Positions 1 to 64,000 of a stretch of 64,000 nt of DNA are shown one piece after another. Source of the DNA: Siphonodentalium dalli. Its lineage: Eukaryota > Mollusca > Scaphopoda > Gadilida > Siphonodentaliidae. The stretch's first letter is position 1, and every line of letters begins with the position of its first letter. The stretch spans positions 35,750,106 through 35,814,105 of the forward strand of contig CP136063.1 of the NCBI GenBank assembly GCA_032622095.1, written 5' to 3'. The notes beneath the pieces were generated by a model, which worked only from the letters and a program-made list of their open reading frames with translations, was not told where the DNA came from and did not search any database. Both the position numbers and the translations under genes were made by a program.

Positions 1-1020
1 TGGGTGGAATTATAATGCTCTAATCATGAACTTCCATAATCAAAATATGGTATGTTTTCAGACCTTACCCGCTGGAGTCAGCAGGTCCCTAACCGCATTA
101 TTTTTGGACTTATTTAGAAAGTTATTATACGCTTCCTGGTATCAACCTGTGTATGGCATGTATACAAATAATTGCTATTGTCGTCCTTTTCATTTTGTTG
201 TCACAATGATCTAAAACTTACACTGGGATACCAAAAGTCCAAAATGTAGCAGTCTACATGACGAAACTCCATGCTAATACTCCGATCTATATGCTGTTTT
301 CTGAATGTACAGCCTTCCAGAAGTAATCCTACCTACCCAACAGCATATAAAGATATGGGTAATATGAGTGTTCATCTAGCATGGTATAACTGTCCATATT
401 TGGGGTAGTACCTCACCTTACAAGCAATTGTTCAGTCACTTCTGGAAATCACGAGGGCACATGTGGGTGACACGAGACCACGTCGCTGTTATTTTCGTTG
501 TTGGAAATGTCGCTTTGAGCCTTGACTTTGTTTTGCAACCTATCTACTGCTAGTACAAGCAAATACCTCCCACTGTTAAGCAGCTGACAAAGTGCAAGAG
601 TAAAATCAACCGAGTTTCCATCTCCTTGTGTGCGAAATATGTGTCATGGAAAATAATCCGGTAAATGTTAGAATACAAAATTCAACGAGTCTATTGCGCG
701 ATGATGAAACTGAACGAACCTGTATGATGCGACGATTTGATAATTTGCTGGATACGTCCTCTTGCGGACTGGGCAGCAATTGCTATTGGTCAATGAGATC
801 CATTTATACTTAACTTTAGAACGGTATACATGAGACCCAATGTATCAGTAGCTCCGTTCTTGTAACCACGCCTCGTTGATAGAGGGTAACTAACGATTCG
901 TATCAGCATGAGTTATTTGATGAGATATATATTCGAATTGGTTAATTCTGTTATTCGCGTTCGCATTTTGTTACAAATAGAGAGCGCCAAGTATGCCTAA
1001 ATGTCGTGTTAGATTTAATA
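1..1020. other. Unannotated flank, no gene recognised
   Basis: No open frame longer than about 60 codons and no recognisable domain on either strand. No tandem repeat or terminal inverted repeat was seen. It ends in an A immediately before the TC that probably starts the Helitron-like element. Confidence 0.6.
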
Positions 1021-3567
1021 TCTATATCTATATTTGCGAATGTCTGTCTGTCTGTCTGTGTTCTATAGAAATTCACAGGGGACCACCTAGATGGCACACA
1101 AGGGGTCTGATAGGGGTAACTTTTTACGAGAAAGATAATGGCGAGGGTTAGAATTTTCTAAAGTGACGCCGTTGATGTCAGGGGCACAAAAGGGGGAGGG
1201 GCCGAATTTTTTTTTCGACGATTGCCACTAAACTTATATATAATCATCCACGTAATATGAGGAATCTAATGGTGTGGTTTACATATGTCAAACGTCGCGC
1301 TGTTCGCGTCAGAGATGCCCGGAAGGGGAGATGGGCACCAAAATTGATCAAAATAATTTAAGCGCCGAATTCCACCAAATTGATGCACATTCTTCTAGGA
1401 TCTTCTCCATGATACAAGGAATCTTATTGTTTGATTTAAAGATGCCAAATTTGTGTCGTTGGGATGAGAGATTTGGGGGTGGGGTGGTGGGTGGGTACTA
1501 AAATCTGATAAGAATTGGTTTAGTCGCCGATTGCCACGAAACTTATACAAATTCATCCCCATGGTATGAGGTGTCTAATGGCGTGGCTTAAAGCTCTGAA
1601 AGGGAGATGGGCACCAAAATTGATACACAATATTTTTAGCGCCAATTTCCACCAAATTTATACACATTCTTATCCATGATATGAGGAATCTAATGTGATT
1701 TTAAAGACATCATATTGGTGCTGCATTGGTGAGAGATGGGGTGGGGTGGGGTGGGCACTAAATTTGATAAAAATGTGTTTAGTCGCGGATTAGTACCAAA
1801 CTTACAAATAATAATCTCCATGGTATTAGGAGTCTAATTGTGTGGTTTAAAGATGTCAAAAGTGGAGCCATTCGAGTCAGGTGTACCTAGAGGGTGAGAG
1901 TGCCAATTACCAGCGAACTCATACACGTTCTTCTCAAATGATACAATGAATCAAATATTTGCGTATATCTGTCTGTGTTCTATATATAACTTTAATGGTA
2001 CAATCGAGATGGCATCAAGGCGGTCTAACAAGGGTAACTTTTTTACGAGTAAGATAATGGTGCGGGTTAAAAGTTTCTAAAGTGAAGTTGTTGCCTTGTT
2101 GGTGTCAGTGGAGGAGCTATTTTTAGCGCAGATTTCGACCAAATTATTCTTGAGAGATGGGGGTAATAACTATGATAATAATTTGTATAGTTGCAGATTA
2201 CCAAACTTATATATAATCATCCCCATTATATAATTCATGCATGAGTCTAATATACGTGGTTTAAATATGACAAAAGTGGCGCGGTTCAAGTCATGCATGA
2301 GGGGAGTTGCATTAAAGTTGATACAAATATAGCACTAATTCCACCAAATTCATGCACGTTCTTCTCTAATGATATGATGAATTCAATCACATTTGGTGTC
2401 GTTTGGGTCATGGATGGCGAGAGGAGATTCACTAAGATTGTTCAATTAGCCGATATCCAACAAAGTTATATATAGTCATCTCCCAGGCCATCACCATGTC
2501 GTTCTAAGGAGTTTTTGGCACTCCAATTTCACAATCTCGACAAATGGTGACCGAATTAAGTCACTTGAACAATTATATCTTCTCAACTGTCATATATATA
2601 TGGGGATGGACATCAGGGCATTCCTATAATGATCTAACAACACACATACTTAGAAGAAAGCATTAAAAGTATATTTATATCAATCTATTTAATAGATACA
2701 TATATTCATTCAAACTGAGGGACCTTGAATCGTCAGAGGATTGCATATTAGAATGGCACAGGTATATATTATAACACTATTGAGTCTGTCCCATTCAATA
2801 TATTTTCCACAAAAAAAGTTACAATTGCCAAGAGATATGGAAATGTAGAGCAGGCCTGTTCAAAAATAGTGGTCACGGTGTGCAGTCAAATATGGTTACT
2901 TCTGAGATAAAGGAAAACGCAGTCCGTAGCACACGACTTTTCAGGATCCCCCAACAGTGACATATGACAAGGGTATATCTGCCCGATACAGAGGAATTCT
3001 TTCAATTTTTAGAACAGACTCATCGCCTAACATAAACAACTCAAAATATCGCTGTGTCGGGTACATGTAGCTGATATACGTGCATAACATCATTTATTTT
3101 AAACTGAAAATGATTAGCCAGTATATAGCACCAGAACAGAGGAGCACCTGGACATATCATTAAAACATCTGTATCTTCATGAAGATATGATAAACTAGAT
3201 TGATTGATTGATACATCTCTATGTAAAACACAATTGTCGTCTTTTATTTTTTCGAACTAATGTGTGTACGATGTTCATGTTTCATGCTATAACGTCTGAA
3301 GTATACGCAGTTGTAAATAAATAAATACTTCTTTATTGGTGGGACGGATTAAACGCGATAAACAAAATGATAATCGCTCCGACCTGACAAGGTGAGCCAC
3401 TACTTATATTCCATGTGTAAGAATCATGTTTTGTGATGCCATTTGGATATACAATTTATGAGAATACGTGTAACACTTTGAGAGCAAGCGTATTCTCTAT
3501 TCCCACCAAATATCCACAAAGGGTTTCACATCACTTTAACCTGGGCAACGCCGGGTAACCCTGCTAG
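1021..3567 (+). mobile_element. Probable non-autonomous Helitron-like element
   Basis: The 5' side begins with TC after an A (TCTATATCTATATTTGCG at 1021), followed by a TGTC run. The 3' side ends in CTAG (3564-3567) followed by T. A GC-rich imperfect hairpin (CTGGGCAACGCCGGGT, about 3541-3556) lies just upstream of that end. TC start, CTRR end, a subterminal hairpin and an A|T target are the Helitron hallmarks. No Rep/helicase frame is present, so it would be non-autonomous. The interior holds diverged repeats: 1045-1290 resembles 1970-2280, and both carry 'ggggtaactttttacgag'-like and 'gataatgg' blocks. Shorter paragraphs ending in 'ccaccaaatt..tacacattctt' recur at roughly 200-300 bp. The 5' boundary is less certain than the 3' one. 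An alternative is two nested repeats. Confidence 0.5.
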
Positions 3568-4468
3568 TAACCTATATAATTCCCTTATTCTTTTCGCAAA
3601 GATGGTCATACCGCCATCTGCCTTAAATCAATCATGTTATTGTGAAATAATTTGCACGACATGCCACCGATTTCGAAGAACAATCTTACTTGAGCGCGAA
3701 TGAATGCAAAATGTGTCGATCCTCTCACTCGTGTTGTCATTTTAATAGAACTGGCCACTGTTACGTCCTAGTATTGCAAAATGATATGAATATAATAGGA
3801 CTATTGGTTTTATAAGACATTGCATTGCGATGGTGGTGTTATTTGCGACATGACATATTTTACAATTTCCATCCATATACCGGCAACCGTATTGGCAGCC
3901 ATCTTGGGGGTTAATATGTCATGTAGTAACCGCCGGTGGCATGAAATTATCGTACATACAAATTATATCCACCCACGCTACATTATTGTTTTTATGCATT
4001 TCGAGAAGATGACAAAAATAGGTTTTCGATTAGTTAACATTCAGCTCAATAGACAAAATACAAAATAAGTACATTCACCATAATTCATATGGCACGATTA
4101 TCACGGAAATACACACAAAATCCAGCAGTGTACGTTAAAAACGTGTGAAAATGAGCATAGCGGATGAAACTACTTTATTTGCAGTCGCATTTGGGCGACG
4201 GGCGCAATGGCGTTCTTTATAACAGACGGTCGCTGGAAATGTTGCTTTGCTGATAACAATTCAAAACAGTGTAACACCTCATCTCAGTCGACATTTGGCC
4301 ATGGGAAACCTCCTACTAATGAGCCCATGAGTCAAATCTGATTATTTGTTGTATATATATAGTCAACACAGCCGACGGTTCTACATAGTGTCACGTCGCA
4401 CACGGCATGCACAAGATATATATAGGTTGACAGATACACGACATTTTGATATATGGGCTTCATATGCT
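3568..4468. other. Unannotated, no gene recognised
   Basis: The longest frame is 82 codons (3820-4068, +) and matches nothing I know. Its composition is that of surrounding AT-rich DNA. No splice-flanked domain or structured repeat was seen. Confidence 0.55.
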
Positions 4469-5391
4469 CTGGGAAAAAAAATACTTTCAATGGTCACATC
4501 CATTTTCCAGCTGTTTTCAATTGTTCTCACTTAACTGAAACAAACGCTCTTCATTTCTACCATATTGGGAATAAAACTAACACGGAACGCTCTGTTCTGT
4601 TCAAAGGCAAACACACATCTGTTTTTGTTTGGGACCCAATCATTGTATTCCAAGTTGTATTTTTTATGACTTCAATGTATCCTTTTGGGATACATACTGC
4701 TCGTAGAAAGATAGTTCAAGTATATATCGATCTATTTCGATACCGGGAAAAATTAAAAAGATAATAGTATTAGGTGTATTTTACTTTATTACTATATATC
4801 TACTAACTGAATCAGGCTTTATTCAGGAGCCTTTATTTAGGGCGTGGCTTATGGCCCATTTGTGCTCTTCGCGCACATTACATCATCTTGAACAGCGCGC
4901 GCTTTGTGCACATTTTGATCTTTCAAACATTGTTTTATCAGATTTACACTCAACTGAAAGATTAAAGGAGCATTAATTAGCATCGGCAGTATTGTTCCCG
5001 GCCGGGAATGTGGTTTCTCTAACAGACGAATCTACTGAACGGTACCGACTGGCGGGAAGTCAGACTGTGTCCATATGATCTAAAAAAAAAATATTTTCCA
5101 TAGTCACATCCATTTTCCAGCTGTTTTCAATTGTTCTCACTTCACTGAAACAAACGCTCTTCATTTCTACCATATCGGGAATAAAACTAACACGGGACGC
5201 TCTTTTCTGTTCCATTGCATACACACATCTGGTTTTGTTTGGGATCCAAACATTGCATTCCAAGTTGTATGATTTATGACTTCAATGTATCCTTTTGGGA
5301 CACATACTGCTCGTAGAAAGATAGTTCAAACATATATCGACCTATTTCGATACCGGGAAAAATTAAAAAGATAATATTATTAGGTGTATTT
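4469..5391 (+). repeat. Direct duplication, two 0.3-kb copies
   Basis: Positions 4469-4793 and 5083-5391 are copies of each other, about 90% identical by eye, separated by about 290 bp of unrelated sequence. Both contain 'AAACGCTCTTCATTTC' followed by 'ACCATAT', the same word pair found in the piggyBac-type MITE further right. The 103-codon + frame in the first copy and the 67-codon - frame in the second do not correspond to each other, so the similarity is of DNA, not of a protein. Confidence 0.85.
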
Positions 5392-5617
5392 TGAAGCGCA
5401 ACCCGCCATGTGGCTGTAATATAATTGGAACTCGGAAATATCATCCGAATGGAAACTGTAATACTTCGGTGGGGCTGAGGTGCTTCTACGGTATATGTGG
5501 CATGCCTGTTTTATATAAAACATTACGACTCGAGAAATAATGGCCCAAATACTAGATGGCTAGAGACTCACGGTCCTACCTGACACTAAAAACTTAACAT
5601 TGCATTTCTCTTTTCGC

Positions 5618-5619
<2 letters not shown>

Positions 5620-5648
<29 letters not shown>
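5620..5648. repeat. (TA)n microsatellite
   Basis: Pure alternating TA of about 29 bases immediately beside the inverted satellite-linker copy. Confidence 0.95.
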
Positions 5649-5649
<1 letters not shown>

Positions 5650-5780
5650 CTAACAACACTAACGACCTTAGGGAGACTGTTGAAATAATCCGACCTTAGG
5701 GAGACATCTCGATATATCATTTTCTATGCATTTTCATAGCTTCTGTGTGTGGTGAGAGCATTTGGTATTAATCGAAAAGC
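5649..5780 (-). repeat. Inverted solitary copy of the satellite linker
   Basis: The reverse complement reads through the same landmarks as linker A of the satellite: TTAATACCAAATGCTCTCAC, then GAAAATGATATAT, GAGATGTCTCCCTAAGGTCG, GATTATTTCAA and GTTGTTAGCTATA. It is more diverged from the array linkers than they are from each other and is not attached to a MITE copy. It is probably an older copy of the sequence into which, or beside which, the MITE lay before amplification. Confidence 0.8.
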
Positions 5781-5845
5781 CATCAATTATATCATTTGTG
5801 ATGACTATTATAATATTTAAAAATATATACCAAGTGTCCCCCTAA

Positions 5846-5946
5846 TACCGTCTCCCTAATGTTTGGTCATTTTACATACAACATGAACCATATTAGGGGG
5901 ACATATACAATAAATACCACTACATGCGGTATTAGGGGGACACATA
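5846..5946. repeat. Inverted repeat with GTCCCCCTAAT motif
   Basis: TGTCCCCCTAATACCG (about 5853) and its reverse complement CGGTATTAGGGGGACA (about 5927) form inverted arms about 60 bp apart. GTCTCCCTAATGT and ATATTAGGGGGACA lie between them. The same words recur near 35.8, 36.3 and 45.7 kb and in each satellite linker. No gene in the surrounding 5781-6143. Confidence 0.7.
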
Positions 5947-6143
5947 TTAAAAATCAAAGTTATGGAGATACATAATATGTACTTTATATTTTGAAGCCAT
6001 ATTCTTGCAATAGTCTTACGAAATGACTAGATATAATTTAAGATGCTAGCATACGCGAGAAATTTAACCCTCAATACACGAATGCGGGACCTGGTTTAAT
6101 CTTTGTAAAACGCTATATCAGTACATGGCATTGGTTATAATAA

Positions 6144-6829
6144 TCAAAGGCACGGGCGGCGTTCGTTGCAGAAATATCATATGTGTTCAAATCCCAACCA
6201 ACAGAAGGAATATTAAAAAATATATAGTTTTGATCATATGCAAACATAATCAGCGCGTAAATAGTATATTGTCCTCAATGTGCACTACGGTGGCGTAAAA
6301 AGCAGTCTGCTCATGTTACAGAAGTTTTGCTTTTGTTTACACAACACAACGCAAGTATAGTAGTTGACCACACCAAAATTATATAAACGCTCTTTATTAT
6401 TTCCATATAAGGAACAAATAACGCTCTTTATGTTTACCATATCCGGATCTAAACAAAAGCAAGGAAACGTAACGGTTTTTCCCTTTCTTTACATAATATG
6501 CGCAAAACACAACGCAATCATATTGGTTAATCACACAAACATTATATAAACGCTCTTCATTATTTCCATATAAGAAAAATAGTAACAAAAACGCTCTTTA
6601 TGCTTACCATATCCGGATCTATACAAAAGTCAGGAAACGTAACGGTTTTTTCCTTTTGTTTGCACAACAAAGTGAAAACGATGAACAATAACATACTGTT
6701 TATGCCATATTTCTGTATGATATAACAACAACTTCTGCCTATATTTTACTATTTCTGTTTACGGTGGTTTTTGACGGAGCTGAATATTTTAACAGCATAC
6801 CCACCGCCAAAGACAGCCCGTATCTTTAA
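6144..6829 (+). mobile_element. First, diverged MITE copy with internal duplication
   Basis: Left end TCAAAGGCACGGGCGGCG (TTAA mutated to TCAA), right end GCCCGTATCTTTAA. At 686 bp it is longer than the usual 524 because the central block (ACACAACGCAA... through the two AACGCTCTTTAT words and CATATCCGGATCT) occurs twice. It carries CCATATAAGG at 6403-6412, a perfect CArG-box consensus, where the amplified copies read CCATATAAGA. The upstream flank (CAGTACATGGCATTGG...) is already the array linker. Confidence 0.8.
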
Positions 6830-9800
6830 TATGAGCAATAAAAGATGTTTTTTTATTAATACCAAATGCTCTCATCATACCCAGAAGCTGCACGTTGCAT
6901 GGAAAATGATATATTGAGATGTCTGCCTAAGGTCGGATTATTTCAAGAGTCTCCCGAATGTCGTTTCATGTTGTTAGGTATATGTATATCATTACATGGT
7001 ATTGGTTATAATAATTAAAGGCACGGGCGCCGTTCGTTGCAGAACTATTCATATGTGATCAAATCGCCACCAACAGATGGAATATTAAAATATATATAGC
7101 TTTGTCGAGATGTCTCCCTAAGGTCGGATTATTTCAAGAGTCTCCCTAATGTCGTTAATTTTGTTAGCTATATGTATATGTATATCAGTACATGGCATTG
7201 GTTATAATAATTAAAGGCACGGGTGGCGTTCGTTGCAGAAATATTAATATGTGGTCAAATCGCCACCAACAGATGGAATATTAAAATATGTACAGTTTTG
7301 TTCATATGCAAACGTAATCAGCGCGTGAATAGTGTATTGTCCTCAATGTGTACGATGATTGCGTAAACAACAACATGCTCGTGTTACAGAAGTTTTGCTT
7401 CTGTTTACAAAACACAACGCAATCATATTGGTTAATCACACAAACATTATATAAACGCTCTTCATTATTTCCATATAAGAAAAATAGTGACAAATAACGC
7501 TCTTTATGCTTACCATATCCGGATCTATACAAAAGTCAGGAAACGTAACGGTTTTTTCCTTTTGTTTGCACAACAAAGTGAAAACAATTGACAATAACAT
7601 ACTGTTTATGCCATATTTATGTATGATATAACAACAACTTCTGCCTATATTTTACTATTTCTGTTTATGGCGGTTTTTGACGGAGATGAATTTTAACAGC
7701 ATACCCACCGCCAACACCGCCCGTATCTTTAATATGAGCAATAAAAGATGTTTTTTTTTATTAATACCAAATGCTCTCACCATACCCAGAAGCTGCACGT
7801 TGCATGGAAAATGATATATTGAGATGTCTGCCTAAGGTCGGATTATTTCAAGAGTCTCCCGAATGTCGTTTCATGTTGTTAGGTATATGTATATCATTAC
7901 ATGGTATTGGTTATCATAATTAAAGGCACGGGCGCCGTTCGTTGCAGAACTATTCATATGTGATCAAATCGCCACCAACAGATATAGAATATTAAAATAT
8001 ATATTGCTTTGTCTAGATGTCTCCCTAAGGTCGGATTATTTCAAGAGTCTCCCTAATGTCGTTAATTTTGTTAGCTATATGTATATGTATATCAGTACAT
8101 GGCATTGGTTATAATAATTAAAGGCACGGGTGGCGTTCGTTGCAGAACTATTCATATGTGATCAAATCGCCACCAACAGATGGAATATTAAAATATATAT
8201 AGCTTTGTCGAGATGTCTCCCTAAGGTCGGATTATTTCAAGAGTCTCCCTAATGTCGTTGATTTTGTTAGCTATATGTATATGTATGTCAGTACATGGCA
8301 TTGGTTATAATAATTAAAGGTACGGGCGGTGTTCGTTGCAGAAATATTAATATGTGGTCAAATCGCCACCAACAGATGGAATATTAAAATATGTACAGTT
8401 TTGTTCATATCCAAACGTAATCAGCGCGTGAATAGTGTATTGTCCTCAATGTGTACGATGATTGCGTAAACAACAGCATGCTCGTGTTACAGAAGTTTTG
8501 CTTCTGTTTACATAACACAACGTAATCATATTGGTTAATCACACAAACATTATATAAACGCTCTTCATTATTTCCATATAAGAAAAATAGTAACAAACAA
8601 CGCTCTTTATGCTTACCATATCCGGATCTATACAAAAGTCAGGAAACGTAACGGTTTTTTCCTTTTGTTTGCACAACAAAGTGGAAACAATTGACAATAA
8701 CATACTGTTTATGCCATATTTCTGTTTGATATAACAACAGATTCTGCCTATATTTTACTATTTCTGTGTATGGCGGTTTTTGACGGAGATGAATATTTTA
8801 ACAGCATACCCACCGCCAACACCGCCCGTATCTATAATATGAGCAATAAAAGATGTTTTTTTATTAATACCAAATGCTCTCACCATACCCTGAAGCTGCA
8901 CGTTGCATGGAAAATGATATATTGAGATGTCTGCCTAAGGTCGGATTATTTCAAGAGTCTCCCGAATGTCGTTTCATGTTGTTAGGTATATGTATATCAT
9001 TACATGGTATTGGTTATAATAATTAAAAGCACGTGCGGCGTTCGTTGCAGAACTATTCATATGTGATCAAATCGCCACCAACAGATGGAATATTAAAATA
9101 TATATAGTTTTGTCGAGATGTCTCCCTAAGGTCGGATTATTTCAAGAGTCTCACTAATGTCGTTAATTTTGTTAGCTATATGTATATGTATATCAGTACA
9201 TGGCATTGGTTATAATAATTAAAGGCACGGGTGGCGTTCGTTGCAGAACTATTCATATGTGATCAAATCGCCACCAACAGATGGAATATTAAAATATATA
9301 TAGCTTTGTCGAGACGTCTCCCTAAGGTCGGATTATTTCAAGAGTCTCCCTAATGTCGTTAATTTTGTTAGCTATATGTATATGTATATCAGTACATGGC
9401 ATTGGTTATAATAATTAAAGGCACGGCCGGTGTTCGTTGCAGAAATATTAATATGTGGTCAAATCGCCACCAACAGATGGAATATTAAAATATGTACAGT
9501 TTTGTTCATATACAAACGTAATCAGCGCATGAATAGTGTATTGTCCTCAATGTGTACGATGATTGCGTAAACAACAGCATGCTCGTGTTACGGAAGTTTT
9601 GCTTCTGTTTACATAACACAACGCAATCAAATTGGTTAATCACACAAACATTATATAAACGCTCTTCATTATTTCCATATAAGAAATATAGTAACAAACA
9701 ACGCTCTTTATGCTTACCATATCCGGATCTATACAAAAGTCAGGAAACGTAACGTACTGTTTATGCCATAGTTCTGTATGATATAACAACAAATTCTGCC

Positions 9801-9923
9801 TATATTTTACTATTTCTGTTTATGGCGGTTTTTGACGGAGCTGAATATTTTAACAGCATACCCACCGCCAAAGACAGCCCGTATCTTTAATATGAGCAAT
9901 AACAGATGTTTTTTTTATTAATA

Positions 9924-11405
9924 GAGACCTTTCGCATCCTCACGTTTACGATTACGAATACGGATAGCTATTCGTAGTCGTAAGTCTATCCGTATGGCCA
10001 AAAAGTCCTTTCGCAAAACGACTACGCGTAAGAGTTTTGACGAACACGACCCACCGGGCCGACCATGGTTGTTCGGCCCGGTTTGAGAAAATTGTGAAAA
10101 CTAAACAAGAAAATCGCAAAATCCTAGCATCCAGACTGACCTCAAGCTTTCCTAGTGTTGGAAATTTCAAACCTCATACTCTCCCTTAGTTTGGAAATTT
10201 TCAGTCAACGATTTTAACCAAATGTAGTAAAATATTGTTTTCTTAAACTCATTAGCAGTTTTTTATTGGTCACGGGGAGGGACCAGGACACACCGGGCGA
10301 AAGTTTTTTTTAAACGTGAACAAGAAAATCGCAAAATCCTGGCATCTAGACTAGCCTCAAGCATTCATAGAGTTGGAAATTTCCAACTGATGACAATTGC
10401 AGTGTCAATTTTGACCAAATGTAGGACAATATAATTTTCTTAAATTAACTAGAAGTTTTTGACTTGACACGGGGGGGGGGGCAGGACACAAGCTTTCCAA
10501 GTGTTGGAAATTTCCAACCTGACACCCCTAAGGTTGGAAAATTTCTATCTGATGGCCATTTCAGTCCAAAAATTTTATCAAAAGAAGGAAAATATGCAAA
10601 TATTGGTCCAAAAACAATAAATTCCTCACAATAAGTTGTTTGAAAATCAAACTACAAGAACATTTTCAACCTATTGTTGGTGTAAAATTTCCAACTAATG
10701 TTGTGTCAGGTATGAAATTTCCAACTGTTGAAAATTTTGACAAAAGTTGGAGGGTGAGACACCCCCAACAACCCCCCCCCCCCCTGTCGCCACGTCTCTG
10801 TGTATGTGCATTGGAAATCAAATATCCTATCCTATCTAGGCATATCACCTTTTGGGGTTTAGGAAATCAGACATAAGGTTGCTGTACTCGCTGATGTGCA
10901 TCACTTCTGATTTGGTCCTATCAACTCGAAATAAAGTCGACACGGTGATGTCGGTGGGTGTGCCAAATATTCTTTTAGTACCACCAAATCCATGTCAGTC
11001 GTGTATTTTTGGCGACTGGTTTCATAGTGCACTTCTATATATTACTGCAAAGTGTTGTGTCGCAGCCAGCGATTACTGTCCGTTGTGAATAGCGATCTTA
11101 TTTCGCGGGAAGCTCGAGATTCACGACGACGAGTACAGTGATTGCCAATCTTAACAGCACACCGAGGTCGTAGCTCAATACAACTGGATGGTTTACATGA
11201 TATACATATACAGTCTCGAACGGAGTAAAGTGATATATTGCAGAAAATAAATTTCAGGTGTTATTTGAGCTTATTAGAAACCATGAAATCGTAACCGTTA
11301 TTGCGGATAGTAAAATACGACAACGATTAGAAAGTACACAAATGTTGGTGACGTAGTACCCTATCCGTATCCGTAATCGTAAACGTGAGTTTTGCGAAAG
11401 GTCTC
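9924..11405. mobile_element. 1.48-kb TIR DNA transposon inserted in the satellite
   Basis: Ends are inverted: left GAGACCTTTCGCATCCTCAC then GTTTACGATTACGAATACGG; the right end read in reverse gives GAGACCTTTCGCAAAACTCA then CGTTTACGATTACGGATACG. The satellite word TTATTAATACC is interrupted and TAATA is present on both sides (9919-9923 and 11406-11410), a 5-bp target duplication. Because the ends are near-palindromic, a 3-bp duplication is also possible. Inside are a 9-bp perfect hairpin (CCGGGCCGA at 10054, TCGGCCCGG at 10073), two copies of an 'AAGAAAATCGCAAAATCCT' block and repeated TTGGAAATTTCCAAC words. No transposase frame, so non-autonomous; superfamily not recognised. A diverged inverted relative is at 51.6-52.2 kb. 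Confidence 0.85.
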
Positions 11406-14400
11406 TAATACCAAATGCTCTCACCATACCCAGAAGCTGCACGTTGCATGGAAAATGATATATTGAGATGTCTGCCTAAGGTCGGATTATTTCAAGAGTC
11501 TCCCGAATGTCTTTTCATGTTGTTAGGTATATGTATATCATTACATGGTATTGGTTATAATAATTAAAGGCACGGGCGGCGTTCGTTGCAGAACTATTCA
11601 TATGTAATCAAATCGCCACCAACAGATGGAATATTAAAATATATATAGCTGTGTCGAGATGTCTCCCTAAGGTCGGATTATTTCAAGAGTCTCCCTAATG
11701 TCGTTAATTTTGTTAGCTATATGTATATGTATATCAGTACATGGAATTGGTTATAATAATTAAAGGCACGGGCCGTGTTCGTTGCAGAAATATTGATATG
11801 TGGTCAAATCGCCACCAACAGATGGAATATTAAAATATGTACAGTTTTGTTCGTATGCAAACGTAATCAGCGCACGAATAGTGTATTGTCCTCAATGTGT
11901 ACGATGATTGCGTAAACAACAGCATGCTCGTGTTACAGAAGTTTTGCTTCTGTTTACATAACACAACGCAATCATATTGGTTAATCACACAAACATTATA
12001 TAAACGCTCTTCATTATTTCCATATAAGAAAAATAGTAACAAACAACGCTCTTTATGCTTACCATATCCGGATCTATACAATAGTCAGGAAACGTAACGG
12101 TTTTTTCCTTTTGTTTGCACAACAAAGTGAAAACAATTGACAATAACATACTGTTTATGCCATATTTCTGTATGATATAACAACAACTTCTGCCTATATT
12201 TTACTATTTCTGTTTATGGCGGTTTTTGACGGAGATGAATATTTTAATAGCATACCCACCGCCAACACCGCCCGTATCTTTAATATGAGCAATAAAAGAT
12301 GTTTTTTTATTAATACCAAATGCTCTCACCATACCAGAAGCTGCACGTTGCATGGAAAATGATATATTGAGATGTCTGCTTAAGGTCGGATTATTTCAAG
12401 AGTCTCCCGAATGTCGTTTCATGTTGTTAGGTATATGTATATCATTACATGGTATTGGTTATAATAATTAAAGGCACGGGCGGCATTCGTTGCAGAACTA
12501 TTCATATGTGATCAAATCGCCACCAACAGATGGAAAATTAAAATATATATAGCTTTGTCGAGATGTCTCCCTAAGGTCGGATTATTTCAAGAGTCTCCCT
12601 AATGTCGTTAATTTTGTTAGCTATATGTATATGTGTATGAGTACATGGCATTGGTTATAATAATTAAAGGCACGGGCGGTGTTCGTTGCATACATATTAA
12701 TATGTGGTCAAATCGCCACCAACAGATGGAATATTAAAACATGTACAGTTTTGTTCATATGCAAACGTAATCAGCGCACGAATAGTGTATTGTCCTCAAT
12801 GTGTACGATGATTGCGTAAACAACAGCATGCTCGTGTTACAGAAGTTTTGCTTCTGTTTACATAACACAACGCAATCATATTGGTTAATCACACAAACAT
12901 TATATAAACGCTCTTCATTATTTCCATATAAGAAAAATAGTAACAAACAACGCTCTTTATGCTTACCATATCCGGATCTATACAATAGTCAGGAAACGTA
13001 ACGGTTTTTTCCTTTTGTTTGCACAACAAAGTGAAAACAATTGACAATAACATACTGTTTATGCCATATTTCTGTATGATATAACAACAACTTCTGCCTA
13101 TATTTTACTATTTCTGTTTATGGCGGTTTTTGACGGAGATGAATATTTAACAGCATACCCACCCGTCCCACCGCCAACACCGCCCGTATCTTTAATATGA
13201 GCAATAAAAGATATTTTTTTATTAATACCAAATGCTCTCACCATACCCATGCAGAAGCTGCACGTTGCATGGAAAATGATATATTGAGATGTCTGCTTAA
13301 GGTCGGATTATTTCAAGAGTCTCCCGAATGTCGTTTTCATGTTGTTAGGTATATGTATATCATTACATGGTATTGGTTATAATAATTAAAGGCACGGGCG
13401 GGATTCGTTGCAGAACTATTCATATGTGATCAAATCGCCACCAACAGATGGAAAATTAAAATATATATAGCTTTGTCGAGATGTCTCCCTAAGGTCGGAT
13501 TATTTCAAGAGTCTCCCTAATGTCGTTAATTTTGTTAGCTATATGTATATGTATATCAGTACATGGCATTGGTTATAATAATTAAAGGCACGGGTGGCGT
13601 TCGTTGCAGAACTATTCATGCATATGTGATCAAATCGCCACCAACAGATGGAATATTAAAATATATATAGCTTTGTCGAGATGTCTCCCTAAGGTCGGAT
13701 TATTTCAAGAGTCTCCCTAATGTCGTTAATTGTGTTAGCTATATGTATATGTATATCAGTACATGGCATTGGTTATAATAATTAAAGGCACGGGCGGTGT
13801 TCGTTGCAGAAATATTAATATGTGGTCAAATCGCCACCAACAGATGGAATATTAAAATATGTACAGTTTTGTTCATATACAAACGTAATCAGCGCATGAA
13901 TAGTGTATTGTCCTCAATGTGTACGATGATTGCGTAAACAACAGCATGCTCGTTTTACGGAAGTTTTGCTTCTGTTTACATAACACAACGCAATCAAATT
14001 GGTTAATCACACAAACATTATATAAACGCTCTTCATTATTTCCATATAAGAAATATAGTAACAAACAACGCTCTTTATGCTTACCATATCCGGATCTATA
14101 AAAAAGTCAGGAAACGTAACGTACTGTTTATGCCATAGTTCTGTATGATATAACAGCAAATTCTGCCTATATTTTACTATTTCTGTTTATGGCGGTTTTT
14201 GACGGAGCTGAATATTTTAACAGCATACCCACCGCCAAAGACAGCCCGTATCTTTAATATGAGCAATAACAGATGTTTTTTTATTAATACCAAATGCTCT
14301 CACCATACCCAGAAGCTGCACGTTGCATGGAAAATGATATATTGAGATGTCTGCCTAAGGTCGGATTATTTCAAGAGTCTCCCGAATGTCTTTTCATGTT

Positions 14401-15162
14401 GTTAGGTATATGTATATCATTACATGGTATTGGTTATAATAATTAAAGGCACGGGCGGCGTTCGTTGCAGAACTATTCATATGTGATCAAATCGCCACCA
14501 ACAGATGGAATATTAAAATATATATAGCTGTGTCGAGATGTCTCCCTAAGGTCGGATTATTTCAAGAGTCTCCCTAATGTCGTTAATTTTGTTAGCTATA
14601 TGTATATGTATATCAGTACATGGAATTGGTTATAATAATTAAAGGCACGGGCCGTGTTCGTTGCATAAATATTGATATGTGGTCAAATCGCCACCAACAG
14701 ATGGAATATTAAAATATGTACAGTTTTGTTCATATGCAAACGTAATCAGCGCACGAATAGTGTATTGTCCTCAATGTGTACGATGATTGCGTAAACAACA
14801 GCATGCTCGTGTTACAGAAGTTTTGCTTCTGTTTACATAACACAACGCAATCATATTGGTTAATCACACAAACATTATATAAACGCTCTTCATTATTTCC
14901 ATATAAGAAAAATAGTAACAAACAACGCTCTTTATGCTTACCATATCCGGATCTATACAATAGTCAGGAAACGTAACGGTTTTTTCCTTTTGTTTGCACA
15001 ACAAAGTGAAAACAATTGACAATAACATACTGTTTATGCCATATTTCTGTATGATATAACAACAACTTCTGCCTATATTTTACTATTTCTGTTTATGGCG
15101 GTTTTTGACGGAGATGAATATTTTAACAGCATACCCACCGCCAACACCGACCGTATCTTTAA

Positions 15163-15543
15163 TATGAGCAATAAAAGATGTTTTTTTATTAATACCAAAT
15201 GCTCTCATCATACCCAGAAGCTGCACGTTGCATGGAAAATGATATATTGAGATGTCTGCCTAAGGTCGGATTATTTCAAGAGTCTCCCGAATGTCGTTTC
15301 ATGTTGTTAGGTATATGTATATCATTACATGGTATTGGTTATAATAATTAAAGGCACGGGCGCCGTTCGTTGCAGAACTATTCATATGTGATCAAATCGC
15401 CACCAACAGATGGAATATTAAAATATATATAGCTTTGTCGAGATGTCTCCCTAAGGTCGGATTATTTCAAGAGTCTCCCTAATGTCGTTAATTTTGTTAG
15501 CTATATGTATATGTATATCAGTACATGGCATTGGTTATAATAA
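15163..15543 (+). repeat. Representative satellite linker with nested sub-repeat
   Basis: Linker A (15163-15347) runs from the right MITE end to a second TTAAAGGCACGGGCG. About 90 bp of MITE left end follows (15348-15437), then linker B (to 15543), which repeats GAGATGTCTNCCTAAGGTCG, GATTATTTCAAGAGTCTCCC, TTAGCTATATGTATATG and CATGGYATTGGTTATAATAA. Linker B plus MITE left end is therefore a roughly 196-bp sub-repeat that expanded separately. It occurs once more in the units near 7.9-8.3, 9.0-9.4 and 13.4-13.8 kb. Confidence 0.85.
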
Positions 15544-16067
15544 TTAAAGGCACGGGCGGTGTTCGTTGCATACATATTAATATGTGGTCAAATCGCCACC
15601 AACAGATGGAATATTAAAACATGTACAGTTTTGTTCATATGCAAACGTAATCAGCGCGTGAATAGTGTATTGTCCTCAATGTGTACGATGATTGCGTAAA
15701 CAACAGCATGCTCGTGTTACAGAAGTTTTGCTTCTGTTTACATAACACAACGCAATCATATTGGTTAATCCCACAAACATTATATAAACGCTCTTCATTA
15801 TTTCCATATAAGAAAAATAGTAACAAACAACGCTCTTTATGCTTACCATATCCGGATCTATACAAAAGTCAGGAAACGTAACGGTTTTTTCCTTTTGTTT
15901 GCACAACAAAGTGAAAACAATTGACAATAACATACTGTTTATGCCATATTTCTGTATGATATAACAACAACTTCTGCCTATATTTTACTATTTCTGTTTA
16001 TGTCGGTTTTTGACGGAGATGAATATTTTAACAGCATACCCACCGCCAACACCGCCCGTATCTTTAA
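15544..16067 (+). mobile_element. Representative piggyBac-type MITE (array copy)
   Basis: A 524-bp element bounded by TTAA. Left end TTAAAGGCACGGGCGGTGTT; right end read in reverse TTAAAGATACGGGCGGTGTT (18 of 20 identical). TTAA targets are characteristic of piggyBac. It contains a small perfect hairpin (ACAGAAG-TTTTG-CTTCTGT, 15719-15737), two AACGCTCTT words each followed by CCATAT, and no transposase. The copies at 29601-30056 and 32197-32747, which flank a piggyBac transposase, share this sequence from end to end, which is my reason for the family assignment. Confidence 0.85.
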
Positions 16068-19000
16068 TATGAGCAATAAAAGATGTTTTTTTATTAATAC
16101 CAAATGCTCTCACCATACCCAGAAGCTGCACGTTGCATGGAAAATGATATATTGAGATGTCTGCTTAAGGTCGGATTATTTCAAGAGTCTCCCGAATGTC
16201 GTTTCATGTTGTTAGGTATATGTATATCATTACATGGTATTGGTTATAATAATTAAAGGCACGGGCGGCATTCGTTGCAGAACTATTCATATGTGATCAA
16301 ATCGCCACCAACAGATGGAAAATTAAAATATATATAGCTTTGTCGAGATGTCTCCCTAAGGTCGGATTATTTCAAGAGTCTCCCTAATGTCGTTAATTTT
16401 GTTAGCTATATGTATATGTATATGAGTACATGGCATTGGTTATAATAATTAAAGGCACGGGCGGTGTTCGTTGCATACATATTAATATGTGGTCAAATCG
16501 CCACCAACAGATGGAATATTAAAACATGTACAGTTTTGTTCATATGCAAACGTAATCAGCGCGTGAATAGTGTATTGTCCTCAATGTGTACGATGATTGC
16601 GTAAACAACAGCATGCTCGTGATACAGAAGTTTTGCTTCTGTTTACAAAACACAACGCAATCATATTGGTTAATCACACAAACATTATATAAACGCTCTT
16701 CGTTATTTCCATATAAGAAAAATAGTAACAAACAACGCTCTTTAAGCTTACCATATCCGGATCTATACAAAAGTCAGGAAACGTAACGGTTTTTTTCCTT
16801 TTGTTTGCACAACAAAGTGAAAACAATTGACAATAACATACTGTTTATGCCATATTTCTGTATGATATAACAACAACTTCTGCCTATATTTTACTATTTC
16901 TGTTTATGGCGGTTTTTGACGGAGATGAATATTTTAATAGCATACCCACCGCCAACACCGCCCGTATCTTTAATATGAGCAATAAAAGATGTTTTTTATT
17001 AATACCAAATGCTCTCACCATACCCAGAAGCTGCACGATGCATGGAAAATGATATATTGAGATGTCTGCTTAAGGTCGGATTATTTCAAGAGTCTCCCGA
17101 ATGTCGTTTCATGTTGTTAGGTATATGTATATCATTACATGGTATTGGTTATAATAATTAAAGGCACGGGCGGCATTCGTTGCAGAACTATTCATATGTG
17201 ATCAAATCGCCACCAACAGATGGAATATTAAAATATATATAGCTGTGTCGAGTTGTCTCCCTAAGGTCGGATTATTTCAAGAGTCTCCCTAATGTCGTTA
17301 ATTTTGTTAGCTATATGTATATGTATATCAGTACATGGAATTGGTTATAATAATTAAAGGCACGGGCCGTGTTCGTTGCATAAATATTGATATGTGGTCA
17401 AATCGCCACCAACAGATGGAATATTAAAATATGTACAGTTTTGTTCATATGCAAACGTAATCAGCGCACGAATAGTGTATTGTCCTCAATGTGTACGATG
17501 ATTGCGTAAACAACAGCATGCTCGTGTTACAGAAGTTTTGCTTCTGTTTACATAACACAACGCAATCATATTGGTTAATCACACAAACATTATATAAACG
17601 CTCTTCATTATTTCCATATAAGAAAAATAGTAACAAACAACGCTCTTTATGCTTACCATATCCGGATCTATACAATAGTCAGGAAACGTAACGGTTTTTT
17701 CCTTTTGTTTGCACAACAAAGTGAAAACAATTGACAATAACATACTGTTTATGCCATATTTCTGTATGATATAACAACAACTTCTGCCTATATTTTACTA
17801 TTTCTGTTTATGGCGGTTTTTGACGGAGATGAATATTTTAACAGCATACCCACCGCCAACACCGACCGTATCTTTAATATGAGCAATAAAAGATGTTTTT
17901 TTATTAATACCAAATGCTCTCATCATACCCAGAAGCTGCACGTTGCATGGAAAATGATATATTGAGATGTCTGCCTAAGGTCGGATTATTTCAAGAGTCT
18001 CCCGAATGTCGTTTCATGTTGTTAGGTATATGTATATCATTACATGGTATTGGTTATAATAATTAAAGGCACGGGCGCCGTTCGTTGCAGAACTATTCAT
18101 ATGTGATCAAATCGCCACCAACAGATGGAATATTAAAATATATATAGCTTTGTCGAGATGTCTCCCTAAGGTCGGATTATTTCAAGAGTCTCCCTAATGT
18201 CGTTAATTTTGTTAGCTATATGTATATGTATATCAGTACATGGCATTGGTTATAATAATTAAAGGCACGGGCGGTGTTCGTTGCATACATATTAATATGT
18301 GGTCAAATCGCCACCAACAGATGGAATATTAAAACATGTACAGTTTTGTTCATATGCAAACGTAATCAGCGCGTGAATAGTGTATTGTCCTCAATGTGTA
18401 CGATGATTGCGTAAACAACAGCATGCTCGTGTTACAGAAGTTTTGCTTCTGTTTACAAAACACAACGCAATCATATTGGTTAATCCCACAAACATTATAT
18501 AAACGCTCTTCATTATTTCCATATAAGAAAAATAGTAACAAACAACGCTCTTTATGCTTACCATATCCGGATCTATACAAAAGTCAGGAAACGTAACGGT
18601 TTTTTCCTTTTGTTTGCACAACAAAGTGAAAACAATTGACAATAACATACTGTTTATGCCATATTTCTGTATGATATAACAACAACTTCTGCCTATATTT
18701 TACTATTTCTGTTTATGTCGGTTTTTGACGGAGATGAATATTTTAACAGCATACCCACCGCCAACACCGCCCGTATCTTTAATATGAGCAATAAAAGATG
18801 TTTTTTTATTAATACCAAATGCTCTCACCATACCCAGAAGCTGCACGTTGCATGGAAAATGATATATTGAGATGTCTGCTTAAGGTCGGATTATTTCAAG
18901 AGTCTCCCGAATGTCGTTTCATGTTGTTAGGTATATGTATATCATTACATGGTATTGGTTATAATAATTAAAGGCACGGGCGGCATTCGTTGCAGAACTA

Positions 19001-22000
19001 TTCATATGTGATCAAATCGCCACCAACAGATGGAAAATTAAAATATATATAGCTTTGTCGAGATGTCTCCCTAAGGTCGGATTATTTCAAGAGTCTCCCT
19101 AATGTCGTTAATTTTGTTAGCTATATGTATATGTATATGAGTACATGGCATTGGTTATAATAATTAAAGGCACGGGCGGTGTTCGTTGCATACATATTAA
19201 TATGTGGTCAAATCGCCACCAACAGATGGAATATTAAAACATGTACAGTTTTGTTCATATGCAAACGTAATCAGCGCGTGAATAGTGTATTGTCCTCAAT
19301 GTGTACGATGATTGCGTAAACAACAGCATGCTCGTGATACAGAAGTTTTGCTTCTGTTTACAAAACACAACGCAATCATATTGGTTAATCACACAAACAT
19401 TATATAAACGCTCTTCGTTATTTCCATATAAGAAAAATAGTAACAAACAACGCTCTTTAAGCTTACCATATCCGGATCTATACAAAAGTCAGGAAACGTA
19501 ACGGTTTTTTTCCTTTTGTTTGCACAACAAAGTGAAAACAATTGACAATAACATACTGTTTATGCCATATTTCTGTATGATATAACAACAACTTCTGCCT
19601 ATATTTTACTATTTCTGTTTATGGCGGTTTTTGACGGAGATGAATATTTTAACAGCATACCCACCGCCAACACCGACCGTATCTTTAATATGAGCAATAA
19701 AAGATGTTTTTTTATTAATACCAAATGCTCTCATCATACCCAGAAGCTGCACGTTGCATGGAAAATGATATATTGAGATGTCTGCCTAAGGTCGGATTAT
19801 TTCAAGAGTCTCCCGAATGTCGTTTCATGTTGTTAGGTATATGTATATCATTACATGGTATTGGTTATAATAATTAAAGGCACGGGCGCCGTTCGTTGCA
19901 GAACTATTCATATGTGATCAAATCGCCACCAACAGATGGAATATTAAAATATATATAGCTTTGTCGAGATGTCTCCCTAAGGTCGGATTATTTCAAGAGT
20001 CTCCCTAATGTCGTTAATTTTGTTAGCTATATGTATATGTATATCAGTACATGGCATTGGTTATAATAATTAAAGGCACGGGCGGTGTTCGTTGCATACA
20101 TATTAATATGTGGTCAAATCGCCACCAACAGATGGAATATTAAAACATGTACAGTTTTGTTCATATGCAAACGTAATCAGCGCGTGAATAGTGTATTGTC
20201 CTCAATGTGTACGATGATTGCGTAAACAACAGCATGCTCGTGTTACAGAAGTTTTGCTTCTGTTTACATAACACAACGCAATCATATTGGTTAATCCCAC
20301 AAACATTATATAAACGCTCTTCATTATTTCCATATAAGAAAAATAGTAACAAACAACGCTCTTTATGCTTACCATATCCGGATCTATACAAAAGTCAGGA
20401 AACGTAACGGTTTTTTCCTTTTGTTTGCACAACAAAGTGAAAACAATTGACAATAACATACTGTTGATGCCATATTTCTGTATGATATAACAACAACTTC
20501 TGCCTATATTTTACTATTTCTGTTTATGTCGGTTTTTGACGGAGATGAATATTTTAACAGCATACCCACCGCCAACACCGCCCGTATCTTTAATATGAGC
20601 AATAAAAGATGTTTTTTTATTAATACCAAATGCTCTCACCATACCCAGAAGCTGCACGTTGCATGGAAAATGATATATTGAGATGTCTGCTTAAGGTCGG
20701 ATTATTTCAAGAGTCTCCCGAATGTCGTTTCATGTTGTTAGGTATATGTATATCATTACATGGTATTGGTTATAATAATTAAAGGCACGGGCGGCATTCG
20801 TTGCAGAACTATTCATATGTGATCAAATCGCCACCAACAGATGGAAAATTAAAATATATATAGCTTTGTCGAGATGTCTCCCTAAGGTCGGATTATTTCA
20901 AGAGTCTCCCTAATGTCGTTAATTTTGTTAGCTATATGTATATGTATATGAGTACATGGCATTGGTTATAATAATTAAAGGCACGGGCGGTGTTCGTTGC
21001 ATACATATTAATATGTGGTCAAATCGCCACCAACAGATGGAATATTAAAACATGTACAGTTTTGTTCATATGCAAACGTAATCAGCGCGTGAATAGTGTA
21101 TTGTCCTCAATGTGTACGATGATTGCGTAAACAACAGCATGCTCGTGATACAGAAGTTTTGCTTCTGTTTACAAAACACAACGCAATCATATTGGTTAAT
21201 CACACAAACATTATATAAACGCTCTTCGTTATTTCCATATAAGAAAAATAGTAACAAACAACGCTCTTTAAGCTTACCATATCCGGATCTATACAAAAGT
21301 CAGGAAACGTAACGGTTTTTTTCCTTTTGTTTGCACAACAAAGTGAAAACAATTGACAATAACATACTGTTTATGCCATATTTCTGTATGATATAACAAC
21401 AACTTCTGCCTATATTTTACTATTTCTGTTTATGGCGGTTTTTGACGGAGATGAATATTTTAATAGCATACCCACCGCCAACACCGCCCGTATCTTTAAT
21501 ATGAGCAATAAAAGATGTTTTTTATTAATACCAAATGCTCTCACCATACCCAGAAGCTGCACGATGCATGGAAAATGATATATTGAGATGTCTGCTTAAG
21601 GTCGGATTATTTCAAGAGTCTCCCGAATGTCGTTTCATGTTGTTAGGTATATGTATATCATTACATGGTATTGGTTATAATAATTAAAGGCACGGGCGGC
21701 ATTCGTTGCAGAACTATTCATATGTGATCAAATCGCCACCAACAGATGGAATATTAAAATATATATAGCTGTGTCGAGTTGTCTCCCTAAGGTCGGATTA
21801 TTTCAAGAGTCTCCCTAATGTCGTTAATTTTGTTAGCTATATGTATATGTATATCAGTACATGGAATTGGTTATAATAATTAAAGGCACGGGCCGTGTTC
21901 GTTGCATAAATATTGATATGTGGTCAAATCGCCACCAACAGATGGAATATTAAAATATGTACAGTTTTGTTCATATGCAAACGTAATCAGCGCACGAATA

Positions 22001-25000
22001 GTGTATTGTCCTCAATGTGTACGATGATTGCGTAAACAACAGCATGCTCGTGTTACAGAAGTTTTGCTTCTGTTTACATAACACAACGCAATCATATTGG
22101 TTAATCACACAAACATTATATAAACGCTCTTCATTATTTCCATATAAGAAAAATAGTAACAAACAACGCTCTTTATGCTTACCATATCCGGATCTATACA
22201 ATAGTCAGGAAACGTAACGGTTTTTTCCTTTTGTTTGCACAACAAAGTGAAAACAATTGACAATAACATACTGTTTATGCCATATTTCTGTATGATATAA
22301 CAACAACTTCTGCCTATATTTTACTATTTCTGTTTATGGCGGTTTTTGACGGAGATGAATATTTTAACAGCATACCCACCGCCAACACCGACCGTATCTT
22401 TAATATGAGCAATAAAAGATGTTTTTTTATTAATACCAAATGCTCTCATCATACCCAGAAGCTGCACGTTGCATGGAAAATGATATATTGAGATGTCTGC
22501 CTAAGGTCGGATTATTTCAAGAGTCTCCCGAATGTCGTTTCATGTTGTTAGGTATATGTATATCATTACATGGTATTGGTTATAATAATTAAAGGCACGG
22601 GCGCCGTTCGTTGCAGAACTATTCATATGTGATCAAATCGCCACCAACAGATGGAATATTAAAATATATATAGCTTTGTCGAGATGTCTCCCTAAGGTCG
22701 GATTATTTCAAGAGTCTCCCTAATGTCGTTAATTTTGTTAGCTATATGTATATGTATATCAGTACATGGCATTGGTTATAATAATTAAAGGCACGGGCGG
22801 TGTTCGTTGCATACATATTAATATGTGGTCAAATCGCCACCAACAGATGGAATATTAAAACATGTACAGTTTTGTTCATATGCAAACGTAATCAGCGCGT
22901 GAATAGTGTATTGTCCTCAATGTGTACGATGATTGCGTAAACAACAGCATGCTCGTGTTACAGAAGTTTTGCTTCTGTTTACATAACACAACGCAATCAT
23001 ATTGGTTAATCCCACAAACATTATATAAACGCTCTTCATTATTTCCATATAAGAAAAATAGTAACAAACAACGCTCTTTATGCTTACCATATCCGGATCT
23101 ATACAAAAGTCAGGAAACGTAACGGTTTTTTCCTTTTGTTTGCACAACAAAGTGAAAACAATTGACAATAACATACTGTTTATGCCATATTTCTGTATGA
23201 TATAACAACAACTTCTGCCTATATTTTACTATTTCTGTTTATGTCGGTTTTTGACGGAGATGAATATTTTAACAGCATACCCACCGCCAACACCGCCCGT
23301 ATCTTTAATATGAGCAATAAAAGATGTTTTTTTATTAATACCAAATGCTCTCACCATACCCAGAAGCTGCACGTTGCATGGAAAATGATATATTGAGATG
23401 TCTGCTTAAGGTCGGATTATTTCAAGAGTCTCCCGAATGTCGTTTCATGTTGTTAGGTATATGTATATCATTACATGGTATTGGTTATAATAATTAAAGG
23501 CACGGGCGGCATTCGTTGCAGAACTATTCATATGTGATCAAATCGCCACCAACAGATGGAAAATTAAAATATATATAGCTTTGTCGAGATGTCTCCCTAA
23601 GGTCGGATTATTTCAAGAGTCTCCCTAATGTCGTTAATTTTGTTAGCTATATGTATATGTATATGAGTACATGGCATTGGTTATAATAATTAAAGGCACG
23701 GGCGGTGTTCGTTGCATACATATTAATATGTGGTCAAATCGCCACCAACAGATGGAATATTAAAACATGTACAGTTTTGTTCATATGCAAACGTAATCAG
23801 CGCGTGAATAGTGTATTGTCCTCAATGTGTACGATGATTGCGTAAACAACAGCATGCTCGTGATACAGAAGTTTTGCTTCTGTTTACAAAACACAACGCA
23901 ATCATATTGGTTAATCACACAAACATTATATAAACGCTCTTCGTTATTTCCATATAAGAAAAATAGTAACAAACAACGCTCTTTAAGCTTACCATATCCG
24001 GATCTATACAAAAGTCAGGAAACGTAACGGTTTTTTTCCTTTTGTTTGCACAACAAAGTGAAAACAATTGACAATAACATACTGTTTATGCCATATTTCT
24101 GTATGATATAACAACAACTTCTGCCTATATTTTACTATTTCTGTTTATGGCGGTTTTTGACGGAGATGAATATTTTAATAGCATACCCACCGCCAACACC
24201 GCCCGTATCTTTAATATGAGCAATAAAAGATGTTTTTTATTAATACCAAATGCTCTCACCATACCCAGAAGCTGCACGATGCATGGAAAATGATATATTG
24301 AGATGTCTGCTTAAGGTCGGATTATTTCAAGAGTCTCCCGAATGTCGTTTCATGTTGTTAGGTATATGTATATCATTACATGGTATTGGTTATAATAATT
24401 AAAGGCACGGGCGGCATTCGTTGCAGAACTATTCATATGTGATCAAATCGCCACCAACAGATGGAATATTAAAATATATATAGCTTTGTCGAGATGTCTC
24501 CCTAAGGTCGGATTATTTCAAGAGTCTCCCTAATGTCGTTAATTTTGTTAGCTATATGTATATGTATATCAGGACATGGCATTGGTTATAATAATTAAAG
24601 GCACGGGCGGTGTTCGTTGCAGAAATATTAATATGTGGTCAAATCGCCACCAACAGATGGAATATTAAAATATGTACAGTTTTGTTCATATGCAAACGTA
24701 ATCAGCGCATGAATAGTGTATTGTCCTCAATGTGTACGATGATTGCGTAAACAACAGCATGCTCGTGTTATAAAAGCTTTGCTTCTGTTTACATAACACA
24801 ACGCAATCATATTAGTTAATTACACAAACATTATATAAACGCTCTTCATTATTTCCATATAAGAAATATAGTAACAAACAACGCTCTTTATGCTTACCAT
24901 ATCCGGATCTATACAAAAGTCAGGAAACGTAACGTAAAGTTTATGCCATAGTTCTGTATGATATAACAACAAATTCTGCCTATATTTTACTATTTCTGTT

Positions 25001-27213
25001 TATGGCGGTTTTTGACGGAGCTGAATATTTTAACAACATACCCACCGCCAAAGACAGTCCGTATCTTTAATATGAGCAATAAAAGATGTTTTTTTATTAA
25101 TACCAAATGCTCTCACCATACCCAGAAGCTGCACGTTGCATGGAAAATGATATATTGAGATGTCTGCCTAAGGTCGGATTATTTCAAGAGTCTCCCGAAT
25201 TTCGTTTCATGTTGTTAGGTATATGTATATCATTACATGGTATTGGTTATAATAATTAAAGGCACGGGCGGCGTTCGTTGCAGAACTATTCATATGTGAT
25301 CAAATCGCCACCAACAGATGGAATATTAAAATATATATAGCTTTGTCGAGATGTCTCCCTAAGGTCGGATTATTTCAAGAGTCTCCCTAATGTCGTTAAT
25401 TTTGTTAGCTATATGTATATGTATATCAGTACATGGCATTGGTTATAATAATTAAAGGCACGGGCGGTGTTCGTTGCAGAAATATTAATATGTGGTCAAA
25501 TCGCCACCAACAGATGGAATATTAAAATATGTACAGTTTTGTTCATATGCAATCGTAATCAGCGCACGAATAGTGTATTGTCCTCAATGTGTACGATGAT
25601 TGCGTAAACAACAGCATGCTCGTGTTACAGAAGTTTTGCTTCTGTTTACATAACACAACGCAATCATATTGGTTAATCACACAAACATTATATAAACGCT
25701 CTTCATTATTTCCATATAAGAAATATAGTAACAAACAACGCTCTTTATGCTTACCATATCCGGATCTATACAAAAGTCAGGAAACGTAACGTAAAGTTTA
25801 TGCCATAGTTCTGTATGATATAACAACAAATTCTGCCTATATTTTACTATTTCTGTTTATGGCGGTTTTTGACGGAGCTGAATATTTTAACAACATACCC
25901 ACCGCCAAAGACAGTCCGTATCTTTAATATGAGCAATAAAAGATGTTTTTTTATTAATACCAAATGCTCTCACCATACCCAGAAGCTGCACGTTGCATGG
26001 AAAATGATATATTGAGATGTCTGCCTAAGGTCGGATTATTTCAAGAGTCTCCCGAATGTCGTTTCATGTTGTTAGGTATATGTATATCATTACATGGTAT
26101 TGGTTATAATAATTAAAGGCACGGGCGGCGTTCGTTGCAGAACTATTCATATGTGATCAAATCGCCACCAACAGATGGAATATTAAAATATATATAGCTT
26201 TGTCGAGATGTCTCCCTAAGGTCGGATTATTTCAAGAGTCTCCCTAATGTCGTTAATTTTGTTAGCTATATGTATATGTATATCAGTACATGGCATTGGT
26301 TATAATAATTAAAGGCACGGGCGGTGTTCGTTGCAGAAATATTAATATGTGGTCAAATCGCCACCAACAGATGGAATATTAAAATATGTACAGTTTTGTT
26401 CATATGCAATCGTAATCAGCGCACGAATAGTGTATTGTCCTCAATGTGTACGATGATTGCGTAAACAACAGCATGCTCGTGTTACAGAAGTTTTGCTTCT
26501 GTTTACATAACACAACGCAATCATATTGGTTAATCACACAAACATTATATAAACGCTCTTCATTATTTCCATATAAGAAAAATAGTAACAAACAACGCTC
26601 TTTATGCTTACCATATCCGGATCTATACAAAAGTCAGGAAACGTAACGGTTTTTTCCTTTAGTTTGCACAACAAAGTGAAAACAATTGACAATAACATAC
26701 TGTTTATGCCATATTTCTGTATGATATAACAACAAATTCTGCCTATATTTTACTATTTCTGTTTATGGCGGTTTTGGACGGAGATGAATATTTTAACAGC
26801 ATACCCACCGCCAACACCGCCCGTATCTATAATATGAGCAATAAAAGATATTTTTTTATTAATACCAAATGCTCTCACCATATCCAGAAGCTGCACGTTG
26901 CATGGAAAATGATATATTGAGATGTCTGTCTAAGGTCGGATTATTTCAAGAGTCTCCCGAATGTCGTTTCATGTTGTTAGGTATATGTATATCATTACAT
27001 GGTATTGGTTATAATAATTAAAGGCACGGGCGGCGTTCGTTGCAGAACTATTCATATGTAATCAAATCGCCACCAACAGATGGAATATTAAAATATATAT
27101 AGCTTTGTCGAGATGTCTCCCTAAGGTCGGATTATTTCAAGAGTCTCCATAATGTCGTTAATTTTGTTAGCTATATGTATATGTATATCAGTAAATGGCA
27201 TTGGTTATAATAA

Positions 27214-28078
27214 TTAAAGGCACGGGCGGTGTTCGTTGCAGAAGTATTAATATGTGGTCAAATCGCCACCAACAGATGGAATATTAAAATATGTACAGTT
27301 TTGTTCAGATGCAAACGTAATCAGCGCGTGAATAGTGTATTGTCCTCAATGTGTACGATGATTGCGTAAACAACAGCAGGCTCGTGTTACGGAAGTTTTG
27401 CTTCTGTTTACATAACACAACGCAATTATAGTGGTTAATCTCACAAACATTATATAAACGCTCTTTATTATTTCCATATAAGGAAAGTAGTAACAAAAAA
27501 CGCTCTTTATGTTTACCATATCCGGATCTAAATAAAACCTAGGAAAGGTAACGTTGTTTGCTTTTGTTTACGTAACACATTTGACGGATGTGAATATGTT
27601 AGTAGCATGCCCACCGCCGACACTGGCCGTATCTTTTATATAGCAATAAAAGATTTTTTGTTCGTTTGATACCAAATGCTCTCACCATAACCAGAAGCTT
27701 TACGTTGCATAGAAAATGATATATCGAGATGTCTCGCCATCAACATATGGAATATTAAAGCATTGTTCATATGCAAACATAATGGGGCGTAAATAGTGTA
27801 TTGTGTAATAGTATACTGTCTTCAATGTGTGCGATGATTGCCAACACCGCCCGTATCTTTGATATAGCAATAAAAGATGTTTATTTTTTCGATTAATAAC
27901 AAATGCCCTCACCTTACCCAGAAGCTACGCATTGCATAGAAAATGATATATCGAGATTCTCCATAAGGTCGGATTATTTCAAGAGTCTCCCAAAGGTTTA
28001 TGGCTGTTTTTGACGGAGGTGAATATTTTAACAGCATACCCACTGCCAACGCCGCCCGTATCTTTAATATAGCAATAA
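27214..28078 (+). repeat. Degenerate right edge of the satellite
   Basis: The last MITE copy keeps its left end (TTAAAGGCACGGGCGGTG) and centre but decays after 27530. Its right end is only recognisable as CCACCGCC..GGCCGTATCTTTTA near 27600-27640. Two further truncated pieces of linker and right end follow (27660-27890 and 27890-28078). CCATATAAGG at 27474-27483 is again a perfect CArG consensus. Confidence 0.75.
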
Positions 28079-29600
28079 GCAGTTATCAACGTACGATATC
28101 TCCATTCGTCGTTTATTTACATGTCTTCATGGCATATGACACTTTCCGACAAACACTTTAAGGACATTTCTAACGGGACAATGTTTTCGTTTGAAACTTG
28201 TGGGGGAGGGGTTGTGTGTCTTTGTTCAGTCATATACTCATTGTAGCAAATGAACACACCCAGCTTCATATGTCGAGTTGTTTGTAGATGCGATCGCGAA
28301 TCGCGATGGAGAGTTCAAACAATAATGAATATTTCATAATTACCCTCTAATTTGGTTGTTAAAAATAGATAATGACGACGTGTGCATAGATACATTATCA
28401 GACAACAAGTGATCATTGAGCGCTAAACGTTTTAGTTGATTGTTCGATCGTTTTGTAATTATAATAAGCTGGATGCGTGCCGGGCCACATCGTTTGCGCC
28501 ACCCAGACCTTGCTTTTTGACGCTGTTGGGAGACAATATTCAGAAGAAAATACTAAATGCTTGTATATAGAAATGAAATTGATGAGCGTTTGTACATGTA
28601 TGGTTTAAAATGAAATAATCAATCGCCGACCCACCCATGGCGATAAAGATGCCATTGTTGGATAAATGGGCTAAATTTGTCAGATTTTCTAGTGATGGTA
28701 AACGGGGGTATTGTATCGATCCCTTTGATTTTAATAATACTACCGTACTATTAACGTAAAACGTGCATCCAAACTGCCTCTATCCGAGTAAATGTATAAT
28801 AGGGACAGAGCATAGAGGCCGTTTGGATGCATGGAATGGGAGCGGAGCGCGTTGCAAGTCCATGTGCACTGGTTAATATATTCATTTCCGCTTTAGCTAA
28901 CAACTTGCCTGATTGCCAACAAATGCATACAGGGCAATTGGCTGCATGATATTATATTGTCCTTATGAAGGCAGCTTGGGGAGGTGCGGTCCGTGTCATG
29001 TTTATGTTGCGCACTTGGCAGAACCGGCCGTAGGTTAACAATGCTGTTCTCGCTCGAGCTACCGAGATTGGAACACCTGTATATACATACATGTCTATTC
29101 TGCACGAGAGCATTTGCCGGTATTGCATCATTTGGTTAATGATTTATTTTGGCCGAATTATACCAAATGTGCTTGTCCCTATAAACATGCTGATGTCAAC
29201 TTCCATGTACCATGCCATGACCAATGTCCCAATTGTATGGATTGTATCCCGTGCTAAATTATTTAACGACAAAATCCGACCAAGATATGCACCAGAGAAC
29301 ATGTTTTGCCGGACGACGCCAAATGCAAGTTATTTGTTTTCTCCCTCAACCAGATAACTTATATCAACCGAGGGCGTTTTGTAATAATGTCGTTTGGTCC
29401 CAAAAGGTTTGTCCTACTGTTTGTTTTCTTCCTGAGGGGGTTTTGTCAGAGTACCATGACAAGATATCTGGACATCAATTCAAATTCAGATGTTTATTGA
29501 ACATGGATTATCATCAGAACAAAATGAAAATGTAACAATGAATACGATTTTATAAAAAAAAAACAATGATGACGACTTACATAACATATAATCAAATAAC
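28079..29600. other. Unannotated; one isolated hairpin
   Basis: No gene recognised. Overlapping frames at 29091-29535 (88, 103 and 64 codons, +) have no domain I know. An imperfect stem lies at 28765-28831: GCATCCAAACTGCCTCTAT against ATAGAGGCCGTTTGGATGC, one mismatch, loop about 28 bp. Confidence 0.6.
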
Positions 29601-30056
29601 TTAAAGGCACGGGAGGCCTTAATTGTCGAAAATATTCATTTCTGTTCCAAACACCGTAAACAGAAAAACATTAACACGCTTAGTGTTCAATGCATATATA
29701 CCATGACAATCGCGTAAACAACAGTATGTTATCATAAAGATCTACTATATTTTATCTGAACAAGAGCCTGGTTGTGTTACAGAAGACAGCACAATGCTGC
29801 TGGCTAATCACACACAAATGGTATAAACGCTCTTTATTAGTTCCATATCAGGAATTCACCAACAAAGAACGCTCTTTATGTTTACCATAATAATATAAAC
29901 AAACACCAGAAAAGTAACTGTTTATGCTTTTTTTTTTTTTACATAACAATGGTCAAACATATGTCTACATTTTGATGTTCTTTCTGTTTGTGCCGGTTTT
30001 TGACGGGTGGAAACATTTTGACAGGATACCCACCGCCAAGGCCTCCCGTACCTTTA
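29601..30056 (+). mobile_element. Left piggyBac-type MITE copy, 456 bp
   Basis: TTAAAGGCACGGGAGGCCTT at the left and GGCCTCCCGTACCTTTAA at the right are inverted and both end in TTAA. The interior matches the satellite MITE in order: CGCGTAAACAACAGTATG, GTTACAGAAG, GCTAATCACACA, two AACGCTCTTTAT words, CGGTTTTTGACGG and ATACCCACCGCCAA. It is clearly diverged from the array copies. Confidence 0.8.
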
Positions 30057-30276
30057 AACGTAGAACTGGATAGCTTCTATCTCATGACATGACTAGACTA
30101 CTTTGTGGCACATGAGGGGTTTCTGAATTATGACGTAGACAGGACACCGATAATGATGAATGTTCACTAATCCTGAAGTTATTTGCCTATCTAATAACAA
30201 TAAACGTGGCACCGTGTGCATCGCGCGCGACACATGCTGTGTTACTTGGGTACCATTCTAAGTATTTACGAACAAC

Positions 30277-31953
30277 ATGGCTGCAACATTTTCGAAACAG
30301 CAAGTGATCGACATGTTAATGGGAGATGATAGCGATTTTAGCGGAGATTGCGGTTCCTCGTCATCAGAAGATTCAGACGACGATTACTCTGCCCCTGCTA
30401 CCAGCGACAATGTGACCTCCATCGATGATAGCAGCTTGAATAATAACCCGATTGGCTGGTCAAATAAACTTCGAAAGGTATCACTTCAGCCATTTACCCA
30501 AAGGACAGGGCCAGTTATACCAGATGAATTCGATACTGATACAGCAACAGCTTTGGAATATTTCAATTTTATGTTCTCGCCATCGAACTATGCCGAATTA
30601 GCCAGGCATACTAACAACTATGCCAAATGGAAAATGGAAGAAAAGGGCGAGACTGATAAATACTGGTCTGATATTTCGGAACTAGAACTTCGTGCGTACA
30701 TCGGTATGAACATCATGATGGGTGTGAATGACCTTCCCTCATACAAGCAGTACTGGTCACATGATGAGTTTATCTGAAACGCCGGCATCAGCAAAGTTAT
30801 GAATCGGCGCAGATTTGAAAAAATCACAGAATACTTCCACGTCAGTGACCGAGAGAGCGAACCTGCTAAAGGGACAGATTCGTACGATCCACTATATAAG
30901 GTTCGCGACATCATCGACTCATCACTAACAACATTGAAATCGTGTTACTTGCCTTCGCAATATATATCTGTCGACGAAGGAATGATAAAATGGACAAGCA
31001 TCTCCTACAAGCAATACATGCCGGCAAAACCAATAAAACGAGGGATCAAAATATGGATGATGTACGATGCCACCAATGCCTACCTGTTAAACTTTGAAGT
31101 ATACCTCGGAAAGCATTATTTCAAACCGTCTGGAAAAGGTCTCGGGTATGATGTGGTTACGTCATTGTCATCGGATTTGTGTGACAAAAATTACTGTTTG
31201 TTTGTTCTTTGATAACTATTTTACGAGTGTGCACCTCATGCAGGACTTACTAAACGATGGGTTTTACTCGTGTGGCACCGTTTGGCAGAACAGGAAAGGA
31301 TTCCCGAAGGATTTACAGCGACTGAAGAAAATGAATCGAGGTGACTATAACACTAGGCAGGATGGCGAATTTCTCACGGCAACGGTATGGCAGGACAAGA
31401 AACAAGTGTTCACCCTTAGCACGATGACTGACCCAACGACAGATATCATGGCTAATCGGCGCCAGGGAAAAACTATTTTTGAAGTGACTCAGCCGATGAG
31501 CATATTCATGTACAACAAGTACATGAATGGTGTTGACAACATGATCAGTTGAGGATGACGTATCTCCTCGGTCGCGAAAGGAAAAAAGCACGGAAATGCA
31601 TATTCTGGTTGGTCGCCAATTCATCAATAGTTAACAGTTTCATCTTGTTCAAAGAATCATCAAAGAGACATAATTCTAAGAAGGTGTTCACGCATATGGA
31701 TTTTAGGATTGAACTGGCTCATCAACTGATTGCAGGATATTCTTCTAGAAAACTCAAAGCACAAGAAGAGCCACGTGCCCTCAATATATCACAAGAAAAC
31801 TCAAACGAACACGTGTCCACACACATGGGACGCAAGAACCGATGTCGGGTTCATCTGAACTCAAAAGAAAGAAAAGAAACTGTATTTGGTTGCAAACTCT
31901 CCAATGTTCATCTATGTAAGGACGGTTGCCATTTCAAGTATCATTGTAGTTGA
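30277..31953 (+). pseudogene. piggyBac-family transposase, inactivated
   Basis: A DDE transposase of the piggyBac (DDE_Tnp_1_7) family that would cut at TTAA, about 559 codons, close to the usual length. The acidic, Ser/Asp-rich N-terminus (residues 15-50) precedes the transposase core. Family landmarks seen are 'RRRFEKITEYFHVSD', 'SVDEGMIKW', 'MMYDATNAY' (first Asp, 31066-31068), 'FDNYFTS' (31211 on), 'YNKYMNGVDNM' (31535) and a Cys/His-rich C-terminus (C..H, C..H.C...C) typical of the family's zinc-binding tail. Three lesions: an in-frame TGA at 30775-30777; a frameshift near 31195-31208 where the tetranucleotide TTTG appears duplicated; and a single-base loss near 31543 that returns to the first frame. 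The start ATG is chosen because it is the first in the frame and fits the acidic N-terminus. The gene lies between two inverted MITE copies with 220 bp upstream and 243 bp downstream. Confidence 0.9.
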
Positions 31954-32196
31954 ACGTTCCGAACAATTATGGATTATGGTTATGAGATATATAATTTATG
32001 GACATCACAGAGAACCCAATGTGTATCTACTGTATATTGCTATACTCAGTTAACATTCAAACTATCCAATTATATTAATTGTTCACGCAACACATTTCAT
32101 GATATAATTTCAAATTTGGTGAAATGCACGATTTGACTCAGTTATTATTTCAAACCAAATTATAACATTCAAAAACAAATTTATTGCGAAATATTT

Positions 32197-32747
32197 TTAA
32201 AGATACGGGCGGCGTTCGCGGTGGGTATGGTGTTAAACATTCAGATCCTTGAAAAACCACCATAAACAGAAGGAATAGTAAGATATGGACATACCTTGTT
32301 CTTATACCAATCAGAAATATGGCATAAACGGTATGTTATTGTCAATTTGTTCCCCTTTGTTATGTAAACAAAAGCAAACAAATTACGTTTCATTGCTTTT
32401 GTTTAGATCTGGATATGACACACATAAAGCGCGTTGTTTGTTACTGTTTTCCTGATAGGGAAATAATAAAGAGCGTTTATATCATTTTTGTATGAATAAC
32501 CAATAGAATTTCGGTCTGTTATGTTATTTACGTACACCATTGTACGTCTTGACGACAATACACTATTTACGCGCTGATTATGTTTGGCATATGAGTTGAA
32601 CTGTATATACATGATATATCAGTACACGGCATTGGTTATAATAATTAAAGACACGGGCGTATATACATGTATGTTGGCGTTCATTCTGTTGATGCCGATT
32701 TGAACAAATATAAATATTTCTGCAACGGATGTCGCCCGTGACTTTAA
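32197..32747 (-). mobile_element. Right piggyBac-type MITE copy, inverted
   Basis: Read on the - strand it is the satellite MITE: TTAAAGTCACGGGCGACA, GTTGCAGAAATATT, AATCAGCGCG, ATAAACGCTCTTTATTATTT, CATATCCAGATCTAAAC, TTGACAATAACATAC, and the end GCCGCCCGTATCTTTAA. Relative to the array copies it carries an extra block near its left end (32600-32650) that includes the linker word ATGCCGTGTACTGATATA. That word is thus shared with the array linkers. Confidence 0.8.
32645..32747. mobile_element. Nested 103-bp mini-element with TTAA ends
   Basis: TTAAAGACACGGGCGTATAT on the left and GTCGCCCGTGACTTTAA on the right form inverted ends with TTAA at both. The left flank (CGGCATTGGTTATAATAA) is the same as the flank preceding every MITE in the satellite. 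Confidence 0.6.
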
Positions 32748-34673
32748 TAATGGTTGCATTAGTTGAAAATCGACTATAACCAAGATCGCTATTTGCGTCG
32801 TTTTAGAAACACCAGCGCAGTTATTATTATATTTTTCAAAAATATATATGTTCTTGAATGTTTTTGTTTTATCAAATCGCTCTAGTTATCCAATCACCTT
32901 GAAAATTACAACTTTAGAAAAATAACGGTACTTTTTCGTAACGGAATTAGTTTGACCTACCCGCATCATAGCAATTCAACATGACCACCGGCATCATAGT
33001 ATATTAGCATGCCCACTTGACCAGGGGTGGACACGCGACAGCTCAGCTACAGTTATGTATTATTGTTTCAAACCGCTTAACATTAAATGGCTGGTGTTAC
33101 ATGCATGTTTCAGTCGGACGTTATGTTACAATTTGCTTGATCGAAGAGTTCACAAACTATTTTCTCAAACATGTTTGGTTTTTGAGTAAAAGGAAATATC
33201 TATATCAATACAATGTGTACATTGTGCGGTCCTTTTTCTGATAATGTTGGTATGTTTCTGGTGTTTCTGACGTATGTGATAAAATAGTGTGTAATCGTAC
33301 ACCTATATACCCGTATATGGATTGTTTCAAATTTCTCTTATATTATATAATGCGGCTAAATTTTAAATGGTGATGCCATACAGTGTTTGCACGAAGATGA
33401 ACTTCCAAGCACGACGTGTTATATAATAGGTGTTTTCGACGTCGAAATCAAAGTTGATATTGAGTAATTAGACAACGCGCCATAAAACCAATGACATATA
33501 CGTATACCTATGATCTAGCCTGCATCACGATTACCATTGATTTGTGCTAATAAATCAGAAGCCGTGCGGTATATACACGTAAGCATTACGCACTCTGGAA
33601 GCGGAACATACTTAGGTATGTACAGCGAATTACCAATGAATAATAATTATAATTGAATTGTATGTGTATGTTCTATATTTCTGTTAACTGTTACATTTGC
33701 ATGTTAGTTTATAGTAATAAACAATCACAAACATCACTATTCTGAAAATATATTTTAAAACCTTACTTGAATTTCGTCGCGTTATTTTGGCTGAACGAAA
33801 TAGAGGATATCTAGCGTTCTGAATTGATACCGGACAAATATATTTGATTATTTTCGCGACCGACTAGCTGCACTTTTCGCCAGCGGAAATACATTTGTTC
33901 TGGCAGTAACAACAGAAACTCATTATCGCCAGAAACAATGTACATGCGTTGACGACAAGTTGGTCGCGAAATTAAGTCCTTAAGCCATATCATGAGATAT
34001 TTCTGGTATTAATTATGAGAAGAAAACAAAACACATTTGCTTTGAATTGTTTACAAAATACTTTTGGGAGTTGGTGACTTTCCAAAATAAGACGAGTCTA
34101 AATCCTGAACAAGGATCATTTGTATAAGACCTATTTTATTGTCACAATGTGACATTCGTGTGCAAACACGTCGTGGTCACTTCAACCCATGTAATCTGAG
34201 TAAATGATGAGATTTTGTATGGAATATTAAAAGAAACATTTCAGAGCTGACGAAACGCACAATACATATAGTTTGATATACTGATATTGAACTAATCCCA
34301 ACAGAAATGTCGAAGATACTTGCTTGCCCAGGGCTCTTATACACAGGTGTCGATTTTCTCATATTACGACACACGTCCCGGCTTACGGTCATGATCCCCA
34401 GTTGGAGCTGTCACTCCAACAGCCTACCTTCACTGCGTCAACACAGTAACAGGTTTACCACCATTTATGGAGCAACGGGATACTTTCTGACAAGCCAAAA
34501 CTTATGGGGAAATAGCGTCTGGTACTTGATATATGCCCGGGAACACACCGTCGGTATTATGTTATAGCTGCAGGGAGATGAAGGGGTGGCTTATACAGCT
34601 AGTGTGGGAACTAAAGAGTTAAATATATTATAAATATGTTCAGTGCGTAAATACAATTCAAGTTCGAAAATGG
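32748..34673. other. Unannotated, no gene recognised
   Basis: Frames up to 86 codons (34307-34567) show no domain, repeat or convincing splice context. AT-rich single-copy-looking DNA. Confidence 0.55.
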
Positions 34674-34943
34674 GTTCGGTCCGAATCATTTTTTACTAAG
34701 TTATGACCCTTTTTACTTAAAATTTTCCAAATTTGAGATTTCTCGATAAATTTAAATTGGGCTGTTTGGTCTGAAGGAAATGTGTATGTTAGCTGTTTAT
34801 TGCCAAATACAGGTCTATACTAAGGGTTTGTTTCGAATAAGTTTTACTGAGTTCTGGCCCATTTTAGAGTAAGGATTTTCCAAATTTGAGGTTTCTGGAT
34901 AACTCAAGTTTTGGTTATTTGATCGGAACCAAATTTGATGTAT
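34674..34943 (+). repeat. Two diverged 0.12-kb direct repeats
   Basis: 34674-34787 and 34823-34943 align through TTTTACT.AGTT.TG.CCC, TTTTCCAAATTTGAGRTTTC, GATAA and a G/T-rich block. Old tandem duplication, no coding signal. Confidence 0.65.
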
Positions 34944-35637
34944 GATTTTTCCAGTCATATTTTGTTACCAAGAAGACCCTTATCGCTTGTCCAGGATCAT
35001 CTATAAATTCTGTCCTACTTTCTAGAAAGGCAATGCCCTAAATGAATCAAATTTAAAGGGGATATGTATATTATTTAAAGGGGCATTGTGTCCTCAGTAC
35101 GTATGTGGCTTATTTCATGCTGTATTAAATTGTAATGATGTTGAGAAAATACTATTGTATAAGTTACTTTAATATAATAGTAAATAAAATGCCATACAAA
35201 AACACTCATTGTCGAAACAGTCAGTTGCTATTTGCAATATTGAAATACAGTATATCGAGTTTGAATATACAAGCTCTGTTTAGTTGTTTTGAACAGAAAA
35301 TTAGCTATGTGATTTTATTTATATATTACTTTTATAATAAAATACAGGTAGCCCACAATCGTGCTACAATAAAGTAACCCAGTAAGTCATGAGTGTTTGT
35401 GAACCTGATTCTTTTCATGCAACTTTGTCTTGCGTGGGTTCGTGGAACTGGTTGTAATGAACATATTCTTTCTTAAACAATTAATGAATTTCTTTGCATA
35501 TATATAGCATGGACACCAGTCAGAATAATTTTATTGGTGCCAACAACAATATCAGAAGGTGTATTAAACCATTCGCAATGAATGTGTTATATAATTATTG
35601 TGTATTGACCTCCAAGTATGAAGAGCTAACGAGTTAT
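34944..35637. other. Unannotated, no gene recognised
   Basis: Contains an 80-codon + frame (35135-35377) rich in I, N, Y and K, as expected from AT-rich non-coding DNA. Nothing else seen. Confidence 0.55.
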
Positions 35638-36545
35638 GTGGCTTATATTGACACGTATGATACCTATACAGTGAAAAATGGGTGGCATACAAAGTCAAAT
35701 ATAACTCTTTTGAGTAGTACTCATTAGGGGCAATAGCCTAACCTGTATATGCAATGCGTTGAAACCAGTTATTAGGGAGACATATATAACGAGCACGTAC
35801 GTGTCTCCATAATCACGGTTTATCACCTATCAGTTAACTTGAGAAAGTTAATATTCCCACAATACCCGCGTTTGGCTTCTATATATATATGGACACGTAT
35901 TTATATATATACAATAAATAAGTTGGTGGCAAACAAAGCCAAATATTACTCTTTTGAGTCGCAATCATTGGGGATAATAACATAACGTGTACATATGCAA
36001 TACGTTGCAGAAACATACATGCATGCTGGTTATCTTTGTCTCCTTAATAACGGTTTATTACGTATAAGTTAATCTGAGAAAGTTAATATTCCCACAATAC
36101 CCATATAGTGGCTTCTATAGACACGTATGTATATCAATACAGTAACAAATGAGTGGCATACAAAACAAATATAACACTTTTGAGTTGTAATCTTTAAGGA
36201 CAATAACCTAACATGCATATGCAATGCGTTGAAATCCGTCAATAGGGAGACACATATAACCAGCATGTACGTGTCTCCCTAATCATGGTTTATTACATAT
36301 CAGTTAATTTGAGAAAGTTAATATTCCCACAGTGTCCACTATGTGGCTTCTATGGACACGTATTTATACCTATACAATAACAAATTGGGTGGCATACAAA
36401 GTCAAATATAAGTCTTTGAGTTGTCATCATTAGGGACAATAACCTAACGTGTATATGCAATGCGTTGAAAACAGTTATTGGGGAGACATATATAACCAGC
36501 GTGTACGCGTCTACCTAATCACAGTTTTTTACCTATCAGTTATCA
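35638..36545 (+). repeat. Tandem repeat, about 236 bp x 3.8
   Basis: Units begin near 35638, 35873, 36109 and 36345 and share GTGGCTTCTAT.GACACGTAT, GGTGGCATACAAAGTCAAAT, CTTTTGAGT, AATGCGTTGAAA and AGTTAATATTCCCACA. Each has a short inverted pair, AGGGAGACA(T/C)ATATAA against GTGTCTCCCTAAT, so the unit can fold there. Copies are clearly diverged, so the array is old compared with the satellite at 14-24 kb. Confidence 0.85.
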
Positions 36546-37089
36546 TTTATTATATTAACTCGCCACGTTATAGTACGGGGGGAAAAGTCATATTGTACTC
36601 CCAAATGTCATATTGGACTCCCGAGTGTACAATGCCACGTTATATTGGGACTCTGTGACGTAACGAATTACCTATTGCGAAATAAACTGGTGAAATTGTG
36701 ATGCGCGTACAACAGATTTAGCAAACGTTTCACTTCCGCGTTGAGTATTTTGTATTGCCGTGTTTACTGTTCCAAATCAAATCACGCATACTGTGTGTTT
36801 CGTCATCACGGTTTCTACAAATAAAATGCGAGCGCACAATATCCATGTAACTTGTTAGTTTTTTATCATTCTACATTTATATTTATCTGATTTAAAAAAT
36901 AAAACGATGAAAATACTAGGCACACACACATAGTAACATACTGGTATATAAGCCTTTTATCAAAGTCGGAATGTCATTTTGAAAAGATAAGAGATCACCC
37001 ATGACTATCTTTAAACGATTTAGAATTTGGAAAGTTGACGCATAATTTGGTCGCCTATTATAAAAAATAACCAAAAACAACAATGTCAT
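36546..37089. other. Unannotated; small imperfect repeat only
   Basis: A short diverged repeat (GTCATATTG.ACTCCC twice, CCACGTTATA twice) lies at 36560-36660. No gene seen. Confidence 0.55.
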
Positions 37090-37810
37090 CGATGACCTTT
37101 CACCTATTAAATGGCGATCGCGATCTTTAAACAAAATCGTATTAGTAGCGAAAACAGGAATGCATGTTTACATAGCACGTGTCTAATTATGCCAGCTAAT
37201 GGGATTTCATATTCGAGAACAGTTGAAGCTGCTTTCACAGATCTGCGGCGGACGCACAAGGCCAACGCTATCGGGTTTGTGGCTGACCACTGGCACTGCG
37301 CATAAACCGATAGCCGCAGACACTGCACGCATGCGTCAGCCGCATGCAGGTCTGTGAAATCAGCTTTAACTTCAGACAGACAAAATTGCGACTACGACCT
37401 CCAAGTCATCTGGCCATGTGAACGGGTTCCAAACAATTATGTTTCGAGTGAAAAGGTCAGAGGTAGCAAATTACTCTAAATGACGCGGAACGTGAAATGT
37501 TGACGCATCATTTTGTCGTATATTGCAATTTTAGAAGATATGAACACTTCAATTAAAACAAGTTGTAAGTTTTCAATGATCTTCCCACAACAATCATGTG
37601 ATCGATTTTGCAAAAAAAATGTATTGGTAATCGCATTAGCTCAAATATGACTGTACGATTACACACCACATGTCCCAATTAGGCCAGATAAAGGGATTTT
37701 ATAATCGACAACGGTTAAACCACAAGACAGACCACCACACTGTTGGTCCAACCAAATTGCGACCACGCCCTTTAGGCCATGTGTACGTGTGAACGGGTCC
37801 CAAACCATAT
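37090..37810 (+). repeat. Old direct duplication, one copy carrying an insertion
   Basis: Blocks in the first copy recur in the same order in the second. 'TACATAGCACGTGTCTAATT' with 'GCCAGCTAATGGGATTTCAT' (from 37170) matches 'TACACACCACATGTCCCAAT' with 'GCCAGATAAAGGGATTTTAT' (from 37660). The 'GGCCATGTGAACGGGTTCCA' block (37411) matches 37773-37802. The second copy lacks the fold-back element at 37225-37368. Confidence 0.65.
37225..37368. mobile_element. Fold-back element, about 144 bp
   Basis: The left part AAGCTGCTTTCACAGATCTG and the right part read in reverse (AAAGCTGATTTCACAGACCTG) are inverted. An inner inverted pair CTATCGGGTTT / AAACCGATAG surrounds a GC-rich loop. Absence of this block from the diverged paralogue at 37.6-37.8 kb supports insertion. 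Target duplication not resolved. Confidence 0.6.
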
Positions 37811-38080
37811 TCTTGCATATGGCGAAGTCCACCCGTTATGTGTGTACACCTCCTTTGGTAAGAAATACTGCTGACCTTGTGATTTTGATTGCGAATTATA
37901 AATGTTATACCTAAACAGAATACAACCAAAGCATATTATGAAATCTGATTGTTAACATTTATGAGGCCTGATAACCCTGACTAGATCACAGGACGTATAA
38001 CTGTTATATTTATATATTTACATACACCTGATATCTCTTCCGATTTCCCCATAGCGTTACGGTAGACACGCCCCCTTATT
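37811..38080. other. Unannotated, nothing seen
   Basis: No frame, repeat or structured element recognised in this short stretch. Confidence 0.5.
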
Positions 38081-38148
38081 CAATGCGTTCATAAATCTAT
38101 GAACGTAAAGTCACGTTCAATGTCGTTCATAGGTTTATGAACACATTG
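38081..38148. repeat. Double palindrome of GTTCATA..TATGAAC
   Basis: CAATGCGTTCATAAATCTAT (38081 on) and its near reverse complement ending at 38148 form arms of about 25 bp around an 18-bp loop. Each arm is itself a palindrome: GTTCATA-AATC-TATGAAC and GTTCATA-GGTT-TATGAAC. Confidence 0.8.
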
Positions 38149-38349
38149 TTCCCGGAAATCACCGGGGATTGTCGGACATTACCGACTGATTGAGTATCTA
38201 GTCAGCCAATACGCCAAGGATTTGATAGCAAACAATATGTAATCGAGGTTCACGATTGGATGGCTTGTGGCATCTGATCGCGAGCACGGGTGGCACAAGA
38301 TGTTCGGTTGACTATCAGAATGTTGGTTATCATATAATTCCATAATATG

Positions 38350-38500
38350 TCAAATATAGCGAATTATCGAAATATGAAATACAACGAAAAAGCGAAATAT
38401 GAAAATACAGCGAAATAGCACGAAAAATCGAAATAGGAAAATACAGCGAAATAGCGAAATAGGGCGAAATATAGAGCAAAATATAGAAATAGGAAATTAT
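38350..38500 (+). repeat. GCGAAATA-type minisatellite
   Basis: Irregular tandem copies of GCGAAATA(T/G) and GAAAATACA. Frames across it (rich in S, Y, I, F on the - strand) are products of the repeat. Confidence 0.8.
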
Positions 38501-38608
38501 TTTTATAAACAAAATAACGGACATATTTGAAAAAAGTGTTTTTGACTTAATAACGGACATATTTGGAGAAGTGTTTTAAAGAGCGTAAGTATATAAATAT
38601 GAATAATA

Positions 38609-38746
38609 AACGGCGGACTCAACGTGGTCATGGGTTTTGACTGCGATAAAAAATCAGCAAACTCCGCATGAACCCCTTTGGGGTTTATACAGTTTGCTGA
38701 ATTTTTCTCGCGGTCAAAATCCCATGACCACATTGAAACCGCCGTT
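38609..38746. mobile_element. Fold-back MITE-like palindrome, 138 bp
   Basis: Almost the whole segment is an imperfect palindrome: AACGGCGG (38609) with CCGCCGTT (38739), GTGGTCATGGGTTTTGAC with GTCAAAATCCCATGACCAC, TCAGCAAACT with AGTTTGCTGA, and a CCCC-TTT-GGGG core. It is strongly conserved between arms (few mismatches), so the arms are young or constrained. No clear target duplication. A structured RNA is an alternative reading. Confidence 0.7.
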
Positions 38747-39365
38747 CATTTCTTATATAAAACAAAGTGCACCATTCCAAATTTCATGCATAGAAACAAG
38801 TTTTATTCCACACCGAGATGCCAGGCCAGATGGCACTGAGTAAAATTTTATTCCATAAAATTATATGGATAGCATACACACACTGTTTACATTTAAAACA
38901 ATTACATGTTTCTGAAATACGCTCAAATTCTTTCATCCTATCTGTGGTTCTACGTAACTCTGGGTGAGAATTTCACACTATATGTGCCATGAATCTGAAT
39001 GAGCTAAGATCGCATGTAGTAACATCATGATTTATAATGGAATATGCAATGGTTTGAATGTAATCAATTTCAATTGGGGGAGGGTCCGGGAGGGTGCGCG
39101 AGATCTTTTTTTGGATTTACAGCTGGGAGTTACCGTTCAAATCTCGAGATTAACGGGGTCTTTATTGGTGTTATATGGTGCTGACAGGTTCATTTAATGA
39201 CAAAATTACGATTAGCCAATTAAGCTGGATAAACAACACATGTGGCGGCACACGTCGGTTTCATTTGCGGCCCAACCAAATATACCACATGTAATTTCAT
39301 TAGGTTGTCGCTTGAGGGACCTAGCAGCAATAATACGCATCGTAGCATTGATCTTGGTTACGAGC
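38747..39365. other. Unannotated, no gene recognised
   Basis: Frames of 84-87 codons overlap on both strands at 39212-39503 and partly run into the inverted-repeat arm. No domain recognised. Confidence 0.55.
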
Positions 39366-39752
39366 ACTTTTGGGGTCCGTGAAGTTGGATCGAAGTTCGA
39401 AGTTCGAAATTCGGTGGAGATTCGACCCCCACTTTTGTTTGCCTCAAATGCATTGTTGTGTTCCAATTCGTGCTCCCCTGCTCGAATTTTGGGTCAAAGG
39501 TGATTTTTTTTCACTTTTTCTGAGATACTGCTGGACTTGGAAAATTTAGCCACGGCGCTGGACTTAGAAAATTTCACCTTCAATATTAAGGTGCCGAAGG
39601 GAAGTGGCATTATTTATGGCTGGATTGAGCTGAAATTTGGTATGTTTGATACTTTCCATAAGAGAATCAAGCAAACTAACGCTCAGCTTCGAGAAATTAC
39701 AAGATCTATAGCGGGGGGGGGGGGTCGGAAAAAAATTCCAGGCACGTATGAT
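39366..39752 (+). repeat. Left arm of a 2.4-kb inverted repeat
   Basis: Matches 41194-41826 in reverse: GGTCCGTGAAGTTGGATCG, AAGTTCGAAATTCGGTGGAG, GACCCCCACTTTTGTTTGCC, TTTCACTTTTTCTGAGATAC, and then GGTCGGAAAAAAATTCCAGG after a run of about 13 G. Both arms have a 50-60 codon open frame with alike translations (containing 'GWIELKFGMFDTFHKR'), but several of the few base differences change the residue and none suggests coding constraint. Confidence 0.85.
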
Positions 39753-41193
39753 GGGGTGGGTGGGTGGGTGGGTGTCTCTCGGGTCCAAAAAGCTGTTTTT
39801 TCCATGTGCCAAATTTTTTTTCCATTCCTGCTATTGAGTCTTATTTTGATGTGTTTTGAACAGAAACAGGTCATATATAGTTAATAGTAATGCTATACTA
39901 TATATAGAGGTTATCAGTAGTTGGATCAGTTGCACAGTGGCCAACAATAACCCAAATTCAACTTGATAGAACTAGAAACTGCGCTATTGGAAAATTAAAT
40001 TTAATCAGGATTCCATCTACTGATACAACAAAATAAGAATAACTATGCAGAACTCAGCTGAAAATAAGCAATAAAATGAAAGCACATTTGACCATATGAG
40101 ACATGGAAATAAAGATATAATAAATAATGGAATAAAATAGACTTTTGACAACATAAAACATAAAATCTTAACAAATAAATTGAAGGCCAGCCGGGCCAGC
40201 TTGAACAATTTCAAATTGTTTTCCAAGTTAATGTGGATCAGCTTGTAATGTTGATCACAGTAACAAAGATTTTATTGTCACTGATATCGTGAGCAAAAAA
40301 GAAGTGAGATTGGGCTATCCATCCATATTATTCCCAATTATTACGAAGCCTATTACTTCAAGCAGTGGCTACCAGCCTGCCATTATACGCTATAACATGT
40401 TTCCTCAGTTCTGGTTTCTGAGATGCACCAAGAAGAGTCACGCGGGTATATCATGGTTGTGTTTGGTATTAGCATTATTCTTCAAACTGGGATAAACTGG
40501 GATGAACAGTTGTATTTCCACATGTTTTGATAAATAATTTGGTTCCAGCAATACAGTAATGAACTAATTAAACGACTCCATAACCACAGCAGAATAATGG
40601 GTAATTTTTTCAGGGGAGAGCTTTCCGATGAATGACAACAAGCCATATTTCCAACTAAATCCTGAAAAATTACCCATTATTTTGCTGTGGTTATGGAGTC
40701 AATTAATTAGGGCATTACTGTATATCACATAGCAAATATCAAAATATCAAATAATCTGAAATTTGTTGTACCGGTACCATGTATTCTGTAGAATACTCAA
40801 ATGTGATTATGTGACTAGATCATGTGACTATATATTATGAAAATGAATGTTAATAAAAACTTTGGCACTCTGCCTATATATCCCTAGAAATGTGATTATG
40901 TTGACACATTTCTTGATTAATGACACTTATATGATAAATTCAAATAGTATCGTTATCTCATTATACACTGTTCTATTCAAATATCGCGCAATAAATTATG
41001 ATAATGCAGGATAATCAGCTATTTGGTTGCTCAGTTGATAATTTTCTCAAATTTAGGGGGGTGGGTATCCAAAACTGACCGGAAAAAAATTCCTGAAACG
41101 GAAAAAAAAGGGTGGGTGTCCAAAATTGCCTGGAAAAAAAGGCCGGAAACGGAAGAAATTGGGTTTGTGGGTCCCCCGAGGCCGGAAAAAATT
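39753..41193. other. Loop between inverted arms, no gene
   Basis: Holds the Tc1/mariner-type MITE. Beside the right arm lie three diverged copies of a '(G)GGTGGGT(G/A)TCCAAAA' block (41056-41180). Otherwise AT-rich with no recognised gene. Confidence 0.55.
40554..40720. mobile_element. Tc1/mariner-type MITE, 167 bp
   Basis: Starts CAGTAATGAACTAATTAAAC; the right end in reverse reads CAGTAATGCCCTAATTAATT. The terminal inverted repeats run for about 60 bp with few mismatches. It is flanked by TA on both sides (40552-40553 and 40721-40722), the target of Tc1/mariner, whose ends often start CAGT. The short centre contains GAGAGCTTTCCGATGAATG, also found at the 47.8-kb palindrome. No transposase. 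Confidence 0.85.
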
Positions 41194-41826
41194 AAAATGA
41201 TCATACGTGCCTGGAATTTTTTTCCGACCCCCCCCCCCCCCCCCCCCCCCCTGAGATCAGCAGTATCTCAGAAAAAGTGAAAAAAAATCTCTTTTGACCC
41301 AAAATTCGAGCAGGGGAGCACGAATTGGAACACAACAATGCATTTAAGGCAAACAAAAGTGGGGGTCGAATTTCAATCTGAATTTCGAAGTTCAATCCAG
41401 ATCGAAATTCGCCCAGATTGAAATTCAAACCCATAGATCGAGTAATTTCTCGAAGCTGAGCGTTAGTTTGCTTGATTCTCTTATGGAAAGTATCAAACAT
41501 ACCAAATTTCAGCTCAATCCAGCCATAAACAATGCCACTTCCCTTCGGCGCATTGATATTGAAGGCGAAATTTTCTAAGTCCAGCGCCGTGGCTAAATTT
41601 TCCAAGTCCAGCAGTATCTCAGAAAAAGTGAAAAAAATAACTTTTGACCCAAAATTCGAGCAGGGGAACACGAATTGGAACACAACAATGCATTTGAGGC
41701 AAACAAAAGTGGGGGTCGAATCTCCACCGAATTTCGAACTTCGAACTTCAATCTAACTTCACGCGAATCTCCACCGAATTTCGAACTTCGAACTTCGATC
41801 CAACTTCACGGACCCGCACTTTTGAG
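41194..41826 (-). repeat. Right arm of a 2.4-kb inverted repeat
   Basis: Reverse complement of the left arm, but longer. The GACCCCCACTTTTGTTTGCC to CTGAGATACTGCTG block occurs twice (near 41262-41380 and 41612-41735), and a CGAATTTCGAACTTCGAACT block is repeated at 41740-41800. A run of about 25 C (41229-41253) corresponds to the G run of the left arm. Confidence 0.85.
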
Positions 41827-43177
41827 GAGCTTTCTTAATCTTCAAGTATTTTTCGCAAATTGCCCAGACCATCTGGTGTGTTAAACTTTTCCCTAAACCG
41901 AAATGAGGCCAGTCCGTCCCATTTAAATCGCGCGAGGTGGCTTCGCGCGCAACGGAAACGTCTCATGCTGTGAACCATGTATGAATTTACCAGTATTACT
42001 AAACTGAATTCCAAGATAATTTTATTCATTAACAGCTTCTGACACTTGGGAGTAATGGGAGCCAAATCTGACTGGTTACACAAATCAGTACAATCATATA
42101 TATAATCTTACTACCGGATCTGGTGTACTTCCGTACACAAAACTACACAATAATTGTTTAAATACAAGCACCATCGGTCTCTATTGGCACAATTCAAGTA
42201 CAATTGCATTTTAGATTGGAATTTACGAAACTATTCATACATATAAAGCTGGACATCAATATTGGAACACACACAGGATACATTTCTATCAGGCTAATTG
42301 ATAACCTTATATCGAGTTACAACAAACGAGGCCGCATCGACAAGTTCGTGGCATCTGTGCACTGGCTGATTTATTACCTCTTGCGCGATGAGGTGAAATC
42401 AAAGAGATACCGATACCGGATATGGCATTAATTTGTCCATACATTAGGAAGAAAATTCCAGGGATATACATGTACGATGGGTTCTTCTCAGAAGATAGCA
42501 GTCATTCTACTTACATATTTGGGACTGGCCACGACTGCTACAGTTACCATTCTGTAGTCGATCCCAGTCTATCTGCTATATTTTCATGGCAATTACTTTA
42601 CTTAATGCGTGTTAATCGTCGATAATCGTTCTTGGCTGCGTGGTATTCTCGTGGTGATTCCTTTGTGCGATTGGCAGCATCATTTTATTTAACGGAAATT
42701 TTATCGAAATTCAACCCGTCGATTGTAAAAATTGGCCCAAAGAAAGTAAAGATACCAATATACCGCGATTACTCATAAAAATATGTTATATTGTGTGTGC
42801 TATAAAATATGCATATGTGCATATATATGAAATTACTTTGATACTAACAATTCTTGAAAATTTTATTAATTGTTGAAAATGAGCATTTTAAATTAAATTT
42901 GGAAAAACTAAATTTTATTTATATAAATTTTGATCCCAGTTTTCAAAACAAATTAATTTAAATTTAAAACTTTAGTTACGTTTTGGACATTAAATTCGAT
43001 ATTTTAAAGTGATCTGAAACACTCCGGTAGGGTGATGAAATAGAAATGGAGAATATCTTGCTGAAAGTAGTTATTTTTACAAATATTATATCCAAATTGA
43101 CAGAACACACCGTAATTCTTATATATATATATGCATTAAATACAGTGACCCCCCGATGGCGAAATCATTTGTGTTAA
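41827..43177. other. Unannotated, no gene recognised
   Basis: Short frames only (up to 82 codons). A 75-codon + frame at 42204-42431 has no known domain and no convincing splice signals. Very AT-rich from 42780 to 43010. Confidence 0.55.
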
Positions 43178-43336
43178 TTTACCGCCGATAGTTGCGTCCC
43201 GAATCGGGAAGTAAATATTTACAATTGAGCGTATAATATAGTAGTTCAGACGATGTTTTCTATGAAGTGGTACGGTCGATTTGTTTGAGATTTTCGGCAA
43301 TGTTAGTAGAATTCATACATCCCCTCATGGCATAGC
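43178..43336 (+). repeat. Dispersed repeat, copy 1 of 2
   Basis: ATTTACCGCCGATAGTTGCG, TCCCGAATCGGGAAGTAAAT, CAGACGATGTTTTCTATGAAG and ATTTTCGGCAATGTTAG all reappear in order at 46357-46510 with about 20% differences. Confidence 0.8.
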
Positions 43337-44095
43337 GCATGCATACTAACTAATCAGTTTCACGCGTCCGAACAAGTGCATAATATGTCTTTAACTTATG
43401 AATTTTTGTAATGTTATATCCAATTTTTCACCCATTTGTTAGAACACGATATCGCCGCACAAACTACCGAAACCATTTGCGTACATGTAATATGAACAAA
43501 CACAAGAAAATAGTAATGCCAACTAAAGAAAATGCGACAACAAAACATGACATGGATATAAAGGCCATAGACACAGATAAACAAATATGATATATATATA
43601 TATAATTCAATATATGAAATTGTTTTTTATTATAAAAGATTTTATCTGACAATTCTGTATTCATTGACGCTAAGACCACGTGCGATTTTTCCGTGTTTTT
43701 TCCGTGTTAAAATGTTGGCCACGCGTGGTTTTGAAAACACCACGGGCCTTGTATACTGTGGTTGACACATCTTGACTTCTAGAATATACCGTGGCGCATC
43801 CATTCTAACAATACCCCTCTCCCAATCATGTTGACTTGCTATAGTGAACAGTCATTGAAGTTTTAACTAATCTAGCCGAAATGTAGGCTAAGCGTTTTTT
43901 GGAATGCGTAACCGTCTATGACGTGTCGTCGGTCGACCCCATTCATGACTGATTTGATGGATACGCTCACAGTATGTAGCCCACCACGCATGTGTACCGT
44001 CATGTATCAATCACCATAACGAATGCAAATTTAGCCCTCCCCGGTTCTTGTAATTTAACAGAACCCAGCTGTTCGAAGCCAAAGTTAAACTATCT
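43337..44095. other. Unannotated, no gene recognised
   Basis: One 71-codon - frame (43464-43679) is hydrophobic but without start context or domain. A short TA run at 43586. Nothing else. Confidence 0.55.
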
Positions 44096-45070
44096 CTTAA
44101 TTGCTGATTATTAGTGCCTCTTCAAAACCATTATAGGTAAACAAAACCAATCCCGTGACATTCCCTGCGTCATGTCACTTTTTTGCATCAATTTCTCCAC
44201 ATATCTCCATGAAATAATAATAAACGCTCTTTAATGATTGTATATCAATGAAATCATCTGAGGTCAAAGACGCCTATCATGTGAAATCACCTGGTCGGGT
44301 GATTCATCTGTACCAATTTTTCTTCATATACTTTGAGCCTATAGCGAATGCCTTCATTGCTCGCATTTGCCCACTAAAGTCGTCTGAGATCAACGGCATC
44401 CGGATAGAGTTAATTTTTTTCTTTTAATTGCTAATTATTAGTGCATCTTTAAATCGTGTGAGGTCAACACACCCAATCCTTTGACACGCCCTGCGTCATT
44501 CCAGTTTTGTCACAAATTTCCCCCACTCATCTTCAGGAATGAAAATAAACGCTCTTTATTGATTATATGACCATGTAAGTCATCTGAGGTCAAAGACGCC
44601 TATCGCGTGACAACCACCTGGTCGGGTGATTCATCTGTACCAGTTTCCCTACATATACTTTGAGCCTATAACTAACGCTCTTTATTGCTCACATTTGTCC
44701 ATTAAAATCGTCTGAGATCAGCGGCATCCGGATAAAGTTACATTTATCTTTTAATTTCTTATTATTAGTGCATCTTTAAATAATTTGAGGTCAACAAACC
44801 CATTCCCTTGACATGCCCTGCGTCATTCGACTTTTGTCACCAATTTTCTCACATATCTTCTGGAATGATGATAAACGCTCTTTATTGATTATATACCCAT
44901 GTAAGTCATCTTGGGTCGAAGATGCCTATCGCGTGACATTCATCAAGTTGGGTGGTTCATTTGTACCAATTTTCCTACAAATACTTTAAACTTATAAAGA
45001 ACGCTCTTTATTGTTCAAATTTGACCCTTAAAGGCGTCTGATGTCAACGGCATCTATACCACACTATATG
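44096..45070 (+). repeat. Tandem repeat, about 325 bp x 3
   Basis: Units start near 44096, 44422 and 44750 and share ATTATTAGTGCMTCTT, CCTGCGTCAT, AAACGCTCTTTA(T)TGATT, AAGTCATCTGAGGTCAAAGA, GGTCGGGTGATTCATCTGTA and CATATACTTTGAGCCTATA. Each unit has two AACGCTCTTTATT-like words about 125 bp apart (44221 and 44346 decayed, 44548 and 44674, 44874 and 45000). No coding signal. Confidence 0.9.
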
Positions 45071-45755
45071 TGTCATCCCCGTGTTTAAACTTACACCGAC
45101 CAGATTGCAACCATTTTTGGTCTATAATCAATTAGTTAGTTAAATGCGTTGTTATTGCCCCTTTAGGACATCTAATGTCAATGGGACCTATCTAATAATA
45201 TTTTCCGGGCCAAATTACCCATATATCAAACCTCATTAGTAACTGACCAATGTGGTTGTCTACTTAATGCATGGTTTATTCAGATGTAATTCTATATCTC
45301 CTGTGTCGTAGAAAATATCACCGCAAAATACGTAAATCGAAATATATCTCAGGATTTTGAATTTTAAAAGTTGATATTGAGTAAGCGGTTTTAATTATAA
45401 GATATAACCCATAATCAGTCTTCGTCATGCAAACATATTCCCAAATTAACAGTATTTATCACAATAAAACCAGGTCCCCCTAATGTCGGTCTGTAACACT
45501 GTCAGATATACACTACCGATAATTTAATTGCATATATCTATTAAAATATTCATTCCGCGCAAAAACTATCGACAGTTGGTGAATAATAGTGTCACAGAGA
45601 TCACACATGACAGGAAAAATATATAAATTTGCATGTTAAATTCACTTAAAAAACACGCTAAACATTAGGGGGACACACAAAAAGTCGCCCTAATGTAAAA
45701 GTCGCCCTAATGTGGGTTATTTACACACAAATGTCTCCCTAATGTGGCTTCCGCG

Positions 45756-45814
<59 letters not shown>

Positions 45815-46356
45815 AAATGATCCCATGCATCAATAGTAGATTTCGATGGACGGGTATCGACCTTCAGGGTCAGGCTCGCAAACTGTCAACTGATCGTCTC
45901 TGATAAAGGACGGATCTGTTATCTTACCCCAAGGCGTTTTTTGTGTATTTCTATATTGTTCGCTTGCCTGCCCATGGAAAGCAGAACATTTCCGTATGAA
46001 CGTTTGACTAATGGCATATGCCAAATTATCCAGACGAAACATGACCCCACCTCCTATTAGTATTATTTTAGTATTATTAAAGGGATATTGTTGGAACACC
46101 GGATAATATTTATCGAAATTTCATGTTGAACTGTTTCATCCGCACGATAAATTAGTTTGTATCTACATGTACCACCCTCCCCTCCACATTTCCCAAGAAT
46201 AATGTTATATTCAACAATTTCATATTGTGGTTAAGACAGTCGCGCTTGTTTTGTATTGAGCAACAACGGACACTATTGCAAGCGTATGCGCAACTCGCAC
46301 CTAATTGTCTGTTGCTGAATTATCGCATGTTGGTTCGTTGAGTTCACTAGATGGCA
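45071..46356. other. No gene; CCCTAATGT motif cluster and AT microsatellite
   Basis: 45474-45745 contains six copies of GTC(C/G/T)CCCTAATGT in both orientations. A pure AT dinucleotide run follows at 45759-45811 with a short GT extension. An 89-codon - frame (45830-46099) has no recognisable domain. Confidence 0.7.
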
Positions 46357-46510
46357 CAATTTACCGCCGGTTGTTGCGTCCCGAATCTAGATGTAAATAT
46401 CTGCAATTGAGCGTAGTGCAGACGATGTGTTCTATGGAGTGAAGCGGTCGATTTCTTTGAAATTTTCGGTGATGTTAGCAGAATGATACAATCCCAGCCT
46501 GGCATACCCC
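46357..46510 (+). repeat. Dispersed repeat, copy 2 of 2
   Basis: Diverged copy of 43178-43336. The following 100 bp (CAACAGTTTCATGTATTGT, TTAAGACACTATGCTTGTTCT) also resembles 46210-46260, so a further old duplication is layered here. Confidence 0.75.
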
Positions 46511-47049
46511 AATTCCACAGAAGAATGTTTAGTGCAACAGTTTCATGTATTGTTAAGACACTATGCTTGTTCTGCAGACGCTAGAATTATTGCCGGCTGA
46601 TTTCTTAATGATACAACACAAAAGCTGTATTAACCAATACATGATATTGATTGTTGCAAATTGTTGAAATTTGGGGGGGGGGGGGGGGTCTAAATAAGTT
46701 AAAATGAAATTTGCTGGAAAACAGTTCCACAAGAATAATTCGGTATTGCAACAATTTTCCTTTAATGAGGTCAAGTGACCAATTTTAATTGTGCATTTCC
46801 ATGCAAATCTCCGCAAAAAAAAGTTACATAGTTGCAAATATTGATGGGCATGACTTTGTGCGGTATTGAATACAATACATATTTATCTGGCGGGTCGGCT
46901 TAGAATATCAGCTTAAACACTTGCCCAGACACACGAATCTGGTTACATTCCTTCAGCATGGATGACAAACCTGCGCTAGCTTGGCTTGAAACCATCTTCG
47001 TATAGAGCTGGTCGGACTATGACGGCGTAATACACTGAATAATGTACCG
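46511..47049. other. Unannotated; poly-G run
   Basis: A run of 16 G at 46673-46688. A 94-codon - frame crosses it and is not credible as coding. Nothing else recognised. Confidence 0.6.
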
Positions 47050-47679
47050 ACTGGACCAACGCTGCCATAGAGCCGATACTTGGTGATTGGATTGTTGTGT
47101 GAATTCTAGCAAGTCGCGATTCCGAAAGGGACAAAGTAAAGAAACTAATATTATTAACCACTCAAATTCATTTATGTTTTGTCGTCTCTTAATAATTACT
47201 CAGATTATATATACAATAAAGTGCACGATGATTCAAGATAATTCGCCAGATAGATCCAGAAACTATCTACATCTTTTGGCTAGAGTTATGCTAAACGTGG
47301 GTCTGCACGCCTCTGAATGTATGTCATTTAACCATATAAAAAATCTTCGAGCAGACGAGACCAACCCTGACATAATGTAACCGCAAATATACCGACATAC
47401 TACTTCCTTAAACAGCCTTGTATCGTACCAGATTCATCTGAGTCAGTTGAAAACAAATTCGGATACCAACACCCAATCCCCGGCGAAATTCGACATCACC
47501 ATCAATTCCTGGTGACACATATGATACAAAACTATATTAGGTAACTCTGTGATGTTGAGGATTTTGACACCTATCCGCAATACCTATACGAAACAATAGA
47601 TGCTGGATGAACAACACGACCCCATTGGAAGCACGATGAACGTACTATATAACCCAATTATTCAATTAAGTTTATTCAG
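47050..47679 (+). repeat. Segmental duplication, copy 1
   Basis: Nearly identical (about 95% by eye) to 50231-50925, from CTGGACCAA.GCTGCCATAG to CAATTAAGTTTATT. It lacks about 80 bp present in copy 2, at a point where AACGTA occurs at both edges of the missing block, suggesting loss through that 6-bp word. The 97-codon frame here (47087-47380) is not kept open in copy 2. Confidence 0.9.
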
Positions 47680-48013
47680 ATCGTCAATATAGATATTACA
47701 GAAGAGTTGTATACATAAATACAATGTATATATATAAAGTAATGTCCAAAGAAACCGATCACACAACCACAGCAGAACCATGGGCAACCCCTCGGGACCC
47801 AGTCGGAAATACGGCCCGCCACCATCCATCGGAAAGCTCTCGGCGAGAGCTTTCCGATGAATGGCAACAAGCCACACCCCGACCAAATCACGAAAAACCA
47901 CCCACCATCAATCATTTTGGGAATCACTGTATGGTCATTACAGGTATACGTGTAGACATGGGGTATATCCACTTGCGATCAACAAGAGACTCAGATTCCA
48001 CATATATATTATA
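47680..48013. other. Unannotated stretch with a strong palindrome
   Basis: GC-richer than its surroundings. Holds the 47822-47864 palindrome and overlapping frames on both strands, the longest of which (171 codons, + strand, 47861-48376) runs through the Helitron start and a GT run and is not credible. Confidence 0.55.
47822..47864. repeat. Near-perfect palindrome
   Basis: Arms CATCGGAAAGCTCTCG (47827-47842) and CGAGAGCTTTCCGATG (47844-47859) are perfect complements around one G and extend outward with one mismatch. The right arm plus 'AATGRCAACAAGCCA' is shared with the centre of the Tc1/mariner-type MITE at 40.6 kb. Confidence 0.9.
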
Positions 48014-48934
48014 TCTACTATACATTTTAAAACTTCGTATATATATATGTGTGTGTGTGTATATTGTTCGTCTATAGACTCGAAAACGGCTGGCTCGATT
48101 GAGCTCAAACTTCCATCTAAGGGTAAAAACAGACGGGAATCGTCGTCGCGGCGTTTTGGAGAAGCCCTGAGCACTCATTATCCACTCCCAATCATCAAAA
48201 TCACCGTCCTCGGCACTGCGGAGGTTAAGGCAGTCACGCTCTTTATATTGACCAAATTTGGCGTTGTTCACCGAGTAACGCTCTTTATTGTCATCGGCGT
48301 TGCTAAACGGTCACCTATGCGTACGAAACTACGGATGCAAAACGCACCGGAACCGGAATGCATTTATCTTGATTAAAAAGGCAGAATTAACTCATTGGAA
48401 AACAACAAATGCGTGTCGTGTGATTCTTATGTCTGTCGTTCCTAGGAACGGGGGAGATTTTCATCGAATCATACGGTTTAGCCAAATGAAATTTTTATTA
48501 GCCAAATTCGAAAAAGATTAGCCATTGGCTAATTTGGCTACCGACAGCGCGAACACTGATCATACCTCTTTTGGGACGGGGGGGGGGGGGGATTTAATCG
48601 GGTCAGTTTTTCCTCCCTAGGGACGGGTACCATCATTTCTCTTGATTAAAAGGGCAGAATTAACTCATTGAAAAACAAAAAAAATAGTTTAAAACAAAAA
48701 ATGCGTGTTGTGTGATTCTTATGTCTGTCGTTCCTAGGAAGGGGGGGATTTTCATCGTGTCAGTTTTTCCGCCCGATGTACCATAAATCATACCTCTTTT
48801 AGGGACGGGTACCACCATTTCTCTTGATTAAAAAGGCAGAATTAACTCATTGAAAAACAAAACATTAAAAAAGGCAGAATTTAAAAAATGTCATGTTTCT
48901 GACCAACCACGCCAGTGGCGGGCTAACCTGCTAG
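48014..48934 (+). mobile_element. Probable second Helitron-like element
   Basis: Starts TCTACTATACATTTTAAAAC after an A and ends in CTAG (48931-48934) before T. A CGCC-AGT-GGCG hairpin lies about 12 bp inside the end. The interior has about 2.3 tandem copies (from 48367, 48641, 48826) of a block with GGCAGAATTAACTCATTG, GTGTGATTCTTATGTCTGTC and GTTCCTAGGAA, and a run of 13 G at 48579. The first copy carries an extra 'TTAGCCAAAT'-rich block. No Rep/helicase frame. The 5' edge is a guess from the TC rule. Confidence 0.45.
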
Positions 48935-49214
48935 TAATATATAAAATGCAAGTGGCGATAGAAACATAAGCACATACAGACATTTAGATAACAGTTATGA
49001 TTTCACTACACCCCCTATCTGCGGTCATGAGTCGTTGCCTTGGGCGAACGTAACAACGTTGTTTGTGATTCTCGCTCGGCTGACCATGGCTATCATCTAC
49101 GTTCATCATCTACCCCCCGGGCGTTCGGCCACGCGATCTCCTCTGGTGGAACATTTAAATACCAGCGACACACGCACAGAATCACATTCACTTGTAGAGA
49201 TATAACTTTAGAAG

Positions 49215-49242
49215 ATGAGGATATTTGTCTCCGCGTTATGTG
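49215..49242 (+). CDS. Candidate first coding exon (weak)
   Basis: ATG with a nine-codon frame reading MRIFVSALC, ending one base into a codon at a consensus donor GTAAGT (49243-49248). The charged start followed by hydrophobic residues could begin a signal peptide. The phase (1) would match the TSR exons 12.7 kb downstream. A TATATAAA sits at about 48939, directly after the Helitron end. Against it: joined directly to the 61965 exon the hydrophobic stretch is too short, so another exon would be needed, and a bare ATG plus donor is common by chance. Confidence 0.2.
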
Positions 49243-49265
49243 GTAAGTTTAACCATTTCAGAAAC

Positions 49266-49436
49266 TAAATGTATTATATTCCACCCAATTATAAACTTAT
49301 ACGTAATGTATTATAATCCACTCAATTATAAACTATATGTATTATATTCCACTCAATTATAAACTATATGTATTATATTCCACTCAATTATAAACTATAT
49401 GTATTATATTCCACTCAATTATAAACTTATACGTTG
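49266..49436 (+). repeat. 32-bp minisatellite, about five copies
   Basis: Unit 'ATGTATTATATTCCACTCAA' plus 'TTATAAACTAT'. The inner copies are identical, the outer ones vary (ACTTATACG in place of ACTAT). Confidence 0.95.
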
Positions 49437-49912
49437 GGTTGGGTAATTATTCATATTGATGTTTCTTCATAGAAACATACAGACGATGGACTCTGTAAAG
49501 CTTAGTGCAGACGCGTTCATACTTGTATATATTGGAGTGATCTGTTCTAAGTTCAAAACGCTGTTGAACTTAACATCTGAATAATTGATAACTACTTTCA
49601 ATGAGTATTTAGTGTAGAACGGGTTAATTTATACAACACTCCCACACGGAGCCTCATCTGATCTGGACCCACGCATGCGACAATAATCAGTGCATCGTTC
49701 TCTATGTCCCGCTACGGCTCCAGAAATGGTTACAACTAGTTTCAAATTTGAAGCTGCTGTCCGATTTTACACCATACAACACTAAATAGTTACATTTCGG
49801 AAAATAATTAGAACGCAGCCACACGTGCATTCAGAGATTTTCTATAAATCGACTTTTAAAGTTGAAGTTGTAACAGGTTTTCAGTTTGTGTTTGGCTAGG
49901 AAACACTCCAAT
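49437..49912. other. Unannotated, no gene recognised
   Basis: No frame above background and no repeat seen. Confidence 0.55.
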
Positions 49913-50225
49913 GGTCCCCTCTTATAAAAACGTTCATGTGTCCGTCCCCTCTTATAACTAACGTGCATGTGTCAGTCCCCTATTATACAGAGAACGTTCA
50001 TGCTTCCGCCCCTCGTATAAAGAGCGTTCATGATTCCATCCCCTCTTACAGATAGCGTTAATGCTTCCGGCATATTATAAAGAGCGTTCATGCTTACGCC
50101 CTCTCGTATAAAGAGCGTTCATGCTTCCGCCCCCTGTTATAGAAAACGTTCATGCGTCCGTCCCCTCTTATAAAGAGCGTTCATACTTCCGTCCCCTCTT
50201 ATAGATAACGCTCATGCGTCCATCC
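49913..50225 (+). repeat. 35-bp minisatellite, about nine copies
   Basis: Unit approximately CCCCTCTTATAAAGAGCGTT followed by CATGCTTCCGT. The AAAGAGCGTT core is the reverse complement of the AACGCTCTTT word found in the MITE and in the 44-kb repeat. Copies vary mainly in that core (AAAAACGTT, AGATAGCGTT, GAAAACGTT). Confidence 0.9.
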
Positions 50226-50230
50226 CTGCG

Positions 50231-50925
50231 ACTGGACCAATGCTGCCATAGAGCCGATACTTGGTGATTGGATTGTTGTGTGAATTATAGCAGGTCTTGA
50301 TTCCGAAAGGGACAAAGCAAAGAAACTAATATTTTTAACCACTCAAATTCATTTATTTGTTCTCGTCTCTTAATAATTACTCAGATTATATATACAATAA
50401 AGTGCACGATGATTCAAGATAATTCGCCAGATAGATCCAGAAACTATCTACAGCTTTTGGCTAGAGTTATGCTAAACGTGGGTCTGCACGCCTCTGAATG
50501 TATGTCATTTAGCCATATAACAAATCTTCGAGCAGACGAGACCAACCCTGACATAATGTAACCGCAAATATACCGACATACTACTTCCTTAAGCAGCCTT
50601 GCATCGTACCAGATTCATCTGAGTCAGTTGAAAACAAATTCGGACACCACCACCCAATCCCCGGCGAAATTCCAGGTGACATATATGATACAAAACTATA
50701 TTCGGTAACTCTGTGATGTTGAGGATGTTGACACCTATCGCAACACCTATAGGAAACAATAGATGCTGGATGAACAGCACGACCCCACTCGAAGCACGAT
50801 GAACGTATATGTTTATTCTTATAAACTGTATAACACACAGTGTTAAGAAGTACAAAAACGTATACGTTGGGCCGGTCTTCTCCCAACGTACTATATAACC
50901 CAATTATTCAATTAAGTTTATTTAG
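50231..50925 (+). repeat. Segmental duplication, copy 2
   Basis: Counterpart of 47050-47679. Keeps the block 50807-50888 missing from copy 1 and lacks about 15 bp near 50670. It abuts a minisatellite on the left, and its right edge lies inside a LINE 3' fragment, so at least copy 1 seems to have broken within that LINE. Confidence 0.9.
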
Positions 50926-51169
50926 CAACCTCCTGTCAGATAAAGTTCAAAATTACATTGCTAGTTCCAAAAACTGCTCTTGTGGAAACGGAGAAGAAAA
51001 CGCCATCCATTATTTCTTTGATTGTTGCCCAGATTCGATCCCAAGAATTCGCCTATTAAACAAATTACTTCCCTATAATATTTACTCACTAAACATTCTG
51101 CTATTTGGAGACCCTACTCTTCGTGATTGCGAATTTTTTTTTCTTAGCTGTACAATCATTCATCCGTGA
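50889..51169 (+). pseudogene. Non-LTR retrotransposon ORF2 C-terminal fragment
   Basis: The open frame ending at 51169 contains 'SCGNGEENAIHYFFDCCPD' and then 'LLFGDPTL', the Cys/His box (CxCG..E..H....Cp) and following 'LL.G...' segment seen at the C-terminus of many invertebrate LINE ORF2 proteins. No reverse transcriptase precedes it, so it is a 5'-truncated fragment. The frame extends left to 50840, but the part before about 50889 is not clearly LINE. It differs in sequence from the LINE at 54.5 kb. Confidence 0.65.
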
Positions 51170-51640
51170 GACAATAGTAGATTCAATCCACTAACTATTG
51201 AGATCATTTATATATACAAGCCGGCTAATTGACTCAAACATACACGACTTCCAAACCAATACATATATAAACTCAAGACTAACTCGTGGTGAGGAACGAC
51301 CGGTGTAATGTACATGTATATATGTTCAACTTGCTTTTGGTAATCATGTTGCAATGTCATTATTCTTGATTTATTTTTCAGTGTAATAACAACGGGAGAG
51401 GAGGTACTCATAAGTGAGTCAGCACTTGTCCTCCAATCCCATTGTCTGTATACAAATGTATGTGTTATTTCCTATGTGTTATTGAAATTAGACAAATAAT
51501 ATGTTTAATCTAATCACGTTCTGCGAACGTGTACTTGACTACAGGGTTTCACTTTGGATGAGGGAGGGTGCCCACATTTGAATTGCACCTCCTTTTAGCT
51601 ATACCAAATATTTTCACTTAAAATAGGAAAATACGCAACG
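51170..51640. other. Unannotated, no gene recognised
   Basis: Possibly the LINE 3' UTR at first. No repeat or frame recognised. Confidence 0.5.
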
Positions 51641-52245
51641 GAAATTTTGATCAAAGTTTGTGTCAGATACCCCACCCATCCCGACCTCAACCTCTCCTAT
51701 CGCGACGTCGCTGTCATCATGTATATGTCTGCAGTCTACAAGACGACATTAGTGCTACAGACGGAGACTTGATGACAGGGACGCGGCGACAGGGTGTGGT
51801 TTGGGGGATGAGGTGTCTCACGCCCAACTTTTGTAAAAATGTTCAGCAGTTGGAAATTTCATACCTGACACAACATTACTTGGAAATTTCACACCATCAT
51901 TATATTGAAATTGTTCTCGTATTTTGATTTTCCAACAGTTACTTATTGGGAAATGTTTTGTTTTTAGACCAACATTTGCACATTTTCCTAGTTTTGGATA
52001 ATTTGTGTGACTGAAATGGCTATATGTTGTTATGTGTAATGGCTATATGTTGAAATGGCTATATGTTGAAATGGCTATATGTTGAAATGGCTATATGTTG
52101 GAAATTTTCCAACTTTATGGGGGTGTCACGTCGGAAATTTCAAATAATTGGAAAGGTTGATACCAGTCTAGATGCTATAATTTTGCAGTTTTCTGGTTCA
52201 GATTAAAAAGTGTTCTCACATCGGGCCAAAACATGGTCGGCCGGG
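51641..52245 (-). mobile_element. Diverged inverted relative of the 9.9-kb TIR element
   Basis: On the - strand it follows the 9924-11405 element: a CGGCCGACCATG block, AAAACTGCAAAATTATAGC, 'AGCATCTAGACTGG', TTGGAAAATTTCCAAC, 'AGGAAAATGTGCAAATGTTGG', AATGTTGTGTCAGGTATGAA and AAAGTTGG..GTGAGACACC, in the same order. Terminal inverted repeats are not evident, so it is partial or old. Confidence 0.7.
52011..52100 (+). repeat. 18-bp minisatellite inside the TIR-element relative
   Basis: GAAATGGCTATATGTTG repeated four to five times. The corresponding place in the 9.9-kb copy has a single GGAAATTTC-type word instead, so the expansion happened after the copies separated. Confidence 0.9.
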
Positions 52246-53133
52246 AGTTAGATGACTGTATGAGTTTGTTTTTATGTGTAAGCAATATTTGCGAAGTGGG
52301 TGTCTGACCAGGTAACACGTTGTCCAGACGTAGTGAACACCAAACCTGGCACACCGGAATGACAAAAACAAGTCAAAGTGAGATGCCGGCAGGTAGACCA
52401 GAGGCCTTTTGGAAAAGTCAAATGAGGATAAGAGCAAAAAACGGCTTAAAACATATTTGTCAAAAGAATCGTTCACGCAATACTGCTGGACACATAATAC
52501 ACGGGCTATATATGTTGCAATGTCTCCTCTACACAACACTATGCTTGGCAATATTTTAAGTTCCCGTCCCGATGACTCAGTAAGTAAGGCACATGGTACT
52601 AAATGGAGGGGACCTCGATGACCCAGTCAGCAAGGTGCACGAACTCCCACGCGGAAACCCCGAGGTCCCAGTCATCAACGTGTATGACCCTCTTACGGGT
52701 TGGATCCCGGTGCCTCAACCGGTAAGGTGCATGGTATTCTCATGGAAGGACACGGGTGATATAATTAGTAAGTCGTATACAATCTTATGGAGGGGACCCC
52801 GGTATCCAATATTACTACGGAGGCGGCCCCGGTGCGTCAACCAGCAAGGCGCATGGCCATAAACCTTAATTTCTTATCTGGTACCCAACATAAATCAGTT
52901 TGTGGTGTATCTATGACACAAAGGTTTGTCAGCCACCAAGTAATGTAATTATATATATATTTATAATATCAAATAACATATATGTAGTGGGGTTGTATAT
53001 ATAGTCCAAAGCAACCCCGAAACTCAACACTAGGATGTGATACTAACATAAGATAATAAATTGTTTGTATATTATATTAATAAATGTGTTAAAGTCTATA
53101 CATATTAATAATGCCATATAGGCAGTGTGCTTG
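52246..53133. other. No gene; degenerate GC-richer repeat at 52580-52862
   Basis: Within 52580-52862 the words CAGYAAGGYGCATGG and GGAGGGGACC(C/T)CG recur three to four times at irregular spacing. Frames across it (79-111 codons) differ on every strand and are not credible. Confidence 0.55.
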
Positions 53134-53215
53134 TTAAAAATAATAACAGGTAGTAAAGTTCCTCAAAGTAGTAACATGTAGTAAAGTTCCTCAAAGTAGT
53201 AACAGGTAGACTAGT
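53134..53215 (+). repeat. 30-bp minisatellite, about 2.5 copies
   Basis: GTAGTAAAGTTCCTCAAA followed by GTAGTAACA(T/G), repeated in tandem. Confidence 0.85.
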
Positions 53216-54498
53216 TTATAGCATTTATAGTTAATAAGTGATGGAAAAGTCTAGTTTATAACTATGCCCTTGTTGTTATCGGGTGGTATCTGAATCCAAC
53301 GAGATCGCATCGCGCGTATAAATTCCTACATTTTAAATATTTCCGCGCTATCATATATGCGAATTTTACATATTAAATATCGGTATACACAAATTATGGC
53401 ATCCAGGTGAGACATAAAAATCTCTTGCGGAAAACAGACGAACACGGACGGAATGTCGGCCACAAAACGTTATCCGACATTATATTAAATATGTATTAGC
53501 GACTTTTATGTGTCAAGGAGTTGATTGTATGCGCGGCTGGAGTTGGACCGTTGGAGTCCGCAATATTTATAACAACCAACGCTATCCAAATACATGCACA
53601 CGCACGTGGTTATATGCTTGACACTCTGGGGTCCGGAGCCCCCGTCTTTGTATAAATATGTAAACCATAATATTTATATACTTATTAAAAGATACCAACA
53701 CTGAACATTTTAAATTATCGAATTATCCACACTATCGTGACAGGTTATTTCGTTTACTTGATCAAGGGAGGTCCCGTTGTTTGATCATCGGCAACCATAA
53801 GTCCGTATTAAAATAAATAATAAATAAACAAATCCTCATGCAACACAGCAGCCCCGGGTCAAAGGCCAAACATGCAGCAAGCATCCACACATCACACGAC
53901 AACATGTCCATCTTACACTTGTCATGATAATTGATAAATAGGGCTGTTGTTAGTAAGTAATTCAATTACAAACCTATACATATGACATGGTGAACGCTCT
54001 TTACGTAGAGTATATAACATTTATGTATATATATGGTACATCGGTTGGAATTGTGTTCAAAGTTCCCATGCATACAATTTGTTATCGTGATAGCAGACAA
54101 AAGCGTGGGCCATCCCACATACAGGTATACAATCAACATCCATACGTTAAATGGTTTGTTGGTTAACGGGTCCTGTTTCTAAAGTGGTGTTGACATGTGG
54201 AACTATGTAAACATGTCATATTTACTGAATTTGAGTGTTTATTTTTTTAGTGTTTATTTTTTGACTTATCGTACTAGCTTGATAGCACAGAAGGAATCAA
54301 TTGTTTGGAAAATGTTTACTAAGTCCGTTCCGAAATCATATTTTTGTACCGAAAGTTGGTCCTATAAAAAAATGTTTGGCCACAGCAGCTCATCAGGTAC
54401 ACTTCTGGTCTATAACATATATAAAGCAATCTGTTATTTCATATATGGTTTCGGGAGTTAAGTGCACTCAGATATGGAAACCGATTTGAGCAGTTTGA
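53216..54498. other. Unannotated, no gene recognised
   Basis: Includes one AACGCTCTTTACG word (53993) and frames up to 88 codons (54195-54461) that are not recognisable. The 5' limit of the LINE could lie up to 100 bp left of 54499. Confidence 0.5.
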
Positions 54499-56477
54499 TT
54501 GGCCGTATTGGAATGCACAGACCACCTTAATATACCAATTAGTTCAGAAGAGATATATGTTGTTGTCGGGGTTATGAAATCAAACAAGGCTGCAGGTCTC
54601 GACAAAGTGAACAACAGTTACAATAAATCCACACTTAATATATTACTGCCATTTTGTACTAGGTTATTTAATTTAATTCTTGATACTGGATTTTTTCCTG
54701 ATGTCTGGACAACCGGTATGATTAAGCCCTTAAAAATAAGGGTGACAGATTATGTCCCGACTCTTATAGAGGCATAACATTACTGAGTTGCGTCGGTAAG
54801 CTATTTACTGGTATTATCAACAAAAGACTTAGTAGTTACGTAGAAGAAAACCACATACTTAAAGATAATCAATCCGGTTTTCGGAAAGGTAGATCTACAT
54901 TAGACAACATCTTTATTTTATACAGTTTCACAGATATATATATTTGCGGAATGGGAGACAACTTTATTGCTCATTTATAGATTTCAACAAAGCGTTTGAT
55001 ACTGTTTGGAGACAGGGCCTATGGGTAAAACTTTTACGAAATGGCATAAACGGTAGGATTTTCAAAGTTATTCGTAACATGTTTCAATCAACTAAATCTT
55101 GTGTATTGAAAGGTGACGTAAGATCTGAGTATTTTCCATATAATATAGGTGTTAAACAGGGAATGAACATGCCACCTTTACTCTTTTCAATGTATTTGAA
55201 TAATCTTGAAGACTTCTTAGAAAGTTTCGCTGTGGATGGACTCAAGTACTTGAATGATCAAACCTTTAAACATATTGATTGTTATCTGAAACGTTGGTGC
55301 ATCTTGTACGCTGATGACACCGCTTTATTGGCGGATAACCCTACGGAAATGCAGCGACTTCTTGATGCGTTTGCAGACTATTGCGAATCGTGGGAACTTA
55401 CCATCAACGCGCTAAAGACAAAGGTTATGGTTGTCGGAAATAAACGTCTCCACACGCCCCCAAAGTTAATCTTGAACGGTAACGAGCTTGAAATTGTTGA
55501 CGAATTTACATACCTTGGTATTGACTTGTTCTTTAACGGCATAATTTGTCGTGCAGTCAAGAAAACTCGGACAAAAGCTACCAAAGCAATGTATGCGCTA
55601 CTTTCGAAAGTGCGCAATCTTCATTTATCTGTCGATTTGTCTTTGAAACTGTTTGACTATCTAGTCCAACCGATTTTATTGTACGGTTGTAAGATTTTGG
55701 GATTCGAAAATAGTCGCGATATTGAAACGGTGCACCTAGGATTTTGTAAAACATTGACGAATATGAAAAGTAGCACGCCGAGTTATATGGTTTACGGAGA
55801 GCTAGGCCGATGGCCACTCTCTATTGAAGATAATGACCTCATATTGGTGTCGGATTGTAAAGAAAGATACAGGTATATCATCAGTACTTTATAAATTACT
55901 GCTTGAATTGCACAAAACTAAACGCGTACGTTATATTGATCACATTTCAGGAGTTATCGAGTCAGATAATCTTAAGGATAACTGGGACAACCCATCTCAT
56001 CTGTCATGCAGCTCCTTTAGAAGATTTAATGATACACTAATTCAAGAGTTTAGAACTCAGTGGCGAAACGATGTTGATTCTTCAGATAGAGGGGAGTTTT
56101 ATAAACATCTCAAAGTACAGCCTTCAATTAGCTGGCACTACATGAACATGCCATTTGGCATGATGGTCTACTTTCCGAAAATGAGAACGTCCAATCATAC
56201 ATTATGTATTGAGACCGTTAGATGGAAAAAACGGAATCGCAAACAAAAAAGCGGCAACAAAGATAGTTCATGCGCACGTTGTAACGCCTTGCTATGCGAT
56301 GAATTCCATTTTATTATTCTGTGTCCGCAACTTGAACAATTACGAGAAAAATACATTCCGAAGGCATGTTATGACGAACCTTCGAGGGAACTCTTATTCG
56401 AACTTCTTAACTTGACCAGCCCTGACATATTAAAACATTTGGCGATCTTTATAAAACTCGGGTGGAAATTTTTTTAA
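54499..56477 (+). pseudogene. LINE ORF2 reverse transcriptase, frameshifted
   Basis: Order of blocks: 'MKSNKAAGLDKV' (54571 on), 'SYRGITLLSCVGKLF' (in the third frame near 54764), 'QSGFRKGRST' (54881), 'FIDFNKAFDTVWRQGLW' (54974), 'NIGVKQGMNMPPLLFSMYLN' (55145) and the catalytic YADD (55307-55318, 'CILYADDTALLADN'). A C-terminal Cys/His box follows, 'CARC....CDEFHFIILCP' (about 56275-56330). The stop is TAA at 56475-56477. At least three frameshifts: near 54730 (in an A-rich run), near 54930-54944 (in a TA run) and near 55840. The conserved FADD/YADD box and the QG motif are intact, so decay is recent. It would copy its RNA at a nicked target if it were whole; it cannot be expressed as is. 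Confidence 0.9.
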
Positions 56478-56758
56478 TAAAAAGGACACAATTATGAATG
56501 ATGAATAAGATACGTAATAAATGCAAATATTGTTTGTTTGTAGCTTTATTGTGTGTGTGTTTTGTATATGTTTAGTGTATGCTAATGCTGCATGTTTGTT
56601 TATTTCAATGTCTCAAATGTTCCTTGTATGTTTACAACCTCTAGGTTATTGTGAGCATTTATATAATGTTATTTTTGTGTAAATAGTGTAAATAGTTAAC
56701 CCATCGCTCATGTTCCAGTAAAAATGGCTGAGAATAAAGCATAATTCAATTCATTCAC
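54499..56758 (+). mobile_element. 5'-truncated LINE (non-LTR retrotransposon)
   Basis: A reverse-transcriptase remnant is followed by about 280 bp of 3' UTR with two AATAAA-like words and a terminal AATTCAATTCATTC run, in place of poly(A), as in several invertebrate LINE families that end in short repeats. No endonuclease domain precedes it. Clade not assigned. Target duplication not found. Confidence 0.85.
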
Positions 56759-57360
56759 TAATTTAACTTGTATCGGTAATTCCAATGTAACAATGGTTTT
56801 TGAAATGCGGAGTCCCATTGCTGTGAAGTTATTCATAACTCACTTCTGTAGCATTTATTCAGCGTCGGGGGTGGGGGGTGGGGGCATGTGGCCAATGTGT
56901 ACGTTAGGGGCCCGCACATGGCGATCTAATTCAGAGCCTTTTATTATGTTTTCAGATTTAATTTTTGAAGTTATTTTTAGAACTCATTGCTCGATTTAAC
57001 AAAACAAATTTATTTGTTGTTAAACTGAATGTTTTTATTTTAAATCTCAATTTTTAGAAACTAACGAAGTTATTACACATCTGCAAGGGTACTCCAAATC
57101 ACCAGACCAAATTTGGTTGAAATTTGACCAGGCTCTGTGAGAACAAATCGCGAACAGGCACATAGTTATATAGACACGACTGTATATATGACATATGAAC
57201 AATGTCAGTCTATTTCTTTTCCATTCATACTTGTTGATACTTGTAGTTTTTAGACTGTTATGTTATTTCAGATAAACTCACTTCGAATGCCTTGTTTCCC
57301 TTTAACTGTCAGCCTTCATATCTTAAAAGGCGTTCTTAGAATAAGTATGCTATAAATATT
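56759..57360. other. Unannotated, no gene recognised
   Basis: AT-rich, one G-rich stretch at 56868-56884. No frame or repeat of note. Confidence 0.55.
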
Positions 57361-57700
57361 CTCATCGTGTCAGCGTATATGTTCTTGTACAGTGTTCGTT
57401 GTATCAAGAGTGTTACAAATGAAGTTTTTACGATTAATATGCTCATCGTGTCAGCGTATATGTTCTTGTACAGTGTTCGTTGTATCAAGCCTGTGTGTTA
57501 CAAATGAAGTTTTTACGATTAATATGCTCATCGTGACAATGTATATGTCATTGTACAGTGTTCGTTGTATTAAGCCTGTGTGTTACAAATGAAGTTTTTA
57601 CTATTAATATGCTCATCGTGTCAGCGTATATGTTCTTGTACAGTGTTCGTTGTATCAAGCCTGCATGTGTTACAAATGCAGTCTTTTACTATTAATATTC
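57361..57700 (+). repeat. Tandem repeat, about 84 bp x 4
   Basis: Units begin CTCATCGTGTCAGCGTATAT at 57361, 57442, 57527 and 57612. Lengths 81-86 bp differ by insertion of CTGTGTG or CTGCATGTG before TTACAAATG. Confidence 0.95.
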
Positions 57701-58239
57701 ACGTTTCTTCGACTGGTACATCTTTGAACGCACACTAAGTGCTCACAGCTTGGAACTTTGAAGATGCTCTGCGCTCTCTGTGTATAATTGATACTAGTAT
57801 GGCATATCATAATTAACTTAAAGGGGGCATCGATATAGGAGGAGCTTATGTTGCAAGGTAATATGTTTTCTTCACTTATTTACAATGGGTGGGGCTTAAA
57901 CCATAGCCAATTTTGGATTTTTAAAGCATTTTCGATTGGAAAGATATCCTTTTTAAACACTTTCGGATATGTATTTTGAATTTTTTTTGACAAAGTTTGA
58001 AAGGGGCCTTGACAAATTGTCATATCAATTGTGTTATTGTTGTTGGATGCGCCGCCGGGAAGAAAGCGAGAATCGTCACACAATTTAAAAGTCATATATG
58101 GAACATTGACATGCTCTCCCGTATTCTTGTTTGAGATGAGGATTGTCTGTCTAGCATTGCGCTGCTACTCAAATTCGCGTGCTGTAATTTGATTATATGT
58201 TGACTTAGTAATGCATCTTTTCACAGCGATGCTAATGTG
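57701..58239. other. Unannotated, no gene recognised
   Basis: Single-copy-looking DNA between two arrays. The longest frame, 71 codons on the - strand, is not recognised. Confidence 0.55.
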
Positions 58240-60015
58240 CAGTTATGCCGATGACCGCAGAAAACATAGCCGCTCGCACTCCCACGCTCACAGTCACGTA
58301 CACAGTCACAGACACGGTATGTATTCTCCACTACATGACATAGCCACCCGCACTCCGACTCACAGTCACTAATACAATCATATATACTGTATGTATTCAC
58401 CACGATAACGACATAGCCACCCGCACTCCGACACACAGTCACTAATACAATCATATATACTGTATGTATTCACCACGATAACGACATAGGAACAATAACT
58501 GTCACAAACACAGTCATTGACCCGGTATGTATTATCCACAGCACGACATAGCCACCCGCACTCTCAGTCACAAACACAGCCATGGACCAGGTGTGTATTA
58601 TCCACAGCACGGCATAGCCACCCGCACTCTCAGTCACAAACACTCAGCCATGGACCCGGTATGTATTATCCACAGCACGACATAGCCACCCGCACTCTCA
58701 GTCACAAACACAGTCATGGACCAGGTGTGTATTATCCACAGTACGACATAGCCATCCGCACCCATACAGTCACAAACACTCAGCCATGGACCCGGTATGT
58801 ATTATCCACAGCACGACATAGCCACCCGCACTCTCAGTCACAAACACAGTCATGGACCAGGTGTGTATTATCCACAGCACGACATAGCCACCCGCACCCA
58901 TACAGTCACAAACACTCAGTCATGGGCCGGGTATGTATTATCCACTACACGACATAGCCACCCGCACCCATACAATCACAAACACTCAGCCATGGACCCG
59001 GTATGTATTATCCACAGCACGACATAGCCACCCGCACTCTCAGTCACAAACACAGTCATGGACCCGGTATGTATTATCCACAGCACGACATAGCCACCCG
59101 CACTCTCAGTCACAAACACAGTCATGGACCAGGTGTGTATTATCCACAGCACGACATAGCCACCCTCTCCCATACAGTCACAAACACTCAGTCATGGGCC
59201 GGGTATGTATTATCCACTACACGACATAGCCACCCGCACCCATACAGTCACAAACACTCAGCCATGGACCCGGTATGTATTACACACAGCATGACATAGC
59301 CACCCGCACTCTCAGTCACAAACACAGTCATGGACCAGGTATGTATTATCCACAGCACGACATAGCCATCCGCACCCATACAGTCACAAATACACAGTCA
59401 TGGGCCGGGTATGTATTATCCACTACACGACATAGCCATCCGCACCCATACAGTCACAAACACTCAGCCATGGACCCGGTATGTATTACACACAGCATGA
59501 CATAACCACCCGCACTCTCAGTCACAAACACAGTCATTGACCAGGTATGTATTATCCACAGCACGACATAGCCATCCGCACCCATACAGTCACAAAAACA
59601 CAGTCATGGGCCGGGTATGTATTATCCACTACACGACATAGCCACCCGCACCCATACAGTCACAAACACTCAGCCATGGACCCGATATGTATTACACACA
59701 GCATGACATAGCCACCCCGCACTCACACCGTCACAAACACAGTCATTGACCGGTATGTATTATCCACTACACGGTATAGCCGACCGCATTCGGATTTACA
59801 CAGTCACAAATACAGTTATAGGCACGGTTTTCATTTTCCACTAAACGACATAGCCACGCCGCACTCCCAACCACACAGTCACACACACATTCATAGGTAG
59901 AGAATATTTTCGCCACTATAACGACAAACACTCACAGTCATTGGCCCTGTATGTATTATCCACTACACAACATAGCCACCCGCACTCACACGGTAACAAA
60001 TACAATCATGGAGAC
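58240..60015 (+). repeat. Satellite, 65-70 bp monomers, about 25 copies
   Basis: Monomer core GTATGTATTATCCAC, (A)CACGACATAGCCACCCGCA, CAGTCACAAACAC, CAGTCATGGACC. Two classes interleave: a 65-bp class with 'CTCTCAGTCACAAACACAG' and a 69-70-bp class with 'CCCATACAGTCACAAACAC' and often GGGCCGGG. The ends (before 58520 and after 59750) are more diverged. Open frames of 76-146 codons arise because monomers lack stops in some phases and are read as 'ARHSHPHSQSQTQ'-like repeats. I do not consider them genes. Confidence 0.95.
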
Positions 60016-60768
60016 GTTATGTAGTAGAGATATTCCGCTTTTAACTTTTGGCATATAGAGGTTACAAGCAACAAATTATATAGAGTTACGATTCTTGAAT
60101 TTGTGTATTGAAACTCGAGTCAGCATACACAAAATCTGGCTGCTTGTTGATAATCATTGAGAGAAATTTCCCTTAGCGGGAACAGAAAAATATAGCCTCC
60201 GTAAATATGGCGACCATGTATGTTTAGATATCCAGGAAGAGTCTGGTGGGGTCCCGAAGTTATGGAGGGTGTCTGTGTATTTTTATGCTGCTGATTTTTG
60301 TTCAGTAAATTGGGTATTTGTGGAAATGCAAGATTATCGTTTGAAAAAATATCGAAAAGGGCGCGTTTGTTGTCAGACTGGTGCAGCAGATGACGTTCTG
60401 AGGAAAACTTGACCACTTGAAGTTCAAATAGGCTTAACCCATGGCAGACGGGACGTCTAGTTAACACTGTCGCCTATGGGAACTAATTAGATGTTTGTAA
60501 CCTAGGGTTTACGGTAAATGGACGAATGCCATAGCGGTATTGAATACCAGAGAACGCACACACATGCTGGCAATTAGGGAACGTCTCTTTAGTTATATTT
60601 ACAATTCCAAACAACATTCTGGTAGTGTAATAATGAGTGTGATTGCAGAAGTGATTATTTTATAGAAGTTTAAATAACTTATGCTAATCAGTTTAATTAT
60701 AACTGGTTATAAATTCGAAGGGCCAATCTCCATATTCTACTATAATATAGCTATGCATGAGCCGCGTG
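60016..60768. other. Unannotated; one 115-codon frame
   Basis: A - strand frame of 115 codons (60120-60467) has no known domain and no clear splice or start context. Possibly a fragment of an old repeat, left uncalled. Confidence 0.5.
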
Positions 60769-61400
60769 GCACTTCCATCGCATCGGATACAATGTAGACC
60801 ACGCTATTGTATTCGATGCGATGGAAGTGCGACGTCTGTAACGAATATATCCGATGTGTCGTCCAGCATCGATGATCCGATTTGGTCGAATCTCCAATAC
60901 AATTTGTGTTGGTTACAGACGTCGCACTTTCACCGTATCGAGTACAATGCACACTTGGTTGTCACGTTCGGCATTTCGTACATTGGGTTTGGAAATCATC
61001 GCTGTCAAGGGGAAATTTGTGAATGCCGTATTCATTTTAAGTACATTGTCTTCGATTCTAATTAGCGTCGTGCCAATGTAGACCTAAATGACAGACCGGG
61101 AAATATATGAACACTTTGGGTAAGGGCATACCAAAGCATTAGTAAAAATACATCTGACAGAGACAACATATAAATAGATCTTGCGCAACAATTTGCCGCC
61201 AACATGACATCAGAAGCGATTTGAACAGTCCAATTGTTTGAAAAACGTCATCACACGTGTTGATCATTATGTCAGTACAACTGCTTCTCAATCGTATTCG
61301 ATACGACGAAAGCACGACCGCCGGTAACGAAACTTAGTTTATCGCACTTTCATCGTATTTGATTGAACTGTATTCGATGCGCTGGAAGTTCGATGTATGT
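60769..61400. repeat. Cluster of overlapping inverted repeats
   Basis: Stem 1: GCACTTCCATCGCATCGGAT (60769 on, 25 bp) pairs with 60806-60830, one mismatch, 12-bp loop. Stem 2: GTGCGACGTCTGTAAC (60827-60842) pairs perfectly with GTTACAGACGTCGCAC (60912-60927). Diverged versions of the same 'CGCACTTTCATCGTATT' and 'GTATTCGATGCG' words recur at 61285-61395. This looks like nested insertions of one small fold-back family. Confidence 0.8.
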
Positions 61401-61964
61401 AGCGGGCCATAGTTATCTAACAATCAAAGTAATCCATGTTTATGATTGGACATCATCCGATAATGACAGTTACACGTTACACGCCACAATATATAAGTGG
61501 AATATCGCTATTATCCACCACACGAAGAAAGTAAAGACAAGTTTTCTGTAATTGTCTGCTTAAACGACATTGAACCCTCAATCAGTAATCAGGTTTCAGA
61601 CATCAACATAATTATGTCAACATTACAAATATGTATACACGTTTATATATATAAATGATATATGAACTATATGTGAGTTTGAAGGCTTGTAAAATGACGT
61701 TCCCTCATAAATGTGTTGGCTCGATATACAGTCGAAATTAAAAGACCTCGCCTTCTTATTGTAGAGAGTGTTGATATGCAATACATTTATACGGCATCAG
61801 TAAATCATCATGATTAATGCTTATCCTTATTTGCGTAGTATTGTGTGCATGCATTTTAAACGCATTATGACATCAGGCATATGACACAGGCGTGAAACGA
61901 CTATGTCTATTTGAGACCATAACTATGACCAATAATGAATCAATTTCTTAATTCTTTCTTCCAG
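61401..61964. other. Unannotated, probable intron
   Basis: Ends in a pyrimidine-rich tract and CCAG acceptor (61961-61964). No frame or repeat seen. Confidence 0.5.
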
Positions 61965-62135
61965 TGACACATGTAAAAGAGTCGGATGTTTCAGTGGCAC
62001 CTACAACGGAGCCTGATTGGAGCGAATGTGTCGGCGGAACCCCATGTAGTCCCGGCTTTAAGTGGGCTAGCGTTATTGGAAATGACGGGATACAAGAGCA
62101 AAAACTTGACATGTGCATGCAAGAGCTATGCCCAG
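61965..62135 (+). CDS. Exon, divergent TSR-like domain protein (part 1)
   Basis: A 171-bp exon between TTTCTTCCAG and GGTTAG. Both boundaries are phase 1, so it can be skipped or duplicated without a frame change, as is typical of extracellular module exons. The translation begins THVKESDVSVAPTTEPDWSE; a Ser/Thr/Pro linker precedes 'DWSECVGGTPCSPGFKW' and then 'MCMQELCP'. The W.EC start, a Cys pair, and a C....CP end fit a divergent thrombospondin type 1 repeat, but several usual residues (the Arg ladder) are missing. Its neighbours in the same phase are clearer TSRs, which supports the call. Probably extracellular. Donor GTTAG is weaker than the next two. Confidence 0.65.
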
Positions 62136-62789
62136 GTTAGATAGATACATGTGACTCAAGTCATGTTGAACTATGTCGCATGCTATTTATAACAAAACAG
62201 TTGATCGTTCATTGGCTAGCACATTATATAGCACTTTCAGACAAATTGCCAAGAAACATTTCCAGTGTGCGGACACTGTTGGTATATCTGGTCATTATGA
62301 ATGTCATGTGAAGATATCCAGGAGAGCACTTACATCTGCAGTTTTTTGTATTAAGCACATACAACATGATATCTGTACGACTATAATACTATGTATGTCT
62401 TCCATAATACAAGGAAGCGTGATAATAACTTAATGGTTAATATAATGAGCTAATATCGTACACCATAATAGAACAATAAAGACACAATTGAGACAACAAT
62501 TTCAGTGCAATGAAGAGGAAGTAATCATATACAGTTGAAAGAATTATTATATAAACATATGCTCAAGATTCTGGTAGAGACACCACACGACCACAAAATC
62601 CCACTTTTGCAAGGTTTCGCTGGACCGTCAATATAGGTTTAAACTAATTTTAAACGCGGAGATTTAAACTGCGATGACGAATCTGGACCATGCGTCGTAC
62701 TATTTTCGCATAGTTTCATACTGTATTGCGCGAATTTAAATACGTGTAAGGTACTCAGTTCGACTGCTTCAACCAATGCTATTTTTCAG
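62136..62789 (+). other. Intron between TSR exons
   Basis: Begins GTTAGATAG and ends GCTATTTTTCAG. An 86-codon frame inside (62173-62433) is not recognised. Confidence 0.65.
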
Positions 62790-62975
62790 TTGACGGGGGC
62801 TACAGTAGGTGGGTTGACTGGCAGGAGTGTCCAGGTATGTCCTGCGATGGTGAATCTTCATCTAGGCGGCGTTTTTGCATCGACCCCCTCCCATCGGGTG
62901 GAGGCATGCCATGCCCTAACGGACAAATGGAGGAACAGGTGACTCCATGCCCAAGACATTCAGAATGTGCAGTAG
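62790..62975 (+). CDS. Exon, thrombospondin type 1 repeat (part 2)
   Basis: A 186-bp phase 1-1 exon between ATTTTTCAG and GTGAGT. The translation contains 'DGGYSRWVDWQECPGMSCDG' followed by 'RRRFCIDPLPSGGGMPC' and 'EEQVTPCP'. This is the TSR pattern: spaced W..W, first Cys, an Arg ladder leading to C, then C..P.PSGGG..C and a closing C. Such repeats bind glycosaminoglycans or protein partners on secreted and cell-surface proteins and are often C-mannosylated on the W residues. The family member cannot be named from single repeats. Confidence 0.85.
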
Positions 62976-63271
62976 GTGAGTCATATATCACCATCAATGG
63001 AAAGGTTTAGTAACCCCAGCATCGCAGTATGCAACTTAATAAATGTTGTTTTATAAATAAGTTAAAGCTTAAAGCTAGGAATATAGTAGCAGTCGTTTCC
63101 AACAGCTCTCAGTCAGAGATTTCGGTCGCTGGCCTTCTTCGGTATTGATATAATTTCAAAACAAATGACATTACATTCTAGTGTTACTTTACTGACGACC
63201 ATAGCTGTTATTCTTTTGGAAATGAACGCAAATGGATCGAAGACCCCCTTTAACTTTACGTTTCATTTCAG
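62976..63271 (+). other. Intron between TSR exons
   Basis: Begins GTGAGTCATA and ends CATTTCAG. No content recognised. Confidence 0.7.
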
Positions 63272-63460
63272 CTATTGATGGCGGTTACTCCAATTGGACG
63301 GTGGTCAGACAGGATGTGGTGACCTGTGGAACAGCAATAAGCTTTTCCTACAGATTATGTAATAATCCGGTTCCTTCTGGCGGTGGAAGAATGTGTGATG
63401 AAGGTCCAGTAGAGGAAAGACACGAGCGCGTTGAAAATGAGCCGTGCCCGACGATCCAAT
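63272..63460 (+). CDS. Exon, thrombospondin type 1 repeat (part 3)
   Basis: A 189-bp phase 1-1 exon between CATTTCAG and GTGAGT. It reads 'IDGGYSNWTVVRQDVVTCGT', then 'YRLCNNPVPSGGGRMC' and 'VENEPCPTIQ'. The C.NPVPSGGG..C block is diagnostic. It lacks the second Trp and the first Cys of the usual W..W..C start, leaving an even set of four Cys plus the closing CP. That is the same kind of loss as in part 1, so the protein seems to carry a mixture of canonical and reduced repeats. The gene continues to the right of the donor or beyond the window. Confidence 0.85.
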
Positions 63461-64000
63461 GTGAGTCCACTCAGTTAGTACGATTAGGCACCACAAAGCC
63501 ATATCTGTGTTTTATTTTCTACAATTAGCAATGCACCAGTTATGGCCTCTGGTCAAAATCGTGCACGTCCTTGTTCCCCAGAACCAGTAGACATTGAAAA
63601 ACAGTCAAAGGTTATTATATTTTTACTTGTTTTCAACGTAAACTTAATGGAAGTTCTTTCATATGGTGACTGAAAGTATTTTCCATATTTCTTTTGCCTG
63701 CTAAGCTTAACATTTTGCCTGATAAGCTTAACATTCTGTCTTGTAAACTTAACATTTGGCCTGGTAAGCTTAACATTTTGTCTGGCAACTTAATATTTTG
63801 TCTGGCAACGTAATATTTTGTTTGGTGAGCGTAACATTTTGTTTGGTAAACTTAACATTTTTGTCTGGTAAACTTAGCATTGTGCCTGGTACGCTCCGTG
63901 TGTCCTTTGTAAATCTTTAAATATTATGTCAAATTATGTATGCATATGACAGAGAACTGCGACCCCATATCAATTAAATAATTTGCGATATCGTGGTGAT
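63461..64000 (+). other. Downstream intron with a 21-bp minisatellite
   Basis: 63703-63893 carries about nine imperfect copies of AAGCTTAACATTTTGTCTGGT. A short TSR-like reading ('YGLWSKSCTS') near 63540-63570 has no matching splice phase and meets a stop. No further exon is supported. Confidence 0.7.

Follow-up and report, generated by a model that had tools for sequence, protein, structure and literature searches.

The 22-kb tandem repeat in the window, the 64,000-nucleotide stretch of DNA analysed here, is cargo of a roughly 40-kb element inserted at numerous genomic sites, and not a local oddity. Very probably the array travels as cargo inside a giant non-autonomous mobile element, whose insertion targets are AT-type microsatellites. 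This element is best read as a non-autonomous DNA transposon, whose own end together with a Kolobok-type MITE would have become a satellite dispersed as cargo. It has defined ends and many copies with different flanks, its targets are AT repeats, and empty targets of the same kind exist. A sequence-only reading of the window had placed the object of interest at 6144-28078, which proved too narrow, the real one spanning 5649-45758 (Table 1).

Inside these bounds, pieces of the sampled C1 and C5 copies match the window in order at 98-99.5 %, with local rearrangements near 38.7-41.8 kb, and no co-linear match outside the bounds was found in the same two copies. The 25-mer of the right end gave 143 genome matches and that of the left end 198, some of the latter being pseudo-ends (both at up to 2 mismatches in the 2.2-Gb genome); the first 100 right-end matches listed are all exact, as are 92 of the 100 left-end matches listed, and backward control 25-mers gave none. 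Pairing of ends on the same strand, which drew on the first 100 of the 143 right and 100 of the 198 left ends and covered no right ends on C9, yielded 61 pairs among the ends listed, measuring 16,066-88,445 bp (median 41,360 bp), the longest of which may join ends belonging to different copies; 51 of these 61 paired copies measure 30-60 kb. The left and right ends of the giant element do not form a pair of inverted repeats. A diverged copy (about 86 %) is laid out alike, with units of about 705 bp, and both ends also occur in a 1.84-kb relative, which has AC repeats on one side.

Table 1. Coordinates of the features of the window
Feature	Position	Strand	Remarks
Left target microsatellite, (AT)n	5620..5648		
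Giant mobile element, 40.1 kb	5649..45758	+	ends GCTAACAACACT...TTCCGCGAAC; compared in 22 copies
Left terminal region	5649..6113	+	4 copies of motif GTCTCCCTAATGT (up to 2 mismatches)
Satellite array	6114..28078	+	905-bp units, about 22; tail rearranged after 27569
Unrelated 1.48-kb element inserted in array	9924..11405		inverted ends GAGACCTTTCGCA, TAATA duplication
Two 191/196-bp sub-repeat copies	17964..18349	+	each with left MITE end and pseudo-left-end of giant element
Example 524-bp MITE-like element	18259..18782	+	ends TTAA-AG...CT-TTAA
Example linker	18783..18967	+	inverted relative of giant element's left end
Single MITE of array family, 457 bp	29601..30057	+	TTAA at both ends
Nested piggyBac element	30178..34618	+	5' end absent here, present in C1 copy; TTAA at 34619-34622
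Broken transposase gene, Pfam PF13843	30262..31552	+	in-frame stop and frame change
MITE of array family, nested inverted in piggyBac element	32197..32747	-	
235-bp tandem repeat, about 4 copies	35635..36542		holds 3 copies of motif GTCTCCCTAATGT
326-bp tandem repeat, 3 copies	44091..45054		
Right terminal region	45459..45758	+	5 copies of motif GTCTCCCTAATGT
Right target microsatellite, (AT)n	45759..45806		

The array was found 4 kb from the left end in 18 of 20 sampled copies of the giant element, the other two having no array at the sampled place. Among the 80 best array matches (the window's own units included), 79 have termini of this giant element next to them, contrary to the local amplification in place envisaged by the sequence-only reading; arrays with 99-100 % identical units on C1-C5 and C7-C9 likewise contradict a local event. 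The two lists of array matches cover 17 and 12 loci, and a listed end was missing for 1 of the 80 array matches and 3 of the 40 anchors. A long homogeneous tandem array present at many loci has the attributes of satellite DNA. The length variation among copies lies mainly on the array side: with 33 of 40 anchors usable for each side, the interquartile range is 19.2-34.5 kb from the left end to position 29601 and 16.1-18.6 kb from there to the right end, array lengths being inferred from such distances and not from unit counts. Different copies have unit variants in common, in addition to copy-specific homogenisation. In a unit tree with permutation, built from full-length 524-bp copies in the window and seven other loci (n=45, or 42 without the diverged C2 locus), array units group by copy beyond chance, which was counted against the favoured explanation.

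Within the window, self-comparison and an end search bore out the earlier description of a tandem array of about 22 units in one orientation, repeating every 905 bp (self-identity of 0.556 at that lag) and having a fixed linker. A 524-bp stretch between TTAAAGGCACGGGCGG...CCGCCCGTATCTTTAA recurs with a common linker of 185 bp. Right MITE ends with up to 2 mismatches number 21 in the array, the last at 26817, and three more (3, 1 and 0 mismatches) occur in the rearranged tail at 27623-28052. Each unit had been taken for one end-to-end element, but a 196-bp direct duplication inside it brings a second left MITE end, so the unit is to be written as 709 + 196 bp; the inverted ends, described as near-identical, are indeed present but short (21 nt at 90 %). 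Three sub-repeats occur in three array blocks (starts 7821, 8924 and 13286), and about 48 bp are absent from several units. The linker had been regarded as neutral flank. It instead repeats the left end of the giant element itself in inverted orientation, unit positions 845-904 and 1-74/190-270 matching the minus strand of 5772-5632 at 85-93 %. All the pseudo-left-ends of the giant element in the window copy lie within the array. The motif GTCTCCCTAATGT, chosen from the element itself and counted without a shuffle control, occurs four times in the left 465 bp and nine times on the right (five of these in the last 300 bp), and was not found in the window flanks (5.6 + 18.2 kb). The array of this copy holds 44 pseudo-ends and 81 of these putative transposase-binding-like motifs.

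The MITE is flanked by TTAA at both ends in the array copies, at 29601-30057 and at 32197-32747, and its ends read AGGYACGGG / AGATACGGG / AGTCACGGG. The piggyBac terminal motif CC[C/T]T, as given in an excerpt of PMC2872659, is absent from it, and it shares no ends with the PF13843 element of the same genome, which ends in CTCTTTA[C/G]TYCCC adjoining TTAA; the piggyBac identity first assigned to the 524-bp MITE was rejected in view of its AG termini and of the unrelated ends of this real piggyBac element. Kolobok elements, according to excerpts of two reports (PMC6004289, PMC9587614), have a TTAA target and 5'-RR...YY-3' termini, with which TTAA-AG...CT-TTAA of the MITE agrees. The AGGRR motif, which defines T2-MITEs and not the Kolobok superfamily, was not found in the MITE (AGGCA, AGGTA, AGATA, AGTCA). 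Judged by its terminal letters, the 524-bp MITE is best read as Kolobok-type.

The nested element at 30178-34618 combines a PF13843 transposase with short inverted ends next to TTAA, as expected of piggyBac; 11 of 13 terminal bases match between the ends. TTAA adjoins it on both sides in L112, and on the right in L114 and the window copy, the left flank of the C1 copy being TTAT. A composite transposon, with the transposase gene as the MITE's partner between two inverted MITEs, was rejected because free-standing piggyBac copies exist without the MITE at 29601 and extend beyond the other MITE. The former is absent from all five matching free-standing copies; the shared stretch starts at CTCTTTACTC in three of them (L112, L115, L117) and ends in GGGAACTAAAGAG-TTAA in two (L112, L114), the remainder being truncated or cut by the extent of sequence compared. 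All free-standing copies already hold the nested MITE, which in one of them was found by its right end alone. The in-frame stop occurs in 14 of 20 sampled copies, is missing in five, and one copy gave no match; with five copies free of it, the stop was discarded as proof that the piggyBac gene died before the spread.

A Pfam scan of 10 of the 17 open frames of at least 110 aa revealed no transposase for the giant element; it matched PF13843 within the element and RVT_1 beyond its bounds. Rfam, searched with the window at gathering thresholds, gave no match. None of 150 scored MULE matches falls within a listed end pair; two lie less than 100 kb from a listed end, one at C2:120.435M (outside its element) and the other at C7:188.878M, on the inner side of an unpaired right end at a distance of 75 kb.

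The boundary against the AT-type microsatellite falls at the same base in all 22 left and all 21 right ends inspected, the copies having been chosen by exact or near-exact end matches; non-AT contexts are partly selected against, because both end patterns include 3-4 flanking AT letters, and a target duplication is unreadable inside a microsatellite. Insertion into (TA)n, characteristic of TA-microsatellite-targeting Mutator-like elements, was seen in copies picked by end patterns. The 22 left flanks compared have no common sequence, except for one pair (L049/L063) in which the giant element sits in a host repeat with 2,250 unoccupied places. AT-type repeats as the target of all copies inspected would also suit circular DNA with AT-repeat junctions, which would need no transposase of its own and would integrate at AT microsatellites through homology, and a circle model was proposed, in the excerpt cited, for microsatellite-targeted MULEs of guayule (PMC5907723). 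Such circles are further favoured by 17 right ends that are followed exactly by ATATA-GCTATA, that is, ATATA plus the left end's first letters, by the rarity of AGCT in listed empty microsatellites (1 of 100, by eye), and by two copies standing head to tail around one AT run (L065). The same-base boundary and the clusters of a sub-terminal motif at both ends are, however, what recognition by an enzyme predicts, and the AGCT mark may be inherited given its distribution by eye among copies with GGA (three of five) and TGA (one of 14) at the piggyBac stop codon. Integration of circles by homology is considered unlikely.

Helitrons end in 5'-TC...CTRR-3', which by eye is absent on either strand from GCTAAC...CGCGAAC, the ends of the giant element, and the 10 scanned frames gave nothing other than the two domains named above. 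A rolling-circle element of Helitron/Helentron type, with the central tandem repeats known from oysters, is quite improbable, even though the central array, the lack of inverted ends and the satellite dispersal recall those described for Crassostrea gigas (PMC8268682). Amplification in place of a single piggyBac MITE insertion into a 22-kb satellite draws on the linker common to all units, from which it follows that tandem duplication, not a series of insertions, produced the units, as the sequence-only reading rightly held, and on local higher-order amplification (units 15249-24299 are ordered A-B-C-A-B-A-B-C-A-B, like units being 99.6-100 % identical). As a local event it is nevertheless refuted by the bounds of the C1 and C5 matches, the boundary comparison and the same units lying beside giant-element ends at other loci, and with ends that are not piggyBac-like it is very improbable indeed. 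An assembly artefact, with repeats collapsed or falsely duplicated, is scarcely credible: long arrays are hard to assemble, but the window contains no N letters, the flanks differ at the copies inspected, and unit variants and array-side lengths vary from copy to copy.

For the giant non-autonomous transposon, an ancestor may have had its own left end present a second time, inverted, next to a TTAA MITE of Kolobok type. This 709-bp junction would then have been tandemly duplicated, the 196-bp internal duplication being gained later, while unequal exchange in each copy would homogenise the array and make it longer or shorter. The whole element would be moved by a transposase acting in trans, with the sub-terminal GTCTCCCTAATGT motifs as its probable recognition sites, so that the satellite would reach each new site ready-made.

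Several published systems, as outlined in excerpts of the cited papers, bear a partial likeness to this element. In the foldback transposon Tetris of Drosophila virilis (PMC4079207), tandem repeats within a non-autonomous DNA transposon likewise expanded into satellite arrays, with TIR-220 reaching 66 copies; its repeats lie in the inverted ends and were amplified in beta-heterochromatin, whereas those described here lie inside elements of mostly 30-60 kb. The Helitron/Helentron satellites of C. gigas also occupy the centre of a mobile element and are scattered over chromosomes, but the Cg170 arrays are short (about six monomers on average) and sit in Helitrons, and ends, targets and scale differ here. 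The plant elements MuTAnT and SaTar (PMC4486113, PMC5907723) are non-autonomous, target TA microsatellites and are joined via the microsatellite; they are small and Mutator-like, unlike the present giant without matching inverted ends. Xenopus T2-MITE Xmix/Xstir (PMC6004289) has the TTAA target, the AG terminus and the tie between MITE and tandem repeat family in common with our array, yet in Xmix an internal segment was amplified, while here the whole MITE plus the end of another element forms the unit and AGGRR is lacking. Full-sized TTAA MITEs in tandem are known from the coral CMITE arrays (PMC2872659), whose ends are of piggyBac type and for which cargo status in a larger element is not described in the excerpt. 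Teratorn (PMC6431247) is also a giant mobile element with an internal piggyBac-type gene, but the inverted ends of its piggyBac-like part form its boundaries, and it contains herpesvirus genes; the termini of the present giant element lie in AT microsatellites and are not piggyBac ends at TTAA, its piggyBac element sits nested as a passenger, and no viral domain showed up in the 10 open frames that were scanned.

A giant element with a satellite of such scale was not found in the literature searched, judged by titles and the beginnings of abstracts, and a 20-kb satellite within an element of 40 kb exceeds the tandem-repeat cargo of the systems compared, as far as the excerpts describe it. Tentatively, it may represent an undescribed superfamily of giant DNA transposons with AT-microsatellite targets, whose own inverted end was turned into a mobile satellite, dispersing satellites and acting in cis; if so, the array would influence transposition in cis, for example through titration of transposase or as alternative ends. 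The arrival of satellites at new loci is usually argued indirectly, whereas here one satellite was delivered many times as cargo: the giant element inserts at many places, and ready-made satellite DNA therefore spreads with it. Because the ends of the delivering element are exact, the insertion of each array is datable and its flanks are known, and the growth, loss and homogenisation of arrays after delivery would become directly measurable.

The satellite array of 905-bp units sits inside a 40.1-kb mobile element, and it is well supported that this giant element spreads as a defined unit through the 2.227-Gb genome (nine contigs, the window being C3:35750106-35814105). Sampled pieces of further copies on C1 and C5 matched the window in order from 5649 to about 45758 at 98-99.5 %; the order is locally rearranged near 38.7-41.8 kb, and the C5 copy also has foreign insertions. 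Outside the matched stretch, seven sampled pieces of the two copies had no match and three had short stray matches only. The element opens with GCTAACAACACTAACG and closes with GGCTTCCGCGAAC, AT runs adjoining both ends. At up to two mismatches, the left-end 25-mer occurred 198 times and the right-end 25-mer 143 times in the genome, the backward controls of both giving no match genome-wide; part of the left-end surplus consists of pseudo-ends in a diverged array (L067). Among the first 100 right and first 100 left ends listed, 61 same-strand pairs were found within 120 kb, spanning 16,066 to 88,445 bp (median 41,360). A small relative of ~1.84 kb at C3:73707863 (L068), with both termini kept, comprises an inverted satellite-like stretch, ~575 bp unmatched, an inverted copy of the left-terminal region and the right end, and its right flank starts with AC repeats.

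Features of the window, with positions
Feature	Position	Remarks
Array units	6114-27569	905-bp query against the window; single orientation; rearranged pieces on to 28078
Interrupting element	9924-11405	1.48 kb, within array; long inverted ends GAGACCTTTCGCA..., 5-bp TAATA duplication
Further MITE copy, left	29601-30057	~78-83 % to array units over aligned parts
PF13843 gene	30262-31552	between two inverted MITEs; three open stretches, E 8.8e-12, 6.7e-29, 2e-22
Further MITE copy, right	32197-32747	~78-83 % to array units over aligned parts
Inverted pair	39378-41815	96 %; 126- and 183-aa open frames with one common protein-like sequence; Pfam scan negative up to E 0.01
LINE-like reverse transcriptase	54893-56477	outside giant element; PF00078, 1e-23, in 54893-55894
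GC-skewed tandem repeat	58264-59788	~70/206 bp

All 22 left and all 21 right ends of the giant element that were inspected adjoin an AT-type microsatellite, mostly (AT)n with other letters mixed in at some sites such as that of the C1 copy; because these copies were chosen by exact or near-exact ends, with patterns that include three or four AT letters, other contexts were partly selected against, the AT runs beyond those letters being free of that selection. When the 22 left flanks (~300 bases each) were compared, the loci L049 and L063 formed the only alike pair; the same two were alike again among the 21 right flanks, besides short partial matches of L033, L037, L039 and L053. Both copies occupy the microsatellite of one common host repeat, TTTGAGACTTC...(AT/GT)n...ATAGAATCGAAAACG, which occurs genome-wide (e.g. 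C1:2096398) and is itself a landing site of the giant element; at 2,250 other places, both of its anchors flank a microsatellite without the giant element. A head-to-tail pair of giant copies at C8:29824700-29825300 (L065) has only one AT run between them, with several AGCT interruptions.

The sequence-only reading had derived the array from duplication of one MITE insertion; as a local event this is contradicted by separate genome searches: the best 40 scored of 2,420 first-look candidates for the element were all 99-100 % matches, on C1-C5 and C7-C9, and the best 40 of 623 for the linker were all 100 %, on C1-C4. Matches of the right-hand further MITE had a listed match of the left-hand one no more than 5 kb away in 22 of 40 cases. 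The spacing is mostly 3.07-3.26 kb, that of the window being 2.6 kb. Of the 40 listed matches, 38 lay within 120 kb of a listed giant-element end. This spacing and nearness indicate that the array moves together with a long stretch of adjoining DNA and is not a local object.

Array sequence was present 4 kb inside the left end in 18 of 20 sampled copies (covering 535-601 of the 601 bases sampled, at 89-99 % in the best match) and absent there in two. Among the 80 best array matches (40 of the 524-bp element at 17 loci and 40 of the linker at 12 loci, the window's own units counted in), 79 had a listed giant-element end on their own strand no more than 100 kb away, either a left end upstream of the match or a right end downstream of it. 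The exception, C1:171162130, has no listed giant terminus in the right direction on its strand within 100 kb and sits ~62 kb before a left end; it is possibly an array outside the giant element, or a copy with altered ends. With the MITE at 29601 as marker (33 of 40 anchors for each distance), the distance from the left end was 10.7-71.3 kb (IQR 19.2-34.5) and that to the right end 11.8-44.9 kb (IQR 16.1-18.6), three of the 40 anchors having no listed giant-element end; the wider left-hand distances place the length variation of giant copies mainly on the array side, as judged from marker distances rather than counted array lengths.

The tandem array reported earlier is present, self-comparison giving a top peak at 905 bp (0.556) followed by 1810 and 2715. 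Its unit had been described as one end-to-end MITE plus a linker. Both parts were found, the element being 524 bp long with short inverted termini at TTAA and the linker 185 bp; each unit further contains a 196-bp direct duplication, in which a portion of the linker recurs along with the element's left end. Three sub-repeats occur in three array blocks, and ~48 bp are absent from several units. The order A-B-C-A-B-A-B-C-A-B across the units at 15249-24299, where identity is 99.6-100 % between units of the same type and 97.8-98.7 % between types, argues for recent local amplification in that part of the array. Unit identity was 98.1 % within the window and 97.1-98.2 % between the window and other copies. 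For 23.3 of 42 full-length units the nearest neighbour came from the same giant copy, against a mean of 8.0 and a maximum of 18.3 in 1,000 shuffles (11.3 of 26 against 3.6 with the window left out), so the units cluster by copy, and the closest relative of ~44 % sits in another copy; a mixed array delivered and then homogenised locally would fit. A diverged copy (~86 %) at C2:17.2M shares this layout and has units of ~705 bp, which suggests an old cargo and a later gain of the 196-bp duplication.

The linker is an inverted match to the giant element's own left end (5632-5772, 85-93 %), and all 44 pseudo-left-ends in the window (copies of that end) lie inside the array. The motif GTCTCCCTAATGT, picked from the giant element itself and counted at up to two mismatches, is absent from the flanks (1-5648 and 45758-64000). 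It has four matches in 5649-6113, 81 in the array, where every one is on the same strand, and nine on the right, of which five fall in the last 300 bp. We infer that the array unit is the junction of an inverted giant-family end and a TTAA MITE, tandemly duplicated.

The MITE had also been assigned to piggyBac, yet its ends, TTAA-AG...CT-TTAA, agree with the Kolobok rule printed in passages of PMC6004289 and PMC9587614 and not with the CC[C/T]T given for piggyBac ends in a passage of PMC2872659; the stricter T2-MITE motif AGGRR is not found at them. A protein search with the PF13843 gene product returned 127 matches, six of which, away from listed giant ends, were fetched (L112-L117); DNA matches to the PF13843 element were found in five (L112-L115, L117) and not in L116, a 55 % relative. 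The left MITE is absent from all five free-standing copies, and the common stretch starts at CTCTTTACTC in L112, L115 and L117 and stops at GGGAACTAAAGAG-TTAA in L112 and L114, as at window 34618 (L113 and L114 are left-truncated, and the right end is outside view in L113, L115 and L117). The gene thus belongs to a true piggyBac element that is nested in the giant one and has ends of its own, which rules it out as the partner of the MITE. Among 19 readable sampled copies, 14 share the in-frame stop of this gene and five have another codon; one of the 20 sampled gave no match.

The main rival to transposition is spread by recombination or a circle route. Seventeen right ends are followed by ATATA-GCTATA (exactly ATATAGCTATA; e.g. 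C1:77373916 and C8:29825009), which resembles a head-to-tail end junction, with ATATA leading into the opening letters of the left end; counted by eye, however, it occurs in three of five copies with GGA at the stop position of the piggyBac gene and in one of 14 with TGA, and may be an inherited subfamily mark rather than a footprint. TA-microsatellite targeting is known in plant Mutator-like elements (passages of PMC4486113 and PMC5907723). MULE genes are plentiful in this genome, with none of 150 scored matches inside a listed giant-end pair; a MULE-type frame (243 aa open) at C7:188877895, 75 kb inward of the unpaired right end C7:188803071, points weakly to a candidate mover. Earlier work describes both the origin of satellites in transposons and their spread by Helitrons (passages of PMC4079207, PMC8268682, PMC12628747 and PMC9659126), and the literature searches made showed no AT-microsatellite-targeting giant element with a satellite of tens of kilobases. 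Most likely, the giant non-autonomous element would be transposed by a putative enzyme supplied in trans, which would recognise the sub-terminal motifs and insert into AT repeats, and unequal exchange would alter the array between jumps.
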